Source: Bryoerythrophyllum caledonicum (lineage: Eukaryota > Streptophyta > Bryopsida > Pottiales > Pottiaceae). Taken from it: a DNA stretch of 64,000 nt. Positions 1-64,000 of the stretch are shown here, piece after piece (the stretch's first letter is position 1; every line of letters begins with the position of its first letter). Below the pieces are notes generated by a model. The model did no database searches. It was not told the origin of the DNA and saw only the letters and a program-made list of their open reading frames with translations. The stretch lies in the NCBI GenBank assembly GCA_963971425.1, contig OZ020516.1:13318593-13382592 (forward strand). Reading direction: 5' to 3'. The position numbers and the translations under genes were made by a program.

Positions 1-680
1 CACTCACTACCAAATATCTTCCACTCCCTGCCGCTCACCCTTAACTCCAACTGCGGCACCGCCACTCACCCTAAATCCGAGTTAAACATATGCCCATTTC
101 ATACCCACGTTGCAAAGGTATATAGAATAAAAATATTGAAGTAAAAGCATAAAATCTTCAAAAAACATAGATAAGCTTTGTCAGACAAACACTAATATTT
201 TATTGTAAGAGAAATTTTAGAAATTGACCAAAGTAGATTTATTGACATTTTTGCACAATCCTTTCTAGTGAAGTTGTTGGTTAATAGTATAAAGATAAAA
301 GATGCAACGTTTACTTTAATTCTTACAAAGACTTCTTTCCCTTCTTCCATCTTAGAGCTTGAAAAAAACCCATTGCTTAAGGCAATTGTTATTGTCAGCA
401 TGAACTAAAGCTTTCAATTGTCAACTTCAAATACTAATCATCTTTGAAGTATAGTTCACCAAAGCTAAAAGTGTTCTTACACTTGGATGTGTAAACCTTA
501 AAGGTATCTTCCTATAGTAAAAAAAACCAAATTAAAAAATGCATTGACATTAGAGAACACTTCTTCTCCTCTTGTTCACAAGCAATCAATTGTAGGAAAC
601 CTTGTATGATCACCAAGCCCCGTGTACTAATATCTACGGTGCCGCTTCCAACTACTTTCCATTATTACATTCGCCTTCAT
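1..680. other. AT-rich spacer, nothing recognised
   Basis: No open frame with family resemblance, no RNA gene and no clear repeat structure was seen here. Short open frames look like chance frames in AT-rich DNA. Confidence 0.5.
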
Positions 681-682
681 TA

Positions 683-1084
683 GCCCGATGCACATGGTGC
701 GGATGAGCCTCCACTTGGGAGCCCCAACGATTGGTGATGGGCCCCACAAAACAAAACATAAATTTGGATAAATTTTAAATATGTAAATTGGTTCCCAGGT
801 GAAAACTCATTGGGAACTCTTTGGGAATATGGGAACGTGTTGGGAACGGTGGGAACGTAGTGGGGGAACACAATGGGAACTTTGGGGACAATGTGGGAAC
901 TCATTGGGAACATTGTGTAATAATATGGTTAAAAAGGTAAATGAGAAGAGGGTAACCATATGGTTTGGTTTGGAACCACATCGGATTAAACCCTAAACTC
1001 ATGTGGGCATGAGGAGCCAAACCCAAACTTTTAGGGACCATATGTGGGAGATGAAGCCCCATATGGTCGTCGTGTGCATCGGCC
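683..1084. mobile_element. Candidate MITE with short terminal inverted repeats
   Basis: The left end GCCCGATGCACA is nearly mirrored at the right end TGTGCATCGGCC, about 400 bp apart, and both outer flanks read TA. The interior is non-coding and carries an irregular GGGAAC array (about 785-925). The match is only 11-12 bp, so the ends are plausible but not secure. A TA duplication would suit a Tc1/mariner-type element; the family is an inference. Confidence 0.4.
785..925 (+). repeat. Irregular GGGAAC-rich tandem array
   Basis: The hexamer GGGAAC recurs about ten times at 8-20 bp spacing, usually as TGGGAAC. The spacing is uneven, so this is a degenerate simple repeat, not a unit-length satellite. 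It lies wholly inside the candidate MITE at 683-1084. Confidence 0.6.
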
Positions 1085-1086
1085 TA

Positions 1087-2100
1087 TTGCAGTGACTTGT
1101 AGATATCACCTGCATGCATATTCATTTCAAAAAAATTGCAAAATACCAAACAATTGTGCAAATACTTCCTACCTTTAAACTAGCTCTACTTTACCTCCGC
1201 CATCCTTGTCGTGAACTTATCCACCATATCAGACAGTAGGTCATTGATTTTCTTACCATCGTTCTTGGTGCAAATGCATAAGGTCGTACCACCTTCCCAT
1301 TGACTGTAAACAGCTGTTTTCATATCCAAGTGAACACACCTCAAGTCTCCAGGAAAAGGAACACCAGAAAATGGGGAAAGGTTCAACAATACGGCAATCT
1401 CTCATGGTCACACGGATGAAGATCAGGACAATTCAACTCACAATTTAATGAATGTTGTCATGTTCTGAAACAGACCGTCAGTGTACTCGTTGAAAGAGCC
1501 AGATGACTCATGGTTTCATGACACGATACGACATACAAATTCCATCTTCCAAAGACGTACAATTCTAATTCTCCTGGTGACTACAGGCTTTTCCCACAAT
1601 CTCAGGAGAAATCCATAGGTGGTCACTTTTGGAGCTATATGTAAATTCTGTGGACCTACAATTCATCATTGTTTGATCCACAGCCTAAATTAAGTTCCTT
1701 GGATCCGTACGCTTCCAATAAAAGAAGTGAGAATGTGTGCTTGAGTCTGACGAGCAAACTATAGTGATGTTTGTAGTGACTAGTCACAATGAAACATACC
1801 CACTGCATAAATGATGTTCTAATACTGATCTATTACACTTGTGGATGAAACCAAGCATGGTCACCTCCGTCGTCCATAAAGGATTAACCTTTAAACGTTA
1901 GAAGGTGCTAGTAGTAGCCACGATATTCTACATGTATGGTGTTGAATTTGAACATGATAAAGTTTAGATATTGAAATGACCTTCAAATGAAAGATATTAG
2001 TTGAAGGATCTTTAATCCAAAGGTGTAAGTCTTGCTAAACTTTAATACCTTTTTGTATACTATAGAGTAAAATACATGCCTATATGTACGATTCTCAACT
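1087..2100. other. Spacer with one weak coding-like fragment
   Basis: No gene recognised. A 67-residue open frame on the minus strand (1186-1389) has a protein-like composition, and GTAAGA inside it could be a splice donor, but I found no partner exon or family match. Confidence 0.35.
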
Positions 2101-2250
2101 AACAAATAAGAAGAACTCCGATCTTTGAAGGGGCCCAGAGTGAATAAAGTGTGTGTTTGTTCCACCACTAAATCCATGTCCATCGGACATAGGTTTAGTA
2201 ATATGGAACTACTCCCCCCTCTCGAAGGTAGACACTATGTAACCAAAATA
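2101..2250 (-). mobile_element. LINE 3'-tail fragment
   Basis: Read on the minus strand this matches the 3' end of the LINE at 10330-14460. It has the stem CCTATGTCC...GGACAT, then TTTAGTGGTGGAA, TTTATTCACTC and a CTTCTT end. It is a 5'-truncated copy, the usual product of LINE insertion. No coding part remains. Confidence 0.6.
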
Positions 2251-3011
2251 CTAACTTATAATGATAAATTCCTAAAGAACCATGACAATTTCTCACCAAA
2301 AAGACTTCAAAATTACTAATTCTAGTGTGATGAGTTAGGAAGGAATTTTTTTTCAAGGTTTTGACCATAGGATCTCAATTAAAAGTTCTAAAGTGACATA
2401 CTCACAAAATTTCATAAACTTTGAACACGCGGATTGAAAGATTATAGTGTTTGAAGTCAAGAAAAGGATTCCTTTTTTTCCGTGCTTTGAGTGGATCACC
2501 AAACTTTGACTTCACTTGATGTCAAAGTTTTGCACTACACAAGGTCTAAATCCTTTACCATTGTGTTAAGCATGATAATAGTTCCTTGTACACAAATTTT
2601 TAGAGGTAGAAAAGCGGTATTATAGCACATTCAATACAACTATGCAAGTAGTGGAGGTTCAAAAATTGCCAATTCACTTTTTAATTTTTTGTGAACTTGA
2701 AATGTTTTAGACTAAAAATCCAAATGGTGAATAAGAAGGTTTACATGCCATTTCTGAGGAACATTAGAGAAAATTTAGAGTTGGAGCAAGATGAACATCT
2801 ATTGAGACCAACACCTAGACATTCGATGCATGTATCAATGAGCTACTATGCTTTCCATGAAGTGGGGTCATAGTCAAATGTACCCATTGTATAGATAATG
2901 TTCGACATAACCTATAGTACTCGAAGATTATGCTAAGCCTCTTGAGCATGTAGGCCTTAAAGGGTTAATATTTATAGTAGGACCCTTGTTTTTTCTTCTC
3001 CCTTTTCTACT

Positions 3012-3862
3012 CTAAAGTGGAGCGATCCGTTTCCAATAACTTAAGCCAGTTGGGGTCTCAAATGATATTGTATGTCAAAAGAAATTACGTAGGAAGTTGC
3101 AAATCTAGGAATGAAAGACAACAAATATTTTTAAAAAAATTGATCTCAAAGATTTTGGAAATGATACAAAATTCAAAAGCCCAAAAACCACCAAAGCCCG
3201 TAGTTGTACTATAGAGTATGTAGTAGTTGTTATGAAGCCTTGGTGTAGTGGTTTGAGTCATGGGACACCCGTGAGGTGGTTGTAAGTTCAAGTCCCCACG
3301 GCAGTGTGGTGCCTACCACCATAATCCACCTAACTATGGTGGAGGGTCTCGAGACCTCATTGTATGGGTACCCAAAAAGCCCTTGGAGGAGATGTCATGT
3401 TGCTTGTCTATAAGGCACTTAGTCTAGAAAACCCTTTACCCTAGAAAGGGGCAAGTAGTCCTAAAACACTACCCTATGTCCCATGGCCATAGGCTTAGTG
3501 AAGAGAATGAACAAACACTATATTCACGCCGGTCTCAGATAGGGACCGGAGTTCTTCTTGTTGTTGTTGTTAAGACGTGGGTTAAATTTTGTGCCCTCCT
3601 TAACCATGCATAACCATCACATGCATGACCACTTCCGCACCCCCTTTCGAGACTTTTGAGGCAAGGCCACTAATGAGGAGCTCGCATGATAGCACAACCC
3701 AATTCCAATCACCCCAAAACCCAATACCAATACTGACTATTTTTAGTTACTAACATTTCGAGATTTTTTGAGCAGCTATCAGTTGACTTCACCATTGAAT
3801 GCATACTCTACTTAGCAGATTTGGGTGGGTGATCGGAATTGGGTAGCTCCACCTCACTCCCT
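3012..3862. mobile_element. Non-autonomous inverted-repeat element, split by a SINE
   Basis: A diverged copy of the 550-bp element at 58566-59115. Shared blocks include the stretch around TTGTATGTCAAAA, the run ending AAAGCCCAAAAACCA, TTTTGTGCCCTC, and the right end GATCGGAATTGGGT. The block order is interrupted at 3226-3573 by a SINE absent from the other copy. The left end is less well preserved than the right. Confidence 0.55.
3226..3573 (+). mobile_element. tRNA-derived SINE with LINE-like 3' tail
   Basis: The head reads like a pol III promoter: an A-box-like TGGTGTAGTGGTTTGAGTC, then about 35 bp later a B-box-like AGTTCAAGTCC. The 3' part carries the paired CCTATGTCC/GGCCATAGG and CCGG/ACCGG motifs seen at the 3' end of the LINE at 10330-14460, then a (GTT)n tail. 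A tRNA-like head plus a tail borrowed from a partner LINE is the classic design of a tRNA-derived SINE. It should depend on that LINE's reverse transcriptase. Exact ends are uncertain by about 10 bp. Confidence 0.7.
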
Positions 3863-4086
3863 GCCACTTGGAAGCACCCCAGCTGAACGTGACAACTGGT
3901 TTCCGGAGACAGTCTGATTTGGAAGCTCTGAGTGCCTGCTTCACTGCAAGAGCGAGGGATCATCGGCTTCTCTATCGTGTCGACAGAAGTTCATTTCTCG
4001 ATCTGGTGGTAGGCAGATCTTGAGGACTTTGTGGAGCTGTTGCCGCTGACGAGTTGAGAACACGCGGCGGCGGTGGTGAAGCTGGG
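3863..4086 (+). promoter_or_regulatory. Proximal 5' region of the starch synthase gene
   Basis: GC content rises here relative to the upstream repeats and a 5' leader probably lies within it, ending at the proposed ATG at 4087. I see no convincing TATA box, so the transcription start is not placed. Confidence 0.35.
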
Positions 4087-7000
4087 ATGGGCGAGGATCC
4101 GAAGATGGACGGTGCCGCCGCTGTGGAGGACTCGCCTGTGATGATCCGTAAGTAGATCAGGCCGATCGAGGATGCGTTCGACTACGTAGAAAAATTATGC
4201 ACGTTGTGTTACTCTAGAACAGTAGAGTTGGCCTCATTGATCTAGCATATGTAAGCATGATCGTTGTGAGCAGGCAACGGTCAGTTTTTTTTCCTAGGGG
4301 TTGTGTTACGGAGGATCTGTGCTCATTTTGGTTGCACATGCTTTTGTTGGCCTGGACGGAACGTCATTGATCTAGCATATGTAAGTATGATCGTTGCAAG
4401 CAGCCCCAGAGGCTCGACAGTCGGTTATTTTTTTCCGTAGGGGTTGTGTTACGGAGGACCTGTCGCTTGAGTGCTCATTTTGGTTGCACATTTTTTGTTT
4501 ATTTCCGGTGTTGCAGAAGCTGTGTCATCTCTGCAACGGCTCGGAATGGGAACGATGTCTGAAGAGACGCTTGCGAATGACGGTCACGTACGTCACCCAG
4601 GCAATACCTCCGCGTCGACTTCCATTTCAGGGTGTCGGTGGGAATTTCGAATGACAAGAGTTTCGGTTTCTGGTCGCTGTGCAGAGTATGATGAGCAACG
4701 ACGGACGTCACAGAAACGGACGTTTCGCCCCGACGCAAGTTCCTAGCGGACGAACCACGCCGGCCGCTGATTGTGAACATCAGAAGCAGGTGCAGAATCT
4801 CGGCGCTGACTTCCTTGACGGCCATGAACGACCACTGCCTGCCACCGAGAGGTAAAACTAGCTGGCATCATTTCTGTCTTCTTCCAAGGACGTCGGAATA
4901 GTGAAATATACCGCCATTGGTTATCTTCCCACTTGCCTTGATAAATGCTTTCGTTTCGCATCTCCATTTTGAATCCTGCTCTCAGGGGTTTTCTACATGA
5001 GTCTATTGTTTCAATTTCAGGCCAAGGTTCCATATTATGCACCTTGCAAGCGAAATGGCTCCCATAGCAAAGGTACTGACGTCGTGCATCACTCTCCTGT
5101 TGCTTCATTTACTCTCCTTCATCGCTTCATCTCCAAGCATTGATCGATGGGGCACTCTGTTTGTTGGAGAGCGATAGTCTGACCATGGCGTTGTGCGCGC
5201 TAGCTCATCAGGTGGGAGGTCTGGGAGACGTGGTGACTGGACTCGGGCGCGCGCTCCAGAAGAAGGATCACCGGGTGGAGGTCATCATTCCGAAATACAG
5301 CACCCTGGACTTGAGCGGCGTCAGGAATCTCAAGGTTTGCTGGCATTCTCAAACTGGTTTCAAAGGTGTCGTGAAGTCTTTGTGACCTCTGAAAATGTGC
5401 AGAAAATGAGCAAGCATTTTTACTCGGATTACGAGGGCGAGAAGCATATGAACTTTGTCTGGAGTGGCATGGTGGAAGGTAGTGCCTCCTACCGACTCGC
5501 CAGCTTGTGCTAGCTTCATTTCCGGGATTGTTGTTCTCGAGCTGGTTGTAACAAGTGCATTGATTGTGTCGGTGCAGGTCTGTTGGTGTACTTCATCGAC
5601 CCCCAGCACCCCGACAAGTTGTTCGACCGCGATTCCATCTACTGCCAGCCGGACGACTTCAAGCGCTTCACCTACTTCTCACGGGCGGCGCTCGAATTCA
5701 TGCTTCAGTTCGGCAAGACTCCCCACATCATCCACTGTCACGACTGGCCAGTCGCTCTCGTGGTAAGTAACTAGCGCTCGCAACTCCCTTATTGACAGCT
5801 CTGTTACTACTGCATCAATTCACTGGTGAAAGTGCTTTGCATCTGCAGGCGCCCCTGTACAAGAGCATTTACGCCAAAGCGGGCCTGAATGCGAAGATTG
5901 CTCTGACGTGTCACAACCTCGAGCCTCAAGGTAAGGGCTCGATGGAGGCGCTCATGTCGTGTGGCCTTCGCTTCAAAGCGCCGCTGCACAAGGATCACTT
6001 CCAGGACAACATCAAGGCCGACCAAATCAATGTCATGAAGGTGAGACACCTTGTAGGCCAGATGATTGCACTTCTAACATAGGGGTTGGATATCTGATGA
6101 GTTGAACGTGCAGAGCGGGCTCTTGTATTCGGACTTCGTGACAACAGTGTCACCGACGTACGCGAAAGAGGTGCTGACTCCCGACATGGGTGAAGGATTG
6201 CATACCACTCTAAGAGACATCACGAACAAGTTTTATGGTGTTGTGAACGGCATCGACGATCAGACATGGAATCCCGCGACGGACCCCCATCTGGACCACC
6301 ACTTCCGCAAAGGCGACATGGAGGGAAAGAGAATGCTCAAGGACAAGCTGCGCCAGAGCCTTGGGTTGTCAACTGAAGGAGTCGATGCAAACAAACCCCT
6401 TGTAAGCACATGCTTCTGTTCAGTGGTCGGATACAGTGTACATATGGTGTTAACTTCCATAGTACTTCTAATCTGCAACTTATTGGACTTGAAGAATTAG
6501 TTCGTTTGATGGAATCCTTGTGATTTTCCACAGGTTTGCTGCGTGTCGAGGTTGGTGCCTCAGAAGGGCGTGGACCTCCTTCGTTCGGCCATCTTCCACA
6601 CGCTAGAAAATGGTGGCCAATTCATTCTGCAAGGCACCAGTCAGGTTCCAGCCATCGAGGTATGACGTTTTTACTTTCATTTGATACGAATCAGTTGATT
6701 GTCATTATCTTCACTTGGAGAGCAGTGTCATGAAGATCATTTCCCGTGGCATTCAATATGCAGCCTCATTACTGAACCTGGAGCGTCTTGCTGTGCAGAA
6801 AGAGTTTGATGAGCTTGCAAGGGAGCTTGAAGGTCATACAGACGTGCGACTTCACTTGCAAGTTGACGAGGACCTCGCGCACAAGATTTACGCTGCGGCC
6901 GACATATTCGTGATACCATCCATGACCGAGCCATGCGGTCTGACCCAGGTCAGTTTGTCTGAATTGTTTCCAACAGTTAGAGAGTGGTTCGTAAGTTTGG

Positions 7001-7486
7001 CCACGTTGTTGGAATGTCCTCAGTGATGTTTTGTGCTCGTATGCCACTGAAATCCACGCAGATGTACTCCATGCGGTACGGGACCGTCCCCGTGGTGCGC
7101 AAGACCGGTGGACTGGCAGACACTGTCTTCGATGTGGACCAGAAGCATATTCCCGCGGACCAGCGCAACGGATTCACGTTTGTCGAACCCACTGAGGCTG
7201 TAAGTGATGCAAATTCCTCTCGCATCTGATCGATCTCTTTCAGTGAAAGCCTAACCATGAGTGGTGATCCTTCCTGTATGTGCTGAGTCCTTCTCTGTTG
7301 CAGGCTCTGGCAAGCGCTTTGGACCGGGCGTTGCGATACTACAAGGAGGAGCCGCAGTTCTGGGCAAAGCTTGTGGACAAAGTGCTGTCCACGGACATGA
7401 GCTGGGATGCTGCTCCAGTAGACAAATACATCAAGCTGTATGAGCACACTGTGAAGGAGGGCCACCCTCCTGCCTCCCTCAAGTGA
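4087..7486 (+). CDS. Soluble starch synthase, GT5 family (SSIII/SSIV-like), 13 exons
   Basis: Transfers glucose from ADP-glucose to the non-reducing end of alpha-1,4-glucan. Proposed exons: 4087-4147, 4517-4587, 4685-4851, 5021-5072, 5212-5334, 5403-5478, 5578-5762, 5849-6040, 6114-6401, 6534-6659, 6799-6948, 7062-7199, 7304-7486. All joins keep frame and give about 603 residues. The GT5 catalytic domain begins near residue 100 ([14 protein letters not shown]). It has the KVGGLGDVV motif (residues 117-125), IIHCHDWP (about 240), EPCGLTQ (491-497) and the second KTGGL (511-515), so both nucleotide-sugar motifs are intact. Wording around PQHPDK and [10 protein letters not shown] is closest, from memory, to SSIV/SSIII. 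The first three exons are the least certain. The acidic N-terminus does not look like a chloroplast transit peptide, and the long coiled-coil region usual for SSIV is absent. Confidence 0.92.
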
Positions 7487-8577
7487 TTTTTCCTAGACAA
7501 CTTGTCGTAAATGAGCAGAACATTCATGATCAAAAGATTTATCAGCCTTTTACTTGACAAACATCTAGTTGAGGAAGGTTTGGGCAGGTAGCTATGAGTT
7601 CAGGTTTCGGTAGGTAGTTACAAGTTCAATTTCAGGTAAGTTTTTTTTAGAGGTTTCTACTATAAATGGGCAATAACAGAAGCTGTGTGGGAGTACAATT
7701 TTTTTCCCCCTAAATTCAACATTTGATGGAAAAGTTAATAGTTAACTACTACAAGACACTCAAAAAATATTGTAAACTCTGATTGTGCGGATTGAAGATA
7801 CATGCATTTGAAGTGTGTAATGTAGTTTTTTCTTGGATTTGTGGAGAGTGTGGGAGCGATATGAGTAGAGAGTAGCTCTGAGAAACCTAGTGGGAGGGGG
7901 ATCGTGTGTTAGGCACATTTACGGAGCACTTTGCAATGAGAGGTGGCTAGGCTTCATTGTGCAACCCGTGTGCAATTTGTTATACTGCTAAAAAGGCTTC
8001 ATGATACAATAGGTGTTGAACTAGATTTGGATTTGATGTTGAAATTGTTGTAAAGTAGTAGGTTTGATCTGGTGTCAGACCGAGAGAGTGAATTGTGGCG
8101 GGGCTTGGTTTTGGCTTGGATCTCGCTAAGTTCCACCACCCTCACTACACAACTTAGAGACACATATCCAGATCTAAAGCTGGATCTTGATCCGGAGATG
8201 TACATGAGGCGCTCCATACCAACTTCCCCCCACTAGGACTTCATCAATAGATGACTCAACAAACCAGTGAAGTACTACGTCAACAATGCACACAACAAGA
8301 TCACCTTCGATACTCCAAGCTATCAGATACATCTCTCACTCATCTTACTTTTTATTTTCTATATTGCTACATGTTTTCTTACAAATGCAATAGCCTCTGA
8401 CAATCCAGAAATTCCTAGAAATGTATTCCTCTACGCACTTGGAAGAATAGGAAGTAGGTGCTTGAAGAGCATCAACCATGTGGGCTGTCGAATACATGAA
8501 ACAACCACAAATCATACACATACATGAACAGCGGAACACGCAACCTACAGCACATAAACACTCATGATAGAAGATCA
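7487..8577. other. Starch synthase 3' flank and spacer
   Basis: The 3' UTR must start here. No clear AATAAA-type signal stands out and no further gene was recognised. Sequence from about 8150 leads into low-complexity A/C-rich DNA. Confidence 0.4.
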
Positions 8578-8761
8578 GCAAGGCCCCACACAACACTCAA
8601 GGTACGTATGCTAACCCTACTCCATTATACCACTACTACTAATTGTGCTAGGAGAACAAAGCTACACAAGCAAGGCCCCACACAACATTCAAGGTACGTA
8701 TGCTAACCCTACCCATTATACCACTACTACTAACTACGCTAGGAGAACAGAGCTACACAAG
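8578..8761 (+). repeat. Two-copy tandem duplication, about 92-bp unit
   Basis: The unit starts GCAAGGCCCCACACAAC and runs through GGTACGTATGCTAACCCTA to a CTACACAA end. It occurs twice head to tail, at 8578-8669 and 8670-8761, with few differences. An ACAAGA/AGACAAG-rich degenerate stretch follows to about 8910. Confidence 0.7.
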
Positions 8762-9016
8762 AATCAACAATCCAACAACTCCAGCCACAAGCAGACAAGA
8801 GCAAGCATGAGCAGACAAGAACAGTACTTGAGCGCAACATGGACAAGAGCAACACATAGACACAAGCGACACACAGACAAGAATGACAAGAGCCAACAGA
8901 AAAGACAAATCAAACCGGCACCGCAACATAATAAGAAGGAAAATTGAGCAGCATAAAAACAAAACGAGTACGCAGACCATATCATCTTCAACGAGAAGCT
9001 AGGCCGAAGATCAAGC

Positions 9017-9500
9017 ATGGGCATGGCACAAAAAAAGTTTATTATGTTTCAAGAGGTTGTAGCGCTGTGCATGGTGTGTGATCGTGTGCAAGCGTCTTTT
9101 AACGCTCCAATGCCACAGTTGCAACCATTGCCAATTATGCGCTTGGAATATAAATGGAGCTTAGATTTTGCAAGTCCATTGCCAGTGACACCTCGACACA
9201 ACAAGAATGTGTTAATCGTGATTGAACATTTTTCGAAGTGGATAGAGTTGGTAACCTTGCCTGACAAGTTCAGTGAAGGAGCCGCTTATTCTTTCTTTGA
9301 TCGTATTTTGAGTCGCTTCAGAGCTCCAGCGGAAGTTCTCACAAACAAAGGACGCGAGTTTTTGGGTGAACTTCAAACGTTGTATGAGCAAGCGATGATA
9401 GACCACCGCACTACTTTTAAAGATCACCTCAAAGGGAATGGATTGGCAGAGTGCATGGTGCAAACCGTCAAGAGGGGCCTTCGGGCAAAAGGGGCGAGTA
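9017..9500 (+). mobile_element. Ty3/gypsy integrase-core fossil
   Basis: An open frame resembles a Ty3/gypsy integrase core: FSKWIELVTLPDK, then FGAPAEVLT-like and GNGLAECMVQT-like blocks typical of elements I associate with bryophytes and charophyte algae. Only this part of pol is recognisable, with no neighbouring reverse transcriptase or gag, so it is a fragment of a broken element. It abuts LTR sequence of the opposite sense (9498-10313). Confidence 0.75.
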
Positions 9501-10313
9501 AAGGGGTATTTGTAGACCAATTACTAAATGTTGTGGTCTGGATATTTATTTCTTTTCCCTAGCCTAGGTTGTTGAGTGGTTGATAGTTTCATTTATGAAC
9601 TATTATTTTCGTTGTTTACGGAGGCAACGGTGATAGTTTAGTCATCATTGCTCCGAGTTTGTCTCTAATTGTGCGCTTTCATATGTTGGCATGATGTTAT
9701 CTTTGAACAATGTATTTCTGTACAATAGCTGTCACGATCGGCGCATGGAGGTGATTGTGTACGTGGTTTTTGGTTAGAAACCACCTAAGAAGTTGTGGAG
9801 TTACCAGAAGGCGTGCAACTTAGCTCTAATTGGTGATTAGGGTTAGGGTTAGTGATGTGTGACGGCTAGGTCAACGGTGGTGTCTTTTGACACCTCATTT
9901 TCGGACTAGGAGCCTAAATGACCTCCACGTGTGTGGTCGAGGGAGACTCATCTTTCTCAAGTTGAGTCTTCCACGTGATGAGGTGAGGGTGTGTGTGCAC
10001 ACCGTTAGCTGCATCGTGATCATGCTTCAGCTCTTCAAGAGTAGCATGGACTTGACTATCATGTAGTTACAAGTGTTTTGTACTTCTTTATTAGTAAAGG
10101 GGTCCTTGTAGACCAATTACTAAATGTTGTGGTCTAGGTATTGATTTCTTTTCCGTAGCTAAGGTTGCTGAGTGGTTGATAGTTTCGTTTGTGAACTATT
10201 GTTTTTGTTGTTTACGGAGGCAACGGTGATAGTTTAGTCACCATTGCTCCAAGTTTGTCTCTAATTGTTTGTTGGCATGTTGTTATCTTTGCACAATGTG
10301 TTTGTGCACAACA
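9498..10313 (-). mobile_element. Ty3/gypsy-type LTR fossil with an extra partial LTR copy
   Basis: A full-looking LTR occupies 9730-10313 (584 bp, TG...CA). On the minus strand it runs from TGTTGTGCACAAAC to CGATCGTGACA. About 220 bp of the same LTR is present again at 9498-9727, directly next to the integrase fragment, giving a tandem partial-plus-full arrangement. The same LTR family recurs at 15559-16168. No matching 5-bp target duplication was found. The fossil is old; LTR copies differ visibly. Confidence 0.65.
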
Positions 10314-10329
10314 CACTACAAATCCAACT

Positions 10330-13300
10330 AAATAAGATTGGCAAATTATGTAACTAGTATGGTATGGATGTTGGCATTAAAAAATGTGCCGCAATGGGTA
10401 GCTCAAACAAATCCAAAATGAACCCGACCCCATTTAAAGCACTCATGCAAGCCACCAACATAAAATACCGTAATCAGCCCATTCCTATGCTACATCAAAA
10501 CGAACCATACGTGTACCTAGGCACACATCTTGTCCCCTCACTAAAATGGAAGATACAAATTCATTTTACTTCCACAAAACTCGCCAAAGAATGCAAAGAA
10601 CTAACAACATGCACGGCCACTAAGAAGCAAAAAATAAATATGGTAGACACAGTACATAGACCCAGAGTAGCATACAATTTCTACGCAGTCTTATACTCTA
10701 TGCTTGCAATCAAAAAACTAGACAAAAAAATCATAGCTCTACATAAATCCATTTGTGGCCTCCCGAAATGTATGTCAAATGCCATAACCCAACTTCCACA
10801 AAATCTATTTGAATTAGAAGCTTTTTCTTTAAAAAATGCCTACCTTAGATGTATAGGAGAAGAACTTCAAAATACACTCAATGACAAAGGTAAACTAGGA
10901 AAGATTTGTAAAGGGCTCACCCATACTATCCTTGCCAAATGTGGCGGTGCTATAAACATTCCTTGAATAAACAAAGTGGATTGCATTAGATCACCAATCA
11001 CTTGTACATAGTTTCTACTAAAAAATGAAGCAAAAGTCTACCTTAAGAGCACGCTCACGGACTTTCTTTTAGAACCCTCACCTCTAGAGCATATATGGCT
11101 ACAAGAACCCAAAAATGTCACAAGAATTAACCAACATCTTTCCCAAAAACTCTTACAAAAACTTCTCTCGGCAAATATTATTGACTTAAAACAAATCACA
11201 TAACCATACGAAACACACATCATGAGTCACAATGACTTCAAAAAAATTCATGCTACACCATCCAAATTAGTAAAAAGCACTCTTAATATTGCTCAACAAC
11301 TATTTTGTTACCCCCCATGTACTAATACATGCGCCTCTCTATGTACCACACACCCAAACCCCTACACACTTAGAAACACATATGCCACCACCAACAATAA
11401 CATACATTCCAAAAACAACTCCCCACCAATCCACCCCCCACCACAGCCATCCTTCCTTCCCCCCCAATACACATCCTCAAAAACCCATCCACATATCCCA
11501 TAAATCTCATTCTTGACAAAACCATAGAAAACATATTGACTCAAATAAAATTATAAAAAATGATACCAAATATCTATGCTAATGGCAACACAACAACAAT
11601 ACCTACAACAAATGGTTATTCCAACAAAACTTCTTTCCATGGCATGACCAAAACACTTCCACCCATAATTCCACACAATTAAAACAATAATATCTAAACA
11701 TTCAAAACAAATCCTACTTAGAAATCATCCAACACACCACCCCTAAGAGCAATCTCGTGATTCAAGATTCGTTACCCCACCCATAATCATTCCTCCACCC
11801 ATAATCATTCCTCTCCTCAACATATACACAATCGAATGCAATACCAAAAAAGACATTCTCACATAAAAAAATACAACTAAAATTAATGAAGACCTCCCAC
11901 ATATATACGAAGACAACTGAAGACATCTAATCATTGTTTCCATCACTAGGCTCCAATGGCTTTGGAACCAATACCATAACAAATTACAAACTTCCACAAA
12001 TATAGAACCAACAACCCAACCATTCCAAACTAAAGCAGCTTGGCTATACCAAACATATAAATACCACATCCCAAAAATGACCCCCACAAACTTGCACAAT
12101 TCAAGTTACCCACGCCCATTCTAGACTCACTAATCTCATCTTTCAACATCCAACATTTATACTTCTCATCAGTGTCACCTGCCCCATCCAACTCAATAAA
12201 TTCCACTCACCCTTTGGCTCACCAGGAAAGGTCTTTTACCACAAATGGATTGGAAATGGTATCGCACACCTCAACAATGCAAAAGAAACGCAACAAGCAA
12301 TATATTGGACAAGACTTGCGGCCAAAAATGATCCAAAATACACCTCCACCCTTATTATCACACCGGATAAAAATTGGTACCAAAATATTAACCCACACTT
12401 AGGCCCATTCCTAGATTCTTACATCATTGCATTATTTGAGGCAAACTCAGTACCATATGAGTAACCCACTATCCCATCCAAAGCAAAAAGAAAACCTAGA
12501 CTCGAGCCATCCACCATACAAATACTATGCATACATCACCAAAATAATAACATTGGTACCACGGAACAACTTACTACACTTACCTCTATAACAAATAACC
12601 TTAACGTATGGCAAATATAGCCCCATCTACACCTTCTCAAACCCCAGTCAACCGCAACAAAAAATGGTCTCAACTTAAATATGCAAACATGACACAAACC
12701 CACCTCACTAGACCACCATCCTTTCCAACATACCATGACTATACCCCCTTAAAATTTGATCCCGCATATAGATATTACATAGTTGGCTCCTTCAAAGAAC
12801 TAACATAAGTAAGCATGGGATAGAGGCATAGAGAAAAAGCACAATATGGCATCTATAACCTCACTAAAGAAATTAAAATATCCAAAAGACTACATGGACT
12901 TTAAAATATCCTTAGAGCATAAATTATGGGCCTCCATAAAACCCTCCAAATTATCACTACACAATACACTTATGAACCGGCACACATCTTTACATGTCTT
13001 ATATCAATTAAACACACAAATAACACATCCTACCCTCCACAATAACCACCCAGACCAAGCCATACTAATATCTATGGTTCAATTGCTACAAAATTGCACA
13101 CAAACTACAACCCTCCATAAAATCAAAGCACATGTCAACATAGAAGGAAATGAACAAGCGGATAAACTAGCTAAAGAAGGATTAGGTAAATCCCATAGAA
13201 ATGCCAAATACCCGCATGAACATGCCCACGCTACCCCATACTACTTCCAAAGAGAAAGTTGGTCTTCTATGGAAGACACCCCGGACAAAGGCCCCTTTAG

Positions 13301-14460
13301 ATTTCTGGACAAATATCTCAAAAAACAAGACCGAATCCACAATCTAGATTTAATCTTGGAAAGTTTTCCTAACATAGCCAAATGGACTGATATCAACAAC
13401 ATTGATAACAAACTCTCTACAATTTTTTGGAAAAACTCCACAATCACAAATCCACAAAAAACATGCCTTATCAAATTTCGTACTAGACAATATATGGGAA
13501 ATGCCCGCAAACAACTTTTCTTTGGAATAGAAAGATTTCCATCCATAACATACCCAATATGCGCCTCCACGGACCCAGACACATGGCTACACGTACTCCT
13601 CAAATGCCAAAACCATCACATATTACACTCCCTAATTGTCAAAAGGCACAATAAAGCGACATGGGAAATCCAAAAACTAATAATATCCTCAAATAAATCA
13701 CAATGCTTCATACTTATGAACGCCGAAACCTTCAACAACAAACCACAAGAAAACACAGTTCCTCCATGGCTACTTCCATGCACATGTGGAACCCAAAGAT
13801 GTCATTGTAATGTCAGATTTAAACCAGACATACTATGCGTCAAGGACTACCGTATGAAGAACCCCCACCGAACCACATAAATACAAACCTTATTATCCAA
13901 TTTATGGAATTCAAATATTGCAACGATAGATTTTTCCCACAAACAATCAATTTTTTTTTAATAAGTATCAACCACTTGTTAATGACATTGCCGCCCAGCG
14001 CTAGAAGGTTGACCACCTTGTTGTCATCGCCGCTAGAGCTAGAGCTCCTACCTTTAACCCTTTATGAAAACTCTCAAAAAACATTCAATATTCCCATTAA
14101 CCAAATTCAAAAGACATTCACAAAAATTAACACCATTGCTATTCAACATGCAATATCCATACTTCTACACAAACAAGAACTCAAAAATGACCAACCTCTT
14201 CCTAAACTATATGATATCCTCTAAAGTCCTCTCAAAATATACATCTTCCTCATCACGTCTTCTCTTGGAATTGAGCCATGAGGCCCTGGTTGGTTCTCGA
14301 TTACTAGTTACTAGTTATTGGTTATTGGCCACATAGTGTCTACCCTCAAGAGGGAGAAGTGCTACTAAACCTATGTCCGGTGGACATGAATTTAGTGGTG
14401 GAAGATACAGACACTTTATTCACTCCAACCCCCTTCGGGAACCGGAATTCTTCTTCTAGT
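10330..14460 (+). mobile_element. Degenerate LINE with RNase H, 5'-truncated
   Basis: Frames at 10364-10966 (YLGTHLVPSLKWK, the region after the reverse transcriptase catalytic core) and 12846-13880 belong to one LINE second ORF. The second frame has an RNase H C-terminal motif, HKIKAHVNIEGNEQAD, then a cysteine/histidine block near 13560-13620. The 11000-12840 stretch is broken by many stops and holds no long frame. A final piece (about 14060-14224) is shared with the copy at 17481. The 3' tail (about 14330-14460) has the CCTATGTCC hairpin and ends CTTCTTC, as in the SINE at 3226-3573. The endonuclease and most of the reverse transcriptase are missing. Inactive. Confidence 0.75.
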
Positions 14461-15545
14461 TTTTCCTTCTATGTGAGGTTGTGATAAACATACCTTGACT
14501 CAAAATAATTATATATTTTTCCATTACTTATTGCATAAATTTTATTGATCTGAGGTCTACCATGTGTTAGGTCATTGCATGCTAAACATCATAAGTAATA
14601 TAGCAGTTCATGAATAAAAGAAAAAGGCCTTGCAATAATCAGAGGTATAAAATGCAACATTTGCTTAGCAAAGCTATAAATTTTTTTTACATAGGTAATT
14701 ATTGGATAAAAAAATCTGAATGGTAGATAAGAGAATCATGCCTTATTGTCATAGGTGGAAAAAATAATTTAAAATAAAATAAAAATCTAATTACTGTGTA
14801 CTTTTTATTAATATTAGTGAGGATTGCCACAAACTTTCTTTCACTGTTGCCTGCCCCAAAAAATTGTACTATATTTTTTCTATGGTAGTACTATTCAACT
14901 TTACATATTATCCTTGCCAGCTTTCCAAAAGTTTAGCTTTTGATGTTTAAAGTGCCATTTTTTTCCCCATAAATCCAAAAAATAAATAAATATACCTCTA
15001 CAAAGCTTATCAAACTTTCTAATCTAAACACAATTTTAAAAAATAAATAATACTCAAAATTAAATTCTTAGGAACTTGCTCAAATCTCATTCGATCCCCA
15101 CATGAACCCTCAATCTTTTTGGGGTTAATATAGTAGTGTCAATGTTATATTAGAAAGAATTAAAATTCCACAAGAACATGAAATCGCTTCCATAAAGCCC
15201 ACTATCAAGAAAGTCCTCTAGTGAAAGTCCATATTGATTCAATATTGATACAAGATTTATGTAGTTCAATATGATTCTTACAAAATTATTGTATGAAACA
15301 AAATTAGTATGAATCTTCATATATCCAAAATTAGTATAAATCTTTAAATAATCTTCAAATAACCTTGGTACAATATATTGATTTGTAATTTGTTGAGAAT
15401 ATATATTTTAGATTTCAGATTACCGGAATAATATTAAGTATCACAACCAACATTATATCTTTCTATAAAATAAATTTTCTAATGGACATCATCAATATCC
15501 AGGTGATAACTAGGGACTTAACTAGAAGATAATTGGGAGATATCC
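14461..15545. other. Very AT-rich spacer, nothing recognised
   Basis: Over a kilobase of AT-rich sequence with no frame over 60 codons of interest. It could include degraded retroelement internal sequence just before the LTR at 15559. Confidence 0.45.
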
Positions 15546-15558
15546 CCGAGGAGGGGGA

Positions 15559-16168
15559 TGTTGTGCACAAACACATTGTGCAAAGATAACATTGTGCAAA
15601 GATAACATCGTGCCAACATGTGAGAACGCACAATTAACAACAAATCTAGAGCAACGGTGACCAAACCATCCCCGTTATCTCCGTAAACAACAAAAACAAT
15701 AGTTCTCAAAAGAAACTATCAACCACTTAGCAACCTAGGCTGGGAAAAAGAAATAAATACCCAGACCACAACATTTAGTAATTGGTCTACACGGACCCTT
15801 TTACTAATAAATAAGTGCAAAACACTGATAAATCACAATAAGTCAAGTCCATGCAACTTTTCAAGAGTGAAAGCATGATATCAATGATGTTAATGATGTG
15901 CAACATGCACACATCCTCACCTCATCACGTGGGAGACTCAACTTGAGAAAGATGAGTCTCCCCCAACCACACGTGAAGGTCATTTGGGCTTTAAGTCCCA
16001 AAAGAGGGATCAAAAGACACCACTGTTGACCTAGCCGTCACGGCACTAATCCTAATTCTAATCACTAATTAGAGCTAAGTTTTACACCTTCCAGTAACTC
16101 CACAACTCCCTAGGTGGGTTCTAACCGGAAAGCACTTACACAAACGCCTCCATGCGCCGATCCTGACA
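15559..16168 (+). mobile_element. Ty3/gypsy-type LTR
   Basis: A 610-bp LTR running TGTTGTGCACAAAC... to ...GATCCTGACA. It is homologous along its length to the reverse complement of 9730-10313. A purine-rich tract (GAGGAGGGGGA) sits immediately left of the TG, as expected for the polypurine tract before a 3' LTR, so I read the sense strand as plus. No coding domain flanks it and no target duplication was found. Old and incomplete. Confidence 0.7.
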
Positions 16169-16239
16169 AGGACAAGGACTTTATTTTCACTTTTACAATT
16201 TTAGTTAATTGACCTAAACTTACATTATCCGTAGAGGAC

Positions 16240-16480
16240 AAAGGATTAGTATACTACTCTAAATATTACATTCAGTGTAAGGACACTATGTAACTTATAA
16301 ATGCTATGATTCTTTAGTCTCAATGAACATTTTTACCAACCATGTTTACAATGATCACCCTCTTTAAGTAGTATGGATAGTTATACTCTTAGCAAAAATA
16401 TTCATCAAAAGTAAAAAGTTATAGCGCTTCCAAATCATAAAGTACCACTACACTAAACATAAAATTCGGTGTAGTATTGA
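16240..16480. mobile_element. MITE family M1, copy 1
   Basis: Shares TTATAAATGCTATGA, TTTACAATGATC, CCTCTTTAAGTAGTATGGAT and AAAAAGTTATAGC blocks with copies at 17378-18030 and 61437-61667. Its ends carry CTACTC/CACTACACTAAA-type sequence in inverted orientation. Non-coding. Confidence 0.6.
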
Positions 16481-16815
16481 ACATCAACACAATATGAAGT
16501 ATGCAACTAATATTGTATATTATACCAACATTACAATATACAACATCATAAGTTTTTCAATAGTCAGTATAAATCAAAGCGGCACTATCTTGTGAGCGGT
16601 GAGTGCTCAGAGGTAAGTGGTGGGTAAAAACAAAATAAGAAAAAATAATTGTTTGTATTTTTTTCAAAAAACATGAAAGAGTTGGCTATCACTAAACCAT
16701 AAACTTCAAAATTTAAACACTCAACTCTAACTCTTAAAACCCTAGATCCTAAATTTGATTGCTCAATGCTCACCGCTCACCATTTACGGCTTACAAGATA
16801 GTATTCCTCGTATAA

Positions 16816-17369
16816 GGGCCGCTTCACACTTGGTGGCCAAGTCGAGTGGCCGTCGATTTCCACCAATGAGATTGCTAGAATGGCCAAAGTCCAAACTTTG
16901 GGCCTTCACACTTGTGCCCAAACTCCAAAGGCCGTCATCCTACATGGCAACATTTTTGGGCTATTTTGGCGCCAAGGCGACGGCCTCTCGAGCAAAACTT
17001 GGGTCGCCCATTATAGCGGACCTAAACAACAATCGGGAGTCCCTCAAATTTTTTAATAAATTAATCCAAAACTGACAAGATCTGGACCGTTAGATGAAAG
17101 AGGCCGAATTTTTAGCTGATTTTTTTTGGCTGATTTTTTTAGTTGACTTTTTTGGGCTGATTTTCTTTGGCATAATGATATGGAGTTTGGACTTTGGACT
17201 TGGCCTTTGGGGCTTCACACCACGACCGGCCAAACCTTCCATCTATATTATTTAATGTATTTTTTTGGCAAAAAAGTTTGGCCTCTCGCCATAGTTTGGC
17301 CACTTGCCATAGTTTGGCCACTCATTTTGACGGACGGTCACTTGACTTGGGCATAGTGTGAAGCAGCCC
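16816..17369. mobile_element. Tourist-like (PIF/Harbinger) MITE
   Basis: The left end GGGCCGCTTCACACTTGG is mirrored by the right end, which on the other strand reads GGGCTGCTTCACACTATG. Both flanks are TAA, the TWA target-site type of PIF/Harbinger elements. The 554-bp interior is non-coding, with local inverted copies of GGCCAAAC/GTTTGGCC motifs. Confidence 0.65.
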
Positions 17370-17377
17370 TAAATCAC

Positions 17378-18030
17378 TACACTAAAGCTGGTATTTAGTG
17401 TTAATCACACTAATTTGTTTATAAATGCTGTAAGTTTTTACTCCTTATGAATACTTTTACCCACTTTATTTACAATTATTCCTAAGTCTCGAAAAAACAT
17501 TCAATATCCCCATCAATCAAATCAAAAAGACATTCACAAAAATTAACACAATTGCTATCCAACATGCGATGTCCATTCTCCTTCACAAACAGAAAATTGA
17601 AAATAACCAACCTCTCCCCGAACTAAACGATACCTCCTAAAACCTCCCAAAGCACACACTTAACTCCCCACATATCATCTCGTCAAAATATGCGTTGTGG
17701 CTCTAACATTGGTCCTAGGTCCGTAGTTACTGGTTACATACTTTTTATTACATAGCATCTACCCTCGAGAGGAGAGAGTAGTTCCATACTACTAAACCTA
17801 TGTCTCGTGGACATTGGTTTAGTGGTGGAATAAATAGACACTTCATTCACTCCGGCCCCCTTAAGTGAAACCGAAGTGCTTCTTCTTACAATGATCCCCC
17901 TCCTTAAGTAGTACAGAGAGGTGCGCTCGAAGCAAAAAAAAATCTTCAAAAGTTAAAAGTTATAGCATTTTCAAAACAATTAGTTTGGATACACTAGTGA
18001 CCATCTTTAGTGTACTGACCTTCAATTTAA
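17378..18030. mobile_element. MITE family M1, copy 2, split by a LINE
   Basis: The left part (17378-17480) and right part (17889-18030) together cover the M1 family seen at 16240 and 61437. The ends read CACTACACTAAA and TTTAGTGTACTGACC. The LINE fragment at 17481-17888 lies inside it. Confidence 0.6.
17481..17888 (+). mobile_element. 5'-truncated LINE copy inside a MITE
   Basis: Matches the last part of the LINE at 10330-14460: the end of its second ORF (frame containing FTKINTIAIQHAMSILLHKQ) and the 3' tail ending CTTCTTCTT. It is flanked by ACAATTATTCC and ACAATGATCCC, probably a diverged 11-bp target duplication. Insertion came after the M1 MITE. Confidence 0.65.
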
Positions 18031-18059
18031 GGATTTTCCTGATGCACTTGTCAATCAAG

Positions 18060-19545
18060 TGGGTTTATGACTTGCTCAGGCTTGGACAAGGGGAAAAAGC
18101 TTGCGCGGCGATGGGACCGTGATCCTGCGGCACTGCAACGAGTGACGGTGGCGTCACCGCGCAACAACCCTAAAACAATTTCAGGATTCCTGTCTCTCCT
18201 CCCGAACCGCTAGCCGCCTCTAAACTGGCATCCTCTTTCCGCCAGGATCCGCCTCCGCCAATCACATCCTCAAATCCCTAGTGGCCCCCACTTAATATCT
18301 AGAAGATGCGTAGATTCCAGTCCACTCAAAGTCTTCATCGGTAGCAACGATGCATCCAGAACGTAGATTCCATGCAGCGAGAGGTATCCCTTACAACTCT
18401 GGTCCCTCCACAAAATCACAAAATCACAAAAATTATGCCACAAAATCTCCGAAACACGTAGATCCCAAACTCCTCTAGGGTTGGAAATCTTCGTCCTAGA
18501 TACAATTTTTATATTACGTAGATCCTCACGGCAATAGGTGATTAACCCCTAAAGGCCCACAATATTTTAGCACCCAAACTCATTGAAAATTGCCAGTTTC
18601 AATGCATTCAACACAAAATGCAAATAATTATAGTTTTAACTTATCTAACTGTAGGATCTTGTACTAGGATTGTACAAGTGTGAATAGTGAAAATTTTGTT
18701 CACTTTGAATGCACGGATTGAAAGATATCAGCCTTTGAAGTGAGGCATGAACTCTTCTTGAGGTCATACTAAACACCTTCAACAAACTTTGACCACCTCC
18801 TATGGCAACTTTTTGCACTACGGTCTGTGATTTTTTAATGTTAACTTATAAAGGAATATGTTAGGCGGATGTGTACCAAATTTTAGAGTAGAAGAGGGCT
18901 AGAAGATGTCCTTAAAAATCCTGCAATGCAACTATGTGCTAAGAATAAACTACTACTAAACCTCTATCTCGTGGACATTGGTTCAGTGGTGGATCAAATA
19001 AACATTTTTTCACTCCGGCTCCCTCACGAGAACCGGAGTTATTCTTCTTCTTGAGAATAAACAACACACTTCATGTTTTGAATACATCATATACTTCTCA
19101 TATTTTTTAAATCTAAAAATCCGTACGGTAGATACAAAGATTTCCATTCCATTTCCAAGAGGATTTTTTTTTTAAATGAACAAAAACTTGAATTTCTATT
19201 GAATTTAGAATCAAATAAAAGTGTTGCTACCCTATTCGTTGTATGTCACACTAAATTGCTACACAATTTGTGTATGTTATCGAAAAAAAATTGCAACTTT
19301 TGAAGCATAAGTCAATGGATTCCTACAAAAATGATGTCTACGGAAAGCTAATACAAAGCTGCCAAATCAATTAAAAAATCTCAAAAAATCATGCCTAAAT
19401 TTGAGATCGTAAAACCTTGCCTAAACTCAAAATGTCCCCCAAGGGAGCATTGGACCTTTAAGGGTTAACTCCTTAACGTCAAAGGGACCAAAAAGTTGTC
19501 AAAGAGACTGGTTTTCAACGAGCCATTGTTGATTGAATTGTTGAA
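18060..19545. repeat. Dispersed repeat fragments
   Basis: A segment near 18440-18545 (ACGTAGATCC, CTTCGTCC, AATAGGTGATT) recurs near 19715-19830. A LINE/SINE-type 3' tail lies at about 18955-19055. The part around 18690-18950 resembles 2400-2640. No coding sequence was seen. Confidence 0.4.
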
Positions 19546-19839
19546 TTGATTTTCACTAGTCAGTGCGGCAATGCACATTGCTTTCCTCCATCTTACCCAT
19601 CTTCTCGATCTCCAATCCCTCGAGGCAATAACACACCATACAATGATTTTTGTGAAAAAGTCAACAATGAAATGTACCCTCCGTGTAGATGCTGTTTACT
19701 TTTTTTGCAACTGATTCGTAGATCCCAAACTCTAAATCGTCGTTCGTAGAACGTCGTCGGAGGGTCAGAGAAGAATCTTCGTCCGAGAAAGAATTCTAAA
19801 ATCACGTAGATCCTCGCGGGAATAGGTGATTGAATATGC

Positions 19840-21134
19840 AAACCCCGAAAAACACTGAGAATGAACATCTGCGAGTTCGGTGACAGTAACGAGGTAGGCA
19901 GGAAGTGGTGATGGTCCCCACACGAACCACGCTGCTCTCGCCTCCGACCTGAGAGAAGGCCATGCTCTTTTAGTGCAACAAAAGGAGGGGGTTTGCTGCA
20001 CGTCCTGGTTTTCGGAGGAGCAGGGCACCTGGCTGCTTGTGGCCGCAGCACCGGACTGGCATTAGGTAGGGCGTGGTTAGTCATTCCACCTCAACAGTGT
20101 GTTCCTTCCTCTTCAGCCGCCAAATCCACCTCAAGTGCGTCCCAGTTCCCAGCTGATGTTGAATCTGGTGAGTATATAGACATTGTTTTGGCCTGGTTTC
20201 CTGTGTTGTTTTGTGGTTTTGATCTTGAGGAGATGCGGTGTGGGGTCTTGGGGTGGCGGCTCCTTCCTTTGGGGTGAGGTTAGTTGGCGATCATCGGTGT
20301 TTGCAGTTTGATGCTCTTTTTGGGAGGGTTTTGTTTTAGTTGGCGAGGTTGTTTTAGTGTGTTCTGGGGGTGGTTTCGGAAGCCTGATCTTGTTTTATTT
20401 TTTAAATTTTTTTGTAGAGGTTTCTGATTTGGGGTTATGGATCTCTTGAGTGGCGAGGTGAGGTTGAATTTTGCTCTTTTGAGGGGCTAGGTTAGGCTGG
20501 ATGGGCGGTGGTTCTTGTGTTGGATGTGGATTGTTACGCGTTGCGGCGGTTGGTTAGGTGTTTGAGGTGGTTTGCGTGAGATTCTCCTGATGTGAATTTG
20601 GTTTGATTTTTGGATGGCTTAGGGTGTGTTGATGTAATCAGTGGATTAGTTGCTTCTTGTGATGTGTTTTGACGGCTTTGGTCTCTTGCACCGGCGATTA
20701 GTAATGTAGTGGTGGTTCACGAGGCTAGTTGCAGTGTTACTAGACGCCAACCAACTCGGATAGCGACTTGTGATTTTTTAGAGGTTGTGAAGCGGAGGTT
20801 TGTTGCGTGAGATTAGATTTTAGTTCTCTTAGACAGTGTCAGTCGTTTTTGTTGTTCAAGTCGGTTTTTTTCTTCCCAGCTGCGTGCGTCGTTGGTACTG
20901 GCATCTTGTGACCTAGATTTGGGCTTTCACGATTGAAATTCTTTTGTACGTGTCTGCTATGAGGTGTAGACTTTTCTAGAGGTAGTTTTGCACCCTCGTA
21001 TGTAATTTTATACTGTCCTGGGGAATGGTGAAGTTGTGAATTACCGACGAGTTCTGTTCTTTTGCGCAGTGAGCAGGTATTGCTGTAAGGAAACGGAATT
21101 CGTGACTGTCAGGCACGTTGTAATGCACGTCAAG
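19840..21134 (+). promoter_or_regulatory. Promoter, leader exon and leader intron of the ER coiled-coil gene
   Basis: A GC-richer stretch ends at a strong donor, TCTG|GTGAGT (intron from 20168). The next good acceptor is GCGCAG (exon from 21070), giving a leader intron of about 900 bp that is T/G-rich. A non-coding first exon therefore probably lies within about 19990-20167. The transcription start is not placed. Confidence 0.5.
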
Positions 21135-22474
21135 ATGGCGACTTCAAGATCATTGCTAGTGGTTGTCCTCCTCGGCTTGGTTTGTAGCGTGGCAAGGGCA
21201 GACGAAGGTATCCCTCCGTCATACGAGTATGGCAACGAAATAGTAGCCCTGAAGTCGAAGCTCAGCGCACTCGAGGAAGGGCTGAAGCACAAGGAGCTGA
21301 GCCTGTCCGAGAAGGAGTCCAAGATCGGCCAGTTGGAGCAAGAATTGGACGCTCTGCGCACACGCAAGGAAGAAACCGAAGATACGAAGCTTGCCGAGTT
21401 GAAGATCGATTCAGCCATGTCAAAGGTCCGGGAGCTGGAGTCCCAGGTGCAATCCCTGCAAGAAGAAGCGGACAAGCTTAGGGTCGAGGCAGAGCTGCAC
21501 GCGAACCGCGCAAAGACGGTGGAAGACACAGCAGCCGGTCACTTGACCGAGAAGGAACAGGCTGTCAAGGCGCTGGAAGATCAGAAGGTTCGTCTCCAGA
21601 GGGCGGAGCGCGGGCTCCAAATCGCCGAAGCTGCCATGTTGAAGGCGACAGCAGAAGCTGAGGAGAAGGCCAAGCGACTTGACGACCTTCACCAGGCGTG
21701 GTTGCCGGCATGGGCCGGCACCCACGCTGAGACTCTCACCAAAACCGCCTCCGATCGCTGGTCGACTCACGCGGACCCTGTGGTGAAGAACCTCCAGAGG
21801 TCGGCTTCCTCCAAAGCTGCTGATGCGCACGAATACATCAAGCCCCATCTTGACACTTTTCATACCAAGGTCAACCCGCTCATCAAGGAGAAGTGGCAGA
21901 AGCTCGCTGCTGCTGCTGCTCCCCATCTCGAGACTGTGAAGAAGGCTGGCGTCTCGTCCCGCGAGTACATCGCACCTCATGTGGAGACAGTTCAGAAGAC
22001 CGTCAACCCCTACGTCGAGGTAATTGTTCGATCACCTCTTCTCCTTGGAATCTGTAGTCACGTGGTATATAGATTGACAGGGTTTTCCATGTGCAGGCTG
22101 CCAAGTTGAAGAGCCAGCCCTATGTAGACCAGGCGAAGACGCTCGCTGCGCCTCATTTGGAGAGAGTGAACACGCTGGCCGGTCCTCACTACCGCCGCGC
22201 CCTGGCCGCCGCGAACAGCTACCACGAGCAGGTGCAGAGCCACTTGACGGAGAAGCTGCGGCAGTACGGCGTGCCAGCGACGAAGGATTTCATCTGGTTT
22301 TTGGCCGCCGCGCTTCTGGCCCTGCCCTTCGTCACTGTCTTCATGTTTCTTCGGTCACTGTTTGCTCCCAAGACGGTTGTACATCACAAGAGGCACCGAA
22401 GCTCCCACAGCGGATCATCCACCAGCAAGAAGCCCAGAAGGTCCCGGCAAGCCGACAAGCAGGAACTGAAGTAG
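21135..22474 (+). CDS. ER-anchored coiled-coil protein, At2g24420/At4g31340-like
   Basis: Two coding exons, 21135-22019 and 22097-22474, joined GAG|GCT in phase, give 420 residues. The ATG at 21135 is preferred over an in-frame one at 21036 because a signal peptide follows directly (MATSRSLLVVVLLGLVCSVA, then RADEG). Residues about 45-195 are heptad-rich coiled coil. Next come LHQAWLPAWAGTH and repeated PHLETV/PYVDQ-type segments (about 255-320). A hydrophobic anchor FIWFLAAALLALPFVTVFMF lies at about 360-379, followed by a basic lysine/arginine/serine tail. This order matches plant proteins loosely annotated as myosin-heavy-chain- or DNA-repair-ATPase-like, whose biochemical role is unknown to me. 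The signal peptide plus C-terminal anchor suggests the ER or nuclear envelope. Confidence 0.88.
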
Positions 22475-23068
22475 AACGCGACATGTTGTGTTTGTCTACA
22501 CAGGCAGCAACGAGGTGTTTTTCACTTCACTTTTTTCTGTTGCAAGTATTATCTCGAAATAATCATGGGAAAGTTCGAGTTAGTGGCCATTTTTGGGAGT
22601 TGTAGCCTTGTGTTGTAGCCGAGGCTTTTTCTTTGCAGATCTTGAAGGACTTGTACGAGTAATACTGTGTGCGTCTATGGCCTAGTTTTCACTCAGTAGT
22701 ATCGTTGGAGTTTCTTAATTAGCACTTGGGTACCTAGTACCTGTCCATAACCAGGTTGTGATTGTAATGTTTCAGGACAGGTATTCAAGGTTTGATGTAG
22801 AAGTGCGTTTGAGATTTTAGCTCTTTGTTCTGATAACTCTAGAATCATGACAAGTTGTAAAGAAATCGTCTGCTATGACTACTTTTATTTCCTCTTGGTG
22901 TCTGCTTCCGATTCGAATGTATTCTTAGGGTCGTTCGGTGTTTTGCACGGTTTGATGACGATGTTTAAGATACAGTGCAATCTTTCTTGGTTGATTCAGT
23001 ATGATCGCTAGAGCATAATCCTTGGATAACTGGCAGTAGAATTACTTTAATGGAAAGAGGAACGTCAA
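22475..23068 (+). other. 3' flank of the ER coiled-coil gene
   Basis: T-rich, non-coding, probably holding the 3' UTR over the first few hundred bases. No sharp polyadenylation signal stands out. Confidence 0.4.
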
Positions 23069-23199
23069 GACCTCATTCTTGTCTCTAGCATGTCGTCCGA
23101 AATTAGTTGGAAGACCTCATTCTTGTCTCTAGCATGTCGTCCGAAATTAGTTGGAAGACCTCATTCTTGTCTCTAGCATGTCGTCCGAAATTAGTTGGA
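23069..23199 (+). repeat. Minisatellite, 44-bp unit x 3
   Basis: The unit begins GACCTCATTCTTGTCTCTAG and ends AATTAGTTGGAA. Three head-to-tail copies read as identical, the last lacking one final base. Perfect identity implies recent expansion. Confidence 0.9.
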
Positions 23200-23296
23200 T
23201 GTAAGGAAGGGTTCAGGGAAGCTTGATTGTGAGGGACAAATGTTCTGCATCAGTCCATCCTTAGCATAGTTCATGTGTTTGTTTGGTCTACGGTCT

Positions 23297-23512
23297 TATA
23301 TTCAACTACACCAAACACTGAATATAGTGGATTCATAATTGATGTGGATCATCCACACTAATTTGCATCAAGCACATGCATGTCAGAATCTGGCTGTATG
23401 TTTTCAAGCAAGTGTGTGCCTGTCGCTGATTGGATTGAAATTTTCAATTAGTGTAGCAACTTGAACTACTTTAGTCCACACTACATGCAGTGTTTTGTGT
23501 AGTTTACTGACC
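23297..23512. mobile_element. MITE with about 27-bp inverted termini
   Basis: The left end has AACTACACCAAACACTG followed by AATATAGTGG. The right end on the other strand has AACTACACAAAACACTG followed by CATGTAGTG. Non-coding, about 216 bp. The termini resemble those of the M1 MITEs. Confidence 0.6.
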
Positions 23513-24608
23513 CGGTGTCTCCAATGAGGCAACGTACCAACTCTCTTACTTTCTGTATTGAAATTTTATTTTGTCTTTTCATTTCCTTCGTCTTCAAAGA
23601 CTTTTAGGACAATTTGTGTGCTTTCACTCCTTGATTGCCTTTTTGGAGAGTATGTGAATGCATTTGGTTGCTTCTGGCAATGGTGAATGCATTTGGTTCC
23701 AATGAGTTTTGTGCATTTTTCTTTGTTTATTTGTGGGTGAATTCAAATGTAGGATTAAGAGATGCACATTGACAAAACATTTACATTATTTAAATCTAAA
23801 AAAGATCCTCATAATCTGAGAGAGTGGATAACAGGGCAGGATGGTGAATAGCCAATGCCAAACACCAACCATCACCGAAAAACTTGGAAACCCTTGAGAG
23901 CGATGAAAACAAAAAGAGAACCTTTATCAGAAAAATCCAACACATAGCCGGTGGTTGTACTCGTTAGCATGTCCTAGCATCATTCACACGGATGGAAAAA
24001 CACAAAAGCTTTGGAACTAATCACATTGCCGTCCCAACAATTTAGACGTTCAAGCTTGCTAAATATTGTCCAGTTCTCAGATTCTAAGTTTTCAATTCCT
24101 GAGTTCTGAATAACAAACTACAAACTTACAGATGGTTGAAGACGACTTTCTCCAACCGCCTCAAACCGAATACTTCCTTCGATGATAGAACCATCTTCAA
24201 ACCTAAGAAAAATAAAAACTCATACACTTGTAAACTCAATGCTAAAACTCTGTTGCCCCTTGAGCCAAAACAACCTGGTAATCTGTGAATCTTCGGGTGG
24301 CTGCAACACGCAATGGTCTAGACATGAGAAGTCACCTTCGTCGTAGCAAGTTACGAAACAATGCAGAAATCAGTCGAATCATCCAAAAGTCATCAGCCAT
24401 GAATCAGTATCCACTTAAATCCCCAATCTTTGAATCAATGCAAATAGCAGTTACATCACCCACAAAACAATGGGCCCTGAATCCCATTTTAAGTATCAGA
24501 TATAGGTGATACCCTCCTCTTGGCTTCGAGCAGGCTGAATACACACCGTAGTTTATTTTGGATTGATTACTTCACCATATTTTAATATTGCAATGATTAT
24601 CTCACATT
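23513..24608. other. Spacer left of the MULE
   Basis: AT-rich, no gene or repeat structure recognised. It provides the left copy of the MULE target duplication at its end. Confidence 0.45.
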
Positions 24609-24617
24609 CACAAAGCA

Positions 24618-24930
24618 CCCGCTCACTAGGTTCAATCCGTGTTCGGGCTGTCAGGCCCTGTTTTGGTCTTCTTTCCGTCTCCCGCGGCCGTCCCCCAAAA
24701 GCATCTTTCCGCCCCCTTGTCCGCGTCTTTTCCTTCCAGCGCCTCTCGCCCTTTCCGAGATCCCTGCCCGATCCATCCCGATAAGCGCCTGCCCGCCCCT
24801 GCTATCGGCGCAGACCCCGAGACCCGATAACACCATATCGGCTATCGGCCTAGGAACGGATCCACGCCCACGTGTACCGGTGGGACCCATCCACCCGCCC
24901 TCCGCCGCCGATAAGCCAGTATCATCCGGG
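24618..24930 (+). repeat. MULE left terminal inverted repeat (313 bp)
   Basis: Reads as identical to the reverse complement of 34554-34866. GC-rich, with several CCGATA/TATCGG words in its inner half and a CACGTG-type motif (CCCACGTGTACC). It probably contains the transposase promoter and the transposase binding sites. Confidence 0.93.
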
Positions 24931-25062
24931 CAATCCGAGGAGCGGATATGATGTAGATGATTTATGTTGGACTCGGCTTGCAACGTCTCCCCAGCCCGTG
25001 TTCATTGCGGCGCCATTTGTTGTGCTCGCGGGAGAGTAGAGTGTCACCGATAGGCAGCGGGA

Positions 25063-28000
25063 ATGGAGTTCCTGGATCTGAATCTCCTGCCGCCGGTCTT
25101 CCCAGGTGTGGATGCAAGTGAGGTACCAGTTCGGAGTGGAGCCGATAACGGGGTGGCAGCGAGAGGATGGAGGCGGCAGGGTCGAAAGAAGCCTGCTGGT
25201 GTGCGTGAGGAGGGTGTGCAAGATCTAGATACAGCTATCCGAGAAGGCCCGCACGCTCGGTACCTCATGAAGCATGGTCACAAGGTTCTTAGGATGCGTG
25301 ATGCATTACATAAGCCTCCACCTGGTTTGCTAACTTGGAAAGATCTGAGGTGGAATATTGAGGCCGAGAGGGAGACGAAGTCCGCTGTTGATGACCTCCA
25401 TGGTCTTCCTGATCATGACCCCGGTGAGGGAAAGCAATCGAAGCTTATCGCCTACATTCCATGGGATAGAGTAATGGATTTCGTGAACGGTGAGCAATCA
25501 GGCCGAAAGGACGTCGAGACCACATTCGTGCGGGATAAATTCGACCTCACGAACGTGGGAGATAAGACCCACTATCGCTGGAACTGCCCCATCGAGCTTC
25601 AACGGTAAGATGGTCATTGCTGTTACGAGGGTTACTGTCATATCGTCTACTGCGCACTGTATCCATCACTAAAAGTTCTCGGCTGTCGTTGCAGATGGCG
25701 TTGTCAATACGGTCCCCAAGACAATAGAGACAAGATCGACGATATCACTCCCGATATGGCACCCACAGCACGACGATACAATCGGAAAGGAAAAGAGATA
25801 TACTCAGGACGTGGTCAGAAAGGCCCTCGTGCTACTGACGCAAAGGAGGGAGGGTCTATGAAGGTGGGCTGCCAATGTAGATTCTATGTAAAGAGGTACT
25901 ACTTTCTACCATCTATCGCCGAGATAGGGTACTTCTGCAAAGATCACGTTGATAGAGAGGGCATTATCGTTCACGATAAGGTAAACATCACAAGGGGGAG
26001 ACTCAGATTCCGAAAGTGCATATCGGAGGAGGTTAGAGATTGGGTTCTACGGCAGTACGACGAGCTCGTTCCTATGGAATCGATTAAACTAAAGCATCAG
26101 AGGTTGGTACTCAAAGGACGCGATGAGGGCACGCTCACACCTTCTCGGGATTGTTTCCTGAGCATGGAGGATATTCGGAACATTTGTGGCGTCCGTGCGC
26201 AAGAACTCTACCAGAAGCACCATAATGATGCCGAGAGTGTTAGAATGTGGGTAAGAGAGAATCGAGAGATGGTATTCTACTACCAGGATCCGGGGACTAA
26301 GATAGAAGGGGTCTTGAACTCTGACAACGTGCCCTTCGTGATAGGGATTCAGACCCCCTTTCAGCTGCGGATGATGCTCAACTATGGGCACGATAGCATT
26401 ATTGCGATAGACGGGACCTTCGCTACAAACAACAAGAAGGTATGCGCCTTTACGATTCGCTCTGAATGTGTCTACTCATCCTATCTACGAACTTCTGCTA
26501 CATCGATTCGTATCTTCTAGTACTAATATTTCCTATTGTTTACAGTACCCTCTATTCACGATGATGGTGTTCGACGACTGGAGGAATGGCGTGCCCGTCG
26601 CCTTTATAATCACCGCGAGATCAAAACAAAGTGATCTAGTGCCTTGGATGCACGCTCTAAAAGAGAAGCTAGAGAAAATCAACCCAAGATGGAGACCTAC
26701 AGCATTCGTACTCGACGACGCCGATAACGAGATCAACTCACTCCGGTAAGAAACTATAGAGACTCACAGAATACCCCCTCTGGTTTCATATCTTGCCTTT
26801 TGTACGTCAGGTTCAGGTCGGGATGATACGACATATCGGCGTTCCGGCTTTCTCGTATCGTGCTGGGTTATCTGATGGGTTATCGTGTTTTTACTTATCG
26901 CAGGGAAGTTTGGCCTCGGTCGTTTCTGTTCCTATGCTTGTGGCACGTGCGTCGAGCCTGGCAAAAGAACGCTTGTGCGAAGTTGAAAGACATGGAGACG
27001 AGAGCTGCTGCATTGCGTACTGTAGGGGATCTTATGTACATGTCTGAGACACCAAGTGATTGCGATGACCCTGCTACGAGAGGACCTCCTACGAGGATCT
27101 GGACGTTGTTAGAGTGGGTTCAACACGTCTATATGGAGGCAAAGGCACGCATTCCAGATGCAAAGGAGTACTGGAAGTATTTTGACAAGGAATGGATGCC
27201 GAAAATCCATATGTGGGTAGTGGGAGACAGAAAGATCCCTCATGCGGGCCAGGATACCACAGCTGCGATAGAGTCATTCCATTCGAACATGAAATCCGTC
27301 TTGCGACAGTCGAAAAGGAAGCTTATCGGCCGACGGATGGACTGGCTTATCTATGAGCTCACTGGGAATGTCATTGAGAAATATGACTACACCGACTGGA
27401 GTAAACAGAACGGGTTCGTGAAGAACAAGAAGTTGAGGCAGATTATGGTAAACTCCATTATTCAAGCCAATTCGATCCCAAACAAGAACGTCGTATTGCC
27501 AATGTATATTGGAGGACCGGCTTTGGTTAGGTCTTCGAAACGAGGTCACATTGCGTACGCTGTATACAATCCCTGCACAGAGTGGGCCGTCTACGAGTGT
27601 GTGTATTCCCAGAAAGGGAACATCTGCAAGCATCAAGTTAAAGTACTCGAGTTAACGAGACCCGACCTCGCCTCGGGCAAGATTGCCCGATACCTCGGCT
27701 CTCTACGCGGCACGGCCCAAGGAGGTATGACAAATCTCCTGCTCTCCAACGACCAGAGATCGGAAATCCTACGGCCTGTTCTCGATATCGACGCCAACGA
27801 TATCTTGCCTTCAAGATCATGTGACCGAGATGTATGTTTCGAGACATCGCCAACACGAGAACTGGGAAGTGTGTGGTCAGATGACTTCGACCGCATGCAC
27901 CAACTCATTTTGAAGCTCCTCGATAAGGCGTATCGGCAACCGATACTGGCGCGGCACTTGGACGCCGGGTTACGAAGTATGGATGCGACATTGTCCAGAA

Positions 28001-28170
28001 TCGAGGCAGATATTGATGCCGGCATGCTTCATCCACTGCAGCAGATTGCTCATTCCCTCCCTTGTAACCGAGACGGGCTCGGAATGAGGCTTCAAAGACT
28101 GCGCGATTTCTTAGATTCGCGAGGTTACCGACATTCCTCGGCTCGTGCTCCCGAGAACCTTACGCAGTAA
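25063..28170 (+). CDS. MULE transposase (DDE, SWIM zinc finger), 4 exons
   Basis: Exons 25063-25604, 25695-26439, 26546-26745 and 26904-28170 join in frame to 917 residues. An N-terminal zinc-binding region spans about 182-267 (WRC at 182-184, C240, C242, C262, H265), of the WRKY/GCM1- or FLYWCH-like type usual in MULE transposases. The DDE core has D420 (AIDGTF), D486/D487 (FVLDDADNE) and E619 (AIESFHSNMK), with the family motif FLCLWHVRRAW (about 506) before the glutamate. A SWIM finger follows (C728-x8-C737-x-H739, ICKHQ). The C-terminal 150 residues are unassigned. Start at 25063: first ATG after the terminal repeat leader, giving MEFLDLNLLPP. All introns have GT-AG borders. All catalytic positions are present, so the protein may be active. 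Confidence 0.92.
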
Positions 28171-28205
28171 GCATAGCCAGTAGTCTATATTCTAAATTTA
28201 GAGAT

Positions 28206-28229
28206 CCGATAACGCCACCGCGTTATCGG
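28206..28229. repeat. Perfect hairpin between convergent MULE genes
   Basis: CCGATAACGC (28206-28215), loop CACC, GCGTTATCGG (28220-28229). It lies 36 bp past the transposase stop and is built from the CGATA/TATCG word that recurs all over the element. It may be a protein binding site or help 3'-end formation. Confidence 0.7.
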
Positions 28230-28579
28230 GTTGCCATATTGCGGTCCATCGTCCTCTCCTACATATGTTCATCTTATCGGAAGAGGTATACTGCTCTCGC
28301 TCCTATAGTTCTTATCGCGGGAGGTATAGTCCTGGACAGGATACAAACAGGATTGCTAGGACAAATACACATTATAATGCATAGATAAACGATAGCCAGG
28401 ATAGAAAGACATCTTCGCGATCATTTCATTACCAACACATTCTTGTACATTATGGAATATACAGTACAGACTCGTCCGGTATTTGATCGGAAAATGAATG
28501 TATACACACCTATCGTCGGACGATATGTCTGATCCTAACCTATCGTACATATAAAATACAAGAAGAAGAAGCTCTGAGC

Positions 28580-31500
28580 CTACTTCTTCTTCGGCTTTCT
28601 CTTCGTGCCCGGCTTCTTCACCCCTTCCCTAGGTGCTTCGCCGAGAGCCTGCCTCACACGACATCCCTTGAGCTGCAATGCTATCGTCTTCTCGATACCC
28701 AAGTCGATAGCAGCCCTCGTCGTATTCCTCCTTCCTGTTTCCGGGCTCATCTCCATGGTTTCATCATCGCCTTCCATGTTCTCGCTGGCGAGAACATATG
28801 CCTGTACAGGACTCCAGACATCAACTGTAGGCTTAGAAAACCCATTGGGCGGGGAAATAAGCTCGAGATAGAACGCCTGAACTAACCACAGTCGCGCTTT
28901 TGACCCCGCCCAGTCCTGCCATTTGTGGTTCTTCAGCAAATCCGGATCGGACACTGGACTACTCCCACGTATGACGAGGTACTGCCAGAATGCTAAGCAC
29001 GACACGTAACCGCACTCCCACGACAACGCTTGCTTTGGAATCGGCAACCTCTTCACCTTCCGTCCTTGCCACTTCCTCCACATGGCCGACTTTGGCGAAA
29101 CACCCCTCGCCATCGCCCACGCCATGTGCAACACAAACGCGAAGTTGCCCGCTCGCTCGTCCCGGTGCATATTCAACGTGTCGAATTGTATCGTCTGGGA
29201 GTCCTCCACGACAAATATACTCCAGTGACCCATGTTCTGGTAGGGCACCACTAGTGTGTCCTCGAGTCGAGATACGGTACGCACGGTACGATAGATGTAA
29301 TACACGACTTCGTCCCATGTGCTTGCGTCATCGATTTTCGACTGCATGCAATTGGACATCCAGTTGTGAGTCAACGCGTAGTGCCGTCGTACCTCCGGGT
29401 CAGCGCCGTATACGATATGCCGGAGTAGGAAGTCCATAAGAGAGCCGTCGAGCTCTCGCCGGTCCTGGAGAATGCAGCCCCAGTCGGCACGATTGAGCGA
29501 TATGGTCACAGCTTTCCTCTTGTCCGGGCCGAAGACGAGCATATCGTCTACAATGTCATCGAGTTTCTTGCCAGGGGGTCTGCGGGACAGAAATGACACT
29601 GTGAGTTAGCAAACGATACGTGCATTTGTACAGTACAAGTCATATCGTATTAAGGGGTTATCGTTCACAAGATATCGAACATGAACTATACTTGAGGAAG
29701 CAAATCGGAAAGTATCGGACGATAAGAGTAAAAAAACTAAACCTGTGCTTCAGAAGCTCGACGATAAGACCCAAACTTTGCTCGACCAGCTCCGGAGAGT
29801 GACTTGCAGCCTCGAAGCATAGAGTGGGCTCTCTATTCCAGTCGGGCATCCGAGACGTGCAGATGTGGCGGTTCTCGGGCAACATACACTCATACGGGGG
29901 TGGGTTATCAGGGACGCGTTTCGCGAGCGATTCCAGAAGTCCTGGATGATACACAATGGACTCCCTCTTCTCCATCACGCCCTCGATGACTTGCGCTAGA
30001 GTTCGCTCTCTCCATTGTTCCGATAACCCGTCCTACAAAAACCAAGAATCTATAGTCGTTAGGGGCGTAGTCTCTATGACACGGATTCGAGGGGAAGCAA
30101 ACAACATAGCATACATAGGCGGATATCGCGATAGGTTAAAAGGACGGTTTTGTCTATTAATTCCCTCGGCAACCTTCACGACTACGTTGTGTTCTTACCC
30201 CGTGTAATAATCGTAAGTCCTCGGGGGTTCGGTTCCCGTGTAGGTTTAGCAACCCATCTCCAAGCGTGAGGTCAGCCATTACCTGGGTCCATCCGAGAGG
30301 CGTTTCGTCCCCGTCGTCCGCCACAACAGGCTCCGATGGCGTTGCCGCTCCTTCTTCAGGTACGGTAGGCTCCGAAGGCATTGCCGCTTCTTCTTCAGAC
30401 AGCCTAGGCTCTGATGGCTGCGAATCCCTCTCAACGATAGGCGGATCGTTGTTTTCTTTAGCCCGACATTCCTTCTCGGCTTCGATAGGAACCGGGACCA
30501 TGTAAGAAGCGACGCCTGACATATCGCCTTCGGCAGTAGCACCGCCTGCAGATGTAGTGCGCCAGTCCGCTAGGTTCTCAGCTTCCTGGCTGACCTCGGC
30601 GTTGTCAGGTGTGACATCGGCTTCTCGCTCCTCGCTCCCACGGCTTAAATTCGGGACGTCATCGAACCCGGGGTCGGGGATACTGGCATCTCCTTCGTTA
30701 CCCGAGATCTCCTCTCTCTCGGAGTCGACGTCCATCGTCTCCTCCCCCTCCCGAGATGCAGGTTCTGAAGGACTCTCATCTTTCTTATCGCCGACGTCCT
30801 CCACCACGATATGCGGCGGGAGAGAGACCTTCTCTACGTGCTCCCTTCTTTGAGCAGGTTCTTGTCGCTCTCCAAGCCCAATCGGAGTTCCGTCGTGGAC
30901 GGCGATAAGAGCCTGGGCACCCTCGATGTCTCGAGTATTCCGAGAAGAATCCTCCGTGACGTCTTCGGATCGAATACGTGACACCGATGCTGCGCATTGC
31001 TTCCGGCAGAAACTTGTTATCGCCGTGAGACAAGCCTGCATCTCGGGCCCGTCATGGACTCCGGTAAGGTGACCACCTACCATATCTGTACACACGTGAC
31101 AGTGGATAAACATAAGTACTCACACACGATATGCATAAAATTGTAAGTGAAGATCGTAAACGATGTGGCGGACGGCTTACTCGATCCACTGCCGACATAT
31201 AGTAAGTCGATGTCTTCCCGAAACAGGCATTGCTCTTCGAGAAGCTCCCATGGCATGTACGACGCCAGATCGGTTTGACACCACCTCAGCTCAAACTGCA
31301 CCTCGTGTCTACAGGCCATGTCGATGACTGTCCGCGCTCTTACGTGATGGGTGAACTGTATTACAGCTCTGCCGCATTCACGCGCTTCGTTAACGAGCAT
31401 CTGATGGAGTTCTACCACCTCCGGATCTTCATCCGCGTACTCCACATGCCCGAAGAGAAACCTCCCTAGCTTCTCGTACAGAAATAATGCGCCATCCCAA

Positions 31501-33783
31501 GGCGAATGTGCGTTATCGGAGTTCCTATCAATCATCAGCGGCGTCATTCGCGCGTGGGGATGGCACATATTTGTTCCACTGCAATTCAAACAACAGTCAG
31601 CCGATAACTCATAAGCGATACCTCCAATCCAGTAGTTGTTAAAACGACAAAAAACTCTGAACTGGAACAAGAATCCGATAGCATTGAATCCCTAAAATAG
31701 CTGGTAAAATAGATGACGATAATAGAGGGGGGACAAACCGGTTACTGAAACCGTTGGCGATAAACCAGCACTTCAGGAGCCTCGCTTCTCGGGGAGGACG
31801 CATGGGATCGATACTTGCTGCCTTCAAGATCGATAACACCACTCTCGCCTCTTCGGAGTTGTGTTTCCATGGCATGGGCGGCAAGAGCTCGCGAATGAAG
31901 GGGTTATCGGCGCAGAAGTGGAACAGGAGATTGTAGTCCCACACCAAGGCCTCCCATTCCACAGACCGCTCGTTGTCGTAGGAGGCAATTCGGGAGACCA
32001 GTTCCGCCTCGCGGTCTTGTTGGATCCTGGCGGCCCTAGCTCTTCCCGAGACCTCCCATTCTTGCGCCTCCTTCTCTCGTTGAAGAAATAGCCACGTCTC
32101 CCTCACAGTAGCAACCCACCGAATTCTCAGCTTCTCGCTCCACGGAAACTGCGCCAGCTCTACGATAGGCTTGCACTCATTTAGCTCGTCGGTGGAGATG
32201 GCTTGCGTGCAGAACGCTTGCCCGATAGCAGACGTAAAACGCCACTGCCCTTGCGCCACAACGTCCTGCATCATCTGAAGTAGATGATCCTCGGACGATA
32301 TGCTGCGACGCTCCTCTTCAGACAGCAAACCATTCTTCATGAGAATCCACAAAGGGGTTCGGGTTCGCCTCACTGGAGGTATGTCGGTTTGGATGGACGC
32401 CGCGTACTTTTCGTCCACGTCGAGACGAATGCGCTCTATTTCGCGAATGCGCATTTCCTCCAATTCCCGCGCCCTGGCTTCTCTGTCCGGGTTACTCTAC
32501 CTCGGCCTAGCGCCCCCCGCGAGGTATTGTCTGATACTTAACCTCTCGTCGGAGATATCGGCGAGAGTCGCGCTAGGTCCATCGTCCCTCCGCACCACCT
32601 TGTACTGTTCGCGCACTTCCGGTGCATTCCCTACGGAATATGGATCGTCTTCTCCATGGAAATTCGGGGCAGTGATGCTGTCAAAGGGACACATCGCACG
32701 CGCAGTAAAGTTCGGTTTGGGGCTCCTCGCACGCCGAGAGGATGTTGCAACATCCTGGCCTATCGTAGGCCTCTTCTCGACGTTCCCGGAGCTGCATTGC
32801 CCACCCTTCGCCGTCGCTGGATGCCTGACCGGGATCGCTTCATTGGGACGCGCATCGGTATCTTCGCGCGCCTCAGAGGATTCGCTATCCTCTCGCGACC
32901 CGTCCTGGTCCTCCTCATCCGATGTGGTCGTATCGGACGGGGCCTGTGCATGCACTACTCTCGATGCCCGAGAGGACGATGCACCTCGCTTTATCGAGTG
33001 CATGTCCCGACCACGAGCACTTGATGTAACAATCGCCTGGCTTATCGGGGCTCTGGAAGCGACATTCCCGGAAACGAAGTGCCCACTTTCCGATGTCGCT
33101 GGAACGCTGTAGGCGACGATGTCCATGGGCCTAGCATCGACATCTTCGCGGTCCTCAGACCTATCGCCATCCTCGCCCGCCTCGTACTGATCGTCGTCAT
33201 CCGATGACGACTCCTCGTCATCGGCTTCCAATCGGACTTCTCTCGATGCCCGAGAGGACGACGCTCCTCGCTTTCTTGCGCGCGTGTCCCGAGATCCAGT
33301 CCCGGCCGCTCTCTTCCCGCCGCCTCTCGGCTTCCTGCTAGCCCTATCGAGTGGGACGATATGCTGGAAAGCAGCAATGATTTCGTCCACTGTTGTAGAA
33401 TCCACCATCTTCTGTATGAATTGAGGTTGATTCTTGATGTCGAGGTTCGGATAAGCAGGCATTTTCCTGTTAGGTCGCCGAGGGCACTTCGCGTGATTCA
33501 GGTGCAGATTGATCCTATGTTTCTGCCCGACCTCCTTGCAATACGGACAGTGAAAAGCTTTCTTCTCCGGAGACAGTTCACTGGTCTTGTAAATCTGCGA
33601 GTCTGGCCCGTGCATCGCCAGAATCATTCTCCTGGCCGTGAGAGGAGACCAGCTGTCTTGCCAGTAATGCCCCTCCACCTTGAAAACTTGCTCTATCCTC
33701 TTCAGCCTATCGTTGTACTTCGGGTGGGTGGGAACAGCCTCCACCCCTCTCGGTAACTCACTGACGCAGTTGCATCTCGGCAT
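28580..33783 (-). CDS. MULE-borne Ulp1/C48 peptidase gene, 5 exons, one in-frame TAG
   Basis: Minus-strand exons 33783-31739, 31578-31181, 31085-30199, 30032-29743 and 29579-28580 have matching phases and total 1,540 codons. One TAG (32497-32499) interrupts exon 1. The N-terminus has a CPYC...H..H..C zinc-finger-like motif (about residues 79-100). Next is a serine/acidic region with an internal duplication of about 95 residues (KRGASSSRAS appears twice). Exon 3 is acidic with PSEP repeats. The last exon holds the C48 protease: His in GHWSIFVV (codon 29227-29225), Asp in FDTLNM (29182-29180), Gln in PKQALSW, Cys in ECGYVS (29014-29012), spaced as in Ulp1/SENP enzymes. It ends in a basic lysine-rich tail. 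Ulp1 enzymes cleave SUMO-like proteins; the role in the element is unknown, with counteracting silencing one possibility. The TAG may truncate the protein, be read through, or mean two genes. Confidence 0.8.
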
Positions 33784-34553
33784 TTTTGCAGACCTACAGC
33801 ATACAGCGCAAATCAGTCATGAAACTTATTATGAAACGTGGTACATGAGAAACCCTAAACCCTAAACTAAAACCGAGAAGTTAAAGCCTTTTAGTATTCC
33901 AAACGGTATCTCCCTTGGTACTCCTATCAGCGCGGCACTTGGAATTCCAATCGTTATCTCCTTTTGTACTCCAATCGAAGATAAACTTCAGTATGATTCC
34001 AGAAAAAATAGTACTGAGAATATCGAGTTCCAGAAACCCTAACTATCAACTTCCTGCGTCCACTTCACAACTCGATATGAGCCTATAGGTTTACAAACTG
34101 AATGAGAGCGGGAGGGTTTGCATGCTTACCAGAAGGCGTCGTCGGAGATGGAAGATGTCAAGGAATTCTCTGAGATCGAGCTCGCAAAAGAACAGCGCAA
34201 ACGATAATAGCGAGTACAAACAAACGGGTTTGCAAATGAGAGAGAAAACGAGCCAACAACAGCCTTCGCCATTTGAACAACGCCGCCGGAACATTTGAAA
34301 TTGATGGCGACAATGATGAGACTCTAATTCTCCTGTCGAGACTACCAGCCGCCAACCACAGAACTATAGCTATCAAAACCATCTCACGCTTTACCATGAA
34401 AGCACATCGCCTAGACCAAATCAAGAGACCGCCCTGTCATTCAATCCGAGATAGCTCCATCGAAACCCTATGCAAAAAATGATTGCTTTCAGATTCAATC
34501 GATTTGGATTCCGGCTGATTGCAACCCTCCTGCGATGGATGATTGTGACCATC
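33784..34553 (-). promoter_or_regulatory. 5' region of the MULE Ulp1 gene
   Basis: Between the right terminal repeat and the proposed ATG. A CTGCAG-like acceptor just before the ATG hints at a leader intron. No independent gene was recognised. Confidence 0.4.
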
Positions 34554-34866
34554 CCCGGATGATACTGGCTTATCGGCGGCGGAGGGCGGGTGGATGGGTC
34601 CCACCGGTACACGTGGGCGTGGATCCGTTCCTAGGCCGATAGCCGATATGGTGTTATCGGGTCTCGGGGTCTGCGCCGATAGCAGGGGCGGGCAGGCGCT
34701 TATCGGGATGGATCGGGCAGGGATCTCGGAAAGGGCGAGAGGCGCTGGAAGGAAAAGACGCGGACAAGGGGGCGGAAAGATGCTTTTGGGGGACGGCCGC
34801 GGGAGACGGAAAGAAGACCAAAACAGGGCCTGACAGCCCGAACACGGATTGAACCTAGTGAGCGGG
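34554..34866 (-). repeat. MULE right terminal inverted repeat (313 bp)
   Basis: Mirror of 24618-24930. It lies upstream of the minus-strand Ulp1 gene, so each terminal repeat faces inward to one gene and may serve as a shared promoter for both. Confidence 0.93.
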
Positions 34867-34875
34867 CACAAAGCA

Positions 34876-35399
34876 TTAGTTGACGTGCGCCCTTGCTAGC
34901 TGGCGAGACCGCTACACTATGTAGTGGGCCTAGCTCTCGTTGCTACTCCCCATAGTAGCGCTCAATGCGCCCACTATAAAGTTTGTATTGCTACAATGCA
35001 CATTTTCTCGTCTCAAAGTTGCACTTGCTCCGGCTTGATAGGCATTGCTATGTTGCAGAAGTGAAAAACACTTCTGTCCATACTCTGTTCAAACCATTAC
35101 TCTGTCCAAACTTTGCGAACTTGACTGAAATGGCACTGCAAGAAACTATTCATAGATAGTCCAACGTCCTCGTCTTCCGATAGTGCAGGTACATTTGCAT
35201 GTAGCAGTGTTAGGAGACGGCGCATTTATTAACGTTACACTAATTTTCAAGAGATACACAACTAGAGTTGTGTGGTGACGAGAAATTATTACACTAATTG
35301 TAGTATAACACTGAACTCTAGTTTTACTAACGTAATGCAACCAAGCAAAACATTCTTACTCACTAACTTACAACCTAACAATACAATTGCATGCACCTG
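34876..35399. other. Spacer right of the MULE
   Basis: No gene recognised. Short inverted CACTATGTAGTG-like words occur near 34915, without clear ends. Confidence 0.4.
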
Positions 35400-35401
35400 G
35401 A

Positions 35402-35566
35402 AGTTACCTACAAGAAGAAAATTATGACATTAACATGTTCATATTTACTAGGTTACACCTTGTTAATGACTTGAATTATGGAGGGGGTTCAAATTATGGC
35501 ATTAACATGTTCATATTTGTGGAGGGGGGTTACCTACAAGAAGAAAATTATGACATTAACATGTTC
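35402..35566 (+). repeat. Locally duplicated 39-bp direct repeat
   Basis: GTTACCTACAAGAAGAAAAT...CATTAACATGTTCA occurs at about 35402 and 35528, with a shorter third copy of the ATTAACATGTTCATATTT core near 35497. An inverted piece (CATTAACAAGGTGTAAC) is at about 35860. This looks like local rearrangement around the neighbouring MITE. Confidence 0.55.
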
Positions 35567-35599
35567 AAGTCATTAACAAGGGATTTGCCTATTTACCCC

Positions 35600-35840
35600 G
35601 GTCGAGAGGTGCACCGAGCCACAGGTTCGGCAGGGCTTGGGAGGGGTGGGACAAAACCTGCCCCTATTTTTGTGTTGGAGTGGGGCCCTACTTAATCCAG
35701 AGGGGGTCACAAGGGGTAATTTGTGGCTGCAGGCCCCAATTTTGTAAAAAAAAAACCAAAAAAAGCATCTAGAACCCTAAATCGGGCAGGGCCAGGAAAA
35801 TGGACCCACCCGAGGCTAAGGTTTGGTGCACCGCTCGACC
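35600..35840. mobile_element. Small MITE with about 21-bp inverted termini
   Basis: The left end GGTCGAGAGGTGCACCGAGCC is nearly mirrored by the right end, which on the other strand reads GGTCGAGCGGTGCACCAAACC. 241 bp, non-coding, G-rich. The target duplication is not clear. Confidence 0.55.
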
Positions 35841-35959
35841 ACGGTCGATAAGGTGATCCATTAACAAGGTGTAACTTGGTAAACCCCCCTCCATAACCGA
35901 CTTGTTAAGCAATGCACATATACGGAGAGCCCAAATAAAAATACATTTATTTTCTAGTA

Positions 35960-36235
35960 ATAGCCAATAGATATAAAATTTTAACGTAAGTAACTTCGTA
36001 ATTTTCCAATAAAATGTGAATTTTCAAAGTATGATGCCATGTTTAGCTGGTGGCCGCCACTAGATATCCTCCAAAAGCGCCAACCAATAGTAAGGGGTCT
36101 TGGCGTATAGCAAACCTCCATTTGAAATTGAATGGGTGGTAATGGGATGGAAGTGGGTTGGATATATCACAATTTTATAGCTGTCGGTTATTGGATTTGG
36201 TTCGGTTATTAGGGGGGTTACTGTACAACAAATGA
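35960..36235. repeat. Dispersed repeat R2, copy 1
   Basis: Shares ATGGGTGGTAATGGGATGGA, AGTGGGTTGG and GGCCGCCACTAG/GGCCACCAATAG blocks with 57720-57990, and in inverted orientation with 62265-62520. Non-coding; probably a MITE family. Confidence 0.55.
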
Positions 36236-36239
36236 CATG

Positions 36240-38276
36240 CTACACAAAGCAATCTAGGCATTGGAATATAAAACAGAATGATATTATTGGTTTTAGACAT
36301 AGTAAGGAGAAATTTTGTGTATTAAAACGTGGGAGGCTGTAAGCATAACCCATGAACTATATATAATTTTTTTTTACCTACTAATATTTTTGAGAAGCTA
36401 ACTGTATAGGCCACTTGTATCCATACAACACCTTAAAATATATCACCAAAATTCTATCTATCTAACAAATCTTATTTTCGGCACTCTTAAAATATCTTTT
36501 GGGTATCTTCTGCCAGGATAGGGTCTTGCGCCTAGGTTCTGGCTTCAAAAGGTATGAAGTGATATTCTTTCATATAAAGCCATATATCTTTATACCCATT
36601 TGGTGAAGGCAAAGCCACGTCCTAGCATGATACATTACTAGGTGATGCTTGAATAGGCGACACTCAGATATACATGGAATACCTTGTCCTCGCACAATAC
36701 CATGTCTTGGTGCGACACCCTGTGAGGTAGTACCCGGCTATACGTTCACTTCACGAGGAATTGCCCTAACCCCGTCGAGAACAATGGAGATCTACACTTG
36801 TAAATCATCACAAATATTGAGGATATGCTTTAGGTTGGAGAATTTGCGAAGAAGAAGAAAGAAAAGAAACCTGTAGCCTAAGGGTCTTTCATACATGTAG
36901 CATTTTCTCCCATTCCTACCAAAGCTAATAACCACTACAATAGTCATGAGTTAACTCCTAATGGACAAAACCTATGACCGTGGCATCAATTCCAATTTTC
37001 ATCCTATTCAGTGGGCTCTCTTTACAACAACGTCTGCTACAACAACTAATTCATTATACCAGGCGATGTGGGTCCGGAACAAAAAATTGCTCTCTACAAC
37101 AACCACTTGATATTACAGCAACATCCATCAATCTAAATTGTCACCCCACAATCTATATTCACATCCCTTCATAATAAAGCATGTCAGAATTGGTCATAAT
37201 GAAGGAATAGTCCCTTATGTTTTGATAACTTTATTTACGTGGATTTCCATGACGGTCAATAATTTCTAAGTCAGAACCGTCAATGTAAGGCAACCGTAAG
37301 CTCACCTACTCACATGTTCAATTAATCAACCACAATACATACCATTGCACCATATGGAGATTACTTGCAACATCATCATGTGATGTCACCTTTAATAAAA
37401 CCATTCATCCAACATTCCCATGTAACAACCTTCATCCACCCTTTCCATTACAACAGCTGCTCCATATAGCAACTCTTTGTATAATAGGCTACGTATAAGT
37501 GGCAGACCCAACATGGCTATTGTAAAGGGAGCTGACTGTTGTTTGCTCTGATTTTTCACAACTTTGTATAGTTAAACAAGAAGCCGCTTTTTGGCTGCTC
37601 CGACCTAGCAGGAGTTAAGTCACCTCTCCCCTATCAAGATGTAGGCCCTTTTCTATCTATAAAAGAGGTACCCTACAAAGTGGTCACTTTCGTACATAAT
37701 TAATTCACAATGAGGACTGTCCAAAATTTTTGGAAAACTCTAGAGATTTGTCAAGACGATACCCATGTAATGTCAAGGTGATACCACCTACAATGCCTAG
37801 ATAATACCCATTCATACCCATTGTGTCCGGACTACCAGGATTTGGAAAAATAATTAGTTCAGCAGGTACTGTCCAAAAGTGACCACTGCATACATTGGTG
37901 TGATATATTATATATCGAGTGACATTTCTATAAAAAAAAAAAAAAAAAAGAAGATCAGAGCACACTATTTCTTTTGAATCTCCCAACTAAAACACCACAT
38001 GGCATAACAGTGCACCTCAAGAGAAGAAAACTTACTTTCAAACCCAAAACCGCCTCAGAATCTACCCAAACCTCTGTCTCTCTCTCTCTTCCCTCAATGC
38101 CCAAGTGTCAAGCGCCACACTCAACCAGTGCCCCAACGCCACAAACGCGAAGGAGAATCCCCAAAACCCAACAGATTCATTCTCACCTTCTTCAAAACGA
38201 ATCCCACCATGATTCCCTCCACAAGTTCAAGTGACTCAATCCACAACATCTCCTCAATTCGCCATTCCAAAAATTC
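36240..38276. other. Spacer upstream of the pseudouridine kinase gene
   Basis: Two kilobases without a recognised gene. Includes an 18-bp A tract at about 37932-37949. The last few hundred bases must contain the kinase promoter and leader. Confidence 0.4.
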
Positions 38277-41200
38277 ATGTCAACTGTGAAGCTTTTGAGG
38301 CCAGAGGTGAAGCCTTTGGATCGGTTAGTTCAGTTGGGTGATTTAAAACTTGAGGTATGATGATCTGGAGCATTGCATTGAGGAGGTTTCAGTGTAATAG
38401 TAGCAGTGTTGCATGTTCGGAGGTGGTTGGAATGCAACCTTCGGAGGTCTTTTCCATGTGTGGTGCTCGGTTGGAAATCTTTGTTTGCTCAAGTGATGGT
38501 TGTGTTGTTTTGCTCCGGGTGTCCAACTTACTCTTTGTGTTGGGGATGCGATTTTTCAAGTTTCCGATGATTGTGCATTTTGGTGTGTGCGCGTTGAGAA
38601 ACCCTACTATGGAGTAGGGTTTTGCTCTTATGATGCAGTGGGTGTTTTTGAGATGGTGATTGGGAGGGTGATGGCATTGATATATTGTGGTGGTTATGAT
38701 TTTGAAGACGACTTGAGGGAGCATCATGGAAGAAGGGGCTCAAAGGAGGATGGCTATCGTAGCTCGCCATTTCACGGACTCCACCTCGTTGCATGCGCTG
38801 GTGATTTTCGTGGATCTTTTTTATTTGGATGCGCCTTTCCCACTTCTATTTTGGTTGCATTCTTTTTCCTGCAATTATAGCCTCTCATAATGTGTCGTCC
38901 AGACCTTGCTGTTCACGTTTTGCAGCTCAATAAAACTAATAGAGCAGCACTTGATTATGTAATAGTGCGGCGTAGGGTTTGCTGTTCATTTGCTCATGAC
39001 AGAATTCCTTCCAGGCCTATGAACATGCTCAACATAATCGCAAACCTGGAGATAAAGTACCTGTTGTAATAGGAGGGATGGTACTTGACATCCAAGCTAC
39101 ACCTAAAGGAGGGCGGCTTCTTCGAGGAAGTACCACACCTGGCGAAGTAACACCTCTCCTTTCCATCCCTTATGTTAATCTCACATGTTCAGCTCACAAA
39201 CAGAAACGACATTACATAATTGGAGGCGCGGTGTTCGTACCATAACTTGGCTTTTTCCTTTGAAGAGTGCAGGTGACCTACGTTAGAGGAGGCGTGGCAA
39301 GAAATGTTGCGGAAAACATGGCTCTTCTCGGAACACATCCATTTCTCATCAGCGTCATCGGGGACGACGTCGCTGGTAAGAGTCTGACTTCGACGAGTCA
39401 TCAGAGTTATTTGTAAAGTGAGGCAAAGATATCGAGAGTTTTTGACCTGTAATTATTTGCGAAGTAATTGGAGGATTTGTTTCTTGCAGGGGAATCCATG
39501 CTGAGCCACTGGAAGTCACTCGGCCTCTCTGTAGAAGGTAAATGTTTACAACCTTTGCTTGTCACAAGTTAACCTCAAGAAGGTTTGTTGTGTTCTCTAC
39601 AATATTGGATATTGACCAAGACTAGAAATCAGCTATGAAAACTCTTTGATGCACATGCTTTGCTGACAGGGATCCGCAGATGTAAAGGAACCACAAGTCC
39701 AGTGGTATCCGCCGTGTTTGACAAGCAAGGCGAGCTAGCTGCAGCTGTTGCCGACACCTATGCTATCGTAAGTGTTTTATTAATTTCTGTTTGTCATTCT
39801 AGGCTTACTCTGTTACAGTATATATAAGGAACGCAGCAGCATCAGCTGCTTCTCTGTTGTGTTTAAAGCAAGTGCAGATTACAGGTGGGAAGTCAGCGAC
39901 ATCCATTCAAGTTGGAGTGGTAACGGGTTTGGTGTGTTATTTTACGAGGACAGGAAGAGCACTTGACAAGTGAATGGATAAGAAAGTTTGAGGATGTCAT
40001 AAAACGAGCACCAGTTGTTATGCTTGATGCTAATCTGCTACCTCCTGCCATGGAAGCTGCTTGCAATTGTAAGCTTCTGACCGTCATGCTCATTGTTTAT
40101 CGGTCCTTGATTTGATAATATTGATATTCCACAGAAGTACTTGTTGTTCATCATGTCTTTGGATTGTTGTAACCAGTGGCCAAGGAGGCGAACGTGCCAA
40201 TCTTTTTTGAGCCTGTATCAGTAGCGAAGAGTGTTAGAGCATCCAAATTCCTTAATCTGGTGGGTGCTGTTGTTGTTTGACTTTCCTCATTGCCTCTCAC
40301 CTCTCTTTCACCTTCCTCTGAGTTGCCGACTTAGAAAGTTTTTTTTTCCCCACTTGTGAGGTTTTTGCTCATCATTCTAAGATTCAGGGTGGTTTTATGG
40401 AGGATGTCGATCATCAAACACTTGAAAGAGGGGGAGTTCTGGAATTTGTACGTATTCTGATTGCTTCGGAATGACACACATTGCAGATAACTTATGCCTC
40501 ACCTAATGAGGCCGAGCTAGTAGCCATGGCTGAAGCTTTGAAGCAAGAAAAGAAACTGCTTGACGATGAGGTTCCTGCTGACAGAAAGCTTAAAAACCCA
40601 GCTGCTTCGCTTTGGCGGATGCGACACTGCATTCGAGCTTTGCTGGACACTGGCTTAGATTTTATCATTCTCACTATGGGGAGCCATGGAGCAGTGTTAT
40701 GCTCATTGTCATCCACCAATCCCCAAAACCTTAGGTGAGGTTTTTCTTCACCTCAAAAGGGTTATATGTAAAGTGAGGCAAAAATCCGTGAGTTTTGACC
40801 TCTTTTCTCATTTTCAGTAATGAAAATCAGCTAGCTCTAAATTTCCATAATCGGCTCAAAGAGGAGAAATGTGGCTTAGATTCATGATATAACATCACCT
40901 CTCCCTCTTTCTTCTACAAGGCGGCTAAAACTTGTTCTAGCTTGAGTATTGAGACCGCCAAGCTCTTCCATGGCTAGTAAGAGTGAGGAAAGTGTAGAAA
41001 CTTTGGGTAACTTTACAAATAAATCTAATGTATGATACCTTGTGTAGTACATGGCAGATATTTTCATGCATTTGTTAGTCTGATTATTGAGGCGATTTCT
41101 TTGGTTTGCAGGACTGGGCAGAGAATTTCTCCATCTCGTACTATCGAAAGCGATGATGCCGGAATGAGTTTCCTTCACTTTCCTGCGCTTCCTGCTTGCA

Positions 41201-41962
41201 TTTCCAACTTGAGCGGAGCTGGTGACTGTTTAGTAGCAGGGACTTTGGTAGCTCTCTCTTCGGGTGCGGACGTCTCAAGTGCTTTGGCTTATGGTGTTGC
41301 GGCGTCCAAGTGGGCGGTTGAATCGGAGGCTAATGTTTCACCGAACTTGGATCACCACTTAGTATCAGGCAAGTAACTCCTTTCTCATGCTCATTCCCTG
41401 TTGGTGAAACTAATATTTATCAACGTCCGTGGTTGTCTTTCAGAACTAGCTACCTTAATCATCAACTGTGAACAACATGGTCACTGATTGAATCATGAAA
41501 AATTACTACATAGGTACACCAGGCAAATGACCCCAGGCACGTCTTTATGTGTCAAGGTCAGAACTCAGAATCTGTGGAGTGTTTGGTTTTTGTGAGTTTT
41601 TCCAGACACTCTAGAGTTCTTTCCAAAGTTTCAATAAGATAACCCCTCTTTTGATTTCTAATTCTAGCATTCCTAGTAGCTATTAGAGCTTGGTGGTCTC
41701 TCAACTCAAGTTAGAAGTAGTTTTAGCCACCTTTGAGAAGGAAGAGGGAGAGGTGATGTTGCACCATGGATCTTTAGACGTGATTGAAGGAAATTGAGAG
41801 ATATTTAGCGCTGATTTTAATGATATAAAATGATTTTAATGATTTGAAATGAGAAAAGAGGTCGAAACTCATGGTCTGTTTGCCTGACTTTACAAAGAAC
41901 TCTTCTAATCCGCAGAGGGTGCAAAGAAGGTAACGGCGATGGCGCAACAACTAGCGCTATGA
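38277..41962 (+). CDS. PUKI: Pseudouridine kinase, PfkB family, 10 exons
   Basis: Phosphorylates pseudouridine to pseudouridine 5'-phosphate in RNA nucleoside catabolism; plant homologues (Arabidopsis At1g49350) are peroxisomal to my knowledge. Exons: 38277-38354, 39015-39146, 39273-39375, 39490-39537, 39670-39767, 39954-40068, 40177-40259, 40487-40734, 41112-41368, 41916-41962. They join in frame to about 402 residues. Motifs in order: VPVVIGGMVLDIQATP near the N-terminus, RGGVARNVAEN (75-85), EGIRRCKGTTSPVVSAVFD, VVMLDANL, FFEPVSVAKS, ILTMGSHGAV, and the anion-hole/catalytic GAGD (D340). The last intron uses a GC donor (TCAG|GCAAGT), required to keep the conserved SEGAKKVTAMAQQLAL end. The first exon is the least certain because it rests on one ATG and a GTATGA donor. 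Confidence 0.9.
40764..41020 (+). mobile_element. MITE in kinase intron 8
   Basis: Ends ATATGTAAAGT and ACTTTACAAAT are inverted. The 257-bp interior includes TTGACCTCTTTTCTCATTT and AACATCACCTCTCCCTC. The same sequence lies in inverted orientation in intron 9 (about 41621-41897), and a short fragment in intron 3 (about 39411-39465). Confidence 0.65.
41621..41897 (-). mobile_element. MITE in kinase intron 9, opposite orientation
   Basis: Reverse-complement relative of 40764-41020: read on the minus strand it gives CTTTGTAAAGTCAGGCAAA, then GACCTCTTTTCTCATTT and AACATCACCTCTCCCTC. Copies are visibly diverged, so both insertions are old. Confidence 0.6.
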
Positions 41963-43360
41963 GGATTTTGCTTATAGACATCAGGTCTTTTTCTGTTCAT
42001 GTCCCTAGTCCAATTATTGTGCTCCAGCAAGAGACTGAAGAGGTTTTTTCAGTCTGTATGCTTGTCCCTTCTTCATAGTTATTTAATGAAGAAAAAGATG
42101 TCGTGTTGCACGGTATGGCATGTTTCATCATTTTCTTGTGGCTGCCTTAGATTTGCATGTTTTGTTATAGTCACTCATTGAAGCCAAAACTTCGGAATAC
42201 ATAAGAGTTTTCCTGAAAGTGCTTCTCGAAGAGGCAAGCCAGGAGGAAAGACCGTATGAGATTTAATACGGAAATTCATATCTTTTTTTCTGCTCTAATG
42301 AAATGCTTGGCGATAAATGCTCTTGGGCCTTACCCAACACAAGTTAAAGCTCCCCCATAGTACCCTAAGTTCTCAAAGAGATGATCAACAGTTCCCCCAT
42401 ACCTTTCCCAAGCCAAGTAACCATGTGCATGTGGTCCCAATTACTAACATAAGATCCTAAGATTTGGGGTGACTATCCAGTGTATTTTGGTGACTTTCAG
42501 GAAAACTCTATAGATTGAATGTTTTGGTTACATATGCAAAAAGAAAATTCTAAAATATGTGAAAAGTAAAGCTAGTTTATTGTGAATATTTATTTCACAA
42601 ACAAAGGTATTTTATATGCTACTACTAATTATTATGTCGGAACGTGTTTGGTTGGTTTTTTCTACTTTGCTTATAGTTTTATATCTACTAAGCCAAAAGG
42701 TCATTGATATGCCAAGTTTGCTGTTGTTGTTTTATTCATACAATACACTCCCTTCTTGAAGATAGCTACTCGTACTTTTGACTTGAGTTTAGAGACCACG
42801 AAGCTTTTCTACACTTGATATGGATGCTAACCAAAATGAACACAAAGTTGTATTATAAATGAGAAGACCATGGCAATATCTTGTTGACCTCTGGATGACT
42901 TTATAAATAATCACTAAAATGGTTTTGAAATCATTATTTTGCGACTATTGGTGTGAATTTGTTTCAGAACCAATTCATACACTGTTTGATAAACAGTGTA
43001 TTGTATGTATAAACAGTTGTACCATGAACCTTCACACTGTATTTTATCATTGAACTAAAATATATGTAATTCAAAACCATTTAAGGTTGAGTGTAAGTAT
43101 TACAAGATGAAAAGAATACCATTTTGTTGATACCTTTTGCCTCTGCGAGCAAATTACTACTCATCACCGGTTTTAAAAAAATAAAATTACAAATACAAAT
43201 TGAAATCAATATCTCAGGTTGAAGTGACTTGGATACTAACTTCAAGATACTTCAAAATTCACTTGAAAATATTAAAAGGTTGACTGTGAAACAATAGAAC
43301 TCGTTCCCTAAACATTTGGAAACTTAAAAATAAATTTCTGATTCAAAGTGCTTTTTCACG
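41963..43360. other. Spacer between the kinase and the LEA_2 tandem
   Basis: The kinase 3' UTR and AT-rich repeat debris. A partial relative of the intron MITE lies near 42740-42920. A perfect small hairpin ACACTGTTT-GAT-AAACAGTGT is at 42979-42999. No gene recognised. Confidence 0.4.
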
Positions 43361-43363
43361 GAA

Positions 43364-43412
43364 CGAAAACTGCAGCTCACATTTCGCTGTCTGAACTGAG
43401 CTGCAGTTTTCG
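43364..43412. repeat. Perfect 16-bp inverted repeat upstream of LEA_2 copy 1
   Basis: CGAAAACTGCAGCTCA (43364-43379), 17-nt loop, TGAGCTGCAGTTTTCG (43397-43412). It lies about 290 bp before the ATG and 90 bp before the leader intron donor (AAGGTGAGT, 43500), so within the promoter or leader. Confidence 0.7.
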
Positions 43413-43703
43413 CCTTCTCGACTCAGGCTCACTTCAGATCAATAGATTTGTCATTCTAGCAATCAAGCAGAATTGAAGACTCTTGTGGATTAAGATCTAA
43501 GGTGAGTACTTGTTTCAACTCTTTTAAAGAAAAACGTAACCTTATTTGCACTGACGTTGAGACATGTTACAGGTTCTTCAGATCAGGACGATACTAGCAT
43601 TGTTCTCGAGAAGTTTTGATCTCAGTTGCTGCACTCTTTCAGGACATTCTCCACTCGGAGGCATCAAGGCTTTGAAGGCGGGTGGGTGCAACAGTGGCGA
43701 GCC

Positions 43704-44458
43704 ATGGCTGCACAGATTTCGTGTTCGAGGGTGCTTGCGACAGAGCACTCCCAAGAAGTGGTGGTGGTATTTCCCAAATCGCTGAGGACACGCTTTGTGG
43801 AGTTTTGGCTGTACAGCGGGGAGTTGCTGTGGAGAGCAATTAGGTGGATGTGCGATTGGTTTTGGGATGGAGGAATAGTATTTTTTGGTGTACTGGCATT
43901 CGCATTCGTTTTCCTCGCCGGCATGGTTGTGACTGCGGCTTGGGTTTAGATACCATTCATAACGGAAAGCTGTCACAAAGCGCCAGGCGTAGCGCTGGAG
44001 GATTTAGCTTCCGTGACATGACCGCGTTCCAGTCTAGCGTGACCGGCTCGCCGTGGCAGGTGAACAGCGCGTTCAGTGCCACCTTTTCCACTTGGAACCG
44101 GAACACCGTCGCCAAGTGCTTCACCACGTACCGCATCATGGATGTGCGAGTCGAATACCGTGGCCAGGTCATTCTGCAGCAGCAGGTACCGCTCGGATTC
44201 TCCCTGAAGCCGCAAGCGCGTCGCCCGTTTTCGATCGAGCTCAGGGGTGATCATGTGCAGCTGATGAAGAAAGAGTTAGGCCCAGTTATGCAGGCAGAGA
44301 TGCGGAGTGGCAACATCACTCTGGATGTTATCTACGCCATTCGCTACTTGATAGCAGACAGAAGGTCTAAGTGGATGAGCAATGGATGTGTTGTTGTTTC
44401 GAACTCACCACTCGACTCTTCTGGCTTCATGAAGACAGTGGTCGCCAAGGATTGCTAG
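43704..44458 (+). pseudogene. LEA_2/NDR1-HIN1-like gene, tandem copy 1, broken
   Basis: Close paralogue of the intact copy at 60039. The first part (to 43949) encodes the N-terminus and membrane segment. The frame then meets TAG where copies 2 and 3 have TGG. About 55 bp further on, one base is missing relative to copy 3 (GGAGGATTTAGC versus GGAGAGTTTTAAC), shifting the frame. The rest, including DMTAFQSSVTGSPWQVNSAF and the beta-sandwich, is preserved to the stop at 44458. Either a recent pseudogene, or a weak GTTTAG...TTTAG intron hides both defects; I favour pseudogene. The leader intron is conserved (donor at 43502, acceptor CTTTCAG at about 43643). Confidence 0.75.
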
Positions 44459-45202
44459 TCTTTCTGAGTACAGTTTCGTCAACGTTCTACAGAGTTCCGT
44501 GCTGCTACAAATGAAGTAGAATTGAGGAGTTTGCAATTCAAACTTTAGTGACTGTAGCTAGAGTTTGTAGCAGGCAGACTGGGATACACTCCGCATGAGA
44601 GGTTGACAGTGTGTCCATTACTCTTTCATCCAACGAAACCTCCTTCCAACGTGAATAAGTAGAGCAATCCTCAACCGCACTTCTCTCTAAACCTGTTCAT
44701 GATTATGTATGAAATGGTGCATTTTGACGAAATAATACAACATAAATTTTGGATTATTGTAACTAGGATTATATAGAGTCATGAAGGTGCAAATTTTTGG
44801 GTCGTCCACCTCATGCTAGCTCATCATTGGTGGCCTTGCTTGGAAGTCTCAAAAGGTTGGTGTGGTTTTGGGTCATCAAGTCCTAGCAGTGGGCAAAGAT
44901 GGGTTAGAAATTCTTACCCCAAGCCATGACAAGTATCACATACTTTACTACATAAATTGTGTTAATTTGGCACTTTTGAGATTAAATATAAAAGACTGCT
45001 CCTTGAAATTCATTCATGATTCTTCATCTTCCTTTCATAGTTCCCTTCGATACAAAATGTATTTTAGACCCCATTGAGCCTTATAAAATGGTTTTACAGT
45101 TGCTCTACCTTAGAATTGCAAAGTCGTGGAGGTTCAAAACAATCACGCTTTAGTGGGAATGGAAAGGAAAAGAAATAAATAACAATAAATCTCTGATTCC
45201 TT
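44459..45202 (+). repeat. 3' part of tandem unit 1
   Basis: From GCAGGCAGACTGGGATACAC through ATGCTAGCTCATCATTGGTG and GGAAGTCTCAAAAGGTTGG it matches the DNA downstream of copy 2 (58030-59345) and copy 3 (61365-62700). It is therefore part of the duplicated unit, not an independent transposon. It is cut at 45203 by the copia element. Confidence 0.7.
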
Positions 45203-46344
45203 TGGTAGATGTGTGCAATAGAAAGAAGATGTTTTATTGCAAGGTGGCAAAGCCTTTAAGTACAACAGAGGGCCCAACAACACGACGTAGAACGGTGGAG
45301 GCACTGCAAAGAATGTGAGATTGAGATCTGACCTATTTGAGATGAATCTCAAAGTATTTGGTTTTGAAGTGGTATTGCGGGTTGTCGGAAATCTTAATCC
45401 AACTTTGATTGTCACACATGATATGAAGGGCTCTTTTTTGTCAAATTCAAGCTCTTGCAGAAGAATATGAATCCATCTTGTTTCTTTGGTAGCCTCGACA
45501 AGAGACCGGTACTTGGACTCAGTGGATATTAGTGCAATACAAGTTTGTATTTTTGTATTCTAAGTATCTGGAGTGTTGTTGATTGTAAAGGTATATGTTT
45601 TAGTTGATTTGCACTGGTCTAAATCTCCCCCAAGTTGGCATTGTTGTATCCAATGAGAGAGAAAGTGTCGAACCGGGGATAGAAAAGACCCTAAAAAGTT
45701 GTCCCATCTAGATACCTCAATATTTGCTTTGTTGCATATAAATGTGCGGTTTAGGTGCAGAATTGTACCTAGATAGGAGGATGACGGCATATGTGATATT
45801 AGGATGTGTAGTAGTAAAAAAAGAAAGTTTATTGATAAGAGATTGGTAGCTAGTAGGATCAACGTTTGGTGTGTCGGTTTGAGCAGAAGTCATGAAACCA
45901 GCAAGTAGAGTCATGAAACGAGCAGGTAGAGGCGTTTGTGTCAGATTGTAGTCTTGTATTCTGTATTCATTAAGTATAGATTTTGCATAATGGATATGAT
46001 GGATGTTGATTCCTTGTTGAGATGATGTATACTTAATACCAAGAAATTTGGAGAGAAGACCGAGATAAGTCATCTTGAAACGTGAGTGGAATTTCTCTTG
46101 AAGCCATGAGATTTTCATTGTGAAGTTGCTAGGTAGAAATACGTCATCAACATAAAGGATGAGAAGAATGATCAAGCTTCCTTGGCGAAGGAAATAGAGA
46201 TTGTTGTTGCCATGAGACGGTTAGAGGCCGTGTTTCTGAAGCCATCTATTGATTTTTCAATTCCAGTTCCACGGGGACTGTTTGAGCCCATATAACGATC
46301 GGTGTAGTGCACATATCAAATGCTCTTGTCTATTGACGACGTTG

Positions 46345-49300
46345 TTTTGATGGGAATTCTTCCATCATGTAGATATAAATGTTAAGTTTAATATCTTTGG
46401 ATTTTAATAAACTAGGAGTTGAGGCAAAAGGGGTTGGTTGTAGTGAGAACCACAGTTTGAAGGTAACGGAACGCCCGTTAGAATGCGGATGCTACACCGC
46501 TCTTGTCACGTGCACAACTCCAGAGGATAAATAGCGGTGTCGGGTAGAGAGGAGCGTGCTTTGAGAATACGCGAGGTATCTGGCAGCGGCTTCTTATAGT
46601 CTGCCACGGAGTTCTGTCAAATCTTGTAATCTTCGGTCTTCAGTCCCCAGTCTTCAGTCTTCAGTCTTCAGTCTTCAAACTCCTCCGCGTTGGCCTATCC
46701 TGTGGTGGCTCTAAAGGGTTAAGGATAAAGGTGGGTGATAAGAAACCACGGCCTCGGACGGGTAAAACGGGACGGCCAGACCACAAGCTGAAACCGTCCG
46801 AAAGATTGGCTCCTAAAATTCAAACCTACGGTGACCAGCAAACGTGCCTCACCGGTGGGAACGACATAAACACGACCGTGTGGGCAATTAACCCCACTTC
46901 GCCGCAACAGAGCTTACAAGAACAGAATTGAAATACAACTAGCCTCCAAAGCTGGCTTGGAATCACAAAAAAAGAAATCGGACCACAAGCCACAACACAC
47001 TTATCTCCATCTTCTCTTCTCTTCAAGCCTCAAGTCTTCAATTCTTCCATCCTTCAACTCCAAAGTCCTCAAGTGTTCAAAAACACTAAGAAACTCAAAA
47101 GAAGTGTTCAAAAACACAATGGAAAAGTTTCACCAAGGCTGTAACCTTCAAACAAGTGACACAGATGACTCAAAATTTCAAATACTAAGTGTAATAGCTC
47201 TCTGAAAAGCTAATTCAGACAACTAACACTCCTCCAAATTTCAAGTCAATCTAAATTACTGTCCGAAAATTATACGAGTTCAAAGTTCTGCCCCTCCAGA
47301 TATTCAATCGCTCATAACTTCTTTTTCAAAACTCCAAATCTCAATTGTAATAACTTTTTGAAGAGCTATGACCCTTATTTATGCACCTTCCAATTCTCAA
47401 ACAATTCTAAACTATTGTCCAAAAGTTATGGACAATCAAAGTTCTGCCTACCTCTATTCATTCAGATCTCTATAACTTCTTGCTCACAACTCCAAATCTC
47501 AATTGTAATATCTTTCTAGAAAGCTAAGGTAGAGATGCACAGTCCTTCAAAATCTCAAATCAAATTGAGAACTACAGAAAAAGTTGTGGCTCCTCGAAAC
47601 CTCTGCCCCTCAATGGATGGCCTCGGGTTTTCACAGAATTAAAACTTCAATAACTTTTTCTCTACAACTTTGAATTCAAAATTTAAAACTATTATGAAAA
47701 GCTCTTGAATCAAGGAACAAGATCACAAATTTTCAATTCCATACAATTCAAGCTCAACGAGTTACACACGGTCAAAGTTCTGCTCCAAACCTTTGCTCTC
47801 TCACCCACACACACACACACACAGGAAGCTTATCCCTAACCTTTTCCACCTCAAGTGCACGTGGGCACTTCAGCCCATGTCACCCTATCCAAAGTACCCC
47901 ACAAGGTACTTCATTACTTTCTTATCTTTTCCACTTTCAACCACATAAAATCCCCTAGTCTTTTATTTATTGGAAGACTAAAAACTTAGACCTTCCAACC
48001 AACAAGATAAGTAAAATTTTAAAAATAACTAAAGAAATAAAAAAAACTTATCGTAAGATAGCTGATGGTACGAACGTATAAAGGTGTTGATTCGCACAAC
48101 CTGATCGCCAAGTCGTTGACTTCGTTGGCTGGAAATGTCGTGGTCAGTGGCCGCCGCCAGTCCGGGTTCAAACCCGATCGAGCCCGTCGAGTGGTTGGGT
48201 GGCCGACGGCTTGGCTCGCTAGTGAGGCGGGAAAAATACCAGTCAACCCGCTACCTATCCCTCTGAGCAGTGACAAGAGCGGTGCAGCACCTACATGCTA
48301 ACACTTGCCCAAATCCTCAAACCGTGGTTCCCACGACGACCAAACCTTTCTACCTCATCTAACCGCTAGCTGTAATCAAAACATATCCACACTGGTATTA
48401 ATATCTACATGATGGAAGAATTTCCATCAGGACAGCGGCTTGGCTGGTCCAATTTCCTACTGTCCTTGCAAACCAAGCCATGGGCCGCCCGAGCCGCTTG
48501 ACGACCTCGATTGGTTTCAAACCTAGACCGGCGGGCGAGTAATGACTGCCACATCTCCAGCCAACCAAGTTTACAACTTGGCGACCTTAAGTAAAAATTT
48601 GACGCTTATATGCATCCATGAAAGGGGCGTGGCTACATTGTGGTAGTTTTTTTTTATATTTATCTATTTTCTTTTTACTTATCTAGATGTTTGAAAGGTC
48701 CATGTACTTTGCCTTTTAATCAAATAAAATCACTAAAGGATTTTAGGTGGTTCGAGAAGTATGGATCGGAAAGGGATAAGCATCTTTGGTGGGGCTTAGG
48801 TAGGGGAGCATGGGATAATGTGCCTCATTTCCACTTTAGATTACAAAGAAGTTAGAAAGGTGCTTCTTGAGAGGAAGTTTGGGTGTGTATGTGTGCGGGG
48901 AGTTTTTGAGAGTTTCAAGCCGAATTTCGACTAGATGTAGCTCATAGAACATGAGTCTTTTGTATTAAAAACTTTGAAAGATTTTTCTATGTATTGAGAG
49001 CTTTTCAAATTATGTTTGCAAATTGGATTTGGAGTTGTATTGCAAAAGTAATGAAGGTTTGAAATTGTGAAGAGCCGAGGCCATCCATTGAGAGGGCAGA
49101 GGTTTTGGCAAAACATAACTTTTTTTATGTTTTTCATCTTTCTTTGAGTTTAAAAAGATATATGCACGATTGTTATAGCTCTCTAAAAAGTTATTACAAT
49201 TGAGATTTGAAGTTTTAAAGAAGAAGTTATTGAGAATTGAGTATCTGGAGGAGGGCAAAATTTTGAACGTCCATAGCTTTTGGACAGTAGTTTGGAATGA

Positions 49301-50031
49301 TTTGAAATTTTATTGATTGTTTGCTTGTTAAATCAACTTTCCAAAAAGCTATTACGCTTAGAATTTGGAGGTTTGAGCAATTTGTGGCGTTAGTTTGAAG
49401 ATCACAGCTAATATAGAAGTTATTTTTTAGGAGTTTCTTTTATGTTTTAAAGACTTTAAGACTTTAAGACAAGAAGATTTGAAGACTTTAAGTCAAGAAG
49501 ATTTGAAGACTTTAAGTCAAGAAGATTTGAAGACTTGAAGATAAAAAGACATGAAGCCTTGTATGTTGAAGCTTGTGGTTTGTTATTCCTGGCTGACTTT
49601 GGAGGCTCGTTGTCTTTATTTGTTATTCACACTAGGTTTTGGAGGCTAGTTGTTTATCATTTTGTTTTGTAAACATTCTTGCGGCGAAGTGGATTTGATC
49701 ACCCACACAATCCTATTTATGTCGTTCCCACTAGTGAGGCACAATTGTTGGTCATCGTGAGTTTGAAACTTAAGAGCCATCTTCTGGACGGTTTCAGCTC
49801 ATATTCTGGCCGTCCCGTTTTACACGTCCGAAGCCCGCGGATTTTTATTACCACACCTTGACTCTTAAACCTGTTTAGATCCATTACAGATTAGGCCAAC
49901 CGGGAGTAGCTAGAAGACTTGAAGATTTTGAAAACCAGAAAAATTGAAGACACAACAAAACACCCTAGCCAACTATTCTCAGTCGGAGCCAAATTCCCTG
50001 TGAATTCTCAAAGCGCACTCTTCTCTATCCG
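46345..50031. repeat. 3.5-kb imperfect palindrome inserted in the copia fossil
   Basis: Outer arms of about 1.6-1.8 kb, roughly 46532-48300 and 48420-50031, are reverse complements at moderate identity. Landmarks pair in order: GAGCGTGCTTTGAGAATA (46550) with its mirror near 50010; ACGGGACGGCC (46767) with 49810; GTCTTCA arrays (46640, 47030) with GAAGACTTTAAGTC arrays (49440-49540); GCCATCCATTGAG on the mirror strand (47620) with 49080; GATCGCCAAGTCGTTGAC (48105) with 48590. The left end (46345-46535) also matches the mirror of the centre (48240-48432). It lies between the two reverse transcriptase parts. A foldback-type element, or two opposed LTR-element ends, would both fit. Confidence 0.7.
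49440..49560 (+). repeat. GAAGACTTTAAGTC tandem array, about 24-bp unit
   Basis: A unit of the type AAGAAGATTTGAAGACTTTA repeats three to four times. The mirror arm has GTCTTCA heptamers at about 46640-46680. Confidence 0.65.
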
Positions 50032-51071
50032 AAAATGTGTCCACGTGGTTGGAGCATATATATTTTTTCTTTCAAATGGCTGTTGAAATATGTTGTTTTG
50101 ACATCCATACGATGGATGTCCCAATCCATAGTGCCTACTAAGGAGGTAATACCTTTATGGTGTTGTATTTGGCAACAGATGCAAAGGTCTTGTGATAGTC
50201 GACACCTTCGCATTTTTGGAAACCTTGAGCAATTAAACAAGCTTAATATTGTTCATGAATGTTGCATTGGGCCGGTTTCAGTTTATATACCCACTTGGAG
50301 GATGTGGCCTGATGTCCATGAGGTAATTCAATGAGTGTCCATGTCCTCATGTCCTCCAAGCTTTCAATTTCCTCACGCATTGCTTGAACCCAATTGGGAT
50401 CGTCTAATGTGGCCTCATAAGTGAGATTCAAATCCTTGTGTTACCGACAAAGCCTTCCAATCGCACTCAAGGTCGTTTGATGCGACTAGAATGACGGACA
50501 CATGGCGGTGGATGATTTGATGATGAATCCCTAGTCAATGTGGATGGCGGGATTTATAAGTGAGGTTTGGGCTCCATTGTAATTGTAGGATATGTGCGTG
50601 AGGGTGGTGGGAATTGAAGAGGCTGGCGATGTAAAGAGTCTTGGTGTATGATACTAACATCAAAAGGCTTGGATATGTCTCTAGAGTCCATATGAAGGAG
50701 CACCAATTTGAAGCGGTCGTGCTTAAACTTGGGTGGTTAAGAAATATCGGAGGAGATGTTGCATGGATTGTCTTTATCAATCTTGACATTACGAGATATG
50801 AGAACACAGTGTTTGCAGGGGCAATAATATCTATAACCTTTAATAGATTTGTCTAAACCAAGAAAAATGCCACTAGAGGATTTGGAAGATATTTTGTAAC
50901 TTTTTTTTCTTTCGGACTGTGGACAAAGACGCGTGTGTCAAATATACAAAGCTAAGATAGATCAAGCTCTATATTGGAAAAATCTTCTTTGGATGTCATA
51001 TTTGACCATGCGCGAGTAGGAATTCAATTGTTAATGAAGATAGGATTGTTCCGGAGTCCGTTTGTTCAGTA

Positions 51072-52622
51072 GTGTCCGTCTATCCAACTCTCCATTTGAA
51101 AAAGGTTGTTCTCTATCCAATAAGGGTCCATGCTGGATTTACCAGAACGAAAGGTAGATCAATTTATCCACTGTCGCAAAGGCAACTACGTGGCTTACAC
51201 GTAAATTGGAGGATCGGGCGCCTGCAGACAAGGGGCGGACACGCGCGGTCAGGACAGGGGCACGCGCGCACAGAGGTTGGGCACGCAAGGTTAGGAATTG
51301 GGCGCGCACTGTCAGGCGCGCGCACAAGGGTTGGGTGCACGCAGATAGGTGTCAGGCACGCACTGTCAGGGATTAGGCGCGTGCAAACTCGTGTCGGGTG
51401 CGCTCACATAGCGGTGAGGCGCACACTGTCAGGGGTCAGGTACGCACAATCAACAATTAGGAGCGCACGGTCAGCAATTGGGGGCGCGCGATCAGGGATT
51501 AGGTGCTTGTAGTCAAGGATTGGGCGTGCGCAAAAATGAACTTACAAAGTATTCTACACCGCAAAGTAATGGTATTTTGGAGCGCAAGAATCGATCCATT
51601 GTTGAGATGGCTTGATGTTTATGCTTTCAAAACAACATTCCCACTTACCTATGGTTCGAGGCCATAAAAATTGTCACCTACATTTAGAGTTGTCTATATA
51701 GACGCCGGACCCGTGTGCGTGCACGCCTGACACCAATCTGGGTGCGCCCAACCACTGACAGTTTGCGCGCGACCCATCTACACGCGCACCCGACCCATGT
51801 CTGCCACTACAAGAAATCAGGGTGTTTAGCAACGTTCTGAAAAAATCCGAAGCAACGCCTAAGGCCATGCTTTGTACATAAAACCATGCTACAACTGTTG
51901 CTTTTCCAAATAGCAAGCCTCTAGGCGTTGCTTAGGAATTTTTCAAAACGTTGCTAAACATCATGTTTTCTTGTAGTGTCCGCGTGCGCCATACCCCTGA
52001 CAGCACGCGCCCGACCCCTTTTGATACGCGCCCGACCCATTTAGGTACGCGCCCAATCTATTTAGGACCTGGGTACGCCCTTGACTCATCTAGGTACGCG
52101 CCCGACCTAGTTAATGGTGTTAGTGGTGTGAAGTTCATGTCTAGAAAGAACCCAACTTCCAATCCGCGCACATGTGCGACCCTACAAGTGTGCGCACCCA
52201 CGCCCTATGCGCGCGTGCCCGACCCCTATTGGTACGCCCTCGGCCCCTACCCATACGCGAACGACAAGCACGTGCGTGCATGACTCACACTGGTATGTGC
52301 CAAGCTGCAAATATTGCGCTCCCAGAACCTAACGGTACGGGCCCGACCCTTATTGGTTTGCGCCCAACACTCAATGGTACGCGCCCCGCCTCAAATGTTG
52401 CACGCTCGGCTCGAAAGTGCACGCCCAACCTATGAGGTGACGTGGAAAATGATATGACGTGTCAGCACACGTATTTTACCATGGGATAAGTTCTAAATTT
52501 GATTCCGTGTTTATAATTTTTTTTACACGCAACTGTCCGCTAAAAAGTGTTGTCTGTCCTGTTTGTCCGTCCGTCCGTGCAGTGTCTTTGGGCCCCTGTC
52601 CGTCTATGTAGACAACTCTAAA
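51072..52622. mobile_element. GC-rich inverted tandem-repeat insertion in the copia fossil
   Basis: A left array (about 51215-51535) repeats a degenerate unit of about 20 bp, GGGCGCGCACTGTCAGG. A right array (about 51720-52440) carries the mirror type, ACGCGCCCGACCC. The inner boundary GAGTTGTCTATATAGACG (about 51688) is mirrored at 52602-52620 (CGTCTATGTAGACAACTC). Next to these, short pieces of the copia integrase region occur in both orientations (51538-51690 and 52625-52775). Composition is far more GC-rich than the surroundings. A foldback-like DNA element is my best guess. A CACTA MITE sits inside. Confidence 0.5.
51805..51978. mobile_element. CACTA-type MITE (174 bp)
   Basis: Begins CACTACAAGAAA and ends TTTTCTTGTAGTG, the hallmark CACTA termini. 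The inner termini TTTAGCAACGTT and AACGTTGCTAAA are also mirrored. The 3-bp flanks (TGC, TCC) differ by one base. Nested in the GC-rich insertion, so it is younger than that. Confidence 0.75.
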
Positions 52623-54305
52623 TGTAGGTGACAGTTTTTAAGGCCTCGGACCATAGGTAAGAGGGAATGTTGTTTTGAAAGCAAAAACATCAAGCCATCT
52701 CAACAATGGATCAATTCTTGCGCTTTGAAATACCATTACTTTGTGGTGTGGAATACTTTGTAAATTCATGGTGAATGCCTGAATCAATCAAGAGTTGTTG
52801 AAAAACAGTTGACATATACTCGGTGTTGTTGTCAGTGCAAAGTGAAATGATCTTCTTCCTTGTTTGATTTTCTATGCAGTTTTTAAATTTTTTGAACTCC
52901 TCCACAACTCTATCCTTGGTTTTTACAAGGGGAACCTATGATTTTTTACTATAATTTTCAATAGAGGTGACACCCTAACACCATTGTATGATTGTTTCTT
53001 GATAGGACCACATTTATCACTATGAATAACTTGAAGTATATCCATGGTTTAAGAAACACTTGGGGAGAAAGAAGTTCATGCATGTTTGCCTTGTTGGCAG
53101 GTTTTACAAATGATGTTAACATAAGGTGACTTGGGTAAGCCCTTCATGATACCTTGGTCAGACATACCATACAATGCCATAAAGTTAACATGCCCAAGCC
53201 GTTTGTGCCAAAGAAGGATATGGAATTGCATACAATCACTTGTTCTACAAGGTGGGTTGAATTGATCAAAGATCTAATTGATATAAACCTATGTGCATCC
53301 TAGTTCCATGACCAATAATGTCTTGTGTGTGTTCGTCTTAGAGTAAGACTTTCTTCGCGTCCAATTGGACATGGTAACCCTCATCTGTAATACATCCAAT
53401 CAATAATAGATTATGACAAATACCAGGCATATAGGGAACATTTTTAAATTGCTTGTGTTTCCCACTTGGGAAACAAATGCGTACATTGCCTTTTCTAGCA
53501 ATCCCCATATGCTTCTCCACCAGCGGCTAACATAGATGTGCCGCTAGTACATGCTTGAAAGTCTTGCACTAGGTTTTGATCCCCAGTGACATGGTGTGTG
53601 GCTCCTAACACACATGTCGGTCCTTCTTGATTCGTTGTAGTGTTTGCTTCTATCTCATTGAGCTCATATAAATATGTCTCTAAAATATTGCCCGCATTCT
53701 CACTGCCAGTACAGGATGATTTAGAATTAGGTTGGTGTGTTTACCTTTGGAAATGGCGTGAGCTTGTGCTTTATGGCGTGGCTTCTACTGTTTCAGCCTC
53801 TCTTCCAGAATTTCAACGCGCTCAATCACTCGATTAAGCTCACAGTCCCAGACATGGTGCCCTCGCTTTATGTAGTGGTGTGGCATAATATGTCCTCCTC
53901 GGTGGAGCCGCTAGTACTATCCCTCGTGCCTTTGGGACACCGTCTCGTCCACGGTCTCCCCCACGGTCTTGAACTCCACAGTGAGCACAGTTACAAGCAT
54001 TGCTATTAGGGTTGCGATGCTCTGTGCCGGTTTTTTCCCGCCATCTCCTCGGTCTCCACCTAGACGAGCACTGTGCCGTCCGCCTCCCCAATCGGATGGT
54101 TGACCTTGGTGCCGTTGGTGCTTCGATTCGCCACCTTCTTTGTAACGCCGGTTGTGTTGACTGTTGTGTTGGTTGCCGCTCCTTGATGCTTTGTGTTGAC
54201 GTCAGGACTATCCATTTTCAAAAGTAAGAGCTTTTGCGTATTCCTCTTTGTCTGCGTCCATTCTCAGCTGCATTTCTTTGTCTAGCAGTTGTGATTCTAT
54301 CTCAA

Positions 54306-55698
54306 CACTATAAGAAACCCGTGATTTTTGTGACGTTAGCTGTGATCAAGTGTGTTTTTCAAAACATGTTTTTGCGAACGGGCCGAGCCTTGGGCTCTCG
54401 GATTCTGGTGGATGTTGCACCAAACATGGAAAAATTAGCGGAAAAACACAGAGATATTAGCATAAACGTATTTGTTTTGCGGGACGTCCTAGTGAACATA
54501 GTCATGTTTTAGACAACGTCCTCAGAAAGGTGACAATGCCACGTCGGCAGGGAAGTTTCAGCTTTACTATGAGTAACTTCGAGATTGTTACTGCAACCTC
54601 CCGTAACACACTGCGCAACGGTTAAAACACAATGGAGATGGGCTGACCCCTACAAAAATAAAAACGTGGATGTCGTTACTGACGTCACAAAAAACGTGGA
54701 TGTCCTTACTGACATCACAAAAAACATGTTTGAGCCACGTAGGCAAGGTAGAAATTGGATTCTTTTAAAAATGTTTGTGCCACGTAGGCAAGGTTGAAAT
54801 CAGCTGCCACGTAGGCAAAGAGGATGTTGGAACAGACGTCTGGATGGACGTCTATTGTGACATTTTAATGTTTATGCTAACACGAGGCTAACACCATGAC
54901 AAATCCAATAATCCCATATGGATTGTCACCACTTGTGCATCCCATTGTATATATATGTAAGGCCTTCTCTCCAATCTCATTACACTTGAATCAAGAGTGA
55001 TTCACTTTCATCCATCTATTTGGATGAATTTGAATTACCCTTGAAACTTAAAGTGATACGGTACTTTTTGATGACATGGCGCTTCTTTTTGGTGACATGG
55101 CGCTTCTTTTTGATGACATGGCACTTGCTTTTGCTGACTTGGTGCTTGCTTTTGGTGACCTCCATCTCAACGAACGTCGCAGAAAACGTCATAACGAACG
55201 TCACAGAAAACATACCGTGTTAGAAATGACGTCCCAATTTACACTGTCCACAATTAATTATTGCATTAAATTATGCTGATTGGACATGCCACGTCATATT
55301 TTTAAAAGTGACACGTCATATTTTAAAGGTGCCACGTCATAAAATGGCGGGTCCACGTATGCAAGCCTAGTCACAATCTAATGCCACGTCATGCGCCACA
55401 TCATGGGCCACATTACCAAGGGCCCGGATGAAAAAGTTGGGGATGTGGCACTGCCCGTCCATGTGGCGATGACGTGGACGCGACGTGGCAGCCACATGGC
55501 AGATTTTTAACACCTTCAACCCCCAAGTTTTTGTGATGTTTTAAAAAACGTGGGCCTGTTTTTTGAGATTTTGGCATATTTTTCACATGTCAATTATAAC
55601 GGATTTTTTTGGACGTCAACGTTGACGAGCCGGATGCTGCACAAAACATAATTGCACGTTAGTTGCCCTGTCACAAAAAACACGGGTTTCTTATAGTG
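54306..55698. mobile_element. Non-autonomous CACTA element (1,393 bp)
   Basis: Termini CACTATAAGAAACCCGTG and CACGGGTTTCTTATAGTG are perfect mirrors and continue imperfectly through TTTTTGTGAC/GTCACAAAAAA. It is flanked by CAA on both sides (54303-54305, 55699-55701), the 3-bp duplication expected for CACTA elements. Subterminal repeats are present: GTTACTGACGTCACAAAAAA-type (about 54660-54730) and a 24-bp unit GACATGGCGCTTCTTTTTG repeated four to five times (about 55060-55165). No transposase; it would need an autonomous partner. Confidence 0.85.
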
Positions 55699-56490
55699 CA
55701 AAGAAGGATGGTAAGGTGTCCCTCCCTGTGTACATCTTGTAAAATAACTTGTATTCGGACGATAGAGAATTTAGCAGTAGCAAGGTGCATAGGTCTTCAA
55801 GGATTTCTACCTCCATGCCCTTGAGTTGATCCATAATATCCTTGAACTTGGTGACATATTGTTCCATGCTTGTGCCCTCCTCCTTGGGCAGTGATACTAG
55901 CTTTCGCACCAGTATAAGACTTGGATTCATAGCAATTCTGCAACGTTGTCCACAAAAGATGCGAGTCTTCAAATTTGCATACAACAGGTACAACAAAGTC
56001 CTTGACATAGTCCGTGATTGCTTGCAGAGCAATTCTTCTCTCTTCTTCCTCTGCTACATTTGTGTTCCTAGATGCAAATTCAGTGCAGTAGATCCATTCT
56101 CTATTTCTCTCTAGTATCTGCTTTAGCCTAAATGACCACACTTGATAGTTACCCGGTCCATCTAACCTACTAGTCTTTGGAATTGTGATTTCTATGTCTC
56201 TCCCAGGAGTGATGTGTAATGAAGCATTGGTGTCTGACCCTGATGAGTCTGCAGCTATCGTGGTGCAACTAGTACGCCATGCTAGTTGTGCACTACAAAT
56301 CTAGATCTACTTATACACTAGGTTGTGAGAGCCAAAACCTACACTCTAATACCATGATAGAATGGTGCAATAAAAAGAAGATGTTTTATTGCAAGGAAGC
56401 AAAGTCCTTAAGTACAGCAGAGGCCACAACAAGGCGCCATAGAACAACAGAGGCGTTGCAAAGAATATGAGATTGAGATCTAACTCTAAC

Positions 56491-57190
56491 CTAATGGACA
56501 CTGTGTTTACTGTACAAGTATTGGACAAGGATTCTCAGAAGGATATAAATGAGAGCAATATTGGGTCGCCGGTCAGTTTTGGGTCGTCCTACCTTATTCA
56601 GTCGGGGAAAAGTCGGCAACAAAGTAGCTGTTAGTCCCCTTTGGAAGTGAATTAGAGCATCTCCACCCGTGAGGGGAAAAGCTCCATGCTAAGGCGGTAG
56701 ATTCTTGATGGGAGCAGGGACGGGAATAGAGATAGCATAGCGCGGCTGTATCGGAATGGGGGAGCTGACTGCTAGGAAAACGGGACCTTTGACACCCTTA
56801 GACCGGACTGACATGACGCCGACATGACATAGGTGAATTGGAGCTAACTTGTTTTAAAAGTAAAGTACGACTACCATAGCAACTCTTGTACAGCCACGCG
56901 GCAGCACGGGAGTGCTTATGCGGGACGCCGAAATATAGAGCCCGCCCAAAGAATGTTCAGAATGTGTCATTTGACAACCTGCCGCTCGCCAGGCTGGTGG
57001 AGCGGAGTAACGGGATGCCGTTATGGACTGCGTAGCGGGCAGTGCGAGCCCTGCTACGGCGAGTAGCAGGCTCATTATTTTGTACCTACCTTGTGCTCTT
57101 AGACACATAGTATAATCAACTTGGTGAGTTTCCAATCTGCTTACTTGGATTCATGTCTTTGCTTGTATTTTTCTTACGGTTTGAGCTCTA
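56491..57190 (+). repeat. 5' part of tandem LEA_2 unit 2
   Basis: TCAGTCGGGGAAAAGTCGGC near 56600 matches 59570-59595 in front of copy 3, so this is duplicated promoter DNA. The remainder shows no gene. Confidence 0.5.
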
Positions 57191-57405
57191 AGGTGAGTAC
57201 ATGATTCATCTCTTTTGAAGAGAACCGTAAACATATTTGCACAACATTGGGATTTTTCAGTTTCATACCAGAGCAGGACGATACTAGCATTGTTCTTGAG
57301 AAGTTTTCTATCTTTTTTCAACCCAATTACTGCACTCTTTCAGGACATACCTCACTTCGGAGGCATAAAGGCTTTGAAGGCGGGTGGGTGCAAGAGTGGT
57401 GAGCC

Positions 57406-57680
57406 ATGGCAGCGAGGATTACGTGTTCGAGGGTGCTTGCGACAGAGCGCCGCCAAGAAGTGGTGGTGGAATATCCCAAATCGCTGGGGACGCGCTTTGT
57501 GGAGTTTTGGACGTAATGCGGCGAAATGCTGTGGAATGGAGGGATAGTGATTTTTGTTGTATTGGCATTCGCATTCGTTTTATTCACCGTCATAGGCACT
57601 TTCACTCTGTCCTGGGTCTGGATAATATATGTAATGGAAAGCTGTTACAAAGCGCGGTCATGTCATGGATATCAAACTTG
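57406..57680 (+). pseudogene. LEA_2-like tandem copy 2, truncated
   Basis: Starts like copy 3 (MAARITCSRVLATE, then RQEVVVEYPKS). A deletion after VEFW brings a TAA at 57514-57516. The membrane segment is partly recognisable further on. The whole beta-sandwich domain is missing: sequence jumps near 57655 from the codons before it to the 3' UTR equivalent (GTGACTGTAGCTTGAG, copy 3 near 60935). A dead copy. The leader intron (GGTGAGTACATG...CTTTCAG) is still visible at about 57190-57345. Confidence 0.8.
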
Positions 57681-57719
57681 CTAGTGACTGTAGCTTGAGT
57701 ATCATAATATTTTTACTTT

Positions 57720-57990
57720 TCAAATTTGTGACAGCCAATAGAATTACAATTTCTCCCCAAGTGATTTCAAATTTCTCTGATGAAAGTTGAATTAGTTATG
57801 AATTACTAAAGTCTTCTGCCATGTTTAGTGGGTGGCCACCAATAGGGACCCCCATAGCAGCTGACAAGAACTAAGGGGTCCTAACTAATAGTTGAATGGG
57901 TGGTAATGGGATGGAAGTGGGTTGGGTGTACCCCAATTTTAGAGGCGTTGGTCAATGTTGGAATTAGTTGGTTGTTGGGGGGTTACCTTA
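57720..57990. repeat. Dispersed repeat R2, copy 2
   Basis: Matches 35960-36235 in the same orientation and 62265-62520 inverted, including ATGGGTGGTAATGGGATGGA. It lies between the broken copy 2 and the rest of unit 2. Confidence 0.55.
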
Positions 57991-58029
57991 GAGCAACCCT
58001 CATTTGCACCTCTCTCCAAACCTCTTCTA

Positions 58030-59345
58030 GGCTATGTATGAAATGGTGAATTTTGATAAAATTCGTCAACATAAATTTTGGATCATTGTGACTAGGAATA
58101 TTGAGTTGTGGTTTGCAGTCATGAAAGTGCACATTGTTGGATTGTCCACTTTATGCTAGCTCATCATTGGTAGCATTGCTTGGAAGTCTCAAAAGGTTGG
58201 TGTGGTGTTGGGTCACCCCTCCGATAGTCATGCATGGCAATGCCTTTTGTAATATCCTTATTGTCAGTTCCTTACTTGGGCAAAAGGGGGTTACAATATT
58301 CTACCCGACCAGTGACAACTACCTTATATTCCACATATATTCCACATTGTTCAATCTTGGACCTTGGTGGTTTTTGGGCTTTTAAAAAATGTAATAATTT
58401 TGCACTTTTGAGATTTAATTCTGGAGATTTCTCATTGAGCTTCAATCCTAAATGTTCATCTTCTTTCATAGTTCCCTTTGTCATACAATAAGATTTTAGA
58501 CCCCCACAGTTTTAGGGTTGCAAAGCAAAGTCTTGGAGGTCCAAAACAACCACTCTTAAATGGAACTAAGGTAGACGCACCCAATTCTGATCACTTAAGT
58601 AGTTGGGGACTCAAATGACATTGTATGTCAAAAACATCTCTGTAGAAAAATGCGGAATTAGGAATGAAGCTCAACCAATATTTTTTCAAATTTAATCACA
58701 AAGATCTGGAATTGATATAGAATTTAAAAGCCCAAAAACCAGCGGAGCCCATATTTAAACTGTAGAGTAGGTGAGATTTGGTGCCCTCTTTTGCCCAATG
58801 CCAATAAGTGAGAGTGAGTAAAAGAGAGAAGATATGCCATGGATAACCAATTCATGGAGGGTACCCAATGCCAATCAGCCTTGTTTGACTTTCAAGGCAA
58901 GGCCACCAATGATAGCTCCATTGAGGTGGAGCAACCCAAAATTTCACACTTCATGACCCAATGCCGATAATGACTGGAGTTTTTAGATTTTGAGTTATCG
59001 GTTTTGGGTTGCTTCATGCACCATTTCATGCATTTCCCATTTTCATGCACCATTCCATGCATACTCTCCTAATCGGAATTGGGTGGCCGATCGGAATTGG
59101 GTGCCTCTACCTTAGAAAGAGAAATAAAACCATAACAACAAACCCCTCACCCTTCTCCGCTCTCATCTTTTCTCCATCAATGTGAATGAGAATTGGTCAT
59201 TTGGAGTCAACCAGTGGTTCTAAAATACAAGGGTTGGTGTGAACAGTACGTGGGAACAAACATGTAGGCTCCCTTCACGCTAGCGACATGACGATAGAGA
59301 AATCTACAACAATAATAGAATGCGTATAACATCTTGTAGGGCTTT
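58030..59345 (+). repeat. 3' part of tandem unit 2
   Basis: Same order of blocks as 44690-45200 and 61365-62700, interrupted only by the inverted-repeat element at 58566-59115. The end matches unit 3 around CATAACATCTTGTAGG (59325; 62665). Confidence 0.65.
58566..59115. mobile_element. Non-autonomous inverted-repeat element (550 bp)
   Basis: The left end CTAAGGTAGACGCACCCAAT is mirrored by the right end, which on the other strand reads CTAAGGTAGAGGCACCCAAT. Further inner identity continues through TCTGATCA/TCCGATCG. Non-coding. Units 1 and 3 lack it at this place, so it arrived after the unit duplicated. A diverged relative is at 3012-3862. Confidence 0.75.
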
Positions 59346-60038
59346 CATACATTCACGCTTCCGTCTTCGTGCTAAGGTAAGACAATCCGAAACCGACTGG
59401 CTTTCCGATATACCTTTTCGCTCCCTTCTATACCTTTTCTAGATCTCACACCACATACAAATTCATTGGTAAATGCATACGTCATGTAAAGAGAGGCTAC
59501 ATTTCCTCTCCCTGGAATCAAGCAAAAGAATATTGCGTCGCCGATCGGCTTTGGCTCGTCCCACCATATTCAGTCGGGAAAAGTCGGCAACAAGGTCAAC
59601 TCCCTATGAAAGTCGGCAGCAACTTCGACAAACTGGACGTGCACTTCGCCCAACCTCGCACATATTGGTAATCGATGTGTAGCAGCAGAAAGTCCCACTT
59701 TGTAACTGTGTTAGACTGTGTCAGAGTTTGTTCAACTTGGTGAGTTTTCAATCACGTTATTTGGATTGTCTTCGCTTGTTGTATTTTTCTAGTGGTTTGA
59801 GATCTGAGGTGAAGACATGTTTCAACTCTTTTGTAGTCCGACTGAAGAAACCATGACCATATTTGCACTGACGTTGAGACATGATTCAGTTTCATACAAG
59901 AGCAGGACGATACTAGCATTGTTCTTGAGAAGTTTTTTTTAATCTTTTTTTCAACCCAGTTACTGCACTCTTTCAGGACATTCGTCACTTCCGAGGCATC
60001 AAGGCTTTGAAGGCGGGTGGGTGCAACAGCGGTGAGCC
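59346..60038 (+). promoter_or_regulatory. Promoter and leader intron of LEA_2 copy 3
   Basis: Contains the block TCAGTCGGGAAAAGTCGGCA shared with unit 2. A leader intron runs from GAGGTGAAGAC (about 59808) to the acceptor CTTTCAG (about 59977), conserved in all three copies. A second in-frame start further upstream is not seen; the ATG is at 60039. Confidence 0.5.
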
Positions 60039-60806
60039 ATGGCTGCGAGGATTACGTGTGCGAGGGTGCTTGCGACAGAGCACCGCCAAGAAGTGGTGGT
60101 GGAATATCCTAAATCGCTGAGGACGCGATTTGTGGAGTTTTGGCTGTACAGCGGGGAGTTGCTGTGGAGAGCAATTAGGTGGATGGGCGATTGGCTGGGG
60201 AAAGGAGGAATAGTGTTTTTTGTTGTATTGGGAATAGCATTGACTTTCTTTGGCATCATATTCATTGTCAGTATGGGTTATTATTGGATACCAGCCATAG
60301 TAAGATCCTGTCACAGAGCGCCAGGCGTAGAGCTGGAGAGTTTTAACATCCGTGACATGACCGCGTTCCAGTCTGGCGTGACCGGCTCGCCGTGGCAGGT
60401 GAACAGCGCGTTCAGTGCCACCTTTTCCACTTGGAACCGGAACACCGTCACCAAGTGCTTCACCACGTACCGCATCATGGATGTGCGAGTCGAATACCGT
60501 GGCCAGGTCATTTTGCGGCAGCAGGTACCGCTCGGATACTCCCTGAAGCCGCAAGAGAGTCACCCGTTATCGATGGAGCTCAAGCGTGATTATGCGGCGC
60601 AGCTGAAGAAAGAGTTAGGCCCAGTTATGCAGGCAGAGATGCGGAGTGGCAACATCACTTTAAATTTTTTCTACGACATTCGCTACTTGATAGCAGACAG
60701 AAGGTCAAAGTGGGAGAGCAATGGATGTGTTGTGGTTTCCAACTCACCACTCGACTCTTCTGGCGTCATGAAGACAATGGTCGCCAAGGATTGCTATACT
60801 TTCTGA
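60039..60806 (+). CDS. LEA_2/NDR1-HIN1-like membrane protein, tandem copy 3 (intact)
   Basis: Single coding exon, 255 residues. A cytoplasmic N-terminus of about 56 residues precedes a transmembrane helix at about 57-80 (GIVFFVVLGIALTFFGIIFI). The rest has the layout of an LEA_2 (WHy-like) beta-sandwich: FSATFSTWNRNTVTKCFTTY, IMDVRVEYRGQVILRQQVPL, MQAEMRSGNITLNFFYDIRY, then a KWESNGCVVV strand near the end. In NDR1/HIN1-like proteins this domain faces the apoplast and the family takes part in membrane-associated stress or defence responses; no specific function can be assigned here. It is the only tandem copy with an uninterrupted frame. Assignment rests on architecture and strand motifs recalled from the family, so it is moderate. 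Confidence 0.75.
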   Translation: MAARITCARVLATEHRQEVVVEYPKSLRTRFVEFWLYSGELLWRAIRWMGDWLGKGGIVFFVVLGIALTFFGIIFIVSMGYYWIPAIVRSCHRAPGVELESFNIRDMTAFQSGVTGSPWQVNSAFSATFSTWNRNTVTKCFTTYRIMDVRVEYRGQVILRQQVPLGYSLKPQESHPLSMELKRDYAAQLKKELGPVMQAEMRSGNITLNFFYDIRYLIADRRSKWESNGCVVVSNSPLDSSGVMKTMVAKDCYTF

Positions 60807-61436
60807 GCGATCTGTTCAAGCACTTGTAACTCACAGAACTGTACAGTAACTTTCAAGTAAGGTTTCGTTAACATTCTACAGAGTCCCGTGCTCGCACAAA
60901 GGAAGTGCATTTGAGGTGTTTGCAGTTCAAACTTTAGTGACTTTAGCTTGAGTTAGTAGCAGGCAGGCTGGGATACACTCGGCATGAAAGGTTGACAGTT
61001 TGTCCATGACACTCCCATCCAACGAAACCTCCTTCCAATGTGAATAAGGTAGAAAAATTCTGGACCGCATTGAGGTGCTCTTTTTTGGGTGGATTATGGT
61101 ACCTTGTAAGTTAGGTGCACTTCTTTTGTTGGGAATGTGTCTGGCACTAGTTCATATGCTTCAAATGGAACAATTTCAGGGTGCATAGGTACAAGCATTG
61201 GAGATCTACAATGATTTTTGTGAAGTGGGGTCAACATGAAATGTATCATATGTATTGATATTGTTGTGCATCATCTACTAGTTGTTGTGCTTGATCTAGT
61301 ATACTCGTGGATTGTCATGTGCCTTGTGAATACCTCCGGCACTAAAGGGTTAAACTGTCATAGACTATGCATGAAATGGTGAATTATGATAAAGTTGGTC
61401 GACATAAATATCAAATTATTGTGACTAGGAATATTG

Positions 61437-61667
61437 AGTACACCAATAATGACATTCATAGGGTATGCTCTTATTGATTTATAAATGCTATGAGTTTTTA
61501 GTCTTGATGAATGTTTTAAACAAATATGTCTGTAATGATTTGCCTCGTTCAGTAGTATAGATAGTGGTGCTTTGAGTAAAAATCTCCATCAAGTAAAAAG
61601 CTATGATACTTCCGGATCATATATTGTGGATACGGTAGATGTCATTTTTAGTGATGTGGTTTAGAGT
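61437..61667. mobile_element. MITE family M1, copy 3
   Basis: Shares TTTATAAATGCTATGAGTTT, the AGTAGTATAGATAG block and AAAAGCTATGATACTTCC with 16240-16480. Unit 2 shows the uninterrupted site (GGAATATTGAGT followed directly by the CATGAAAGTGCAC block near 58090-58130). Confidence 0.65.
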
Positions 61668-62264
61668 CATGAAGGTGCACATTCTTGGGTTGTCCACCTC
61701 ATGCTAGCTCATCATTCCAAGTGGCCTTTCTTGGAAGTCTCAAAAGGTTGGCTTGCAAAAAATTTAGTCACCCATGTGCACGGGATGCCTTCTTTGTTTT
61801 ATTTGTTGTGAGTTCCTAGCATTGGGCAAGGGGGGGTTACAAATTTCTAATCCTACCGATGACAAGTACCACATACTCCACAGTGTACAATTTAGGACCT
61901 AGGTGATTTTTGAGCTTTTAAAATTGTAACAATTAGGTTCTTTTGAGATTAAATTGTATAATTGCTCATTGAGCTTCATTCCTCGTTTTCATAATTTCCT
62001 TCAACAAAAAATGTGATTTTTAGATCCCATGTAGCTTTGAAGAACACATTTAGGGTTGCTCTACCTTAGTACTGCAAAGTTAAGGAGGTCAACAACAATC
62101 ACGCTTTAGTGGGAACGGAAAGAAAAAGAAAAACATATCAACAAACCTCTGACACCTTCCCCACTCTCGTGTTCACTCCATCGATGTGAATGAAAATTCG
62201 TTTTTAGCAGACAACAATGTTTTTAAAATACCAAGGGTGGTCTGAAGCACTACAATAAACCTCT

Positions 62265-62520
62265 TGTAACCAACCAAAACCCATAAAACCAACACCTATG
62301 AAAATTGGGGTACATTGAAGCCACTTACATCCCATTACCAACCAATAAGACTTGCTCTTAGTTAAGACCCCTCACATTTGGTCTGCGCTTTTTGGAAGTA
62401 CCGATTGGTGGCTAGCGGCTAGATATGGCAGCACAATTTGAAAATTCATAACTAACTCTCATTTCATCTCAAAAATATGAAATCTTCTAGGCTGAAATTG
62501 TAATTCTATTGGCTATCACT
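62265..62520 (-). repeat. Dispersed repeat R2, copy 3 (inverted)
   Basis: The reverse complement carries GGTTGGTAATGGGATG and the GGTGTTGGTTTTATGGG block seen at 57900-57970. Confidence 0.55.
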
Positions 62521-62997
62521 AGAAAAAAAAGATGTAATTTCTTTCCTTTTTCCATATATGCACATTGCTTAAAATGTCAATTATGGAAGGGATTTTATCC
62601 AAGGTAGGAACATGCTTCATGACACCAATAATACATAAATCTACAACCATAATAGACTATGCATAACATCTTGTAGGTCATTGGTACATTCACGCTTTCG
62701 CCTCTTCCCTACTGCCCAAACTCTTTAATCGATACATTCACGCTTTTGTTTGTTTCCTATTGCCCAAACTCTTTATATGTTACAAGTCTGGAGCAGAAAA
62801 ATCATAATATATATAGTGTTATAACATATAGCACTTATAAAATTTGACCTCAATAATTGATAACATCTATATTTCATCTGTTGTGTCAATTTTCATCCAT
62901 CATGCTAGTATTCATCTAAGGCATGAGACAAATTGGAGAACCCTAAATCCTAAATTTCATTTTACCCAACCAATTTTACTACCCTGCACTACGTATA

Positions 62998-63027
62998 GGG
63001 TGAGGCCCTGTCGGGAGGGCCTCACCC
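62998..63027. repeat. Perfect 12-bp-arm hairpin
   Basis: GGGTGAGGCCCT, loop GTCGGG, AGGGCCTCACCC. Directly next to the foldback MITE at 63030. Confidence 0.75.
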
Positions 63028-63029
63028 GG

Positions 63030-63189
63030 CGTAACGCCCGATTGGGTTTTGTGAAAAAAAAAATTGATTTTTTTTTTTAATCTACCCGGGTAAAAAGCTG
63101 TGAGATCCTATAACGCCCTGTTCTCGCGCACGTTCCAGGTTACAACGTGCGTCGGATTGAATGGGCAAAAAACCCAATCGGGCGTTACG
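63030..63189. mobile_element. Foldback MITE (160 bp) upstream of the plastid-protein gene
   Basis: The left end CGTAACGCCCGATTGGGTTT is mirrored exactly at the right end (AAACCCAATCGGGCGTTACG). The centre is A/T-rich with long A and T runs. It lies about 240 bp before the ATG of the next gene. Confidence 0.75.
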
Positions 63190-63430
63190 TTTTAGAACAC
63201 ATCAGAGTACACTTAAAGAGATAACATATAAAGAGTTTGGGCTGTACTCTGGAGTGGGCCTTCCGGCCCCTTTATCCACAACCCACTTACTACGCTGCGC
63301 ACACTCTCAAATCCTTCACCGCCACCACCACCGCCGCCGCTCCGAGACCCTGGCTTAAACTCACTCCGTCTTCTCAAGCAATCCGAGACCAACGTCACCA
63401 GCTTGAGCGCAATTCTGCTCTCCGAGAGCT
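63190..63430 (+). promoter_or_regulatory. Promoter/leader of the plastid-targeted gene
   Basis: A TATAAAG motif at about 63228 and a C/T-rich, CCGCC-repeat leader (about 63320-63345) precede the ATG. The assignment is by position only. Confidence 0.35.
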
Positions 63431-64000
63431 ATGGCTATGGCGGTCACTTCTAGCTCCACCTTGCACCTCTCGCTTCCGCTTCGCCGCGCCACCAAGTCCT
63501 CGCCAGGAGCCCAGGTCTACATCCCGCACTTCCACCTCCCATTCAATCACCCTCTCGCATTTCACCTCCTCATCAATTCCTTTTCCTGAACTAACTCGAC
63601 CAATTCCCAGTGCATTCGTGAGATGAGTTTCCAATTTATTTTTTGTTTTAGGGTTTCGAATGTGCGTCAGATGTTTTTTCTTCCGTTTCTGTGGTTTTAG
63701 TAATGTTGGTAATGGTCTGCAACTTGCTGCTCATGAAGAGAGTTATATTTAGCTGAGTTTTTGGAATGCAGATTCGGGGTTTTGCTCAAGGTTCCGTGAG
63801 AAGAGTAGGAGTGTCGAGGACGAATTTGGCGGTGCGGGCAGCGGAGAACGATCCGAGCGGCGAGGCGGAGAGCCGGAGGTTGGAGGAGCTGGAGGCGCGG
63901 TTGGGCGTGGGGCGGAAGAGCCGGCGGGAGGGGCGAGAGGCGGTTGGGGAGTCGGCGCCTCAGCCCGCTCCAACACCGAGGGCGCCAGCCAAGGCATGGG
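63431..64000 (+). CDS. Plastid-targeted protein, N-terminal part, cut by window end
   Basis: Exon 1 63431-63514 (CAG|GTCTAC) and exon 2 from 63772 (ATGCAG|ATTCGG) join in phase; exon 2 continues past the window. The first 50 residues are rich in serine, threonine, arginine and leucine with no acidic residue (MAMAVTSSSTLHLSLPLRR...), a typical chloroplast transit peptide. A likely processing site is at LAVRA|AEND. The mature part begins acidic (SGEAESRRLEELEARLG), then a basic GRKSRREGRE and a proline-rich stretch ending APAKAW. I do not recognise the family from this part; a thylakoid or envelope protein is possible. Reading through exon 1 without splicing meets a stop at 63589, supporting the intron. 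Confidence 0.7.

Follow-up and report, generated by a model that had tools for sequence, protein, structure and literature searches.

A recently inserted, coding-damaged two-gene MULE of Bryoerythrophyllum caledonicum and a dispersed CGATANS motif as its possible self-tag

The window, a 64,000-nucleotide stretch of the Bryoerythrophyllum caledonicum genome, contains an element bounded on both sides by the 9-bp sequence CACAAAGCA (24609–24617 and 34867–34875), a perfect target-site duplication. Just inside lie two 313-bp terminal inverted repeats, the left on the plus strand (24618–24930) and the right on the minus strand (34554–34866); aligning 24618–24930 with the reverse complement of 34554–34866 gave 313/313 equal bases and zero mismatches. 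No longer inverted pair was found in the window, and no other pair among those listed is perfect. Between them, a transposase gene on the plus strand and a second gene (gene 2) on the minus strand converge. Identical repeats, a perfect duplication and two convergent genes had all been claimed in the initial annotation, and each is confirmed here. Long terminal repeats and a target duplication of about 9 bp are typical of MULEs, and with the transposase and the convergent gene 2 the MULE structure of this element is near certain. Within the window, blastn found no second copy of the element and an Rfam scan found no family reaching its gathering score; the plasmid DNA collection returned no match and IMG/VR no relative.

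The transposase gene consists of four exons (25063–25604, 25695–26439, 26546–26745 and 26904–28170) that join to 917 aa across introns of the GT..AG type. The places of the three introns are supported by protein relatives, since read-through inserts fall there (P0004 at intron 1; P0001, P0002 and P0004 at intron 2; P0007 and P0008 at intron 3), while P0003, a named moss protein, lacks inserts at introns 2 and 3; the four-exon splicing proposed at the outset thus holds. The spliced product matches the MULE transposase domain PF10551 (E=1.7e-13; 51.2 bits, cut-off 27.6), and its closest named transposases come from Ceratodon purpureus (P0003) and Adiantum capillus-veneris (P0005, P0006). The zinc-binding, catalytic and SWIM residues had all been reported as kept. 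The N-terminal Cys/His residues in exon 2 and the catalytic D-D-E are indeed retained (D420 at 26410 in exon 2, D486/D487 at 26714/26717 in exon 3, E619 at 27271 in exon 4), but the SWIM region (27592–27633, exon 4) is not intact: a Tyr codon (27592–27594) stands where the first Cys is expected, so that the motif CxCxnCxH, common although not universal in MULEs, is broken. Cys occupies this position in 6/6 database relatives that cover it and in 15/16 other copies in the same genome; the remaining copy, also with Tyr, is frameshifted.

Gene 2, antisense to the transposase, spans 1539 codons in five exons on the minus strand (31739–33783, 31181–31578, 30199–31085, 29743–30032 and 28580–29579). 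Exon 1 carries a zinc-finger-like pattern, C-x2-C-x6-H-x4-H-x2-H-x2-C (33484–33549), exon 3 is acidic and contains repeats, and exon 5 encodes an Ulp1-like domain with putative catalytic H (29227), D (29182), Q (29032) and C (29014). PF02902 (Ulp1/peptidase C48) scores below its cut-off of 20.7 bits, at 14.7 for the window gene and 13.2 for P0009, and has no match in P0010. The ordered residues H, D, Q and C, with Q six residues ahead of C, are the Ulp1-type pattern, and this arrangement recurs in the window, P0009, P0010 and family B, a related family described below. The structure model (mean pLDDT 35) is too poor to read an Ulp1 fold from it, and sequence searches of the PDB found nothing relevant. 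A protein search with full-length gene 2, from which 20 residues of a supposed intron had been left out, gave no match at E<=0.001; the last exon as sole query recovered two relatives. Pfam, run on four gene-2 ORFs, showed no domain of the VANC type at E<=1. By its residue patterns, gene 2 combines a zinc-finger-like N-terminus with an Ulp1-like C-terminal domain. Exon 1 also contains an in-frame stop at codon 429 (32497–32499). An intron of 60 nt across this stop was considered and rejected, because the frame of other copies runs open through the same place.

Set beside 16 further copies in this genome, the window copy proves to be damaged by both the missing SWIM Cys and the nonsense codon. 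Since codon 429 is sense in 16/16 of these copies, the window copy is complete in structure and not in coding capacity, and only the former part of the description "apparently complete" survives. An autonomous MULE keeps its own coding capacity intact, which the stop at codon 429 precludes here, and because both genes carry damaging changes the proposed autonomy of this copy is not supported. The initial annotation had viewed it as an intact, autonomous MULE, perhaps active today. The identical repeats, the perfect duplication and the open transposase frame are in keeping with that view, but the lost SWIM Cys and the gene-2 stop, neither of them typical among the other copies, make it very improbable. 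The window copy could still be moved in trans; both frames are open and the splice sites kept in 6/16 of the other aligned copies.

Searching the genome for further copies revealed many that are near-identical, which define a multi-copy family (family A). Among 121 scored of 355 candidates, at least 73 gene-2 matches reach >=95% identity, the window included, and 20 of the 121 scored rows have one identical score. Two copies with that score, located on different contigs, differ at 2 positions in 9,455 bp, with both frames open. Terminal-repeat matches with 0 or 1 mismatch number 40 among those scored, the window's two included. Target duplications were present at 9 of the 10 other copies checked (9-bp in six, 10-bp in three; one without). 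The window copy itself carries 22 substitutions over 10,249 bp that are absent from the first 10 other copies compared, which agrees with its description as young. The suggested mobility likewise stands when read as that of a recently mobile family, given the abundance of matches, the duplications and the nearly identical pair, and judging from these sequences a recent amplification of family A is very likely. The near-identical copies also make present-day mobility testable.

Beyond what was observed initially, the analysis provides the identity of gene 2 and an element-wide motif, CGATANS, of which 82 sites on either strand are dispersed from 24779 to 34705, in the coding regions of both genes as well as in repeats, introns and intergenic DNA. 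The density is 8.0/kb in the element vs 0.26/kb in the flanks, and the two orientations are mixed, 48 of 97 neighbouring sites sharing orientation. Among 512 pentamers, CGATA ranks 1 both in the noncoding part (36 vs 8.1 expected) and in the coding part (56 vs 14.7 expected), compared with 456 and 255 in the two flanks. Set against dinucleotide shuffles, CGATANS was counted 32 times vs 3.6 expected in noncoding and 44 vs 7.4 in coding DNA, whereas CGATANW was near expectation in noncoding (4 vs 4.6) and less raised in coding DNA (12 vs 6.8). The coding part was also compared with synonymous-codon shuffles, 0/2000 of which reached the observed CGATANS count for either gene. At eight element ends located at other sites, 6–9 sites per 1.5 kb occur inside, and 1 site occurs in the 12 kb outside of all of them together. 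The same element served both to discover the motif and to test it; what followed afterwards was only family B, the test on shared variants and the comparison of site positions. Within family A, 0/104 shared variants destroy a site (expected 4.9), compared with 37/550 single-copy variants. The non-synonymous:synonymous counts of the shared variants (12:6 in the transposase, 32:17 in gene 2) do not differ, for either gene, from the neutral expectation or from those of private variants. Within the family, gene 2 therefore shows no detectable purifying selection, and a claim of such selection drawn from the shared variants was dropped.

Family B is a diverged relative (72–74% in the transposase and 40–45% in gene 2, or 68–74% and 33–44% when the two genes are set against each other) that shares an ancestor with family A and hence is no independent case for the motif. 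All 6/6 copies carry 48–54 sites in about 9.3 kb, and the family has a version of its own, CGATAAS, with A at the N in 41/48 sites of one copy. With changes in its gene-2 protein as well as in its motif, family B fits a reader and a tag evolving together. Here, 0/77 shared variants destroy a site (expected 2.6; P=0.07), compared with 20/688 single-copy variants, and Fisher's test of shared vs private loss in family B alone gives 0.25; for both families together, 0/181 shared variants lose a site (0.0005 when the two P values are multiplied). Where the transposase regions of the families align, 8 of 16 family A sites are in place in family B vs 18–21% for comparable windows (P 0.004–0.010). We regard CGATANS as probably functional on these sequence grounds.

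As a plausible mechanism, the MULE transposase would act on the terminal repeats to move the element, the window copy being moved only in trans. A DNA-binding protein encoded by the element, most likely the gene-2 product, would recognise the dense CGATANS sites as a self-tag and so keep or render members of its family accessible for transcription and transposition, in the way that VANC proteins act on VANDAL elements. The assignment of gene 2 as the reader with an anti-silencing role, which draws on analogy, is tentative, and we would sooner doubt than affirm it. Alternatively, the motif could be bound by the transposase itself or by a host factor, serving expression or transposition, with gene 2 doing something else. 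Each terminal repeat holds six CGATA/TATCG in its inner half, and the transposase retains its N-terminal Cys/His residues, both of which would suit such binding. However, none of the six falls within the outermost 160 bp, at least 70 of the 82 sites lie internally and 44 in coding DNA, where cutting and joining do not need them, and the transposase is more alike between the families than gene 2, yet the motif changed; we consider this unlikely.

Similarly improbable in our judgement is a passive, functionless word that reflects inherited or host-of-origin composition (e.g. after horizontal transfer) or mutational bias. The element does differ from its flanks in base composition and in CpG o/e (1.08 vs 0.66 and 0.67), the two families have a common ancestor, and CGAGANS also exceeds expectation (44 vs 15.8 in coding DNA; 23 vs 9.8 and 20 vs 11.9 in the flanks). 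However, the excess goes beyond dinucleotide and synonymous shuffles, S vs W at position 7 separates it from chance level, half of the aligned family A sites are in place in family B, and none of the shared variants loses a site. The best overall explanation, that the window holds a recently inserted, coding-damaged member of the multi-copy two-gene MULE family A in which gene 2 exerts anti-silencing through a self-tag, comes close to an even chance as a joint reading, falling slightly below it.

Most of the molecular detail on how transposons escape plant silencing comes from VANC of Arabidopsis. More speculatively than for gene 2 itself, the two families may belong to a TIR-MULE lineage, probably of a non-seed plant, with a sequence-specific anti-silencing system of its own and an origin separate from VANC and KIU: a zinc-finger plus Ulp1-like reader, a word of 6 of 7 bases about every 125 bp, written at a synonymous cost into coding DNA as well, and a joint divergence of the two (CGATANS vs CGATAAS). 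If true, this would be a second system, with another protein, motif layout and host lineage, implying repeated origins of sequence-specific anti-silencing among MULEs, and the unexplained Ulp1 domain of such MULEs would become open to test. In addition, the motif provides a simple constraint on coding DNA in transposons, one that can be checked.

MuDR of maize carries two convergent genes (mudrA/mudrB) between long terminal repeats and makes a 9-bp duplication. The window element has the same convergent pair, long repeats and 9-bp duplication, and differs in its Ulp1-like second gene. A clade table bearing on MuDR is given in PMC6446971. Bacterial DUS and Chi are short uptake or recognition words dispersed over coding and noncoding DNA; the likeness is that of one short word across both kinds of DNA, but here it is confined to one transposon lineage. 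The papers listed that combine CGATA with a motif and a transposon deal, judging by titles, with Drosophila, insulators or 6mA. TIR-MULEs with ULP1 regions described from grapevine (PMC2528002) and from melon and rice (PMC13317346) share with the window element the terminal repeats, the 9-bp duplication and ULP1-like sequence downstream of the transposase, in either orientation. The portions of these papers drawn on here report no element-wide motif, and gene 2 with its 1539 codons in five exons sets the window element apart. The KI-MULEs (KAONASHI) with their KIU genes and the VANDAL elements with VANC anti-silencing are Arabidopsis systems (PMC13317346, PMC6117577, PMC5735166, PMC2528002); KI-MULEs are described there as non-TIR, unlike the window element with its 313-bp repeats, and a review places Ulp1 capture in non-TIR MULEs at the monocot–eudicot split, whereas the named transposases closest to the one found here belong to a moss and a fern. 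Like a KI-MULE, the window element is a MULE with an antisense second gene ending in an Ulp1-like domain, and with both KI-MULEs and VANDAL-VANC, as far as the consulted parts of these sources describe them, it has in common a fast-changing second protein and an enrichment of the element in a short motif typical of the family, while the zinc-finger-like N-terminus of gene 2 distinguishes it from both. VANC motifs form noncoding tandem arrays in one orientation (PMC5735166), whereas the sites found here are dispersed, in both orientations and also in coding DNA.

The two 313-bp terminal arms of the element at 24609..34875 are identical at all bases when aligned with each other, and the 9-bp sequence CACAAAGCA lies on both sides of it, so that the identical repeats and the perfect target duplication described in the initial annotation both stand. 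The transposase comprises 917 aa from four exons, and the spliced protein contains a MULE transposase domain (51.2 bits; cut-off, 27.6). Its intron places coincide with the sites of read-through inserts in unspliced relatives, and the named moss protein (P0003, Ceratodon purpureus) has no inserts at introns 2 and 3, in agreement with the proposed splices. Transposition of MULEs by their transposase is established for the superfamily. The catalytic D, D and E are kept, and so are the Cys/His residues of the N-terminus, as had been claimed, but the SWIM motif, also listed as intact, is broken by a Tyr at the first Cys position. The second gene (minus strand, 33783 to 28580) has five exons; a further candidate intron of 60 nt was rejected. 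Its N-terminus carries a C-x2-C-x6-H-x4-H-x2-H-x2-C pattern that is retained in family B, a diverged relative in the same genome. Its last exon is Ulp1-like but scores 14.7 bits, under the cut-off of 20.7; residues H, D, Q and C, ordered as in Ulp1, recur in family B and in two relatives matching this exon, P0009 (84%) and P0010 (46%). Three perfect 44-bp tandem copies (23067-23199) lie 1.4 kb ahead of the MULE.

A search of the genome (437 Mb, 894 contigs) for the terminal repeat yielded other copies: 40 of 144 candidate matches were scored, the window's two included, 21 being perfect and 19 having one mismatch. We compared 17 copies: the window copy, ten others with flanks and six without. 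Target duplications in the ten are of 9 bp in six and 10 bp in three, with none in one. These family A copies form two subgroups, with divergence of 0.67% and 1.06% within and 1.30% between them, the second being marked by extra sequence inserted after element position 9361. Over 10,249 bp, the window copy shows 22 substitutions unseen in the first ten other copies, a number from which 1.3 repeat mismatches are expected (probability of zero, 0.26); at the Arabidopsis rate (7e-9 per site per year), which may not fit the present host, the insertion would be about 0.3 million years old. The first SWIM residue is Cys in 15 of the 16 other copies, the remaining Tyr sitting in a frameshifted copy, and gene 2 codon 429, a stop in the window copy, is sense in all 16. 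Because of these substitutions, the SWIM change and the codon 429 stop, the window copy is a young insertion whose coding capacity is lost; the initial annotation of a young, apparently complete copy was right about youth, and completeness extends to the structure of this copy but not to its coding capacity. Both frames and all splice sites are intact in six of the 16 others.

Of the 121 gene 2 matches scored, 73 have an identity of 95% or more, and one and the same score is common to 20 of these 73. Two copies from this same-score set, on contigs C4 and C9, have both frames open with the SWIM Cys kept, and differ at 2 positions in 9,455 bp, a comparison that covers the terminal repeats incompletely, as one left end lies within an assembly gap and neither stretch reaches the right end. 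The same-score subgroup is younger still than the window copy. At 13147927-13168791 of contig C12, a 20.9-kb stretch contains two inverted family A copies whose outer repeats are perfect and whose match scores are equal, possibly an inverted duplication or an assembly effect. Outside the CGATANS motif described below, single-copy variants are CpG-rich (145 against 71.9 expected by area) whereas shared ones are not (12 against 13.6); this pattern fits, indirectly, methylation of copies after insertion, from unmethylated source copies.

The element is filled with one short word. CGATA is in top excess among 512 pentamers over dinucleotide shuffles in the noncoding and coding parts separately, but not in the flanks, and two places past it G or C occurs in 82 of 98 cases. 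The excess of CGATANS (S, G or C) is 9-fold for the noncoding part and 6-fold for the coding part, whereas CGATANW is near expectation; the noncoding counts of pentamers and of both words include the 60 nt once assigned to the rejected intron. Against synonymous-codon shuffles, the transposase has 15 sites where 4.5 are expected and gene 2 has 29 where 6.8 are expected, counts reached in 0 of 2000 shuffles. Density is 8.0 per kb in the element against 0.26 outside, where no 1-kb stretch begun at an outside site holds more than two; at eight element ends at other loci, 12 kb of outside DNA contains one. Spacing of CGATA looks random and orientation is mixed (48 of 97 neighbours alike). CGAGANS is also over-represented (44 against 15.8 in coding DNA), with a mild excess in the window flanks.

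Family B is recognized by transposase exon 4 at 72-74% (31 of 99 matches scored) and gene 2 at 40-45% (48 of 121 scored). We read two of its copies at first and later six, and all six carry 48-54 CGATANS sites per ~9.3 kb. In the first copy, A fills the N position at 41 of the 48 sites; the top rank among 2042 goes to GATAAS there, with CGATAS in third place, and in the second copy CGATAS heads a ranking of 2039. The motif is therefore both retained and changed in family B. Where the transposase regions of the two families align, 8 of 16 family A sites keep their place in B, compared with 18-21% of comparable windows.

If the word matters for spreading, variants passed on through transposition should spare it, whereas changes after insertion need not. 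With variants treated as independent and a transition weight assumed, shared variants in family A destroy a site in 0 of 104 cases (4.9 expected, P=0.006) and single-copy variants in 37 of 550; in family B shared variants do so in 0 of 77 cases (P=0.07, with 2.6 expected) and single-copy variants in 20 of 688 (23 expected). For seven control words in family A, shared variants were not consistently depleted, the 11 expected-size classes being small; the best-powered, CGAGANS, had 3 shared-variant losses against 3.4 expected, and for CpG outside the motif the figures were 12 against 13.6. Counting against this argument for constraint, N to S ratios detected no selection on the transposase or gene 2 protein within the family.

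Elsewhere in the window, repeated gene-bearing blocks (43655-45332 and 57106-62158; 270-300 nt stretches at 70-93% identity) contain LEA_2-like reading frames with a PF03168 match under the cut-off. Nested inverted-repeat arms in series (46340-47657 and 48374-49835; 75-86%, ~3.5 kb across) are probably another decayed inverted-repeat element. One repeat in inverted copies (9497-10273 and 15589-16168; 84-94%) adjoins integrase-like (8957-9559) and RNase H-like (12813-13877) frames.

In the open-licence literature, outside which most subscription papers lie, we came across neither a comparable coding motif spanning a whole element nor a bryophyte or fern MULE of the Ulp1 type; Ulp1-bearing MULEs are known from Arabidopsis, grapevine, melon and rice (PMC2528002, PMC13317346). 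We propose that the gene 2 protein may read the motif, given its zinc-finger-like region, the fact that gene 2 and the motif have both changed between families A and B, and an analogy with VANC, the anti-silencing proteins of Arabidopsis VANDAL elements, and with KIU, the genes of KAONASHI MULEs (PMC13317346, PMC5735166, PMC10398659). Other possible readers are the transposase and a host protein, and the word may also be passive. Exon 1 of gene 2 contains a direct repeat of 57 nt (32954 and 33236, 86%), and PMC5735166 describes tandem peptide motifs in the variable regions of VANC proteins.
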